Part shown: piece after piece, positions 1-55,880 of the stretch
Layout of the letters: each line of letters starts with the position of its first letter
How positions within the stretch are numbered: position 1 is the first letter of the stretch
Source of the DNA: Saccoglossus kowalevskii
Lineage: Eukaryota; Hemichordata; Enteropneusta; Harrimaniidae
Assembly (NCBI RefSeq): GCF_000003605.2
Contig: NW_003119928.1
Span: forward strand, 1 to 55,880
Direction of reading: 5' to 3'
Length of the DNA stretch: 55,880 nt
Made by a program: the position numbers and the translations under genes
Notes under the pieces: model-generated
Database searches by the model: none
Seen by the model: only the letters and a program-made list of their open reading frames with translations
What the model was told of the DNA's origin: nothing

Positions 1-510
1 ACGTGGTCCATCGCTCATATTTATAATATAAACGTGGTCCTTCGCTCATATTTATAATATAAACGTGGTCCTTCGCTCATATTTATAATATAATCGTGGT
101 CCTGCTCATATTTATAATATAAACTTGGTCCTTCGCTCATATGTATAATATAAACGTGATCCTTCGCTCATATTTGTCACGTAATCATGGTCCTTCGCTC
201 ATATTTGTCACGTAATATTGGTCCTTCGCTCTTATTTATAATATAATCGTGGTCCTTCGCTCATTTTTATAATATAAACGTCGTCTTTCGCCCATTTTTA
301 CCACGTAATCATGGTCCTTCGCTCATATTTATAATATAATCGTGGCCCTTGGCTCATATTTATAATATAATCGTGGTCCTTCGCTCATATTTATAATATA
401 AACGTGGTCCTTCGCTCATTTTTATCACGTAATCATGGTCATTCGCTCATATTTACAATAAAAACGAGGTCCTTCGCTCATATTTATAATATAATTGTGG
501 TCCTTCGCTT
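1..510. repeat. 31-bp tandem satellite array
   Basis: About sixteen degenerate copies of a 31-bp unit with the core GGTCCTTCGCTCATATTTAT run from the left edge to about position 510. Two unit types alternate. One ends in an AT-rich TATAATATAA tail; the other carries TTTGTCACGTAAT or TTTATCACGTAAT in its place. The array is cut by the window edge, so its full length is unknown. Short GGTCCTTCG echoes continue at about 615-655. No coding potential is seen in the array. Confidence 0.93.
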
Positions 511-3394
511 TTTTGTTATTTTTGTAAATTTAATCGCTACTGCATAATTTGTGAACAAATGCAACGTATAACAACGTAATTCGTATCCGCGTTTTATAGT
601 CATTACACCCGTTTAAGTCCTTCGGTCTTTTGGTTAGGTCCTTCGGTCCTTCGCTTTCCTTCTGTTCAACTGTTAAGCTAGGGTTTATTACCGTTATTAT
701 CATTATATTGTCACATGATTTGTTTTACCTTATGTGTAATGTCTTAGGTATCTTTATTGTAATTTGTATATACCAATTCGTATATACCGAGGAAACGACC
801 CCGATTGAAGGTCATGTATTTTGTGACGTCACCAATTCGTGTGTAGGTACGGCTTCTAGATCCGTGCCGATAGGCGTCGTGTCTCCTTCCGTTAGTACCT
901 TCCATGATGAATGTAAATTAAGTTTAATATATTCACAGGTTCTGTCATGATATTAGAATGCGATATTATGCTTTCATATTATAATATTGTTTTGATCAAG
1001 TTTTGGTGGAAAAAAATCCAAAGATAAAAGCAAAAGTCTACATGGTTTCCAGTACATTCCAAACGTTAATTAATAACATGGGGTAAGTTCAAGGCAAACA
1101 TACACGTGTATTCAAGTATTGTAGGTATGTCCAGTGAAACAATTCAACAACGTGGATTCACTTTCACTCTTTTTATATCATAACTTAATCATCACACTTT
1201 TATGGCAGTCGTGTAGTATTTGTTGGTTTTGTTGACATCGTTAAATCAGTTTGCTATCCACCTGTGATGTCATATCATTTTATTTTTGCTGTCACCAATT
1301 TCATTTGATAATTCAATAGGAACATATTTCTTAACATGATTAGAATTTATTGACTGAATACTGAATTCCATCAGGTGATTCTGTGACTTCTAATTAGTTC
1401 ATGTTGGCTGGGAATAAATGGTGTTGACAATTTATTTTCTCGTTACTTCACTAATTAATAAACCTTTGGTTTTAGTGTACATACTGCACACTGAAATCGT
1501 ATTCCAACACTGTTCGGATTGCCCAGGAGGTCAAATGGTTTTGAGGAATTAATCTAAAAATACATGAAGGGAGCTGGTAGCATTAGCATACTAGTATAAT
1601 TCACAATTGTCACCGGATAGAGATTTATATTTTTGAATGAACCACTCAGTTACATCAACTGGACTTGTATGGTTATTCGTATTGGAGGTTTTCATAAAAC
1701 AAGATCGTGCAATTTAACAGTAATGTTAACTGTTCGCGTAGGTTGCAAAGGGAGAGAAGCGGCGTACCATTTAGGCACAGTAAGTAATTATAAATAGAAT
1801 GTGTTTTATGGATAAAATCGCCAGCAATAATTCTTATGTGAGACATAAGCAAGCATTGAGTCGAAGGTAGCGGACACATGTAACCTATACAATGTAACTT
1901 TAAATACTCAAAATGTACAAGAAATTAGTAAAATACCCATCGCCAGAAATAGGTGCACAAGATGGCCGACTTTCACCCGTGGCCAGTGCTCCCCAGTAAA
2001 ATAAACATCACAGGATATGCCATAATGAATGCATTGCATAAAAATTCAATTTTGAGTTCATATTTTTCATTTTTTCACTTTTTGGGTGCTCGGTAATAGA
2101 TCCATCAATACATGCCCAACTTTCCGTGAAACATGCTGATAAATCCTTGCCCAGTGTATTACCAATTGGCGATGTGTATTTGTGTGCCAGGTTCAATTTT
2201 TTTTAATAGAAAATGCCGTGAGCACGGCTACGCAGTTGTATACGCAGTATTCGCAGCCCCAGCGGCGAACAAAATAAGGAGGGGAAATGTTATTAAACTC
2301 GAATTTTGCCCCTAAAAATGCACGAAATAGCGCTTCAGAGGGTCTAGATTTCATCATTTTTTTTCTGAGGAGCATGCACTCGGACCCCCTATAAAAATCG
2401 CGCCTTCGGCGGCGCGAGGACAGGTAAGCAGACCCCCCAAGTTTTGAGCAAAGCTAGCTGTTTTTATCCAATTAACAACAGAAAGTAACTTATATCAAGA
2501 TTTATTTCGGATTATGTCCGTTATTCCATATGAAACAGCCCCACTTTTCGAATGCAAACTACTATCGCCATACTGCTTGCAGTGTTAAAAGGTCAGACCA
2601 CAATTGATCAACATATATATGATATCGCTGTGATCACTGGTCGTTTTTCCTCTTTTTAAAGGAGGGGTTTCATCATGATGTCTGTTTCGACTTTTGTCTT
2701 GTAATGCGTCAGACAAACGTAGTTTGCATATCAATCGCCTTCGACGACAACAATGATATTCAAAAGATTAGTCTGTTCATAGACGCTTTTATTAAGTATA
2801 AACCAGGGGGCTGTCTTGACTGCCACCTTAAAAGTGTACTAAAGGATGATTCGTCCATTTATTACATGGCTTTGTATGAACAAAGGAAACACAAGATTAT
2901 GTCACTTACTATTCCCAATCCCAAGCTGTGAGCTACTCAACATAACAATATACCCTAATTAGGCTAAACAAAAGACCTTTAAAGTCTATAACATCATCTG
3001 TTCTCTTGAACAATTTTGCATGTAATTATAGTCACTGCACAGGGATAGACATGAAATCTCAACTTAACCAGTTTCTATTGTCAATTTCTGTCAATGATCA
3101 CAAATACCGAATACCCCCACAAGAAAGGCTACGTACAGTTGTTGTCAACAATGTCTATATGGTGGAGGTAATTGCTATTACCCTCAATTATTTAATGAAC
3201 TTATTACCCGGTCTATCTCGCTAATTGGCACAGTTGAATCTGTTGCATACCTTAGCCTCCAGGTATGACTAATGTCAACACCGATTTAGGTGACCTATTA
3301 GAACCTATATTACATTACATCTTTTAGAGAATGCACTGTGGCTAGGTTTCACTTTATTGAAATTTCCTTCTTTCATTTAGTTATGTTCTTTTAG
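511..3394. other. Region upstream of GATM, no gene supported
   Basis: This AT-rich stretch has only short open frames that resemble no family I recognise. The first GATM exon, which should encode a mitochondrial presequence, must lie here or further left, but I could not identify it. A dispersed repeat sits at about 2280-2440. The promoter was not located. Confidence 0.5.
2280..2440 (-). repeat. Dispersed 'GAGGG' repeat, copy 1
   Basis: The reverse strand here contains CTGAAGCGCTATTTCGTGCA followed by a reverse-strand copy of the GGCAAAATTCG-like core. It matches parts of 22480-22580 and 39645-39755, which share 'GAAACGCTATTTCCTG' and 'GAGGG(T/A)CAAATTTTG'. All three copies lie near GC-rich 'GCCGCCG' or 'GGCGGCG' words. 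No protein is encoded, so this is probably a short non-autonomous element. Confidence 0.6.
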
Positions 3395-6300
3395 AAGTCA
3401 CGTAGCCTGTTTGAGCAGCAGTAAAATAACTCTGGGTCGAGAAAAGCAGACGGAGACACCTTTGCGGTCTCCAGTATGGTCATGTAATGAATGGGATCCG
3501 TTGGAGGAGATCATCGTGGGACGAGTGGAAGGTGCCCATGTACCACCATTTACAGAGGAAGTCCAGGTGAGCTTTAGCGGGTCAATTTGAAAAAGAGAGC
3601 TTGGTAGTTACATGTGTGCAAACCAAGTTGTTTGAGTAGTTGTTTTACAGCTTTAATTTTACTATTAACCTTAAATGCGATGACAAGCTAGACGTTGAAT
3701 GTTCATTTTACTATGTAACAACAACAACGCCACAATCAATGATCATGTCCCTGTGTAATAGTTGAACTTTGAAATTATGTTATTCACATTGCGCTAGGAA
3801 AATGTTCAATACAACTTTGGCTGATTTCATGTCATCTAGTGTAGTAATCGCACGGATAAACTGCCAGTTACGTTGCTGATTATGTAGGCATAGCATGTTC
3901 ATGTGACATCTTAAAGGCGTGCACGTAATAGTATATTGTGACTTAAAATACGGAAGGGGTCTTTTGGGGGCTACTCCGTATTCTAGAGCTGGGACCTTAT
4001 CCTCAATCAAGGTCTTATACTAGACGTCTCTGGTAGCGTGCTTAATATATAAGGGTTTCCACCACTTTATCAAATAAATAGTATAGGGATCTAGTCAATT
4101 GAACCAGCAAGGAATGGGAATATACAATAAACAAAGTCAGTGACTTGATCGATGTTGCAAGGAACACTCCACTCTCCGGTGTAAAAAATGTACAATGTTT
4201 CTTTGCTTCTGGCACATTGTCGAAACAGCTGCACTACAATTTAATCTAGTGCACTGTGGTCAGGGAGTATCGGCAACTGCACTTGTTGTTGCAAAGTGTC
4301 CAAACATGTGTGCTTTTCATTCACAAGTCAAGGACTCTGTTAACAGTTTCTAAAAGTACTTTTCACTTACAATTTATGTCACAATATGTTACGTATTTGT
4401 TTTTTCCATATGTCAATATTTGGATAGTGTAAAATGAAAGTATTTATTAAATTACTTTAATTTAATAAATTGTATGCCAAACCCAAATTTTACAGGACTT
4501 TTTAACAACATGTTTCTTTCACAACATGCTAAATATCTATATGTTTGGGCCTTTACTATGTTTCAAATGACAATTACTTGCAATTACCTGTTGTTTTTCT
4601 GCTGTGATATTCCAAATAATAAACAGTCTCACTTATTATGAATTGTGAATTACCTATTCTGACTCGGATAATCAGCAATATTACAACATTTTAGTAATGT
4701 ATTTGTTTTATGCAACATCCAAAGAACAAACAAGTGGATCTAGAATGTCTGTTTGTGAATTAACCTGTTACATTTCAGGCTATAACAGTTAAGAGAAATT
4801 GGGATTTCTTTAAATATCGCGGTGGTCAACCTTACCCTGCAGCCCACTTGGCAAAAGCAGCTGCTGAAATTGAGACGTTTTGTAACATACTAGAGCAGGA
4901 AGGAGTCACTGTTCGCCGCCCAGCGATTGTGGACCATTCCATAGAATATAAAACTCCGGATTTTCGATCCACTGGTGAGGACTGATTGTCATTAAATATA
5001 AAATGTTTTGTTCATCGGATTTTACTTTCACAAAAACGTTTCATATGTGTCAGTAATTAGTAGTATTAATTGTTGTTTCTTAGTGAAGTAACGTTTAGTG
5101 AACCAGTTGCATTTATTTGTGTGTATTCGTGGTGTCTGATGTGTGCAATGTATTAGTAGTGCTTAATATGCATGCAGTACCTGAATGATTTAAGAACATA
5201 TGCAAAACATATTCGAAAGTAATCATCAAAACAATCCCTCAAATAACATAGATTATGAGTGCAATCATTAATCCACGAAAGGTTAAAGGTTGCAGATTAG
5301 TAATAGCTACATTTGTTTTTACACGCATATTAGTAATCGCCATGTAAATATGCTACTCAGAAATGTAGGATAATGCTTCCGTTGTCAACAAAAAACTACC
5401 CAAAGATTTATCAGTGAATGTGTCGCACGTATAAAATAAAACTGTTTAATTTTACATTTTTGTTGTCTCAAGGCATGCATGCTGCTATGCCGCGTGATAT
5501 TTTGTTGGTAATTGGTGATGAAATTATTGAGGCTCCCATGGCATGGAGATCACGGTTCTTCGAGTATCGAGCCTATCGTCCACTCATTAAGGAATATTTC
5601 CAAAAAGGAGCACGCTGGACTACAGCTCCAAAACCTCAGATGTCTGATGAACTTTACGACAAGGTGTGGAATAATTATTTCTTAAAATGTCGATTTCATG
5701 TTATGTTGTATTTAGTAAAAGTTTTAATTCTAAATATATACATTGGCCTGTAACTAATTAGATTCATAAAGGATGAAGGATTTTATCAGTGTAATAATGT
5801 CCATGGTGTGTAATAACAATTCTGTCTATCTGACTGGACTAATGGCATAATGACTGGGTATTACATACTACGCCAATATCTTATGATGTTAGTATTTTCA
5901 GAAAACATTTCTTGAATTATTAATGAAAATTACATTAGTTCGAAACATTTAGACAGTTTCAGATGCGTACGTTATATAGAGCTGTATTTATTTGTGACGT
6001 TATTTCAAATTCTCCTAACCTCAACTTTTTCGTTCACAGAAATGTTTTTCACCCAGGTCTAGTGGAAATTTTCACAGATTATGATTATGAAACTGACTTC
6101 ATGTTATTAACCCTAGGAACCGTAATTATAAAGATTGCTCCAATAATAACTATAAATCATAACTTCAATAAGGAAAACTATTCATTTCGTGCAAATGATC
6201 CAAAACGCTCTACGAAGTTTTGAATACACTCTCACAACTTTCAGGGCCATTCATGAGACTTCTTATCTATACTACAGTTGTATTGTTTAGTTATTGCTCA

Positions 6301-9300
6301 GCAACTGGGCATTATATAATATTTTGGTTACTATTGTTCTGGGAATCGAATCAAGGATGTTGAGCATGCGCTGACACACGAACCAACTGTATATACATAA
6401 ACATGTGAATATGTATATTTATGTATACATATATGTTCTACTTGTGCAGAAAAATCTTCCCTAATAAAAGAAATAGTAACTAAAGAATGTACTTTCACAC
6501 TCAAGCAAAAGAAAAGACATGTAAGACATGTTGGTGAACCTCTCTGGTTGTTGTATTGTATGCTGTTTTAAAAATATCAGTTATTTCACACAAATTATAT
6601 TTTTGAATGATCTGGCCACGTTTTCTACATACAAAATACATTGAATATCTCTATTTAATTTAATTTATAATATTATCACTTATTTCTTTAAAACGAATTT
6701 ACTATATACTTTGTGCAGTATTTCGCTTGATTGCATCGCAGTTTTACTTTTAATATGCACGGGCATACTACAACTCTAAGACGTGTTACATCGTAATTTA
6801 AAACCTCCAATTACATGTAATTAATTTGTATTGTAGCATCAAATAAGGAGTAGACCAGTAACATTATTAGAGAAAAAGGAGAGGAAGGGAGGAGAACATG
6901 GCAGTCACTTGAGCAGTTGCAATACACTTGAATAAAATGAAAAATGACCACAAATACATTTTAAAAAGCACCACCTCTTGATTCCTTGACATTGCATTGA
7001 AAGTGTCAATAATACTTGACTGTTACCATATACAAATCTCCTTGTTAAACATTATGTCATCTTTATATTTTACAATCCATATCTAAGAATAATTTAGAAG
7101 CATAGCAATAAAACGACTAGTTTTAGTGACACAGCTCGCTCCTAGTACAAATTTAAATATTGCCAGCAACAATCATGTTAAGCACATCTTATTCCCTCGA
7201 CGTCATATTCAATGGCTAGTTCCCAGGATCTACAACAGTAATAAATACACAGAAATCATTCTTGTTGATGCCATGTTTTTAGAAGACACCGACATATCGA
7301 ATTTTTATTAGGACCATACGATTTCAAGCTATAGGTTGTCTAAACGAATAACCCAACAACCAACCACCCACCACAAAAATTCATATTTGAATAACCAAGA
7401 TAGCAACAAATATCAGGTTGCATCCTAAAAACAACAAATAAACATATTTCAACCCGTTATTGCAAGCATGAATTCCTCCACCCCTCCCAGTACACCCTTC
7501 AGCATCAATGGTTCCTAGACTCATTTGAATGTATGTACAACTTGCTTAGCCATTAGCTGCATTGATTTTTGATCAACCACTCAATTTACCTATTGTTGAA
7601 AGAAGGTCTCATTTTCTAATGAAAAAGATCTTTTGGCGAAATTAAACAGATAGAGATACATATACGTACACAATATGGATAAGGTTCCATCAGAAATCCA
7701 TACTTGGATGAATATCACGAGTCACAAAAAATCAGAATCAAACATCACATATACAACATTCGACCAAAAAAATGTTAGATAAGTAAAGGTCAGTTGCCAC
7801 TGTCAAGCGAGCCATAGAATTCTGTACATTGAGATGCATTGGCAGACGCTAACCCTTTCCTTAAGCAACTGCATCAACAACTGTAGTAATGCTTCTGGTA
7901 GCTAGAGACATCCAATCGATTAATATGTTGATATGACCATGTCTTCGACTATGCATCTGTGCCCATCCATCCGGATTCGAGACACTCGCTTCTGGCATCA
8001 TGCCTTATGGCAGCTTGATAATTTGAATGCCTGTCATGGTTCATAAGAGTAGACAGGTGTTTGTCTGTTCTCGGTGCCGAATAGGTTGTAGTAGCAGCAT
8101 TCATTACATTGTCATCACAAATATATCTGTTCATTGCAGAGATAATTTTCCCACATAATAGAACAACTTATTACCAACTGAGCTCATTGCATGACACATC
8201 TGTATCATGTTCAACATATTAGCACTATATCCTTGGCCTTTCTAGCAAAAGTACTAGTCAAAGGCTTGTAGGGCACTAGTGAAGGCTTGTAAGCTGGTAA
8301 AGCTGAGCACATACCAGGGCCAGTATTTGTTGCCATTGCATTAACATTCAGGTATTTGTTAAGTAGTAAAGTGTACAATGATTTGTCCTTTTTCCAAATA
8401 ATGTTTCTTCTGAGGATCAATATCATCAATATTTGATCACACGATAATGCGCAAAGTGATTCAAGAGAAAATATGGACACAGCCCGTAAGGTTTATCATT
8501 GGAAAAGCAATATGTTTTTGGCCTCTTGATTCGACCCTTTGATACATCATATAGGTGGTGTTGTCGATGAGAATTTATACAAATACGCTGTATACTATGC
8601 TAATAATTATGTATGAGGTGACCAGAGATGAATTTGTTTACTCTTAAGTAAAGCTGAACGTACTATCGTGGCTTGTGGTATATCTAGACATGTTGTTCTA
8701 ATTTCAGTGTACTACTACTAATATCTTCAACTTGAAGGCATCAGTGTATAAGGCCTGACATTTTAGAACATCATCTTAGTAAACAAATTCAGCGGTGTGT
8801 TTGATGCCACAACTAAAATCGGCAACATTTGGCTTTGCTATGTACATCCAGGCAGATTTGAAATATTCAGCACCATATTGTGTCAGACTGTGTTGTATAT
8901 AAGTTTAGTTACTACAAAAGATTGTAAATTTTAAATTGATACTTTCAGGAAATATATATGTTTTGTAACAATTGTTATTAGGCTAATGATTATCTGTGGG
9001 ATCGCGAATGGAAATCAAATGTAAGCCTTAGTAACGTGTGATGCTATGGCAGTATGGTCAACAATCTAAAACAGCTAGGTGAATCAATTGACGCAATACA
9101 ACATTTAAATCATATACAGTGCTCGCACTAAAATGCACATTATTGACTAGGATACTTTAGACGCTGTTAACACTTCTTTATAACATTTTATCAAATTGGT
9201 AACAAATTGTCCCCAAGAAACTTTTGTTGCCAAGGGGTGCAGCTTGATACTGGACACAGTTCTTCCACAATTCTAAAATATGCCTTATTTGAGAATATAT

Positions 9301-11911
9301 ATATATACATTTTCAGAATTATCCAGATGAGAACGATCCCAATCGTCATAAAATTACTGATCAGGCAAAGTTTGTAACTACGGAATTTGAACCTTGCTTT
9401 GATGCTGCCGATTTCATGAGGGCTGGTCGTGACATATTTGCTCAGAGAAGTCAGGTAGGTTTATTTTGTTCGATTACTGGGTTAATTGTCCTTCCAGAGT
9501 TGAAAACAAGTATGACCTGTCAATCACCTTTATTACACGGCAATGCACACCATTTGCAGAGTTTGAGGTAATATGACAAAAACATAAAATAAAGTGTGCT
9601 GACACTTTCACTCCAGAACCGGATGGTGGCTTGTATAGACGGATATTGCTCCAATTCGATACATACATTAGGCATTTTGGAATATAGGTGCACGTCATTA
9701 TGTTTTGCAGATTGGATTTAAAGTGGTCGAGTAGCGGCCAATAAGTTTGAATAAAAACAGTTATACAGCCTTACTGACATGTCTGGACCAGTCACAAAAT
9801 TCACACGTATAATTATATATATATACATCTTTGTATACATATACACAAACATTCGTTTGGTGATCCAATTCAATATGTTTTTTTGCGAGTAGATTCAATA
9901 TGGCCGATTGGCAGCCGATTTGTTTTAATAATTCAGAAATCCATACATCAGACATATACATTGGTTTGAGACTCAATTCAAGACGGCTAAATAGCTGTTT
10001 TAATTCTGAAGAAAAATCATGGTCATTTCGAAACTAGAGTTATGTATAATCTGAATATATTCACACTTTGTACGTTATACTGACCATTATGATAACTCAA
10101 TGCACGACACTTTGCTTTGAAGACTGAATTCTAAACAAACGACTAGCGGCATTTTTTGTTTATAAAATATCTTTCTGATCTATGTCATACTTCATGATAC
10201 GATTCAAGATAGCTAAATGGCGTTCTGTGTACTTCACACACAGAAAGGTTATGGAAAGAAGTCGCTACACAACATTTTGACATCGTAACATGAAATCACA
10301 AGTGTCGCCTGTACCAAATTTGAATGTCGACCTTTGTATTACAAATGATATTGCTTCGCTGTTGCTTTTTTTCAACTACTATTCTGGGGATGAGACGCAG
10401 ATTCGTGGGCCCTTTTATTCAAACCTATTAGCACAGTGAAGATGCGATTCGACGACCTACATGTTATATATTTTTATTTATCTCCACGTTTGTTTGTCTC
10501 AAACTAGTGAAGTATTTTCCCTTAAAACAGACATATGGAAATCATTCTAAAATTACTTTTTTATTATGAAAATGATGAGAATTGTACAGCGCAAGCCTTT
10601 GTACAATTTACAGTTGCAGTTACTATAATCCTTTATAGTGGGAATTTTTATTTCGTACAGCAACAATTTTCTGAAGGCAAATTAACACTCCGTCCAGCCA
10701 GAAAAAAACGACTTTGTGATGACAGGTTGTTGATGTTATGACTGAGTTTAACATATGCAGAACTTATCAACGAGAAGTAGGCATTGATTTGTATTATTCA
10801 CTGTCAATCTATGTCAATTTGCCTTGTCATTGGGTCCAAAAAACAATGACACGCATATCTGTGTATCGTATTATTTTATTAATATTTAGCACAAATATTT
10901 TTACTAGTTTGAACACAAGCTTGCAAAATCTGATCTCATCCTTAAATTCATTCAAAACAAGAAGTGTGTACCTGGTTGTCAGAACAAATTATTGGGCAAC
11001 TACCATCTCTGAACTGCACTATACAATCATGTGACACTGTGGGTGGCGGTACTGTTTCGGTCATCGTATGTTTCTAAGCTACCATTTCATTGCTGATCGG
11101 GAACTTTGTAAACGTTTATATTTAGTTACATGAATGAATACAACTTGTCAATAAACAGGCGTGACAAAGATTGGGTCTGGTATGGGAGTATGGAAAATAA
11201 AGGCAAAGTCTTATTTACATTTACAAAATTAAATTGAACCTGTCCTTGAGGTTACCACATTTGTGTTTTTCATATTTTTGTCAATGTCTATTTTCAGGTT
11301 ACCAATTACTCTGGTATTGAGTGGCTGAAACGTCATCTTGGCGACAAGTACAACATCCATTGCTTATCGTTCGAAAATGGAAACCCTATGCATATTGATG
11401 CAACATTATTTATTATCGCACCTGGTGTTGTCTTATCTAATCCCGAAAGAACATGTCATCAAATTGATATGTTTAAGAAAGCTGGATGGACAGTTGTTTA
11501 TCCTCCATACCCGGTTATACCAGACTGTAAGTTGGTTGGATTATTCAAAAATACATTTCTTTACTTTTCTTTTAATTTAAATGATGACCGAATAGCGCCG
11601 TTGTTTATGCTTGATGTGAGAATCTCCGATGAGTGAATATTATTGTAATAAATTTACTGTTTACTGACCACGTTTTAATTACAGCTCATCCGTTATGGAT
11701 GTCGTCCAAGTGGTTATCTATGAATGTATTGATGCTGGATACCAAGCGTGTTATCTGCGATGTCGACGAAATTCCCACCGTAAAGATGTTTGAAAAGTTG
11801 GGAATTAAGCCAATTACCCTCTCCATCAGACATGCTAATTCTCTTGGAGGTGGTTTCCACTGCTGGACCACTGACATCCGTCGTCGTGGTAAAATGGAAT
11901 CATACCTATGA
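3395..11911 (+). CDS. GATM: Glycine amidinotransferase (AGAT), 6 exons, 5' end missing
   Basis: The enzyme transfers an amidino group from arginine to glycine, giving guanidinoacetate and ornithine, the first step of creatine synthesis; in vertebrates it is mitochondrial. Exons: 3395-3566, 4779-4974, 5473-5663, 9317-9454, 11298-11526 and 11685-11911. All have AG/GT borders, and the phases (0,1,0,0,1) join without a stop. Together they encode about 384 residues against about 423 in vertebrate enzymes, so only the presequence exon is missing. Recognisable blocks include [55 protein letters not shown] and GGGFHCWT. The catalytic Asp (in CFDAAD), His (MHID) and Cys (FHCW) known from the family are all present, so the gene looks functional. 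Introns range from about 160 bp to 3.65 kb. The stop follows [10 protein letters not shown]. Confidence 0.96.
5960..6120 (+). repeat. Dispersed intronic repeat, copy 1
   Basis: Within the large GATM intron, 'CAAATTCTCCTAACCTCAACTTTTTCG' followed by a CACAGATTATGA-type segment resembles 14850-14960 ('TAAATTCTCCCAACCTTAAC', 'TACAGATTGTGA'). A shorter echo lies near 48346. The match is clear but short, and no terminal structure was seen. Confidence 0.5.
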
Positions 11912-12280
11912 TCAACATTTCAAACTTCCTTCAAATAGCATGTTTACGCATGGAAATTTATCACTTCAGTAAAAAATATTAAAATTAGAAATAATAATTG
12001 TCACCTACATGAAATACTCCATGCACCCAAATCAAGCTATGACCATAAACGAGTAAAGACGTCACGCCCAGCATGAATTTTATGAATGAACGGCAGAGGA
12101 CGCTCACATACAAACTCACATACAGTTAATATAGATGAAAATGTTACATGGATTATAAATTTATAGTGTGGTTAAGTATTTCTAATACCACAAAAAATGA
12201 AATATAAGTACAAAAAACTTCGATTAAAAAACTGAGTAACATAGAAAAGAGAAAATCGATAATAATAATGAACAGTGATG

Positions 12281-12286
12281 AATAAA
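12281..12286 (+). terminator. Candidate GATM polyadenylation signal
   Basis: A canonical AATAAA lies 370 bp after the GATM stop codon, in an AT-rich 3' flank. Weaker AT-rich variants lie nearer the stop, so the used site is uncertain. Confidence 0.5.
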
Positions 12287-12879
12287 AAGTGGTACTTTGT
12301 TATTTTTTGTATATTTCTTTTCCAATGAGTGAAGTAGTCAGTACACTTTTTTGTTTTTATTCAGTTGAGCTTTTTCTACTCTTTCCTAATCATAACTACA
12401 ATCAGAATCGCTTATCTATCTTAAAAGAAAAAAGAGGGAAAGTGGTAAAAGATTAATAGTAACATAAATATGTTTGAAATTATCATAAAGTAAAACGGTG
12501 AGGGGGAAAATATCTGTCATAAAGAAGTTATTTGAGTCCGGTGAACTACTCTATATATCTGTTCACATAAACGTCATTTAAATGTTTATCATGCGTGAAA
12601 GAGTCAACTACGAAGTGTCCTCGACATCTGCACAGCAAGTAACATAGGACATATTGATCACACACACTGTAGAAAATGTTGCTTGAAATATGCGATGATT
12701 GTAGATGAACCTACGAACGTCTTTTAAATTCTGCGTAATGGGATGGGCTGCCGTATGAGTCAAATAGGTAGGGGTCCTTCAGATAGAAAGAGACACAATG
12801 TGTTCCACCCTCTCTGTTTGATACGAACACCCTTGCCTTAGGCAGTTGGTCTGTAGCGTAAACATCGCAGAACGCATTA

Positions 12880-13440
12880 CGGATATAGATTAGTAGACAG
12901 AATACGTTAAACTTGATTCGTGCCCATCGCAGTTAGAAATCGGTCAGTATGTTTCTGTAACTGTCAATCTCGATAACGTTATTCCAGCGTAAATCAAGAC
13001 CTATTTTACTTTTTGTATCAAATTGAGGTTATGATGATCGCTGATTTGTCGGGAGTGAGGTCAAATGCGAAAATTGTGTACCCTTCGGGATATACGTCTC
13101 CAGTGATGCCGTTGTCTCGGTCTTGACCAAATTTTATTTGTACCGGTAAACAGGGTGTAATAGCCCATGATGCAACTTCTACCACCATTCGCTGTGAAGT
13201 TCAACTTTAACAATTTTGCGGGAACTTGCTTGCCCATAACGTTGAGAACGACACCATAATTCTGGAAGTTGAATGGAATGGCTTAATCGAATCCGTTGAA
13301 AGACGTATTGGAAATCAGACAATTGATGATCCATCTTGGAACCTGACTGAGGGAAATCAAATCTTTCCATCGCACCAGCCGGGATGGATGCGATTTGCAT
13401 TGCTCGACAGGGTTATTTTACAGTACATTGTTTAAACGCT
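12880..13440 (-). pseudogene. Broken capsid-like (F54H12.2-type) element remnant
   Basis: On the reverse strand several frames together carry fragments that resemble the C-terminal part of uncharacterised F54H12.2-type proteins, a repetitive family in many invertebrate genomes. These are generally considered products of virus-like or self-synthesising DNA elements. Short recognisable pieces are a 'YTLFTGTN' segment and, in another frame, 'GYTIFAFDLTP'. The frame is interrupted by several stops and shifts, so no functional product is expected. The family assignment comes from recall of the pattern, not a search. Boundaries are approximate. Confidence 0.45.
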
Positions 13441-15063
13441 TTGACATGACCTAGTTGTATGTTGTGGGGCTCAACTCTCACCACTTTAAATGTTGGGTTT
13501 TCGGTTGAACTGATCGAGCAGAACATATTTTTACTTCAGTGTAATTTCAATCTAATTTCCATTTCGATTGAAACAATATGTTTCCGTGTATTTTCCCGAT
13601 CATGTCAACTGTCTTACTGCATCAAGCAGCACCCCACCATAACCCCACACCTCCAAAAATAACTTACTGACCAAACACCGTTCTGTTCATGATCACAGGT
13701 CTTCTACATTAAAACATATTCGCATTATAGCATTACAATAGAAATAATATAAAGTTACGGGTATAAATAATGTATTACGGGTATTCTCTAATTTAACTTT
13801 ACACAAACTCCAAAATCGCCTTCCACCGACATATGAACATTTCAGCTTACAGCAAGTCAGTAGAGTAAACAAGGTGTTAAAATGGATTAAATACTGGCGA
13901 ATTGTTTCATTCAATGTACATTTTTTGGATTCAGCAACCCACAAATACCAAAATTACATGTCAGAACGTAAATAATCCATCGAGTTTTCCTCGTTAAGGT
14001 GTGATGGCTGTTCCCTTTCCCTGGACACCAACAGTAATAGTTGCTGTTGTATTTAACAAATCACTCAGCACTAAAGAGTTTTTATTGGCTTGAAGTATGA
14101 TTTAGATCGTGTTATAATTCAAATTCTCATTGGAAGAGTTATAAACAGAAATGTTCATATATTGGACCATTCAACACATATAATGCAAATTATATTATAC
14201 CAGTATATTGATGGTGTTAATCCAACGATTTGATTGTTCCAAACACAAAATTTGCATATGTAATTAATGGTATATTGGCTATATTAAGCAAAGTGGCCCT
14301 GGAACATGACAAATTATATAACCATAATTCTCCACTGGGGTAAATAAATTAGGGGAGATGATGATGATAGTTTCGAAAGCTGCGGATTTGTCCCGAGTGT
14401 ACACCAACTACTGATGTGTGTTATTTGTTGACCGCGATGTTAATTTCTAACCTTGGGTCTTTCTATGGGTCAATACAGTAATATACGTTATCTCGTATTA
14501 TCATGAAAGTTCAATTTAATTAAGCTGTTTAATCATTTTCTATATTCCCATACTATGTAATACCTATCTGATTGGCCAATGCAAGCAAATTATGGCTGAG
14601 TACTATTATATTACTTTTAACATTTTATTTAATCCCAATATTTCAGGCGTATAAAGTTGACCTGATCAACTTAGACCAAAACGGGGGCAATTGTTTGATT
14701 GACCCTACACCCAAGAAGTAATAATCATGTCCTTCGAGAATTGCAAAATTTCTTTCTGCCTTCGAGGTTTTTCCCTGTCCTCAAAAATGTTCATGGAACA
14801 GTTTTTTTTTATGAACAGCTAAATTGACTGAATCTACTATGTTTACGACTTCATTTTTAAATTCTCCCAACCTTAACTTCCCCGACCACAGAAAGTTGTT
14901 CATCAGAGACATTTTTTACAGATTGTGAAACGGTCACTATTCCAAATTATGTGTTACCAATGCATCTCTGAAAACGCAAATATAGCAATGCATCTAAAAA
15001 TAACTATATTTCGTTATAATGTAAACAAAATGATATTTGATGTTCATAATCTGAAGTCTTGAA

Positions 15064-15335
15064 AATAGGGCTACATAACATACATATGGGATTGCATGTC
15101 ATAAAGATGGGACTACATAACTTAAAATAGGACTACATAGCATAAATCAGGTATGTATAACATAACGATAGGACTACATAACATAAATCTGAAACTGCAT
15201 AACATAAAGATGGAACTACATTAAATAAATACGTGAATGCATAACATAAACATAAAACTACATATTACAAAATTACGAAACTGCTTAAAATAAATATATA
15301 ACTTAAATACGGGACTGCAAAATATAAAAATATGA
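15064..15335. repeat. Degenerate ~28-bp tandem repeat (ACTACATAACATAAA)
   Basis: About ten imperfect copies of a unit like 'GGGACTACATAACATAAATAT' occur in a row. Copies vary between ACTACAT, ACTGCAT and AATGCAT and between GGGA and GAAA. No coding content is seen. Confidence 0.85.
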
Positions 15336-15678
15336 GACAGTTACGGCGTTCCATGGGAAATACTTGACGTACGAATATATTTATGTGTGATTTCATGAAG
15401 GCATATATCCAGAATTTATTTATTTTGCGATCACCCGCGATTTTTGAAAAATATTAGAACAAGCTAATCAAAATACGTCACTATAACGCACATAATAATA
15501 TTATTTTATGCTGCCATGCACGGCAGTTCAACATGGATTTCTATGCTATAAAGCATATCATGCAATTCTTCCACCCCTATATTCTAATATTGTATTGCAT
15601 TATATCTTGTTGTGCATGTAATTTTATTTTCTGTAATGCCCTATCATATGTACATATTTAATACTTACACTCATATTT

Positions 15679-15841
15679 AAAGCGGGAGGGGCGTCAGCTG
15701 CGTACGCGCGGGAATTGAGTCCCAGGCGACGATAACAACACACGCTAAAAACGCAAAGGCTCATGGGTAGACACGTGTTTGTAAACTATTACACGCTATG
15801 GCCATTTGACGCATGCGCAGGTGACGACTCCCCCGCTTTAA
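15679..15841. mobile_element. MITE with TAAAGCGGG terminal inverted repeats
   Basis: The element starts TAAAGCGGGAGGGGCGTC and ends GACGACTCCCCCGCTTTA, an imperfect terminal inverted repeat of about 18 bp. The 163-bp interior is GC-richer than its surroundings and has no reading frame. TTAA-like bases at the left edge leave the target-site duplication unclear (TTAA or TA). A second copy in the opposite orientation lies at about 50469-50590, which supports a mobile family. Confidence 0.85.
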
Positions 15842-17211
15842 TAATTTGTATATAATACTGTTACAAAATTAGACTGGATTACAGAATGCACCCACATGAT
15901 ACGTCGGTAGGTGTGATCCGTTGACATCTGATACCTCAGACCACTAAAGAAACCTTTATGATCTGAGCTGACACTGTATAAATTGTTGCCTGGCCATACG
16001 AGACCAGTGAAAGTGTTAGATTAAACATAGTACTTTTTTAGTTAAATTATTGTTCGTGATCCAGGTGAGTAGATCAAATCAGTCGTTTTGTATCACGTGA
16101 TTTTTTTTTATATAATGCTTTGTACTTGAATACAGAAACAAACTCTCGTATTTGGCTTAGATAAGCACTTTTTCGTGTTCCCGAGACTTGATTATTTTGG
16201 GCCAACTCCCAGAGTGAAAGTGTGTATTCTGTGCCATGTATCCATCATTTCTGCATAAAGTTCTGCAATACCAACCACCTACCGTCAGTCAGTCACGATA
16301 ACCATTTCTGACAATACGATGCACGAAATTACTATAATACACAGTGCTATCGTCGCATGGTAGGTATACTGCATAACGTTATCGTGCATTTTTGCCATCT
16401 GTTGGTCATAGCTCAATTTAAGGTAAGAAATGGATCGATAACATGGACAAGGCAAAATTTGATGCGTTGAAAGAACACGTTGTAATGATTATTCAAGCTT
16501 ATCGTGATGGTGATTTGGGAACAAATTGTATTTGAATGAACTTCTTTTTGTAACATTTCTTTCGTTGTGTTTCATAATAACGTTGTTGTAAAAGGAAATT
16601 AAATGACAATATGTCTGAGTTATGTTATTTTTTATTATAATGTACGTTATAGTAATATGCCAGTTTTTTATTTTTAATAACTTTATACAACGTGTTTTCT
16701 GTATCACTGAAAACGTAATTATGGCGACTTACGCAAATAAATCACATGACAAAAATTTTCAAAAAATAACCTTAAATAACCGTTTTAAATAATTGTACAA
16801 AATTTGTGACATTTAAAACTACAATTCTAGGACGTACCAAGGGAAAATTCATGTATGCTATTTATGAATAACAGTATTATAACGTTATAAAATTACGATA
16901 TAATAATGTTTGAAAAAAGCTATTCGTATGATACTGAAAAGCATAATTTTTACTAATATCTTGTCGACAAGCACAATGCATGTCAACTGTTATGTTTGTC
17001 ATATCAATTATATAATGCTACTATTTGCTCTATTAAAAACACGGATAGTCATAATGTATTATGTATGGCCCATTCAGGATACAGTGCATACTAGGCCCTC
17101 CTCTTCACCATTATGCATTGTGCAATATAAAAAAAACAATAATAAAATATTCAAAAATATTAACTGGCTTTTGGCAATACCAATTATGTAAATTACATAC
17201 AAAAAACATTT

Positions 17212-17304
17212 AAATAAAAAATGGCACAATTCCATTTTTTCACACAAACGACGATTGCAAAGCTGCTGGGAACATGATTTTCGTATATGTGCCATTTTTT
17301 ATTT
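17212..17304. mobile_element. Short palindromic MITE, perfect 17-bp inverted repeats
   Basis: AAATAAAAAATGGCACA at 17212-17228 is repeated as its exact reverse complement at 17288-17304, enclosing 59 bp with no gene. A 93-bp hairpin of this kind is typical of small non-autonomous DNA transposons. No second copy was found in the window. Confidence 0.7.
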
Positions 17305-18764
17305 TCCAGCTTGAATCGGAATTCCTGCAAAGATATTGGCCTTCCCTCCTATAAAGCTTAAATCTGGTCAGTTGATAACAAATTCACAATCTTTCAGTAA
17401 CATGTAATTTAGTAGTTCTTTGCATCTTTTGAATTTGTTTAAATTATGCATAGCTTATAGTTTGCACCAACAAATATAGAATGTCTAAGCAAAAACTTGC
17501 CAGTTGTTATTTCTTTCACAATTGTTAATTGCTCGATGTACAAGGCGAGTTTTTATCGCTCCATAACACCGTACATCTGAACGATGTCACATGACAAATG
17601 GATCAAAACGTTTCATTCCACAATACGTTAATAGTAAAGATGGATATTGTTATCTGCAGGTAGATCTGCCGTTATTTGCGTTCCCTCTAAGCTTTCTGTA
17701 TTCACACAATTGAATATATGTTATGAAACAGATGATGTACAGCTTATTATCTAAAATACCCTAGATTTTCCTGATGAACTGTTCGTTTATGCCATCATCT
17801 GATAACCAATGTTTTTAGTTATTGTTTATGTCATTAAACTGTAAGAAATCTCCTTGGCATTTGCTTTATGCTATACCACTTCACAATTGTTATTATTAGT
17901 TGTCTGGATTCCAAAGGAGTTAGAATTTAATAATTCAACATTGTGATTGCCTGTACAGCCCTTGAGCAATTCGAATGTTTTAAACAATCTGCCATGTGTA
18001 GTTAATCTGAAGTACTGTCAAGCACAATTTTCAAAACATTTTTTTAAACATGTACATGCACGCCCTTTGAAATTGAGAAACTAATATACAAAGGTCATAC
18101 TCCCTGATTGCTGTTGCAATCTGATGATGTTACAATATCCCAAGTTGGGATTTTAGTGTCTGTTTCAAATTTTCGGTAGTTGTATTGTGTTTGGAGTTGG
18201 ACTGATATGGTCATATATTATTTACTGCCAACGATAAGCAACGATAAGCAGCATTCTGGGTCCTCTGCAATATAGAAATCAACACACTAGATAAACCATA
18301 AATCAGGTAATTACAATAGTCTATTCTCAAACTAACAAGGTTGAGACCAACATTTCGGTTAGTTCGCATTGCAGGTGATACTAGCTACCACTCCATTAAA
18401 ACAATCAAACAGTAAACCAGTTTAACGAGGGTCTAAATTACGAGCGATTTTACCAGTTGACACTGGATACAACTCTGAGAAGGGGTGCTCAACATTGCGA
18501 GTGTTGTCACCTTGATGATGAAACTCACTGTTGAACATCAATCAAATAGTATCAACTTTTTCAATTTAAGTAGTTATAAAAGCATTTGCTAATTCTGAAT
18601 GTGTGGTGAATAAATCGAGATATGGCACGTTCGCGTTATGTTCGGTCACCTCTATTGCCGCGAATTAATTCAGCGTAATATTCTTGTTCAATCTTCATCA
18701 TCAAATCGGTGTCAAATTATCCATTTCCGATTATTATGATAAGCAAGGCACATAGTTATATTTT

Positions 18765-19345
18765 ACCGAGGTATATGTACCCTGATTTCTGCAATATTAA
18801 AATATAACCAAATACAAGTACACTGATTCCTGCATTGTTACAATATACCAAAGTGCATGTTCCTCAATTTCTTCATTGTTACAATATGCCAACGTACACG
18901 TAGTCTGCTGTATTGTTGCAATATGACAGGGTACATATACCTAGATTTCTGCATTTTCACAATATACCAAGGTACAGGTACCCTAGAGCATGTACTCTGA
19001 TTGCAGCATTATTACTATATTCCAAGGTACGTGTAAACCGATCTCTGCATGTACCTTGATTTCTGCAGTTTCACAATATTCTTATGTAGCATACTGCATT
19101 GTTGTAATGTACCGCATGATGGCAGTGTTACAATATATCACGTTTTATGCCTCCAGATCTATTGTTACATTATACCAAGATATGTGTGCCCTACTGCACT
19201 GTCACGAAATAACAAGGTACATATACCATGATTGCTGCATTGTTACAATTTACCAAGATACATACCTCCTGATTGGTACATTATCATAACACCCCACTAC
19301 GTTGTTACAATACACCAATATACATATTACCTTGATCACTGAATT
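18765..19345. repeat. Degenerate ~45-bp tandem repeat (TGTTACAATATACCAAGGTACA)
   Basis: Ten or more diverged copies of a unit built from 'CTGCATTGTTACAATATACC' followed by 'AAGGTACATGTACCCTGATTT' fill this stretch. Short open frames across it (18990-19289 and others) follow from the repeat and are not taken as genes. Confidence 0.85.
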
Positions 19346-20655
19346 GTTACCTTGGTAGGGAACAAAATCGCTAATTGCATATTAGCTTGGTCGTTCGTAT
19401 CCAGGTTTTGATTCAATAAACACACTCAAAACGTAAACAACATTGGCTGTTGCACTAATACAAATGATAACAAAATCACACTTCATGTGAATGGAGAACA
19501 AATTGATGTTTAATTTGTTGCAATTTTGTTATCATTTGATTGTTAGTGCAGCGATGCAACACGTTTATTTTCTAGCGTTGTTTATCATATCAGCAACTGG
19601 GTTTTAATGACAAAACAAGACATGGGGCCCGATTAAAAATAAACATTGTACGATTTAAAACACGCCTCTTTTGCATACAATAATAAATATCCCATCTAGG
19701 CACATTGAAATATGATAATGAATTTTTCGAAGTTAGGCAGACTGTGTTGTAACTGTTCGCGTCTATTCGAGATGTGTTGATGTTGATAAAAAACACACAT
19801 CTATTTAAGATATATTCTTGAGCAATTTATTAAGTGTGTATATGTGTGTGTAATTATAATTAATATAATTAACAACATAAAGACACCAGACCGGCGTATA
19901 GTGACTATTTGTAAGTAACATTTGTACGTAATGATGTGTGCCACCACTGGTAGAAAATAGGATATTATTGTCGAATGCGAGGAAAATTGTACTGTACTGC
20001 CCTCTGGCGTCACAAAGTCACATATTGCATATGTTGAAATACCGTTTATTGTTTCCAATTACGTATGCAATAATTACACATTATTGTTTATCTGCCTTCC
20101 ATTATGCTGGAAATGTAATTAAATAATTAAACGCTGATGACTAATTGCCACGTGTAAAAATTATGAAAACAGTTATTAACGAAATACCTTTCTCATTAAT
20201 AATTGCCAAGTCATATGTATAATACATGATTAAGATATAAAATCAGCTTTTCATTGCCTGATTTTACAGATTAAATTCAAGATCACTGGTAGCTGCACCT
20301 TTCTGGCAGCAGTCATGGATAGCGCCTACTAGCATAATAAATGCACACACTAACCCATGTACGCATGCTTAGGTTACTGTGTTTGTTCACAACAGTAGAC
20401 GCCATTTGTGGTGTCTAATATGCGGATCACGATCAGTTCACCTTAATTTCAAATCCCTCTCTGCCATGGTTAACGTACACCTTCCATAGTTAACTAGGCC
20501 ATTAAGGTTTTGCAAGCTTTTACTGTACTGTCAACACGATTTGTCGTGTGAGTGAGCTTGTAAAATTTCAAACCATATCAGTGCATGCGCAGAGTACTGA
20601 CAACTTAGCACTATCATTACGTGCCTGGATATTATCTTACTGAAAACCGCGATCT
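19346..20655. other. Intergenic DNA, no gene supported
   Basis: This stretch is AT-rich with only short unsupported open frames. Inverted words around 19450-19560 (TTGATGTT..., AACAAAATTG) suggest a decayed hairpin element, but no clean ends are visible. Confidence 0.4.
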
Positions 20656-20661
20656 TTTTCT

Positions 20662-20671
20662 GGGAATTTCC
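20662..20671 (+). promoter_or_regulatory. KappaB-like decamer GGGAATTTCC
   Basis: This is an exact match to the Rel/NF-kappaB consensus GGGRNWYYCC. A second site, GGGAAATTCC, lies 96 bp away at 20758-20767. The pair is about 720 bp beyond the stop of the reverse-strand gene 21487-21726, so which gene it would serve is unclear; it may be a remnant of another copy's promoter. Binding is not shown. Confidence 0.5.
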
Positions 20672-20757
20672 ACGTCTCCACCCGTCCATAGACACGCCTA
20701 CATTCAAGGTAAGTCAATTTGTTTTATTAAATTGTAACTGTGCTAAATATATACACG

Positions 20758-20767
20758 GGGAAATTCC
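20758..20767 (+). promoter_or_regulatory. KappaB-like decamer GGGAAATTCC
   Basis: This consensus-matching site lies inside GGGGAAATTCCAC and pairs with the site at 20662. The surrounding bases (AAATTCCACTTTGG) resemble the kappaB sites at 28.3 and 30.9 kb read on the opposite strand. Confidence 0.5.
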
Positions 20768-21486
20768 ACTTTGGTATTGTCGGTAGGAATTTGGAACAAC
20801 TTGTTTCTGTCCCTGAAGTATTTTGCTTGTTGTTTTTTTCAACAAAGTTAACAGTAAACTCCATCAAACGAAGGGCTAAAAGATAGGATTTCGAAATTAT
20901 TGAAATAATGTTGACAGTCCAGATAACAGTGACAAATTAGCCAGCTTTCTAAAACATTGCGATGATCATATTTACAATTAGTTGAAACGAAGTAGGCGCT
21001 ATAATAATGGTACACGCTTGTCATTCCGTATTTAATAAACTATAGTAGGCCGGTCTCATAGAATGTCCAAAACAGATATAGCAGCTGCGAAACCTCGAAT
21101 TCTTCCATTAGAGAAAACTGAAAAACAATCACCTTATATGATCATAAACAAAATATACAATTGTTGCTGTTATTGAGGGGTTATGTTACTGGGGTTATTG
21201 AGGTTTGTGTTTTTTTTATATATTTCTGAAAAAACTGCCAAGCTCATTCACAGTGCCAGGAAGCCATATTGTAGTAATGCATTCTATGCTGAAAAATGTC
21301 GCGGACAGTCGATCTCAGCTTGGTTCTATAATTGAATGGTACAAAGTCATAACAACAGGTCTCCATTTCATTGCGATTAATCTATACGGCCTTTCATGAT
21401 ATACTGCATGAGGTGTATTGATAGTAAAGGTTTTGAGCGACGGTGTTCAGATCTAATACGTGTATATATGATGGAAGACTTGTCAT

Positions 21487-21726
21487 TTATACACAATTGC
21501 ACTCATTGGCGCTTATATTAGAACTTGAATACAAACAATGTTTACCATATCGACATTTACGCATCAGTCGATAGTGCAGTCGACACGTCTGATTTTTGTC
21601 ATGGTCACAGAAGTGATCATAATGACAATAAAACGTCCCATGTGTTAATGGTGTATTGTCTTCTAGCTTTGCTGTACTACGATTTTTCTTCATTTGGCTG
21701 GTAGCAACAGTCCGTGTCGTAATCAA
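21487..21726 (-). CDS. Divergent small Cys-rich protein, cluster type A
   Basis: This is a 79-residue single-exon frame; a second Met at residue 12 is an alternative start. No signal peptide or membrane segment is seen. Seven cysteines lie at residues 34, 40, 48, 58, 64, 76 and 78. The segment YRLMRKCRYG then SSNISANEC aligns with YYLLIRHCACG then PNIDTNEP at the C-terminus of the 29653-29949 protein, so it appears to be a distant member of the neighbouring family. Its upstream flank (21650-21800) is repeated at 23930-24070. The function is unknown; an inducible effector role is only inferred from context. Confidence 0.5.
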   Translation of the reverse strand: MITTRTVATSQMKKNRSTAKLEDNTPLTHGTFYCHYDHFCDHDKNQTCRLHYRLMRKCRYGKHCLYSSSNISANECNCV

Positions 21727-22479
21727 TTTTTACAACATGTAATCTTTCTTATCTTTTTAATTCGTTAGCTGATGCCATCATTTGTGTTACCGTCAAGTGT
21801 TTCTCACTTTGATGTAGATTTCTTGTCGTCCTCGTGCTTTAAATTGAATGTCGAGTTCATCGATATCATTTGAATTATGATAAGATTTAGCGGATCATAA
21901 TTTATCACAAAATTTCGAATGAAAAAAAAAACTGGTTACGGCTAACATCGTTCACTACACTCTACATTCATTGTATCGCGACTGTGAAGGGGTAACTAGT
22001 GTGGATATTCTAACCACGTACATTTCGTTTTCTGGTAGTAGTTGAACTAATAACACAACGTTTAATGAGTGAAACTAAATTAAACACTCAGATTTAGGAT
22101 ATATGTATGAGCGTTTTTCAACAAAACAATCACAATTTAATTGAACTGCAGTCGCATGTGTAGCGAATTCATACGAATTTAGATGAATTCTATTAATACA
22201 CATGTTTCAAGTGTTGCTTTCACATATAGTCATTGATTATAACTTTACTTTTGACAGGCGTCATTTTAATGCTCAAAGTAATCTGTCGAACTGTTGAAAC
22301 GCCTTCGACATATGTTGTATTGCAACGGGTCAATCTAAACCACCACCGGATGTCTTAGTGCTGTTTGTTTGGCGAATATTTCCCTTAACCGTACATTATT
22401 GAATGTTCCGATAAAATGTCCACGCAAGGTAGACAATTTTACAATTCAGTAGCTGGGATTTATGTGGGTATGGCCCAGA

Positions 22480-22585
22480 GGCGACGGTTAGAAATTTTGC
22501 ATGAGGGGCGTAGACTCTCTGAAACGCTATTTCCTGCATTTTGAGGGTCAAATTTTGCGATCGCCCCTTTAAACAAACCCCATGT
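22480..22585 (+). repeat. Dispersed 'GAGGG' repeat, copy 2
   Basis: It contains TCTGAAACGCTATTTCCTGC and GAGGGTCAAATTTTG, matching 39645-39755 closely and 2280-2440 in reverse. It ends near CATGTGCCGCCGCC, as the 39.7-kb copy ends near GGTGCCGCCG. It is non-coding. Confidence 0.65.
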
Positions 22586-23196
22586 GCCGCCGCCACTGTA
22601 TGCTGACCACGTTACAGTGAGTTAGAAATCAGCAAAGCGCCGACGACGTGTTGGTGACAAAAAATGCGGGTTGACGTACTGGTCACATGTGGCGGCGTTC
22701 AGTAGATTATAACGCATCCACGCATCTGTTTGCCAAAATATTCAGGGTATATAGTTTGATTTTACGAATTGTTGTAAGGACTTTTCGATTTGGTGAGAAT
22801 GCATACAATTTATGTTTGCGGCTATACTTGTTGCCCAAAATATACCACTCTCCTGGCGAATGTATATAAACAGAGTGATATGTACCCAATCACACAAAGC
22901 AAAGGCAAAATTGAACGTATTAATCTTTTTTTATTCGTCAAAATCTGATAATGGATATACTAGTACTTAAGTTAAATCAGTAATGAATGTTTTGAAATTG
23001 GTTCAAGTACAGAAGGTAAGATTGGTTGGTTCTTCGGTCGTCGTTTATCGCAGATTGATGTCTCATGGCGTCTTCTTTGTTAATGTCATTCTTTAAATGA
23101 TATAAAGATCATAGCATACTTGCAGACTGGTGTAGGTAGGAGTACATTATCTTCCCACAGATTCATCTCGATTAGATATGTTTAAAAAACGATATT

Positions 23197-23499
23197 TTAA
23201 AATTCGTTATAGTCTATGTTCGAACCCGGTGATTGGAACTGACCACATGCACAATAACGAATAAGTTTATAATAAGTTCTGTAATTGGTTGGACTGTAAC
23301 GCTCAATCTGGTTAAATGTACAGTTCGGGAACCGATGTATTTCCGATTGTCCTGAGTAGTAAGCGTGGTTCTCACAGGCACAGATCAGTTGTAGTTTGTA
23401 TTTCCCATTATCTTGCTCGTTAGTTTTGTATCCACAGCTCACATGGTGGTGTATCTGCACGCCGTCGGGCTGCATATGTATGTCTTGTTCATTCGCCAT
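23197..23499 (-). CDS. Small Cys-rich cluster protein B1 (100 aa)
   Basis: This intact 100-residue frame appears to be one exon, with its ATG at MANEQ. Its six cysteines (22, 40, 42, 60, 83, 85) form the family core: C-x-Y-K, then C-x-C-x-N, a single Cys, and a terminal Y-C-A-C-G. A HHH run precedes the first Cys, and the protein ends SNIDYNEF. No signal peptide or membrane helix is seen, so it is either cytosolic or secreted by another route. The two CxC motifs plus His could bind zinc or form disulfides. Paralogues lie at 26476-26784 and 29653-29949, all on the same strand. I recognise no known family. Confidence 0.72.
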   Translation of the reverse strand: MANEQDIHMQPDGVQIHHHVSCGYKTNEQDNGKYKLQLICACENHAYYSGQSEIHRFPNCTFNQIERYSPTNYRTYYKLIRYCACGQFQSPGSNIDYNEF

Positions 23500-23929
23500 G
23501 TCGTTATGAGATGTTGTTGAATTTCTTACAACGATGTGGTGTTAACAATAGTCGATATGAGTAAGATGTTGGTATTAGGGAAAAAGAGGGTATTTATACA
23601 ATTAGTTTCGCTAAAATAGAAAAGGGGTTTTTTGAGAGTACCATGATGCAAAAATCTGATGTGGTTTTGCATATTCCACGCCATCACGTGAATATTATTA
23701 TCATAATTAGCATTCGCAATCACCAACGCCCCTAATGTTAACTATACTTGGGAGTTTGGCATCTGCGTTCGAGTCAGAATATGAACGATGGTTCCCATAT
23801 AAACACTATTGCTTTAATCGAAAAGTTCCCGTTTCCTATGGCCAAACAAATATTCTCAATGTTCTTTCCGTTTCGCACTAAGATAGGCACTACAGTAACA
23901 CAGCTTTTTTAGTGTAATTAGTTAACTGA

Positions 23930-24070
23930 TGTCATTTTTAGTACATTTCTTTCATTTCGCTGTATCTACTTGTATGGAGCTAGTAACAACGGTCGCCACC
24001 ATAGTATATTACAACACTATGTCGTCACGTCTTCTTTTTTCGTTGTATTTCGTTAGCTGTTGCTATTGTC
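23930..24070 (-). pseudogene. Decayed 5' part of a type A cluster gene
   Basis: The sequence matches the start and upstream flank of the gene at 21487-21726. Shared blocks are a TTTCATTT.GCTG segment, GTA.CAACAGTC, TTACAACA and a TTCGTTAGCTG.TGCTAT segment, in the same order. The corresponding reading frame stops early, so this is probably a truncated duplicate left by cluster expansion. Confidence 0.5.
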
Positions 24071-24243
24071 TTGCTCATAGTTTGTCCGCTGCGATTTAGT
24101 GTATCCTGTCGAACTATTTTTAGCTGTATTTATACGGTTTAGGAAATAGAGGTGTGTTTGCCCAACACGCTGAAATATGACGTTAACCTGCCACCTAGCC
24201 ATTGTGGTGTCCCGGGTAGAAACTAATACGTGTGTATTGCGTG

Positions 24244-24670
24244 TTGTGTTAATATTATCAGGGGTTAAATCTCTCTCTCTCTGGGTTCTCCACACTGTCA
24301 GGGGGGAAACTCGTCTCGTCTCTCTATCTCGTCCCCTTGAGGTACGGGATCGGGAATGTCACTTATACTTTACAGTCAAATAAGACACACACAACGAAAT
24401 ACGTTTCAGCTCTCGTCTTAGTCGATCTTTTGGAGCACTCTATAAGACACAGCGCCCTGGGGAAAAGTCCCCAAGACTATATCGCAAGGCTGACCCAAGA
24501 CTCTCTTAGACTGCGTCAAGGCTCGCCCCAAGTCTCTCCAGGACTCTCGACTGTGTCTGTCGTGGAGTATTCGCCAAGACCAACTCAAACTCTCTTTATT
24601 CATTTTCAAAACTCTAACCAATTACAAAACAGTAAAAAGACTCTAGGGCGTAACCTTCAATCATAAAGCC
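24244..24670. other. GC-richer insert, possible solo LTR or element
   Basis: The base composition changes abruptly to CTCTCT-rich and GC-richer sequence, then returns to AT-rich DNA after about 24665. It contains a run of CTCTCTCT and repeated 'CAAGACTCT/CAAGGCTC' words. On the reverse strand it starts TGATTGAAGG and ends near AATATTAACACA, the TG...CA form of an LTR, with an AATAAAG on that strand near 24595. No target duplication could be confirmed and no element protein is present. Confidence 0.35.
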
Positions 24671-25180
24671 AATCACACTAAGTACTGAATACGTCATATC
24701 TTTTGATTAATCGTTCACTACATTAATAACTACGGATGTCAGAATAGCGACGGTATCTTGTAATTAGTTCCAAACCACTGAGCCAAGTTCCGTCCAAAAC
24801 TTCAAATAGGCCTACACGATGACAGATATAACACAGCAATTCGCTAATAATCAGTTAATTAAGTCGGTCAACAGATACGCAAAAACAAATTCATGACAAT
24901 ATTCACGATATTTTATCAAGTTAACCATTTCAGCTATCACGTTCATTCCTATGTCAAGACATTTCCCACTGAAAAAATGGTTTATGATTCATCATTTTTG
25001 ATAAACTGCAGTTACATCTTTGTTTTTTTTTACATTTACCTGCCAACATATTTACTCTTGGACCCATTTTATTGAATGAATAACATATCTGGTCTCGCTT
25101 GTATTGCAATAATTCATCTAAAATAATATAGTAAGCAATCGCAACATATATCGTATAGACAAAGTAAATCAAGATAGACA
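24671..25180. other. Intergenic DNA in the small-gene cluster
   Basis: AT-rich sequence with no supported gene. Confidence 0.4.
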
Positions 25181-25187
25181 GTTATAA

Positions 25188-25325
25188 AATACACCAGTTG
25201 GAATCCACTTGTCTATTTAATGGACCTGTTTATCACGTGTTTTCCCACGTGCACATTTTTAGCCGTAAAAATGGCCGTTATTTGTGCAAGCTATCAACTA
25301 CTATAATTGAATGCCAACATTGCAT
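25188..25325 (-). promoter_or_regulatory. Decayed copy of the cluster promoter module
   Basis: The plus-strand words ACACCAGTTGGAATCCAC and AATGGCCGTTATTTGTGCAA match AACACGCCAGTTGGAATTTCCCC and AATGGCCGTTCATTGTGCAA near 28590-28690. The kappaB core has mutated to GGAATCCAC here. Two CACGTG E-boxes lie at about 25236-25252. The module is about 1.7 kb upstream of the B1 start (23499). The promoter role is inferred from its repetition ahead of paralogues. Confidence 0.45.
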
Positions 25326-26124
25326 TATATGGCAACTATTTATGTGGTGGCAACAATTGTATTAGTGGACATGGTCGCAGCATTTATTGGTCAACATGAT
25401 CACACTTGTTTATTAAGTGAGTAGCTATATGCTTATAATCGGTAAACAACTGGCGAGGTGATTGGTAGAGTCAAATACATTAGATATATAGGAAATAGTC
25501 TACAAACACAAATGAAAGGAAAATTTAACTAATTTCTATGTCAAGATATGTTCGTAAATGTCGATACAATAAATGATCGATTCGTCAACTATTTAAATAA
25601 GAATTAATCCACATATTTACAACTGTTAAAATTAATATTTTCAGTACAAAAATGATTGCAACTTTTAAATTGGTGCAGGTACTGGAACTAGGAAAAGATA
25701 AGATTTCATTGTTACTGACTATCGCTGTCCCACATTTGGTTGATCACAATGATCTAATAGAGATACCCATTGAAATGATGAATATGTAATAATAAAACTA
25801 CGATTTCCAGTATAAAACATAACAATGTATAAAATTGACGAATCTTTAGTCGGGTCCCGCTTGATTGAGAGTCAGTCGCCGGGCGTATTCTCTTTCAATT
25901 TCCAGTATTGTTTACAAGTCGTTGTATAATTGCGGAGTTGTACATTTCATCAGTGTGAATGTAATTACCACGAGTGGTGTTCGTAAGCATACATTGTGGC
26001 TGGTTAAACGTGGTGAATACATTATTGTAGTTCCATTTGTTGCTATTTTGGACTTGGATTGGTCACTGTATATGTCCACAAGAGGAGATAGGTTTAAATA
26101 TGGTGTATGGTACCGATACTTTAA

Positions 26125-26330
26125 TTAAAGTTCGTTAAAATCAATATTCGGTTCTTTATACACATCACATACCCAGAAGTATGTAATAAAGTGTCATTGT
26201 TGAAGTTATAGCAGTATAATTGGTTGTATCCACGTCGGATTCTGTTTTTCCCATCCATTATGATTACAGCGTTGGTTGTTGTCACATCTGTTTTAATTTG
26301 TATATACGGTGACGATTCTCGCCGCTGGGA
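26125..26330 (-). pseudogene. Decayed small Cys-rich gene B2-psi
   Basis: The reverse strand reads KEPNIDFNEL then stop, matching QEPNIDTNEP at the end of the 29653-29949 protein. Upstream, in a shifted frame, YCYLQNYG matches YRFIQYYG, and the nucleotide match continues through TCCCATCCATTATGATTACAG. At least one frameshift and one stop break the gene, and WVCDV replaces the CACG motif. It lies about 150 bp downstream of the intact 26476-26784 copy. The long opposite-strand frames at 25865-26128 and 26224-26547 overlap it and are not taken as genes. Confidence 0.7.
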
Positions 26331-26475
26331 AGATCTATTATGGCTGGTTTGTTCTGGATTTCGTCAACATCAGATTAGTGTTCGTTTGGGAAAAAATCGT
26401 ATTTTCATGGCAACCATGGGTACAGTTCAAATAATTTTCGCATTAAATACTTTTAAACTATATTTACGTAGGTGT

Positions 26476-26784
26476 TTAAAACTCATTGTAATCTGTGTTA
26501 GATCCACAAGGCGAATCAAATCGTCCACATCGACAATACCGAATTAACGTGAACTCCGGTGAATAGCGGTGATAGCCGCATTGGTTCCCGTAGTGTTTTT
26601 CGTGGTATGTGTTGGACAAATTGCCACACACACACTCCCTTTTTAAAATTTTCCGTCTGTATTTTCCCGTGTCTGGATTACATTCAGAAATATGGTACAT
26701 CAATTTGTATCCACAATTGTTGCTACCGTGAAATTCGATTCCATCTTTTTGTGGTCTTTTTGGTGGTTCGTTTCCTGTCGTCAT
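26476..26784 (-). CDS. Small Cys-rich cluster protein B2 (102 aa)
   Basis: This intact 102-residue frame starts MTTGNEPPKR and ends SNTDYNEF. Cysteines are at 24, 35, 51, 53, 69, 84, 86 and 93; six match the family core (CGYK, CVCGN, single Cys, YCRCG) and two are extra. It is more basic than B1 (KYRRKILKR). No signal peptide is seen. A duplicated two-kappaB-site module lies about 1.46 kb upstream. The N-terminal NEPP also occurs in the first exon of the 36627-38980 gene. The function is unknown. Confidence 0.72.
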   Translation of the reverse strand: MTTGNEPPKRPQKDGIEFHGSNNCGYKLMYHISECNPDTGKYRRKILKRECVCGNLSNTYHEKHYGNQCGYHRYSPEFTLIRYCRCGRFDSPCGSNTDYNEF

Positions 26785-28139
26785 TATATTTTACCTTCGG
26801 TCCTTCTCGGTCTTCTGTGTTTGTCGTTAACGTTAATCAAATAGTTTGTACAGTGGTTTATTTATACGGGTTGCGGGAGCATGCGTAGACTACTTTAGTA
26901 CATGACAATATATATATGACATTGTTTACTGTAGATTCTACACTTCACACACATTACCTGGTTATGGTTATCTTTCTAAAAATTATTATATGAAGATGAC
27001 TGTTGCCAAAGAAAAGAAAAGAAAAAAAGCCAAAAGAAAAAACGTCTACTTTGAAACAAGATTATAAATGCGACTATTTCCATTGATCAGTGTCGTATAC
27101 TAAACATGTATAAGTGACGCATAATCCAAGGTGATTTAGACAGATTCCCCAAATGACTTGAAATGTCAGCTATTTGTATACATGTGTGTATACATGCAGC
27201 TCTTAATCGAACTGTTTTACGCTAATGGCTTCAAACGGAGAATTAAAAAGAGAAGTGTATGTATCAAAAAAATAAAAAGTCATCGGAAAGTAAAAATGTA
27301 TTACATCATACAATCTGATGTCACTGTGGAACTGATTCTGAGACGCATAAGTAATTGGGCAAACTGAACAACTAGAAATAATGAGATGGTTGACACAGGT
27401 AAAGATTGCGATTGTGTGGCAGCCAATCACAGCATTATGTTGTCAATGTCGAAAATTTGGACTTTCCCAGTTATACTAGTAGTTTCAATATGGCAATTTA
27501 CACAATACAATATATCATGTGTTTGTTATTATTTGGACAGGACAATGGCGACATGATTGATGGTCAAACAATTTGGTACAGTTTGTCTTATGTGAATGAA
27601 TTTTGTTATGTTCATAAGATTACCATCAACATGATATGCACGATTGTAGTGGGATTTAAGAAGAATGTTAAGTCCTAGGCATTTCTTAAACACAACTAAT
27701 CATATTAATTGGCACTGCTCCTAGTTGGATATGGTATGACATTATATTTGAGAAGACTATATTATTTCATTCATTTTTAGTCCAACTTATTAATTTCTGC
27801 TATCTAAACTGTCACATTCGATACAGAATGCTCATATATCGGTATCCAGGATTTAAATATTAGTTACCAATTTTAAATTTCCTTTCATTATGTTTAATTT
27901 AGTGCTAGTTGTTCGTACTTTGAATTTGTAATGTTAGCACACAGCAAATAAACATGAACCGTTGTTGGTGCTCATATTTTCTTTGTTTGTGGCAATGTTA
28001 CCTATGTAATTGACTAAATTTTCTTCCATGATTATGAAGAAATCGGTATTTATAGCATTGAGCTGTGCATTATTTTAAATTTAAATTATGAAGCTTTGTA
28101 TTTTTGCATAAAGACGGGGAACACGCAAATTGTTACACC

Positions 28140-28400
28140 AACACTCTACCTCTTAAATTGTATTCAATATCGTCTCTATTATGTGCAGCATGGTTTGTTA
28201 CTATTTCAAGTCGTTATTTCATAAACTTGAGAAAATAATGGGACTTTCCGTGCAACGTAAATAATCTTAAAAATAAACCAGTTGGAATTTCCCATATATG
28301 TGGTTGTTGATTGGATGTTGCTTGCCACGTGATAACAACTATTGTCTTCTGAAAAATGCAAAGTCATTAAAATAGGCGCTTACTGTTAACTAAAATGGGA
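28140..28400 (-). promoter_or_regulatory. Two-kappaB promoter-like module, copy 1
   Basis: GGGACTTTCC at 28240-28249 is the classic kappaB form, and GGAATTTCCC lies at 28284-28293 (44 bp start to start). They are followed by ATTGG (an inverted CCAAT box) and CACGTGAT. The block is duplicated at 30820-31090 with the same order and spacing while the sequence between has drifted, so the sites look selectively kept. It lies upstream of B2. No transcription start was identified. Confidence 0.6.
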
Positions 28401-28597
28401 TTTACGCCTACATTAGATTGATTGAAGTATTTGCCCTACCCTGAACTCTGACGTCTGCTATGAATCATATAATCGCCAACCAAAAGAAATAGTAGCCATG
28501 CCAATATTGTAACGTATAGTCTGGTGACTGTAGTCTAAATCTTGAAATCACTAAGGACTTGTTCTTCTAAGTATGCAGTTTCAAAAACACGCCAGTT

Positions 28598-28607
28598 GGA
28601 ATTTCCC
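28598..28607 (+). promoter_or_regulatory. KappaB-like decamer GGAATTTCCC
   Basis: A third exact site upstream of B2, within CCAGTTGGAATTTCCCCAC and followed about 65 bp on by AATGGCCGTTCATTGTGCAA. The same arrangement, with a mutated site, occurs at 25197-25290, so this is a second module type. Confidence 0.5.
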
Positions 28608-29143
28608 CACTTCACATGAGAAAAAAGAATCTTTTCGTCATGCGCAAACTGAGGAGCTGATACAAAAATGGCCGTTCATTGTGCAACTACTACGATTGAA
28701 TGACTTTTAGGACACGCTGATTTAGTGTGTCAGTCTTAGCCTACAAATTTCACTTGCAACAACTAACAGGATTGCACAATTAACAAATTTAGTTTGGTGC
28801 ACCTAAATTTGACCAACGCAATAATAAAATGACCGTTCATCTTGCCACCCGTCAACAAATCTAACACATAAGTCATTTACTGTCGTGACTATTATTTTCA
28901 AATTCGTGGGCGAGGTCACACTATGTATATTCATTGAGTAAACATATGTTTACGAGGTGTTCGGATGGTGGATAGTGAAATGCAGTGGGTAAAAAAATGG
29001 CGTACCTGTGTGACGCGATACAGATTAAGAGACATATACACTCTAACACTAATTCACTCACTCATCCAATACCATGCACCCACCCATACTTAGAATTATA
29101 CAAATTTGTAAGTTTAACCAACTCGCTCTATTCGTTAAAATAC

Positions 29144-29144
<1 letters not shown>

Positions 29145-29190
<46 letters not shown>
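29145..29190. repeat. (TA)n microsatellite
   Basis: Twenty-three TA dinucleotides in an uninterrupted run between B2 and B3. Confidence 0.98.
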
Positions 29191-29191
<1 letters not shown>

Positions 29192-29652
29192 CAATAGATA
29201 ATCAACACACCAATCAGTTAAATTCGCACAATCAACGTATTTAATACTACTACAAATAACTACTTTTAATATATAAATTGGATACAACGACGAGAGTAAG
29301 TGGAACTTGGAAAATATATATTTCTATTTTGTTGACATGTTCAATACATGTGGTTAACCACAGTGATCTACCAATACAAGTATATGAAAATCCCAAACAT
29401 CTGAAATGATGAGTGTTAAGATAAATAAGCATTGCAGATTCGGTGTCTCCATGCGTCTTCTCTAGCAATTCAATTTTACTTGTTTATAGATAGTTTTATA
29501 CTTGCAGCGTTGTACCACGTACATACTTTGAATATGATTTCGAAGAGTGATGTTAGTAGACATGCTTGCGACATATGTAACGTGTTAAATACTTCGTTGT
29601 CGTTCTCTGTGTTGTTGGTTTGTTTGTTCTCTTCAGGCGGCAAACGCCTTAG

Positions 29653-29949
29653 TTAAGGTTCGTTAGTGTCAATATTCGGTTCTTGGTACTCTCCGCACGC
29701 GCAGTGGCGAATGAGTAAGTAATAGGTTGAGCGCTTGGTTTGATTATAGCGAAAGATCTGATAGTAACCACACGACGAGGACTTGTGATTCAGTTCTTTC
29801 CATCCAGTATAGTAAGAGCGATTGTCACATACGCACTTCTGTTTTAGTTGATGTGAACAGTTTCGACTAGTCTTTTTGTATTTACAGTTAACATCATGGT
29901 GTAACTCCATTCCATGGGGGAGGTTATATATTCCCGGTTCATTCTGCAT
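29653..29949 (-). CDS. Small Cys-rich cluster protein B3 (98 aa)
   Basis: This intact 98-residue frame starts MQNEPGIY and ends EPNIDTNEP. Cysteines are at 22, 31, 39, 41, 60, 83 and 85; six match the B1/B2 core. Conserved residues outside the cysteines are HH before the first Cys, YY-x-G after CxC, RY in the middle and the YYLLIRHCACG block. Spacing is almost identical to B1, so these two are closer to each other than to B2. A two-kappaB module lies about 1 kb upstream. No signal peptide is seen. The family and function are not recognised. Confidence 0.72.
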   Translation of the reverse strand: MQNEPGIYNLPHGMELHHDVNCKYKKTSRNCSHQLKQKCVCDNRSYYTGWKELNHKSSSCGYYQIFRYNQTKRSTYYLLIRHCACGEYQEPNIDTNEP

Positions 29950-30119
29950 TTCGAAAATGTAACGTTATTCGTCAACTGTACTCGCAATTAGGTGTTATTA
30001 ACAATTCCTATTGATAGCAATGCAGTAGGTTTGGAAGAAAAAGTTTGATATTTATAACATTGCCGTTGCTAAAAATAAACTATTGTACAAAGTTACTTCA
30101 GAGCATATATCATTATCAA

Positions 30120-30332
30120 TCAGGGACATTTACAGCTAGTAGAACGTTTATTTTCATTTTCATCGAATAGTCTTCCATTGTTATGGTGACAGTATTGACT
30201 CTGTGATTGGTTAACCGACGTCATTTGCTGGACAAGTGAGACCAGCATGTGAAAGTATGATGGAATTTTCCTACCACTCCAACCACTGTGGTCACTGTCA
30301 GGAGTCACATAATACTTCAAATAAAGGAGCAT
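30120..30332 (-). CDS. Possible type A cluster relative (short)
   Basis: This frame gives 70 residues from the first Met, or 34 from an internal Met ending at 30224. The end QYCHHNNGRLFDENENK then SCKCP resembles FYCHYDHFCDHDKNQT and the CNCV terminus of the 21487-21726 protein, but the central Cys block is missing. It may be a truncated type A gene or a remnant. It sits just upstream of B3, giving the order A-type then B-type seen in part at 23-24 kb. Confidence 0.35.
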   Translation of the reverse strand: MLLYLKYYVTPDSDHSGWSGRKIPSYFHMLVSLVQQMTSVNQSQSQYCHHNNGRLFDENENKRSTSCKCP

Positions 30333-30819
30333 TTTTTAACTGTTAGAATATCCCTTTACAGTATACATTCCATTGTAATTTGTGATTCTCCATTTCGATG
30401 AACTATGATCACAGATATACATTCAATTGTAGTAAGATATTACATTTTCTTATTAATTTTAAATTTTAGCGAGATAGTATCTTTTTTAAATGTTGATTCA
30501 CAGCTTATCTAACTCGGTTCCATTTTAGACAACCAAATTATTTAGCAGCCAACCACAATAGATATTGTAATGCGAATGTTTGGCGATTATTAGCTTAGCG
30601 TATTGCCAGCCTAGGGACTTTCGGTTTTAGTAGACAAGTTCTAAAAATAATTTCTTACTGCAAGTGTTTCTGCCAATAAATGTAATTATATGATTTTACT
30701 CTTTCTTTTTAGGCGCAAATGTGTGTGCAGCAATGAGATCTGGACATTATAGCACACACTGCTTTAGTAGGCCATCATACCTTATACTCTTGTATGTACC
30801 CATTTTTTAATTATCAAAC

Positions 30820-31090
30820 TTGTGAATTTAATAAGTGTATAAACGAATTATAATGAATAATGCTGCAAAATGGACAGCATTGTTTTTCACCATCTCTAGT
30901 CGTTATTCCAAAAATTCGACAAAATATCAGGGAATTTCCATGAAACGTCAACAATTTAAAAATAAACCATTTGGAATTTCCCTTACCTATGTTTGTTGAT
31001 TGGATGTTGTTTACCACGTGATAATAATTATTATCTTCTAAGAATACAATTTCAGCACACTCATTTTAAACTACGTTCAGATGTCTAGAA
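30820..31090 (-). promoter_or_regulatory. Two-kappaB promoter-like module, copy 2
   Basis: GGGAATTTCC at 30930-30939 and GGAATTTCCC at 30973-30982 (43 bp apart) are followed by GATTGGATGTTG and CACGTGATAA, the same layout as 28140-28400. It lies about 1 kb upstream of the B3 start. The matching spacing in two diverged copies is the main evidence for function. Confidence 0.6.
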
Positions 31091-33070
31091 AATGTTTGAC
31101 TAAAAGTATTTACAATATTGTCATCTTGCGATGTGCAGCTCTTAAAACTGACCACAACCGCAAAATATTTTGAGAACATTGATTCACTTACGGGACAGAT
31201 AGTAGAAAGACATATGACGATAATGTATTAGCTACAAAAAGGGTGTTTATGCTTATCCCACATTATTGTGTAATTCCTGCCTGTTTTGTATAATAATAAA
31301 CATTGCAAATATAAACTATGCAAATATGAAAATAATCTGTTCACGACAAAGGTAGTATTTTTGTATCAGATTATTAGTACATGAAGTAGTGTGCATGTAC
31401 ACTAGTTTGTAGGGTTGATTTCCATTAGAGAATCACGGATAATAAACCGTAGCGTAATCGAGGCAGGAGTTGAATTAGACTTTCTGACTTTCTCTGAAGA
31501 TTTGACATATATCTGGTATGTTTTCAAGTCTAGGTGTATTAGGGTTTTGTTTGGGCTTTTCTAATTTGGATAACATTTCATACACTTTTTCTTCTCGTTC
31601 AGCAATAATATGAAAATAGACCAATTTGTTAAGTTCAGTCCCACGCCAAACTTTCGTAAATGAGACATGACAAAAATTTATAATTGTTTCTTCAACTTAA
31701 TAATATTTATTCCATAATATGTTGATCACCGAATAAAACAAAGCAAAAAGCGTACTATCACTAATGGCATTTAAAAAACTCGATTAAATGCAATACAATG
31801 AAATCGGGGTCTGGCTACAGGCTCAAACAGATGAATGTATAAATTTGTATGGTCGCACAAGTAGAAATCTGTATAAAAAGTCATCACAAAACATATATGA
31901 ATAATAACACTACAAGGAAGACTTTCCGCTGTTGTTTTTATGCAGAAAAATACAATATGTTTACCATGTAAAATCATATTTATTAAAGTTACTGTTCATA
32001 CATGAGTTGTTAAACTACATAGTTTGCAATTCAGCTCAATTCAATACTAGAATGGTACCACTACCAATAAGAAATGAAAGTTAGTTAAAAAATATATTCT
32101 TGTCAAGTAGCTCATAATACTAGTGTCGTAATCGTATTTAATTTCTGGCAGTTACTTCATGATGGACCTGTAAATGATATAAAATTAGGCAGAATTAAAA
32201 ATATTATGCATTTAAAGTATGTATATACACATGTCATACAAAACCTGCTTGGTGAGACAGTGCAGAATAATTTATCATTACCATCCTTTGATATGGAAGT
32301 CTATCTTACCTGGAAATATAGAGCCCTAACTCAAGGTGTACATGTCATCGACGTTGAAATAAACCTACAAAGAATGAATTTCATTAAGTTTATCTTTCAG
32401 AAACGAGTATGGACTCTTGATTTTGGAAGATCATTTCATTTAATTGTTATAATTGTATGACAGATAAAGTCGGGGGATTCGCAATAACTCACCAGCTTGG
32501 TCATACTGACCACCGTCTGTATTCGGTAGGACCATTCGCCGTGTTCCTAATATAAGCAATAAAATATTTTGTTAGGACAATGAGGGAAAAATAATATTAG
32601 TAACGATCGTAGGCACTCGTAGCAATGAGAAGCCGATAGGCTGGTTGGCAATCCGCTCCACTCAAAACACAAACAACATGTTTTCGATATTGACATGATA
32701 GGACATGAACTTCACTTCACTTTATTACTAGCGCGTATTCTGCTGTTATAATTATTATTTCCGACCGTTTTGCGATTGTATTCTCTAGATTCTTTTTGAA
32801 CGCAGCATTCACAGTTAATTCAAAGTGGCGTTGAAATTACGTCGATAGAGTGTAACAATATCGACCCAGTCAACTATCTTGGTAAGGAAAACAGGTATAT
32901 TAAAAATGCTAATTTTTTGCCCACACTCAAGCTGAGTAGAATGAGCCATGTCCCAGATTTGTTATCCTAGGTTTGTAAGAGGAGATACATTTACATTTTA
33001 CCACCTTACTAGAGTGAAGGTGTGACCTGCCTGCCAAGTTTGAGCAAAATCGGCTCAGCCAACAAAATCA
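31091..33070. other. Intergenic DNA, no gene supported
   Basis: AT-rich sequence with short open frames (for example 31771-31977 and 32206-32460) that resemble nothing recognised. Near 33030 a TTTGAGCAAAATCGGCTCAG word followed by an ACACAC run looks like the tail of a small dispersed element. Confidence 0.4.
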
Positions 33071-33173
33071 CAGAAGAATTAATACGTGAAGACACTGAAA
33101 ACCACACACACAAACATACAGAAACACAAATGTGATTTTAAGGGCAATCCTAGCGGTTCGCATATAAACTTAC

Positions 33174-33279
33174 GTCTCGATGGCTCGTTGGTATCAGTGT
33201 TACTCCAATATACTCCATCTTGTTTTGTTTCATATTTTTTGGATGCAGGTTCATTCGACCAACACATACCCATTTTCAA
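33174..33279 (-). CDS. Candidate first exon, NEP-motif gene copy
   Basis: The frame starts MKMGMCWSNEPAS (ATG at 33279, or MCWS at 33267) and ends SNTDTNEPSR, then a strong GTAAGT donor in phase 1. From 33279 it is 106 nt, exactly the length of exon 1 of the 36627-38980 gene, which also has MC-x-x-NEP near its start, NEP near its end and a phase-1 donor. A kappaB decamer lies 168 bp upstream. No matching downstream exons were found before 31 kb, so this may be an orphan exon of a decayed copy. Confidence 0.4.
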
Positions 33280-33446
33280 TTACTGTATAATAATAAGCAC
33301 CTTAGAAACAACTTTTCGTTCATATCTTCAAGTAAGGGCTATTTCAATTTGTTCTATAGTGTACGTATTGTATTTTAATGTGGGGAAGGTGCGTCATTGG
33401 TTGGGTGTGCTGTCCAATCATTGCCTTCCACGTCAATCACGTGTTA

Positions 33447-33456
33447 GGAATTTCCC
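33447..33456 (+). promoter_or_regulatory. Promoter-proximal kappaB decamer GGAATTTCCC
   Basis: On the reverse strand this site is 168 bp upstream of the candidate start at 33279. CACGTGAT and a CCAAT-type ATTGG lie on its far side, the same companions as in the 28-kb and 31-kb modules. Confidence 0.5.
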
Positions 33457-33711
33457 ATTTGGATTGTCATCTCTAAATATACATACAATAACAATTACCT
33501 AATACAATGGAATAGAAAGTTTTGCATTGATCTTCACAATTAATACCGCTATTACTTGCTCTATTGTTTTTGAGGCTACATTCGTTATTCGAATAATGCT
33601 AAATACAATTATTTAAAATAAAATAAAAGATCTTTTAACATAAATTGTCATAATTTATTAGCCGAAGACAATTGAACTGAAAATTGATCTTAGTGACGAA
33701 GTATAGTATAC

Positions 33712-33792
33712 CTTTTGCGATATTACACACCCCGCAAACGTTGGATCCACTACCCAGAGAAATGTATGGGAAACAAGCGCCAATGCTGCTGT
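33712..33792 (-). CDS. Candidate Cys-containing exon of a decayed gene copy
   Basis: The exon follows a TCTTTACAG acceptor, starts ACAGCAGC, reads SSIGACFPYISLGSGSN then VCGVCN, and ends at a GTATAC donor (81 nt, phase 1 to 1). The exon at 37988-38088 also starts ACAGCAG and has a GTATAC in the same place, which suggests homology. It could join exon 34479-34580 in frame. Support is splice sites and phase only. Confidence 0.3.
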
Positions 33793-34088
33793 CTGTAAAG
33801 AACATAACCGAAATTTTCAGTGTTGTTTTGTCTGAAAATTGAATATTAGGTATTACTTACCATATAACAACATATATACCATATTGTTTATAACAACAGC
33901 TAATAGATGCGTCAAGTATTGAGCCAAATTATTACGCTAGAACTAGATCAAACTGGGTCATGTTAAACAACTAGTAGTGTCGTGCAATATGCAAGAGGTT
34001 TGGAATGCACAGAACGTTTGAAATATTGATTTATTTTATAAAATCTTCGCTTCTAGATTGAAATATTGTTTGTATTTAAATTCGCATA

Positions 34089-34367
34089 GTGATATTTCAA
34101 CTATGGATAACTATCGAAATTTCAAAATTTATTTTCCCTGTCTGTCCCCGCTCACAGGTGTGTTATCGCGTTTCGTTTTGCTCTGCTCATTGTCTCAGAA
34201 TAGAAACCGACAGGAAAAATGGTATTGTAAAAGGTGACCGAGTATGTCTTTTATTCAATTATTCTGAAATTGAAGACGAATACCATTTACTATTAATTTG
34301 TCCAAAAATTTATTCCAAGTTACTAACATACTACAATGCATGGCAGCTTATTTGTATCACCCATTAA
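34089..34367 (+). pseudogene. LINE reverse transcriptase C-terminal fragment
   Basis: The frame contains LRIETDRKNGI, then DRVCLLFN, then EIEDEYHLLLICPK. This is the typical C-terminal 'LRIETGR / R-x-C / EDE-H-LL-CP' pattern of non-LTR retrotransposon ORF2 proteins in marine invertebrates. The second Cys of the usual CxxC is missing (LLFN), and the rest of the element is absent, so it is a dead 5'-truncated insertion lying between cluster exons. Confidence 0.75.
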
Positions 34368-34478
34368 AGGTATGAAATTTACAAAAACATCGAGTGACTT
34401 TGCAGCATGTTTTATATTTACTTGTTTATGCAATCTGCATCTGCATAACGATCATCATCATGTATTGATATTACTTAC

Positions 34479-34580
34479 CAGGTATACCTAGTCGTAGTTC
34501 ATTGCCAGAGGTGTTTGATCCACAAGCATCACCATCACCACTATTTCCTTCCCCCGAAACTGATCCCTCATTTGACATTA
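34479..34580 (-). CDS. Candidate glycine-rich exon 3 of a second gene copy
   Basis: The exon runs from a GCAG acceptor to a GTAAGT donor, 102 nt, phase 1 to 1. It encodes MSNEGSVSGEGNSG then SNTSGNELRLGIP. This matches SNEGSGG then GNTSGNERRPTII in exon 3 of the 36627-38980 gene, but lacks the long glycine run. It is open with good splice sites, so this copy may be expressed, although its other exons are not securely identified. Confidence 0.5.
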
Positions 34581-35399
34581 CTGCGGTTTGCTGTATTGCT
34601 ATTAAATGAAATGTGGCCTATGCTACAACCACGAATTTATATTAATACCAAGAATAGGCAACTGGACAAATGGCTGATACTGGGGCGGTCCCCTTCCAGG
34701 TGATGTACATTTGGACGTCATTCAAAAATAGTCATTGATAAAAATAGACTTGTTTCTACTTTCTATAGAGGACTGAAAATGATATGTGACCGGTGTTACG
34801 TGACTGTGGAACAATGTTTTATAACCCTCTGGAGATACGGTTGCATGTCTTGAGGTTCATTTTTTCCCACTATGTAACTATTTATTATTATTATCATTCT
34901 TGTGACTAAGAGCTTTGGTTGGAATTCTTTCTAGCCATATGAAAGTACATTGTTGCACTATGAAATATATGAAAACAGCAACTGGTGGCAAGATGCCGAA
35001 ACTTTGATCTTGACATTTGCATTGAGCCACCTTGGTAGGTTCTACACAATGCTATTGTTGTTCATTAAAATACATCCCGGATAGGTGATATGAATTTAAC
35101 GAAACAATTATAAATACAAAATATATTGGTTTCACCTAGTTACACATGGCCACACCTTACACAAATGTCACCAATTACCACTTATATTTTCTCATATGTA
35201 CGTTTTGTTGTTTGTCGGAAGTTGAAGTAATCATTGTTGGTTGTCTTTTCTGAATTAAGCCCATCTTTCCGGAAAGCGTTCCGGAACCATTTCAAAACTT
35301 TAACATATTAAACTGAACTGAGATTGTTTAACTACGTTAATCTTAACGAGAATGGGAACAATACCAATACAATTTCACAGATTTGTTAGAGTATCAATC

Positions 35400-35860
35400 T
35401 TAAGATCCCAGGTTCGTCTAAGTGGAAAACCTTGCAGGCCTTCATAATACCACTCGTGTGAGTTCTACATCTTACTTTCTGTCAACTATGGCGAACTCAT
35501 CTAACTGTTTACGGAACTACAAAATAACCTTTAATGTAAAGAGTATTATGAAAACATTCTACTCATTACCTGCACTGACAAAATCTCCATGTAGATGCTC
35601 TACATCAGCTCCTTCGTTGTACATTGTATACGCCCGTAAAACAATCGTTTTTTTTTTATTCTTAGGGTTAGGGTTAGGGTTTCTGCAAATTGATGAGTAA
35701 GTATGACGGTAATATGTCAGTAAGTGTTGGTCTTCTTGCATTGCCATTTGTATTTTCCCAACTAAAACCCCAATATCCCCCACCATTGCCTGTGGACTCT
35801 TCGTTAGAACATTAATTATCTGTGTCCTTTCAACTGTCAGTTGATTATTAAGCAGTGACT
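35400..35860 (-). pseudogene. Decayed copy of exons 3-5 of the 36627-38980 gene
   Basis: Three blocks in order match the neighbouring gene. About 35730-35850 encodes SNEESTGNGGG then NTNGNARRPT, like exon 3, but has no good donor. About 35575-35645 encodes YNEGADVEHLHGDFVSA with an intact phase-1 GTAATG donor, like exon 4, but lacks an acceptor. About 35400-35450 matches exon 5, but TTACAG has become TTATGA. The splice losses mark it as a pseudogene. Confidence 0.6.
35662..35681 (+). repeat. Short interstitial telomere-like repeat
   Basis: Three TTAGGG units in a row, inside the decayed gene copy, between its exon-3-like and exon-4-like blocks. Confidence 0.9.
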
Positions 35861-36626
35861 TGCAGTTTTCGCTCAAACGATACATACACTAATTACGTCC
35901 TCACCAGTCATTTGATCTTTGCAAGTCTATGTAAACCAACGAATATGTATAACTGAATATATCTTTTCCTAATGTAGTGTTAGATTGTATTTCATGAATG
36001 ATGTCACTATACATCTAGGACATGCAAACATTGTTTGTTAACCATTACTGATGACATCCAGATTCTAAAATTACTGCAATTAATTGTTTTCACCACCGTT
36101 GCAATGTCCTCAATGTCCAAAACTACGTGTTTGCCTGATACATGTTTCCTTTGAGGAGAGTTGCTTTTTGAACATGACATCATTCTAATCATAACCACCT
36201 TTGTATTCAGATCTGATACAGTGAAATTGTTGTCCATTGAAATATATTCTTTATATTCATGTGAATAATTGCAAATATAGTGGACTTAGTTTCAAGTTAA
36301 ATGTGAAAGATGCCCAAATCTAGTACATCTGAGGTTACAACTTTACCGTGTACCACTTGCATTTTCTTATTCTTTGTCACATACTAAAGTAACCATAATT
36401 TCGTCTTAACCAAATCATTCTCACAATGTTATGAAAACAATTGAAATAAACACACACAAAAACTATAGCTTTTTTCAACTAAATATTTATTATTACTAAC
36501 ATCATGAAAAGTTACATTAACTAATGTGATACAACAACTCCTAAGAATTGGAATATTAGATTGAAATAGACTAGAATAGAAAACAATACAATTTGTATAC
36601 GAAAGTGGGAAACCAAAAGTATAAAT

Positions 36627-38980
36627 TCAACCTAAGATTATGCTTCTGGGAGGAAAAGCCTTGAAGGCCTCTGTAATACAAATCGCACAAATTCATTCAT
36701 ATGTAACTGTCAGCCATCCATTACTGGCAATGCTGACGGGGCCAATCTAACTGTTGGTGCAAATAGTGGTACTATTCTGGGAGACATAATTACGATTAGC
36801 TTCTAAGGTGAAAAGGCTTAAAGTGCGTAATACTGATTATACTATTTCAATTAAAATAAAAAGATAGATATAACATACTATGGGACAGAGCAATGGGTCT
36901 CCGTGTGTCAAATTGGCACAACTAATTTAGTAAACATTGTCAGCAATCACAATGCTTCTTAAATTGGGATAATAATACATTGGTGATGAATGTATACGTA
37001 GATGAGATTATATTTGTTTCTTGGCAGTTATTTGTCTTCTGTCATATAGTAAATAATCTGAAAGAAATGTGAAATATTACAAAAATGTTTGCACTTTGCA
37101 ACGAAATAAACAATACATATATTTTATGCTTACATAATGCGGTCAAAAATAGTGTTATTACTCACCGTTCTGGGTTATTGATTTGTCATTGTTATGTTAA
37201 AATGGGTACAACGATTCTGTAAGACAGGTAGAAATTGTGTTACTAAAATAAGTAAGTGTAACAAAAAAATGTGTGTAGGATAGATAAATAGTTTGTAATC
37301 ACACAAAAAGCATTATTATATACTTATATTTGAATTGCACGGTGAAAAAATACAGTAGAACACCATTCTTATTACCTGTAATAGAGTAATCTCCGTCTAA
37401 ATGTACTACATCGGCGTTTCCAGTGAATCCATGCTGATAATTGTTTACTTTTCCTGTAAAAAAACAGATTCATATTCATGTTAGGTTTTTGGAATTCAAA
37501 TTGTCTGCACATTTTTCTTAATGTTAACTGTGTCTCATATCACAGTTAACAAAATTGAACGATATCATACCTATTATTGTTGGTCGTCTCTCATTGCCAC
37601 TTGTATTTCCTCCACCTCCGCCACCTCCACCACCACCCTTGCCCCCACTTCCTTCGTTGGAACCTGAATTTCCCATATCTTTAGTTGATTGTTTGTCTTC
37701 TAGCGTCAGTTGTTTTTTGGTTTATCATTCTGACGCGTGATACATATATTACATACCTACTGACCAGTCATTGGCTAACGTGTATATTAATTAAGACAGT
37801 CAACGAATCAAAATGTCCCACGAATACATATACATTTTCTAAATATAAGCATATACTTTTCTTTAATTGGAAATACCCTTGTTTTACAATTCGCATCACA
37901 ACTGGTTTCGTCATCTTTAAAAACAGGACATGTGAGCAGCGTTAGTTACTCGATACTTATGACATATTTTTCCTAAAATGCAAATTTTCATATTACCGAT
38001 TCAGTATAGGTGTATACAAATTTGACACAAGCGCTCGACCCATATCCACATCCAATTCCACAATTATATTCACAATAATCACTGCTGTCTGCTATAATTG
38101 TGCATGTTCTATGTGTGTGTATGTATCCTATTGCTTGACCAACAACGTGATTTGTTAATTTTAATAGTTTAACCTCTTTTTGCTTATTGAAATTGGTTGA
38201 ATTTGATACGAATTAAAATATTTTTTGAACATTTTGTTTATACTCCAGGCATATCTGGACTATTATATGATTACTGGATATATAAATGTGCTGTTGCTTT
38301 TGGCTAGATGCGTAGTCCTGTCCACGACCAGGGGTTATTTTTCAGATGCGTCATGGCTGGCAAAGTTAGGCGACACAACATAAAATGATACACAGATTTC
38401 AAACAAATGATCTCTAATGATGGCTAAGAAATGGCGAAATCAAACATCCTCGATATTCTACTGAAATGTTGAATATTTTGATGACAGTGGGTGAGTCGAT
38501 GTGTCTGACCATAGTTCAAAGTACATATATATGCATTTTATTCCAATTGCCAGAAAAACTCTGCCTATTAAAAAACACATGTATATATTCCTGACATAAT
38601 GATTTGACGAAAACTGTGGCATCACATTGTTAGTATAGCTAACACGACTAAAACTTCTCACTTACTCATTGTTCTGCTTAGATCGGAATTTGGTGATATT
38701 TCCCTTCTACTGATTGCCTCCATTTTTAGTTTTACGGACTTCTCTAACAGGTTTAGTGTTTGACTGCCCTCTGATAGCTGAGAAATAAAAGCACAAGTTA
38801 TTTCCATGCAAACAAATATTTCGACAGTGATACAGCTATTACAACAGGTTAACAACAAAATATGTGCTAATTACCATGAGGTTCGTTGCTCGGAATGTTC
38901 GGTTCTGAATATGTTTGTTTCGTTGGTGGGACTTTTTCCATGACAAAACGCGATCGCGGTGGTTCATTTCGATCACACAT
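36627..38980 (-). CDS. Five-exon Gly-rich cluster gene, 153 aa, all introns phase 1
   Basis: Exons on the reverse strand: 38980-38875, 38770-38666, 37699-37571, 37453-37376 and 36670-36627. Every junction is AG/GT, every intron is phase 1, and the joined frame is open from ATG to TGA (153 residues). Exon 1 encodes MCDRNEPPRS and ends EPNIPSNEPH. Exon 2 is a charged, helix-prone LLEKSVKLKMEAISRRE segment. Exon 3 has SNEGSGGK, ten glycines, then NTSGNERRP. Exon 4 has GFTGNADVVHLDGDYS. Exon 5 is AFKAFPPRSIILG. No signal peptide or membrane helix is seen. Exon copies lie at 33174-35860. The phase agreement across four introns is the main support. The family is not recognised. Confidence 0.6.
37988..38088 (-). 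CDS. Possible alternative Cys-rich terminal exon
   Basis: This exon lies between exons 2 and 3 of the 36627-38980 gene. An acceptor ending TAGCAG is followed by ACAGCAGTGATTATTG. Joined to exon 2 (phase 1) it reads SSDYCEYNCGIGCGYGSSAC, then about 12 more residues to a stop, giving a 103-residue isoform with four closely spaced cysteines. It cannot be an internal exon because its possible GT donors are phase 0, while exon 3 needs phase 1. A related exon is at 33712-33792. Confidence 0.35.
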
Positions 38981-38999
38981 TATGTATTTCGTGTGAGTT

Positions 39000-39640
39000 A
39001 TTAAAATGATGGTTGCTGAATGATTGGAGTATCTTTGATATGAAGTTGTTGAAATATGCCACGCATACAGTCGTGCTTCAAGGTGTAGCCACACCTATAT
39101 CAAATGACTCTTCCAACAGTTTGAATGAATTGACCAATTGTATTACAAGGATTGTATCATGTGATGCAAAGTGGAAATTAGATAGATCAACCGTAGATCT
39201 GTTAACACAACCGTATATCAAAATTCACAAGTTCAAAAACACAAAACAAGCGACTATAAAACAATATATGAACAATCGATAAAACATTATATGAACCCCG
39301 TGGTATACATGAGGTAATAGTAGGTGTTTTTAAAAAAAGAGAACACTTTTCAATATTAAGATTAGTTTTAAAAAAACAATTGCTTTAACAAATCTACATG
39401 TGTACAACAGGCATTACGAATGAGCTGAGAAATGTGTATCCTATAGGTAGAGAAGAGTGGGATAATGCTCTAAAGGTGTGAACAATTGAGAATAGTAAAA
39501 TTAAAATGATCTTTGTTGGCCTATAGTCTGGTAGAAAGCAAAAGGGCAGCAAATCCTGTAGTCTCAAGTATATCAATGGAATATAGTCACTACATTTACA
39601 GAAGAGGCGGTACGAAATTGTGCGAGATCTGTTTACGCCG
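39000..39640. other. Intergenic DNA upstream of the five-exon gene
   Basis: This should hold the promoter of the 36627-38980 gene. No kappaB decamer or clear TATA box was found in it, unlike the 28-33 kb modules. The open frame at 39013-39282 (+) is not recognised. Confidence 0.35.
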
Positions 39641-39755
39641 AAATGTTGAAAAGTAGGCCCTCCGAAACGCTATTTCCTGTATTTCGAGGGACAAATTTTG
39701 CTGACAATCATAACATGTTTTCAGGCCCCCCCCCCCTCCTCGGTGCCGCCGTCAT
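39640..39755 (+). repeat. Dispersed 'GAGGG' repeat, copy 3
   Basis: CCCTCCGAAACGCTATTTCC and GAGGGACAAATTTTG match the 22.5-kb copy. They are followed by a C-run and GGTGCCGCCG. Non-coding. Confidence 0.65.
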
Positions 39756-39874
39756 TGATTTAGAATTGTACTCTGAATGTGAATGTGAAATTAAAAGATT
39801 TGCTTTTCTTGTACCGTTTGTATCCAGTCAGATGGGATGGGATTATGTAGTAAGAGTATCAGTGGTATAACACA

Positions 39875-39935
39875 NNNNNNNNNNNNNNNNNNNNNNNNNN
39901 NNNNNNNNNNNNNNNNNNNNNNNNNNNNNNNNNNN
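39875..39935. other. Assembly gap (61 N)
   Basis: A run of 61 undetermined bases. Continuity and distance across it are not guaranteed, and the two frames spanning it are not genes. Confidence 0.99.
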
Positions 39936-41700
39936 AAAGTTTCCTTTCTGTGGTCCATACCTTTACGCATAATATATGGGAGTTCTATTGAATTTAACAT
40001 TGTACTTGGGATGAAAAATTCATGGGTCTATTTCATAAACACTTATTGGTCATTTGTGGCTATTGGTGGCTTGGCCTAATTTTATTCAATTTAGACTGTT
40101 GCATCTGCCCTGAGTTCGATTTCCAACCAGAGTTGAACACGAAAGATGAGTCAACGGCACAACCCGGTCGAGTGTAGAGATAATGCCGAGAGGCCAACGA
40201 CAGTTTACAAGAATCATGCTCATTCACTAGCGACGCGAGTTTGGTGGGCGGCGGGACTGGTTAGGATCAATCGTTGAGTGTGTTTAACCGGGTCTTGTTG
40301 ACGCTAGCTTCATAACTTAGAATATACTTCCTATGGCACAATGCACTATATGTACCCTCCCATTTTCACTTGCAACAGACACATGAAATGAGTCGCTAGA
40401 AGTGCCTGCTGGCACAACCAAAACTAAGTATCAGCGTTTTGGTCATGTCACCAACATTCATATAAGAGAATGAATGTTGTGTATTGAGTTGTTTGTTAAT
40501 GCATAATGATGTTAATCGACATAAAAAATCATGAGACTCGTGAGTATCATGAGACTGGTATTTGGGGGCATTTGAGTTTGTAGAATTTCAGACAACCAAT
40601 TTATCAGAGTTTATGTAAACATTGAATGCCACTTGCCAATCAGGTTGTCTACTGTTGGAATTGCCTGATACGGGTTGAGGTTGCAAGTTAAAAACTGTTA
40701 GTATAGAGCCTGAATATGAATAATACTGAACACATACGTTAGTTGAGTCATTATTCAACAAACATCGAAATATGCTTAAATGCATCGACCAGCATTTAAT
40801 TCATGTTATCATTTTTAGTTGATTTTGTGTTATCTCAAACCAAACAGTTTAGGTGATATGGTCCTGCCCTCGCCATCCAAGATACTGCTTGTCTGAGATA
40901 AAATGTCCGACAGACGAATTGTCGGCGCCAACAGCTCCGTCTCGCGGCGGATCGTTGTTTATATGTTTAACCTGTCTGTTTGCAGTGTGTGATAAGAAGT
41001 AATTAGGAAAAGACTGGCATCGAACTTGTCGTGTTTAGTCGTGTCATTTGACCCTTTGACACACAATGCATTTGTAATTACTATTTGCTTTTTGATATAC
41101 ATGAAATGAAAATGGCCATTTTAAATAGTTTGAGGGCTCATTCAATAAACCTTTTGACGTCTGTGTTTCAACTTTAGGATGTGCAGCGTATTTAATTATT
41201 GAGAAATTACACAGTAAGTCACAGTCAGTTATTCATGTTTGTGAATGTCGTAATTGTCTTTCTATTTACCAAAAGCAGTTCAGCTTCAGCTGAGGTGTGG
41301 GTTGTCGTTTCTCGTCCACCTCCAACGCTCAGACAATCCCTCAAATTTTCGGAATGTGTGGCAATTGCTTGATGGGCGATTATCTAGCTAACATGAATAA
41401 CCTGTTAACATTTATTTCTTCAATGTTTTAATGAGGACGATTCTTTCCGACAATTGATAAACTTTCAACAGCTAACATGGAAATGGAAGCATATTTCACC
41501 AATGTAAAATCCACATAGCACTTCCACTGCTATCAAACTATGAATGCAAAATATCCATTGAGAAAAAACACAAATAACTATTGTACATTATTTTTTTCTC
41601 AAATGCACGCCATAATAATAATAAGTATATTCGACACTCATCTGTGTTCTAGTATGTTATAATGTGTTATACTATAGCTTTACTTTACTTGGTGTCACGA
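39936..41700. other. Intergenic DNA, no gene supported
   Basis: Only short open frames are seen. A dyad, ACCAACATTCATATAAGAGAATGAATGTTG at about 40450-40480, could form a small hairpin. No family is recognised. Confidence 0.4.
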
Positions 41701-41714
41701 AAGATCACTGACCG

Positions 41715-42120
41715 CTATAGAATATTTGGTGTAAAATAGGTCAATATAAAAAGAGTCTTAATATCTATATGAATCCAAAAAATATAAGAAAAACCGTGAC
41801 ATATTAATTTAACCTAATTGTTCTTTGGTCTGAAGTTTCATATTGGTGGCAAAATATATCCAATTAGTGAATTTTTATTTCCAAAAATCTTCTAATTCTG
41901 TGTGTTGTGATGAGGTGAGTAAAACCCTACCTGGGCCCCTGTCCAGGCCTCTCAGCTCGAGATGAATTCATGTCTACTTTCATGTATGCCGCGTCCAATC
42001 ATGCGACGAGTGTGTGTTTTCACTGGGTTTGCCTTTTGTGAAGCTATGTATCATGATTCCTTTGAGGGAATGACTCATACCGTCAGACGACACCATTTTA
42101 TTCAACGCACATATTACAAT
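41715..42120 (+). repeat. Segmental duplication, left copy
   Basis: It matches 42715-43125 over about 400 bp with small gaps. Shared blocks in order are GTAAAATAGGTCAATA, TTAATTTAA, TAATTGTTCTT, GGGCCTCTCAGCTC-like, TGCCGCGTCCAATCATGC, GTGTGTTTTTCA-like and CGCCATTTTAT-like. CCAAT and GC-richer words suggest it may once have been a promoter, but no gene follows that I can support. Confidence 0.75.
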
Positions 42121-42238
42121 TATTTAATCAGAGTTGAATAACAATTTGATTTCCCCCCAAGAATGATCATTCAAAATTTCAGTTTAAACATAAGTGTTGC
42201 TACAATAGAAAAACGTTTGAACAAGCTTAATATTTTGA

Positions 42239-42622
42239 TTAATCGGCGTTCTTCTGATAACACTTATGTATTATATCATCCATATTTAAGTCAAAAAAAT
42301 ATATTGAATCAAAGAACAACGATGATATACAATTGACACTTGGCTTCCCTTGGCAGTCAATAATTTTCTTTATTGGGGAAAAAATTGCAACAGTCACGGG
42401 TGAACCATGTAAATTGTAGTACACTTCGGTTGAATTAACAAGGCATGTTTTAAGGACGACGGAATCAGTGCAGACATCTCTCACCATTGTGATAAGCCTG
42501 ACTAGTAGTACATGTTCTGCTATTAAAACGTGAATGGGATATTTTCGTTGTAAAATAGCGGTTGAAATATTTTGAGTTTGCAAATGTCCATTCGAATAAT
42601 ATATATATATATATATATTCAA
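42239..42622 (-). CDS. Unrecognised 127-aa open frame
   Basis: This is the longest frame of its neighbourhood. It starts inside an (AT)n run (MNIYIYIYY) and continues through HVLLVRLITMVRDVC to a CYQKNAD terminus. It lies between the two copies of a segmental duplication. The start is suspicious and no family is recognised; it may be chance or one exon of a gene. Confidence 0.22.
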   Translation of the reverse strand: MNIYIYIYYSNGHLQTQNISTAILQRKYPIHVLIAEHVLLVRLITMVRDVCTDSVVLKTCLVNSTEVYYNLHGSPVTVAIFSPIKKIIDCQGKPSVNCISSLFFDSIYFFDLNMDDIIHKCYQKNAD

Positions 42623-42714
42623 TATGCTTGGATATTCAGCTTCAGTTTATGTGTGACACTGTAGACTGTGTTATTCAGTAGGGGGTGTATTGGCTGCGTA
42701 TAGGAGTACTAGAA

Positions 42715-43125
42715 TATTTAAATAGTTGTAAAATAGGTCAATACATAAAGAGTTCTAACTTCTCTATAAATTTAAAATATATAAAGAAAATCTTACCAGA
42801 TTAATTTAATATAATTGTTCTTGTGGTTGAAGTTCCATTTGGGTCATAAAATAAGACAAATCAGAAATTTTGAATTTCCAAAAAAGATCTCAATTATGTG
42901 TTATTGTAAAACACCTACATGGGCCCCACTTGGGCCTCTCAGCTCATCGTACACTTTCATGGGTGCCGCGTCCAATCATGCAGTGACGGCGTGTTTTTCA
43001 GAAGGCTTCTGTTTGAAGCAGTATATATATGTTGTTGTCGTTTCTTTGTGAAAGGTTGGCTCAATAACACACGATCACAAGGTGCAGCCGCCATTTTATC
43101 TGATGCACATTAATATAATCAGCCA
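42715..43125 (+). repeat. Segmental duplication, right copy
   Basis: This is the partner of 41715-42120. It retains GGGCCTCTCAGCTCATCG, GCCGCGTCCAATCATGC and CGCCATTTTATCTGATGCACAT. Divergence is substantial, so the duplication is not very recent. Confidence 0.75.
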
Positions 43126-44470
43126 ATACAATCAGGTGTGCCAGTAATTCGGGTTTCGTTTCCTATAGTATAGTAAATATGTGTGAATGTTATTAATTGG
43201 TGAATACTTGGCACCTTTTGGGCAGGGTTAAGGTCATGGTAAGCACCGCTGTGCTTGTGGTATAAATCACCATATATAAACATGTCACGAATTATATGTA
43301 CCGATCGACTTCTTAAACCACAATATCTAACACTAATTTTTGAAAACAACATCAAAATACAGTTTAATAGTAATAGTATTTCAAAAGACGCGACTATCTT
43401 GATTAGCAGCATTGGTGAACAGAGACCCTTTTGCCTGTTCATATTTTAGACGTGTAGACCCCAGATATGTTGATATCGTGTGCAGGCCTATTATTCGAAT
43501 GGTAACCAATAGCAACCAACTAGTTGGAAATTCCAGATAATAAATGAGTATTGAATACTCCAGGGTCAATCACGATGACTCATACTTAGTATGAATTCGC
43601 TTTGAGTCTTGGACATCGGTTACGTCGTTACTTCATTGTATTGTTTGTTTTTTTTATTACGAAGACGGCTGCTGGTATGTGAGACTAATTGAATCAGGCC
43701 GACAGTTATTTTAACTGCGCATGACGTCATCAAGAATAAATACAGGCAATTATAAGGTATGTTTATGGTGTAGTTCAATACTAGTTTTCAGTATATTTTC
43801 ACCTTCACTATGTATTTTCATATCGCACGGCGCAAAATATATCAGTTTAATTAACTTTCACGTCTATACCAGAGCATTAATTAATGAACAATAAGTGTGT
43901 AAATTAGCATTAATTTTTATACTGTACTTTGAATTTGTGGATCATTTTTTTACTTACTGGGCCTAGTATGAACTCCTTTTTTTGGCCTCATCCTATTCGT
44001 TCTAATACAGTAGTTAGTGTGTATTCATCGTCACAGTCATACCCCGACCTCGTAATTGGCGTACGTGACATATTTTAGGACCAAATGCTTGCAATTGTAC
44101 TGAAGCGTTTCCATTGTTTGTTGGGTTCTTTTATTAATCTTTTGCCATGCATTCTGTAGAATAAAAAACTTGACATTTTATACATTTTTGGAGAGCCAAT
44201 TTTTTGAATGGTGGTTATTGAACAATACTGATTTACAGTCAGTTTTGCCAATTCAGTCAATGCGATGAATTAAATTACTGAAAGAGTGAAATCAATCTCG
44301 TCGTGTAGACTGCCTGCTAGTGTGGTAATACCAATCCCTATTTGTTTAAAACTTTGAAAATAATTGTTTCGTCCAGTTTAAATAAATAATTAGGAACAAT
44401 AGCCAATGCCAACCAATTCGAGTGGGTAGTATTAGTGGGAAAGTTGCCAAGTGAGAATTCTGGGTAACAA
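43126..44470. other. Intergenic DNA, no gene supported
   Basis: Short frames on both strands (for example 43119-43442 -) are not recognised. A kappaB-like nonamer GGAAATTCC lies at 43526-43534, outside the main group of such sites. Confidence 0.35.
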
Positions 44471-44860
44471 CCATACATGTTGAGTGATTCAACGAGAAAA
44501 TCCAATGACTCAAGCTTTCACACTGAGTATTCATTAACTGGTCTACTTTTATCTCAGTCAAACCGTGCTACGCCTCCCTGGATTCGTCTGGTTCTGACTG
44601 GATGTAACTGGTTGTTTGAACAACATTAATACCATAACAACTTGGTAGGTGATTTGTAGATATTTTAATTTTCTTACAATGCCAGAGACAATCCAATAAT
44701 TGACGAAGTTTATTATCCGATTATTATCGAAGCAAACGATGTTCTTTATCCAGGTAACTGGTGTGTTTTGAGCTACTAGAATAGACGCCTACATGGACTG
44801 TTAATGTTAGTGTTATTTTTTTTATTTTATTGAACGTGCAGTTACTGTGAAAGGAAGGTG

Positions 44861-45428
44861 ATGTCAGCTAACGACAGAGCCGAAAAGAAAAAAACAGAAA
44901 AAGAACCTTCACAAAATACCCCACCAACAGTGGATATGGACCCAGAGGAAACTGTAGAATTTCAGGCAGCCGTGGCGTTAAGCGATGTTGACGCCAATGA
45001 ACCACAGAGGATGCGACCTAAAGACGAAGGTGAGCGCGGTTAATAGTCATTCGTGGTATAATCCGTATTTAAAACAGACTCAAATAATAAGATTTGTTTT
45101 CTTTCATTACATTATTCAATGGACCCCAGTGTTCAGTTGGTAAAATCCTTCTAATCCCTCTCATGGTTGGCTGTGGGGTCCTTTTTATTTGTTCCCATTC
45201 ACGTTGGCAAGTGTGTTTGCTGGACTGGCTATACACCCAGTGTACTTCTGGAGGTCGGTCATATTGCGAACTAAACATCGTAAATATCGCATTTACACTC
45301 TGCATACTTGGACAAAATTACTTCTACCTGCACGAACATGTTTATTTGTCATCCATTGTAGTATTCAATGTATTTGATGTTGCATATTTGTTGTCCTTTC
45401 AGGAAGAAAACCAGATAAAGAACAATGA
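44861..45428 (+). CDS. Small acidic, charged protein, two coding exons
   Basis: Exon 44861-45029 starts MSANDRAEKKKTEKEPS, is rich in E, D, K and P, contains DVDANEPQRMRPKDE, and ends at a phase-1 GTGAGC donor. Splicing to 45403, after a TCCTTTCAG acceptor, adds RKPDKEQ and a stop, giving 64 residues. An alternative acceptor at 45137 is also in frame and gives about 184 residues ending at 45522, with two or three hydrophobic segments (ILLIPLMVGCGVLFIC and others). I cannot decide between them. An upstream GTAACT donor at about 44756 and a GTGCAG acceptor at 44840 suggest a 5' untranslated intron. A broken duplicate lies at 47.4-48.1 kb. The family is not recognised. Confidence 0.45.
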
Positions 45429-45768
45429 TATGCAGTATATTGCTCGTCAGCTTGTCGATGACCGCGGTGTACTCCGGAAAATTTCCCTTGTCCTGAGACA
45501 ACCGCTACAAAATATGCACTAACAACGCCCCGAATCAGAACATTTTCTATTTTGAGGCTATGTCTACCATCCGTAACTTTTGAAGGCGTCTTTGACAGAT
45601 TTTGAATGATGCGCGAGTGCAGAATTCAACGAACATATACCGCGAACTATAACTACATATGAAGCCGTATGAACGACTATGCCGCTGAGGGCGCCAATCA
45701 CACACTACCAGTGTTCAGTAGTATACGTGCACAGTTTCTTTTGTGGTCTTTTCATTTGCGAATTTTTC

Positions 45769-45774
45769 AATAAA
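45769..45774 (+). terminator. Candidate polyadenylation signal
   Basis: AATAAA about 340 bp after the 45428 stop; the duplicate at 48.06 kb has ATTAAA at the matching place. Confidence 0.5.
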
Positions 45775-47354
45775 AAACACTTTCTCACATTTCGATGATA
45801 TTTGTGTACAGTCTATGTTTATATGAAAGTAAAACCTACTGCTTTTTGGCTTTGGTCAATCGTGATAAATAATTGTTGATATTCAGCGTACATTTTCGAG
45901 AGCATTAATGTGAATTCGCATGTAATCCGAGTGTACACTTGTTTGTAAGTCTATATTGCATAGCCTATGGTGATTCCTCAGCTCCTGAGAGGAGGTTATT
46001 TGTAGATATGTTGGCGATCGCCGCTGTGTCTGCGGAAGTACTATGGGAGATTGCATGATGGGAGTGAAATATCTTTTGATCAGTAAACTTATTTTAGAAA
46101 AGTGAAAACTAAAGTGACTGTGAAAAAGGTTGGTTTTAAATATTAAATACCATGAAATCTGGATGTAATAATGAAAGGAAATTGAACTGGTATTAAAGGA
46201 CAGTAAATGTAGCCAGAATACAAGGTCAGAATCCGGGGGTCAAAATACGTCACAATACATCCATCAAGGCGGTTGTAAAGTGTCAACAACTATGGATGAG
46301 GTGCTTCACTAACAATATTTGCTACTTGTTTGTGCAATGAAAATCAATACAAGAAATGCTGCCAAAGGTTATGTCCTTCTAGTAAACAAAACAACCTTGG
46401 GACGTGTTTCTTGTACTTAATGATTTGATACCAGCATTAGCTTTATGTCTTTATTTTGGCCCAGGATTTGGTCACTGCATTAATACAATGCTATGAAGTC
46501 ATTTGAACTATGGAGATATATAATTGTCGGCGATTACCACCACAATCACATCCAAAATAACACTTACATTCTGTCATCGTTTTCGCAATAGCTGGAGCTC
46601 ACAGAAACAGTTGTCTCTTGTGTGTCAATGACGACATAGACAAGTTGCCTAACTTCGTCAAAACACTGAATTAAACACTGGTGGCGCTAAAGCGTAACTT
46701 TCTGGATATATCGTATATGTTTCTCGTCGGTTCAACAGTCGTAGACACCTGAGACTTGCCTTGAGTAAGATTGACAATAAAATAGTCAGCTTATTTTTAT
46801 TTCACGTCCACAATTTACCACTGAATTTGCATAAGAAGTTACAATCAACATTACATATAAGGAAACTCTCAAGTTACCTGTCCATGTTTTCAGGGACTAT
46901 CGTTCAATCAACATCAGAAAACCAGTTTGAAACATATACCCTAAGGTACCCAAGGATAGAAACGATAGTACATAGTTCACATCGGCCCGTAACCGAAAGT
47001 ATGACACGTTACACACGTAGTAAACGACTGGTCGAGTTTTACATCTTCTCTTTCGGAAACAGTGACCAATATCCCCTTAATCCGGAGTATATCATACGAT
47101 GACTACCAGTAAGATGGCAGGGGCGTATCTACGATTTCATAGATGGGGTCCAAAAATGTTCAATAATATAATTGGCCTGTAGAAGGCGCTTTATAAGCCA
47201 TGGTGACCAAAGTCAAATTGCTCCAATTAAAATAATATTGTATCTGATTATACATAGGTAAATCCGCGCTTTTCATCGAACCAATACTATTTAAGACTCC
47301 CTATATTTTTCGAGCATCCTATGATTGTAACAATATTTTCGCCAATGTAGGAAT
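45775..47354. other. Spacer between duplicated units
   Basis: No gene is firmly supported. The frame ending at 47102 (+) has a CATGTTTTCAG acceptor near 46894, followed by about 69 hydrophilic residues (RYPRIETIVHSSHRP and onward), so it could be an exon. It matches no family I know. Confidence 0.3.
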
Positions 47355-48065
47355 ACATGTTGAGTGATTCAACGGAAAAATCAAGCTTTTGCAATGAATA
47401 TTCATTAACTGGTTTATTATCTCAGTTTCTACGAATATAACTGGTTGTTTGAACCACATCAAAACCATAAATTATTTGGTGATGTGTAAATATCCTAATT
47501 TTGTCACAATTACTATCCGATTATTGTCGTGGGTTCTCGTTACATTTTAAATAAATATTATTGTGTGATATTGTTTTCTGTCGTGTTGTGGAGAATGTTT
47601 TAATTGTGGATTATTAGTGTTATCTTTTTGGTCGTGCAGTTACTGTTAAAGAAAGTGGTGTCGGTTAAAGACAGTGACAAAATAAAAAAAATTAAAGGTT
47701 ACTACACCGCCGATAATGGATATGGACGCCAATTAACCACAAAGACAACCTAAAGAGGTGGGTGAGCACGGTTTATAGTCAATGTGGTATCTGTTGTATT
47801 TGTCCCCATTCACGTTAGTGTGTTTGATGGACTGGCTATTTGGCTATATCTGAAGGTCGGTCTTTTTGGCAAAAACCTCGTCAAAGTAAACATCGTATTG
47901 ACAATCTGGATACTTGGACGAGATGGATCACTTCTACTTGCACGGACATGTTTATTTGCTGTAACTACATGAAACAGTATAAACGACTACGCCCGCTGAG
48001 GGCGCCAATCACACACTGCGTGCACAGTTTAATTAGTGGAATTGTCTTTTCATTCGTGAATTTTA
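47355..48065 (+). pseudogene. Decayed duplicate of the 44.5-45.8 kb gene unit
   Basis: Blocks in the same order as 44475-45780 are GTTGAGTGATTCAACG, ATTCATTAACTGG, TAACTGGTTGTTTGAAC, GTGCAGTTACTGT, GTGGTGTCGGTTAA (where the first copy has its ATG), ATGGATATGGACGCCAATTAACCA, GGTGAGC, then CGCTGAGGGCGCCAATCACACAC. The start codon is lost (ATGTCAGC to GTGTCGGT), the frame has stops, and a large part of exon 1 is deleted. Confidence 0.75.
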
Positions 48066-48820
48066 CATACCATTAAATATCATTTTCTAATTTTGGCAGG
48101 ACTGAGCATAATTATAACCCCTAAACCCTTCAGGCACCCCCCCCCCCCCCAATGACTTTGGATCCCATATATCTGCACGTACATTGGAGTAGCGAATATG
48201 AAACACAGATTAAATACAAGGGCTGTTTTTTTCTTCAAGGTGTATTGACAGTAGAGAATTCACCAGTTTGTTGGTTGTTTCACTTCAATTAAATTTGTCA
48301 GAAGCTTTCATGTGTTGGGCAAAGCATCGTGATCATTATAATAGTTCTCCTAACTTCACAAACCTTTCTCATTACAAACTGTGGTGGCGCTATTGTTAAG
48401 TCTATAGAGGTGAAAACTCTTTATTCAATGAAATTATTTGTATCGTTAATCAAATGAGCCTGGCATGGACTTTGTAAGTTAAAAACATTCAAAAACAGAT
48501 TTACTAAATATGTTGCTTTATTTGCCAAAATTTTACATTTACATGGGTCATTCACCCATAAATCTATACATTACACAATATTTTTATACCATTAAAATGA
48601 AGGTAAATGCAGTTATATCAGAGATTGAGCAACATATAATTGGTTGAGAAGCAGTTTTAATATTAGCAGCATTAAAGCTACCAATCCTTGCCATTGTAAT
48701 ATGCATCTCATTAGCATCATGTGTCTTGTGTCCCATTGTAATTTTAATCTACTAAATACATTTGTGAGAACAACAGACTGATATGACGCCCATTACTAAA
48801 TTGAACTGGTATACTATAAA
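48066..48820. other. Intergenic DNA, no gene supported
   Basis: AT-rich, with a weak echo of the 6.0-kb repeat near 48346. No gene. Confidence 0.4.
48137..48150 (+). repeat. Poly-C run (14)
   Basis: Fourteen C in a row; its length may be unreliable in the assembly. Confidence 0.9.
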
Positions 48821-48824
48821 TGTA

Positions 48825-49470
48825 ATAATAATAATAAGTATGCATTTATATAGCGCCATAAATCCAAAATTAAATGTTTATAGGCGCTTAACAATATAAA
48901 AGAAATAAAATTATAAACAAACAAAATAAAAACTACTGAGTTTCAAAAGTCTGTCTAAAAAGATGAGTTTTAAGTTTCTTCTTAAAAATGTCAATATTGT
49001 CTGAGAGTTTGATATGTAGGGGTAGTTCATTCCATAAGGCAGGAGCAGCATTGCAAATGGCTTGATGACCGAAAGATTTGGTACATGTATTAGTTTTTGG
49101 AACGTGGAGTGTAGACTGCGGGTGGGTTTGTACGATGAAACAAGTTCGCAAATGTAGGATGGCAGGGTGTTGTGAATTGCACAAAACGCGATTAACATGA
49201 TCTTGAAATTAATGTGTTGTTGAACAGGAAGCCAGTGTAGGTTGTATAGAACTTCAGTGATATGGTCAAATTTCCTAGTCTTTGTAATGAGGCATGCCGC
49301 TGTATTTTGAACAAGCTTGTGAATATTTGTCTTGGCAATGCCGTAGAAGAGACTGTTTCTATGGTCAATCCTTGATGTTACAAATAAATGTACTAAATGT
49401 TTTGTAGTTGCATTAGTTAGGTACTTCCTGATGGAACTAATATTGCAGATATGAAAGTATTTATGCACAC
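48825..49470 (-). mobile_element. 5'-truncated CR1-type LINE, 3' end with RT fragment
   Basis: On the reverse strand a 185-residue frame, with a frameshift partner at 48933-49184, carries the end of a non-LTR reverse transcriptase. Visible pieces are SRIDHRNSLFYGI, HWLPVQQHINFKIMLI, then in the other frame APALWNELPLHIK and FKKKLKTHLF. After the stop comes a 3' tail with AAGCGCCTATAAACATT and a (TAT)n run near 48830, typical of such elements. The frameshift and missing 5' part mark it as dead. Confidence 0.9.
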
Positions 49471-50468
49471 GAATAAATACTCCATATCATCTAAAGTTAT
49501 CAGATATGTTTTGTAGGCGACGTATGAAATGCAGTATACAAAATGCAACAATTCAATGCAAATACTGCATTTATACTATCAGAAGTACATGTAAACCAGA
49601 AACTGTGTTTATTGTATACAAGATTAAACTTTGACAAGTTATGATCATAGACCCGCAATTTAAGACTTTTCAGCAACTATCATAATACATGCTTGATTTT
49701 CAACCAATGATTCGCTTACATGTCTTTGCAAAAATTACAATGGTGTGGTCAAATAATGATTCAGTATACAACAAATGCAATTTTTGGTTGATATATGCTT
49801 CAATTGGAGATGCACTTCTAATAGAGTGAATACTGTAAATCCTAGGGTAAATTTTACGTTAAAGAACAACATGGTATATAAACACAGAGTCACGGGCGGA
49901 GTCTATTATACAAGTGAATTGGCCCTCACCTACAAAAACAACGATAACTAAAAGCTCCACAAAAACATGAGAAAAAGTCTGTTAGACCCTTATATTCTAA
50001 GTTTATTAGAACACATGCTGGATGTTGGGATTTTAGGTTGTAAGATACAATTCAGCCATGGAGTAGAAAAATAATTCTGGTTGACATGCATAATCGTAAC
50101 TACTGATTTTGGTTCATGCTTTGGTTCATATGATAAAAACTTAAATTAAATTTGGCAGATGATACAGCTTTAAGTTCAATCTAAAATAATGCAACATTTA
50201 CAAATATAACCAAAGAATCAGTGAAAAAAAAACATGTACATGTATTTAATACATCAGGTCAGCTTGTAACCCACGCAAATGTTTACATTGAGATAAAGAA
50301 AAAAAAAACAGATTTTTTTCATAATTTTGTTCTACTTTGATTTAGTCACTTAAAAGCTAATGTGTAAAAAAATATTAAAGCTACATGTACAAGGGGCATC
50401 AGCGAGCACAAGCTTTCAGACATGTATTTCATGAAAAATTTAATTACATGAGTGCCATAAGGATAGTT
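49471..50468. other. Intergenic DNA, no gene supported
   Basis: AT-rich without supported frames. Confidence 0.4.
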
Positions 50469-50590
50469 TAAAGCGGGGGAGTCATCACCTGCACATCCAT
50501 CAAATGGTCATAGCGTGTCATTGTTTAAAACAAGTGTCCACCCATGAGCCTTTGCGTTTTCAGCGTCGACTCAATTCCCACACGTGCACA
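50469..50590 (-). mobile_element. Truncated TAAAGCGGG MITE, second copy
   Basis: TTAAAGCGGGGGAGTCATCACCTGC opens this copy, followed by CAAATGGTCATAGCGTGT, CACCCATGAGCCTTTGCGTTTT and GACTCAATTCCC. These match 15841 back to about 15710 in reverse orientation. The far terminal repeat is missing. Confidence 0.85.
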
Positions 50591-51030
50591 TGTTTAGTCC
50601 CAATAGATCAAAATGCTTATCCAAGATAACACATTTTCAAAAAAAAAGATGGCTGCCAGTAGGCAATCTTGAATCAAATCACTATTAAACTACTGCATGT
50701 GCATATGTCCCACATAAAGTACTAGGCACATGCAAAACATTATCAGGTTATAGAGGGTTCTGAAATATGACTACAGACATAAGGAAACCAAATTATAAGA
50801 CTCTGTTCTGAACTTCATTAAAAAAATTGCAAACAAAAGTGCAACAATCAAAAACCTACAGCTTTGTACCTGAAAAATGATACATTCTTTGTGAAGAAAA
50901 ATATATATAATCACAGCAAAAAAAAGCAATCAACCATTATCAGTAAACACAGGGAAGCAGGCTCGACTAGCTTCGCTACAGCTATTTCTGCTTCCCAGCC
51001 ATATTATACACATTTACTTTTGTTCGTTTG

Positions 51031-51036
51031 TTTATT
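51031..51036 (-). terminator. Candidate polyadenylation signal of the STAND/TPR gene
   Basis: The reverse strand reads AATAAA 161 bp after the stop codon, in a (TTTA/TTTG)n stretch that offers several overlapping signals. Confidence 0.5.
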
Positions 51037-51196
51037 TATTTATTTGTTTGTTTGTTCATTTGTTTACTTATTTATTTATACTTGTACATTTACCGGTATT
51101 TATTTACTTACTTCCCATTGCAACTTTTTTCACATTGTTTAAAATGGGAAATAAAACAACAACAACAAAATACTTCGTCCATATCCATTTATGCTC

Positions 51197-54100
51197 CTAC
51201 GACGCTTTCTGCTTCATGGTATTGTCCTCCTTTTCTGAGTCACTCTCACTGCTACCACTGTTACTACTGCTGCTACTGTCATCATGCCCATCACTCCCAG
51301 TTGTGATTTTTTCAGTGTTAGCTTTCTGTTGAACAATGACATATGCATGAAAACCAAGTCTTCTTCAATTAACATACGTGATCTATACATCTTCATAAAA
51401 GCAAATTGAGGCAATGACCAACAGCAATCATAGCATAAGGTTTATAAATAAAGTAAAAAGTAGTGAAATTAACTTTTAACAGTCCTCATTTTCAAACTGA
51501 TTTTGGCAGTTTTTTTGACAGATGATCTCTAACTTAGGGTGGGGTTTGACATAACAGACAATAAACACATTCTGTGTTGGTGGACGCAATAAATGCACTG
51601 ATTGTCTGAAAAACTAGGTTATACATCAAGCCATAACTACTAAGCTGACTAAATATAGAAGATATAAATTGTCTGAATTTGGAAGGGGGGGTGAATTTTA
51701 GAACACAATATATAACTGAAGACTTCACAAAGAGTCTGGATAGTGGATTTTTAGTTTTATGTTATCTTATTTCTTAGGTAACCCTCACAAATGCATGAAT
51801 CAACAAATTTTTAGACTCACTTATTTACCTACAACAGTATTCATAAAAACTTTGGTCAATACGTGTCAATAAAGTTGATGAACAAAAACTCAAAGAATGA
51901 GCCTGAGTACTAAATGGGCAATATACCATATCACTTGAGAGGTGAACTTTCAAGCTTGGCTTTTTCTTTTATTTGCCAAAATGTCTGCTTTATACTCTTT
52001 TTATTCAGTCATCAGAAGTGAAATTGTTGAAATACTAATTATATGTATTTCACAAAACAGTATTCTGATATTTCAATCAATAACATTTTTTTAGTATTGA
52101 TGATATTATTCGCCGGATAATATACCGTTTCTCACATTAACACTATTCAGCCATTGCACCACAAACAGACATCTATATTAACACATAACCTGCTAATAGC
52201 TTTGTACATATATAGCAAAAATAAATGGCATCACTGTAGATTGAAATTGAAGAACAGACAACTTCCTATCAACTTACCAAAAATACTGCCTCATATGAAT
52301 CTATCTCAGCATGACGCTGTAGAGATTTCAACACTTTCTTCAAGTCACTTTGAGTGTTTTCGTAGTCAATACTTCTTCGGGGAGGCTCCAATGATAGTTC
52401 AATTTCAAGTGCTTGTTTCAGATAGTTGTGAGCTATATTATACAATCTGTCACTCTTCTCTGTGGGCATGCAAAAGGAATAGCACATCTATTTACAAATA
52501 CACATAATTTCAACACATACTAAATCATATCAGACCATTTCACACATACCAAAAAATGCATGCATTGTGCACTGAATTATTAAAATATGACTTACTTTCT
52601 CCATAGAAACATACAAGTAATGTAAGCACATTGTGCTTCTAAAGGTGCAACTGTTTCGTTCAGTGCATCAAGGGAAAATCTTTACACAGGAGACAATTAA
52701 CAAAATAAATAAAAGTCATGTATATTTCAGGAAATAATTTTTTCATGAGAGAATAACAATTTAAGTTGTATTATGGCAAATTATATTTGCAGAAGTCAAA
52801 CTTGTTGAGTCAAATGCTGACAAAGACATTCTGCATTCAAGACATATAGACAAGATGGTTTTGTCTTTTCAAGTACACCAAATTCATGGAGATTCATGTT
52901 TGCTAACTTTAACAGGTTGTATTGTACACAGTGTTTGAAACTAAGGCAGACCCTTGGGTTCGAGGCATAGAACTTTACAGTAGGGCTGACAAGATCAAAA
53001 GCCTGCTTTTTGAATTTTCTGATGACTTAAAAAATGATAAATACTATTCAACACGACAAGCATCTTTCCATTTTTATTTTTGTTCATATATTTTTTGGGT
53101 CAACAACATTCAAGCAGGCCCTTGATCTGCAGGCCCTAAAGGCCATCAACCTTTTGACTGACTGATCACAGCTCATAAATATGCACATCAGATACATACC
53201 TCTTTCTTCAGCACTCTCCTCTTCGGCAGCTTTATTCCTGGCTACATCACCTTGACTCAGATAAATAGAACCAACAAAATAGACACTTCTGGCTGTATCT
53301 GGATGTTCCTTGCCTAGGTATTGCATTCTGATCTCCATTGCTTCCATTGCTAAGGTCAGTGCTTTATCGAATTCTTTCATCTCTGTGTAAGTCAGTGCCT
53401 TGTTCTTGAGCACAACTGCAGTTTTGGGAAAGCCATAGATCCTCATATCCTTCTCCAGAATAATAGCTTTGTCATACTCAGCAAGAGCTTTGTTGTAAAA
53501 ATCATTACCATCTTCTTTATTGCCATCCTCATGTGCTTTGTTTCCCATCCAGTGATAGCATGTACCAACATTTAGTATGAATGTTGGCATGTCTAAATGA
53601 ATTCCCTTGGTAGCCACACTATACAGGACTTCCACTGCTTGCTTGTGGTATTTCAGCGATTTATCAATCTCTTTAATAGAGAAATAAGAATGGCCAATTG
53701 CATTGAGATTCCTTGCAACATAAGTGTGTTTCTTCAGCAATTTTTTTCGTGTTTCCAGTGACTTTTTAAGCATCTTGATTCCATCCTGCACTTCACGAAT
53801 CATAACTAAAGATCTGCCTTGTACATACTCGCAAGCTGCTAAGGTGAGGTCATAGTTGCTGCTGGATTCACCCTTTGAAGCAAGATCTGCTAAGATTTTG
53901 AATGGCTCTTGTAAAATCTGCAGTGCTTTATGAGCATGGGCTAGTGGCATGTAACTGTCTGCTTCTAGAGCCCTCATGAAGCAATACTTAATCTGCTTCC
54001 CTTGCTTCTTTGTAATTTCTGCAAAATTATGGAATAGCTCAATTCGTCTGTTAGGACCTAGGTAGTGCTCAAACAAGAGGGTAATGGACATTCTCTTTCT

Positions 54101-55332
54101 GTGATCTTTTTTCGACTCTATCTCTGGCACTATGCCAAGCTTCACCATCAATTTCAAGTAGTGATCAAGATTGGTTCTGTTATTTTTTAACACGAGCTGC
54201 ATGACGGAATGGTAGTCAGTTTCAACTTTGGATGCATTCTGGCACAACAACTGATCATAGTAATTAACATAATTTCTCTGCCCTTGATCATAACTGTTCT
54301 GCAAGTTCTCATCTTTTGCCATTTCATGAAGGAAAGACCGCACTAGAGGATGCAAACTATACTTCTCGACTTTATGCAGGCGAAGATTCCGGAATTCAAC
54401 AGTAGGTTCAGAATTGACAACTTTCCATAGATTGACAAGTGGCTGAATGATTTCTAATTTGGTCATGGCTTCATCCCCAGTACCTATCACACCTGTAGCT
54501 GCAGCCTGGTCTAACGTGCTTGGGAAAACAGAAAGCTTCAACCATGCACGCTGTAGCTCATCAGGCAATGCTTGGAAAACATACTGTAAACACTGATCAA
54601 CAGGTTGATATCTATATGTCAGTGTTTTCATCGTTCTGCCCTTCTCTGGATTAAGTTGCATGATTATTTCCTGTGCAGTGACACCACCATCAACCAGACG
54701 ACTAGCGATGATTCTCAGGGCTAATGGCATGTTACCCGTCAATGTGGCTAACTCAGCTGCATCAGAATCAGGGACTCTGTCTGTACCTGCTAATTTCTGC
54801 AGCAATGCAATAGACTCGTACTCCTTGAACGGTTTTAACTCAACTTGTTTGAAAGAAAGGGAACCAAATCGTGCTTCTCGTAGAGCATACCGCGAAGTGA
54901 TCACTACTTTCAACCGACTGTTTTTCACTTCAAGTAATTCGTAGAGGGTATTGTGGAAATCATCACATGTATAGCTTCCAGGTTCCAATATGTTATCAGC
55001 GTTGTCAATTAGCAATATTGTATCTAAAAAATACAGTACATATGAGAATGTGTGTCAGATAAACTGTACTATTAATAGCATGCATGAAAACCAGATGACT
55101 CAAGTGTATATGCTGATTGAAGGGCAGTAGTCGTCTCACTGCGCTCATTCCACAATCCAATGTGCTTTTCTAATGGAAATCACAAGTATGAGGTTCGACC
55201 TGGGTGCGACTAGCACTAATTACCACTTGTGACTCCTTCGATACCTTCTAAACACCTAACAAAATACCTTATTAAAGCTTGGTAACGTCTCAGTTTGTAC
55301 TCGTTGATCTGCGCAACAGTCAAAGTCGCCAT
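51197..55332 (-). CDS. NB-ARC/TPR (STAND) protein, four exons, no P-loop seen
   Basis: Proposed exons on the reverse strand: 55332-55245, 55023-53200, 52459-52278 and 51325-51197. All have AG/GT borders and matching phases (1, 1, 0), giving 740 residues. Exon 1 starts MATLTVAQINEYKLRRYQAL. Residues about 31-40 read TILLIDNADN, the kinase-2/Walker B motif, followed by VVITSRYALREARF (sensor region), TGNMPLALRIIASRL (GxP-type motif), a winged-helix segment and a SLHPLVRSFLHE stretch. Residues about 330-680 are tetratricopeptide repeats. The tail is acidic and serine-rich (DDSSSSSNSGSSESDSEKE). STAND proteins act as oligomerising switches, often in immunity or cell death. No Walker A loop lies in exon 1 or in the 221-bp intron. 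Exon 1 is less certain than the other three; if it is wrong, further 5' exons lie outside the window. Confidence 0.85.
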
Positions 55333-55880
55333 CTTTGTTTATATGAGACCCATATATCTTGCGCATACGTGGCGCGACGACTACCGCCCTTTAAACATAT
55401 TTCTATGTGCAACATTTATAAAATTGGCTATATTTACAATGTTTCAAACAAACATACAAATTATGTTGTACAAGTTCATTAAAAATGCATATTTATTACC
55501 AGAATATTAATTTAACCAATTTGTGTCTGTGTTCATTTTAAGAGGAGATATCTTGGTAAATTTCTGTAACATGTAAAAACATAGTTGAACTCTGGTGACC
55601 TTGCCCTTTGTTATATAATATAATTCCCTTTAACATATTTTGTTTCAATATAAATATGCATTGTCATAATTAATTTTGAGTACAAGCAAGTTTTGGGGTT
55701 GAACCAACAGTGGGGAATCAGTCTACCGAATGTCCTTTAAAGATGTAAATATCTTACAAAAACATTGGTGCCTTATTTGTTTAATTATTTTAAGGGACAT
55801 AATTTCCAGTTTTATTCAAAGTAATTCAGATATTTTAGTATAAAAATAAATGCCTCATCGCAAAAAAAAGTGCTGCATTT
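55333..55880. other. Region upstream of the STAND/TPR start
   Basis: This holds the presumed 5' flank of the gene. GTGGCGCGACGACTACC-like GC-richer sequence at about 55369-55390 and TTATATGAG near 55338 may be promoter-proximal. No other gene is seen. Confidence 0.35.

Follow-up and report, generated by a model that had tools for sequence, protein, structure and literature searches.

WRKY zinc fingers have the spacing Cx4Cx22-23HxH. In the CDGSH iron-sulphur site one His acts together with three Cys, of which a pair forms a CxC, and in metallothioneins about one third of the residues are Cys. Secreted Cys-rich families are typically small proteins with Cys in common, arise by tandem duplication and diverge rapidly between neighbours. 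The SCRiPs of reef corals are described as a small, Cys-rich, multi-copy family (PMC2652719). One study reports that a shared zinc finger with a four-strand fold has been proposed for WRKY, GCM1 and FLYWCH, and itself finds that the families have diverged too far to be aligned (PMC4350883).

Here we describe three genes, c1, c2 and c3, on a 55,880-nt stretch of contig NW_003119928.1 of the hemichordate Saccoglossus kowalevskii; the whole stretch that was analysed is called the window. Like SCRiPs, their products are small, Cys-rich and multi-copy, but SCRiPs have a signal peptide, a product of 41-48 residues and another Cys pattern, ending in CCC (PMC2652719). Metallothionein identity was rejected, since Cys make up only 6 of the 100 residues of c1, 8 of 102 in c2 and 7 of 98 in c3.

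Results and Discussion

As shown in Table 1 and as the preliminary description had stated, the window carries three intact genes on the reverse strand, encoding proteins of 98-102 residues. Their mass is about 11.8 kDa. The proteins are true paralogues, with pairwise identities of 45% (E 5e-27), 38% (E 3e-16) and 32% (E 4e-9). The stretch that holds the genes carries repeats, and a repeat lies at 1-509 of the window.

Table 1. Coordinates of the genes, repeat units, upstream elements, flanks and relics in the window
Feature	Position	Strand	Details
c1	23197..23499	-	intact single-exon gene, 100 aa; open reading frame and homology to c2, c3
c2	26476..26784	-	intact single-exon gene, 102 aa; open reading frame and homology to c1, c3
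c3	29653..29949	-	intact single-exon gene, 98 aa; open reading frame and homology to c1, c2
c1 units	23197..23499	-	H17-x4-C22-x17-C40-x-C42; H55-x4-C60-x22-C83-x-C85
c2 units	26476..26784	-	H19-x4-C24-x26-C51-x-C53; H64-x4-C69-x14-C84-x-C86
c3 units	29653..29949	-	H17-x4-C22-x16-C39-x-C41; H55-x4-C60-x22-C83-x-C85
TATAAATA upstream of c1	23591..23598	-	begins 99 nt before ATG
TATAAATA upstream of c2	26859..26866	-	begins 82 nt before ATG
TATAAATA upstream of c3	30049..30056	-	begins 107 nt before ATG
Decayed copy (pseudogene)	~26121..26362	-	nearest c3; ATG lost, homology split between frames
3' flank of pseudogene	25875..26050	-	aligns with 29445-29622; also aligned with c1 3' flank
3' flank of c3	29445..29622	-	partner of 25875-26050
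Candidate second relic	21490..21748	-	fragments resembling the C-terminus and the N-terminus, in two frames; chance level

The six cysteines (C; CxC; C; CxC-G) and the terminal N-(I/T)-D-x-N-E that had been ascribed to the family were found in all three proteins. The YY-x-LIR-x-C-x-CG block, also thought common to all, is present in two of them, and c2 reads FTLIRYCRCG. Beyond the shared six, c2 has Cys 35 and 93 and c3 has Cys 31. The three-row alignment contains 28 invariant columns, among them all eight columns of the ligands proposed below (p 1.7e-5 for a random draw from 100, a value that ignores the above-average conservation of Cys and His); that is, eight His/Cys per protein are invariant across c1, c2 and c3.

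Each protein is, as read from its sequence, an internal tandem duplication of a His/Cys unit of about 40 residues, a feature overlooked in the preliminary description. The unit follows the pattern [EQ]-x-H-x4-C-[GTK]-[YF]-x(n)-L-x3-C-x-C, one of the six copies having an extra residue before the His, and H, C, L, C and C are invariant in the six-unit alignment. H-x4-C-x(8-30)-C-x-C occurred seven times in the six frames of the window, and six of these occurrences are the two units each of c1, c2 and c3. We compared the first halves of the three proteins with the second halves by local hhalign and obtained, in this one comparison, a probability of 90.7 and an E value of 1.3e-6. The score was 31.56; shuffling the columns 400 times gave at most 17.7, and 400 further shuffles that left the Cys columns in place gave at most 19.4. 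Forced global hhalign of the two halves gave a probability of only 20.6. In single-sequence half-to-half comparisons two of nine were not above shuffles, and the alignment of c1 with c1 was out of register at its start. The loop from C to CxC within units spans 14 to 26 residues; the gap from the CxC of unit 1 to the H-x4-C of unit 2 is 12, 10 and 13 residues in c1, c2 and c3.

The earlier view that the proteins have no signal peptide was borne out: in all three the most hydrophobic 15-residue Kyte-Doolittle window among residues 1-40 was below zero, a measure of hydropathy only. In-frame stops lie 14, 2 and 5 sense codons upstream of the three ATGs. Leaving aside the repeat at 1-509, the two strands of the window together hold 11 occurrences of TATAAATA, including the three sites upstream of the genes, where it may serve as a promoter TATA box. 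The proteins are probably located inside the cell. A secreted Cys-rich peptide of the defensin-like or SCRiP kind, which has an N-terminal signal peptide, is disfavoured, since the open reading frames have no hydrophobic leader as judged by hydropathy only; a leader might lie on an upstream exon.

The six shared Cys, the small size, the tandem duplication and the fast divergence of neighbours would also fit secreted or extracellular disulfide-bonded proteins (effector, matrix or venom-like), of which coral SCRiPs are one case on record (PMC2652719). Such proteins would need a leader on an upstream exon or an unconventional exit. We consider this unlikely, because the proteins are homologous from the ATG onwards, the start of a conserved TATAAATA lies 82-107 nt before it, in-frame stops lie only 2-14 sense codons away, and the proteins contain no hydrophobic stretch. 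Moreover, in each unit an invariant His precedes one C at a constant distance, and the seven Cys of c3, being odd in number, make full disulfide pairing within one chain impossible. The preliminary description had left metal binding and a disulfide fold open; metal is now favoured because of the twice-repeated H-x4-C...CxC, the lack of a leader and the odd Cys number of c3.

The explanation that we put first, with belief and doubt in about equal measure, is that c1, c2 and c3 encode intracellular proteins with two beta-hairpin His-Cys-Cys-Cys metal sites, probably for zinc, which spread by tandem gene duplication. A hairpin in each unit would place H-x4-C at one foot beside C-x-C at the other, and the H, C, C and C side chains would together bind a single metal ion, with zinc the likeliest candidate, giving two ions per protein. 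The paired sites could form a small rigid platform for binding nucleic acid or a further protein. The genes are single-exon, each with its own putative TATA box, and were multiplied by tandem duplication. We infer metal binding, the grouping of ligands per site and the target of these proteins.

AlphaFold2 predicted strands at 23-30/33-48 and 60-69/74-89 in c1 and at 16-24/29-37 in unit 2 of c3, both in low-confidence models (mean pLDDT 45 and 57). The beta-hairpins of the units are thus predicted with low confidence, and because both models are poor they do not establish the fold or the ligand grouping. Hairpins alone are visible in these models; the WRKY-GCM1/FLYWCH fold is a four-stranded sheet that carries zinc at its end. 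Unit 2 of c1 and of c3 equals WRKY-GCM1/FLYWCH in the spacing ligand-x4-ligand-x22-ligand-x-ligand around a possible beta-hairpin. However, the ligands are C, C, H and H in those domains and H, C, C and C in the units, which carry no WRKY signature, and the spacing occurs in only two of the six units, the other four having loops of 14-26 residues. WRKY-GCM1/FLYWCH is absent among the Pfam matches listed at E up to 10 for the three proteins and six units, a listing from which HMMER's filters remove most matches with E above about 0.1. The likeness is one of spacing only.

Like the CDGSH site, the units combine three Cys, including a CxC, with one His. An iron-sulphur or redox protein could thus be imagined, in which the CxC of unit 1 and the H-x4-C of unit 2 would form a CDGSH-like three-Cys one-His site instead of two zinc hairpins. 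CxC, C and H are the right kinds of ligand, and the gap between these two elements varies less than the gap within units. CDGSH, however, has C and H in the opposite order, the CDGSH sequence does not occur in the proteins, the domain is absent among the Pfam matches listed for the three proteins and six units, and the internal duplication points to a pair of equivalent sites. We regard this arrangement as quite improbable.

With regard to the origin of the zinc hairpins, a rather doubtful extension is that an H-x4-C/beta-hairpin/C-x-C unit not recorded before arose and was duplicated within one gene, which was later multiplied in tandem within a single animal lineage; it would be a new small zinc fold without an ancestor among known fingers.

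No known domain or family was matched at cut-off in Pfam, NCBIfam, PHROGs, the PDB, or viral or prokaryotic contigs, in agreement with the earlier statement that no known family came to mind. This result, the paralogy (E 5e-27 to 4e-9) and the lack of a leader uphold the tandem family of small Cys-rich proteins. The best E values were 1.8 in NCBIfam and 0.16 in PHROGs, and neither the 41 pattern stretches in viral contigs nor the 72 in prokaryotic genome contigs yielded a confirmed relative. In the PDB at E up to 10, no match was found for the three-row profile or for c2 and c3 as single proteins; Nop10, the lone match of the unit profile (E 1.6), was taken as chance. Three Pfam matches below cut-off, each to one member only, were likewise taken as chance: PSV_ORF131-like (c3, E 0.083; c3 unit 2 alone, E 0.024), NCC-H (c1 unit 2, E 0.046) and DUF1922 (c2, E 0.85). 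A word search of open-access papers found nothing on the family, which is no basis for calling it unpublished. Because the search scope was without eukaryotic proteins or transcripts, a lack of relatives anywhere cannot be claimed and novelty is not proven. On sequence evidence, c1, c2 and c3 appear to be an orphan family of ordinary scale with one testable structural idea.

The paramyxovirus V zinc-binding domain (PF13008) matched residues 31-56 of c2 with 20.1 bits (E 4.5e-4) and unit 1 of c2 alone with 18.5 bits (E 0.0014). We rejected this identity, since 20.1 bits is below the curated cut-off of 25, one of three members matched, and the matched stretch includes a Cys missing in c1 and c3. 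This sub-threshold match and the presence of single-exon genes within a repeat-bearing stretch would be consistent with an origin in a mobile element or a virus, as its remnant or its cargo; the genes would then encode short zinc proteins taken over from such a transposon or virus. We give this origin little credence. The V domain matches c2 only and over a stretch with a Cys absent from its paralogues, no relative was confirmed in viral contigs or came closer than E 0.16 in PHROGs, the genome searches that were run showed clear copies nowhere but here, and the duplicated unit includes 3' flank (see below).

Genome searches at E up to 1 with c1, c2 and c3 as queries found no genes beyond these three, but the search is insensitive to distant copies, the c3 query having missed c2 and the c2 query c3. 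As a DNA pattern, LIR[YH]CxCG occurred at four places in 572 Mb, against two for the backward control pattern; the four are c1, c2, c3 and one place whose surroundings show the motif and no other family features. The other 71 kb of the contig (27 kb of it N) hold no clear copy. A tblastn match of c2 there (E 0.29) overlaps one of two motif matches and has no family features around it, and a family-profile match at 105021-105236 on the forward strand of the contig (E 0.036), which carries part of the pattern, may be chance or a relic.

The frames of c1, c2 and c3 are under purifying constraint. For c1/c3, about 62% identical in aligned codons, dN was 0.39-0.45 and dS 0.78-1.64; the resulting omega of about 0.25-0.50 lies below the neutral value and comes from this single pair, dS being saturated for the c2 pairs. 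Of the outcomes that the preliminary description named as refuting the family, neither a strong match to a known domain in the libraries searched nor, for this pair, neutral dN/dS was seen. Differences fell at third positions in 45 of 111 cases for c1/c3, 59 of 129 for c1/c2 and 54 of 132 for c2/c3, an excess with a pooled p of 1.5e-4 (the pairs are not independent) and a non-significant p of 0.067 for c1/c3 alone (binomial test). When neutral evolution without indels was simulated 20,000 times to the divergence of c1 and c3, 0.075% of the runs kept both frames open. Duplication and constraint are the directly observed part of our explanation. That the frames are functionless relics, open by accident, would be in line with the plainly decayed copy next to them, but three frames are intact despite their divergence, third positions show an excess, 8 of 8 His/Cys are invariant and TATAAATA is retained; we find such an accident very hard to believe.

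The decayed copy noted earlier at 26125 was corroborated by 75% identity to c3 over 56 nt at its 3' end. The 3' flanks of this pseudogene and of c3 align over 184 positions with 67% identity (E 2.8e-6), so the duplicated unit reaches beyond the stop codon. We ran the family profile against 2580 open stretches (at least 15 codons) of the window, with the rest of the contig as control. The ORF at 21487, previously listed as a divergent relative, was the top non-family match in the window (E 0.084), but an unrelated stretch gave 0.11 and the contig control was better (E 0.036). A fragment at 21680-21748 is collinear with this ORF but has a profile E of 9.8. The region that spans both (tblastn E 0.29) may be a relic, though it is indistinguishable from chance; the case for the family does not depend on it. 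The ORF at 30120, listed in the same way, has no profile match even at E 100 and was rejected as a family member. The repeated duplication and loss described earlier therefore rests on three intact copies and one relic.

Conclusions

Orphan gene families are common, and few have an anatomy that hints at a mode of action. In this family the internal duplication and the eight invariant His/Cys turn "function unknown" into the question of whether two zinc ions are bound. If they are, the family would offer a small case, easy to handle in the laboratory, of metal-site duplication inside a gene that evolves fast.

Three intact genes and their flanks

Features of the window and of the rest of the contig (contig positions)
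Feature	Position	Strand	Remarks
c1 gene	23197-23499	-	100 residues
c2 gene	26476-26784	-	102 residues
c3 gene	29653-29949	-	98 residues
Pseudogene	26121-26362	-	decayed fourth copy
21487 ORF	from 21487		
30120 ORF	from 30120		
Weak profile match	105021-105236	+	outside the window
Glycine amidinotransferase (GATM/AGAT) gene	5418-5750; 11250-11908	+	exons within these stretches
TPR frame	53087-55054	-	long open frame
191-codon open frame	48914-49486	-	
Tandem repeat	1-509		31-bp period, 16.5 copies; its minus strand carries nine exact copies of TATAAATA
Repeat pair	28186-28361; 30875-31049		81% identity
Inverted pair	15742-15841; 50468-50566		87-92% complementary, 35 kb between
Threefold sequence, 45-49 bp	22510-22558; 39653-39701; 2302-2346 (inverted)		88% and 87% identity

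Positions 1-55880 of a contig of 127,249 bases make up the window, and the genome measures 572 Mb. As the preliminary description had proposed, c1, c2 and c3 are three intact reverse-strand genes of one family. Each aligns over its full length with the other two, with pairwise protein identities of 45, 38 and 32%. Their ATG codons fall at one common point in the protein alignment, separated from the upstream in-frame stop by 14 (c1), 2 (c2) and 5 (c3) sense codons. A perfect TATA-box octamer, TATAAATA, begins at -99 (c1), -82 (c2) and -107 (c3); these are three of the 11 occurrences on both strands of the window when the 31-base repeat is left out. The octamer appears to be conserved upstream of the family genes, because the c2 upstream DNA otherwise aligns poorly with that of c1 and c3. 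The 3' flank is partly common to c3 and the pseudogene (67% identity, 184 aligned positions) and the c1 flank can be aligned to it by eye, which indicates that the family has spread by tandem DNA copying.

The pseudogene, reported earlier as a decayed copy near 26125, shows clear kinship to c3 and has lost both its ATG and its frame. Of the two ORFs put forward as divergent relatives, 21487 is unproven and 30120 is rejected. When a profile of the family was run on 2580 open stretches in the window, the 21487 ORF gave an E-value of 0.084, with an unrelated stretch close behind at 0.11. Such a value can be reached by chance or by scattered relics, since the same profile run on 1963 open stretches in the remainder of the contig gave a best match of 0.036. 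The 30120 ORF was absent from the window matches even at E 100. The 0.036 match is to an open stretch that includes a CVC and some of the later block; it could be a distant relic on the opposite strand, or chance.

Selective constraint

Three methods put dN between c1 and c3 at 0.39-0.45 and dS at 0.78-1.64, for an omega of about 0.25-0.50; in the c2 pairs dS was saturated. Differences at codon positions 1, 2 and 3 numbered 33, 33 and 45 (c1/c3), 33, 37 and 59 (c1/c2) and 38, 40 and 54 (c2/c3). The pooled third-position excess had a p of 1.5e-4, the three pairs not being independent; for c1/c3 alone it did not reach significance in a binomial test (p 0.067), and simulation gave p 0.019. Both frames stayed open in 0.075% of 20,000 neutral simulations at the c1/c3 distance, indels excluded. 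These comparisons indicate that the genes are, or until recently were, selected as proteins.

Internal repeat

Each protein is one unit in two copies. The halves read QIHHHVSCGYK...YKLQLICAC and EIHRFPNCTFN...YYKLIRYCAC in c1, and EFHGSNNCGYK...LKRECVC and EKHYGNQCGYH...LIRYCRC in c2. Local hhalign of a profile of the three first halves against one of the three second halves scored 31.56 (probability 90.7), compared with maxima of 17.7 in 400 column shuffles and 19.4 in 400 with the Cys columns fixed. Three results count against the repeat: forced global mode gave a probability of 20.6, two of nine single-sequence comparisons were no better than shuffles (c1 or c3 half 1 with c2 half 2), and the c1-vs-c1 alignment was off register at its start. 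In a six-frame scan, H-x4-C-x(8-30)-C-x-C occurred at seven places in the window, six of them family units, and at two in the remainder of the contig; no other family features were found around these two, the second being judged by profile and tblastn searches only.

Known families

Searches of Pfam, NCBIfam, PHROGs and PDB yielded neither a match at cut-off nor one whose E-value was convincing. The earlier statement that the proteins have no recognised relatives stands for these collections and not as a wider claim; by 'orphan' we mean unmatched in the collections named. The genome search was insensitive to distant members, as the c3 query did not retrieve c2, nor the c2 query c3. The strongest sub-threshold match, the paramyxovirus V zinc domain to c2 (20.1 bits, cut-off 25), was rejected; the matched stretch holds a Cys absent from c1 and c3. 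WRKY fingers have the ligand spacing of unit 2 in c1 and c3, but the ligands differ, a resemblance and not membership.

Neighbouring genes and repeats

Stretches at 5418 and 11633 matched a solved glycine amidinotransferase (E 7.5e-32 and 1.8e-34), with no Pfam match at E 0.1; that from 11250 is presumably a further exon. The TPR frame matched TPR_12 (E 7.9e-19) and, in PDB, kinesin light chain. Its N-terminal half, without a Pfam match, resembles the ATPase portion of a receptor of the NB-ARC/NACHT type. The 191-codon frame had no Pfam match at E 0.1 and resembles the terminal part of a LINE reverse transcriptase. The repeat pair with 81% identity, more similar than the gene copies nearby, is perhaps a short interspersed element, and the inverted pair is probably one element in two copies.

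Predicted structure and proposed metal binding

AlphaFold2 gave a pLDDT of 45 with the three-row alignment and 57 with the six-unit alignment; both models, too poor for reliance, place a beta-hairpin between H-x4-C and C-x-C. With such a hairpin, H, C and CxC would lie close together and form a metal site with four ligands, and each protein would have two of these. Net charge differs among the proteins, with c2 and c3 basic (about +4) and c1 mildly acidic (-2); nucleic-acid binding driven by charge therefore does not follow for every member, and their binding target we can only infer. As described before, the three ORFs carry no leader. Of the two possibilities then suggested, metal binding and a disulfide fold, the former is favoured: a reduced, metal-binding protein would fit better than a disulfide protein, because the leader is missing and c3 has an odd number of Cys.
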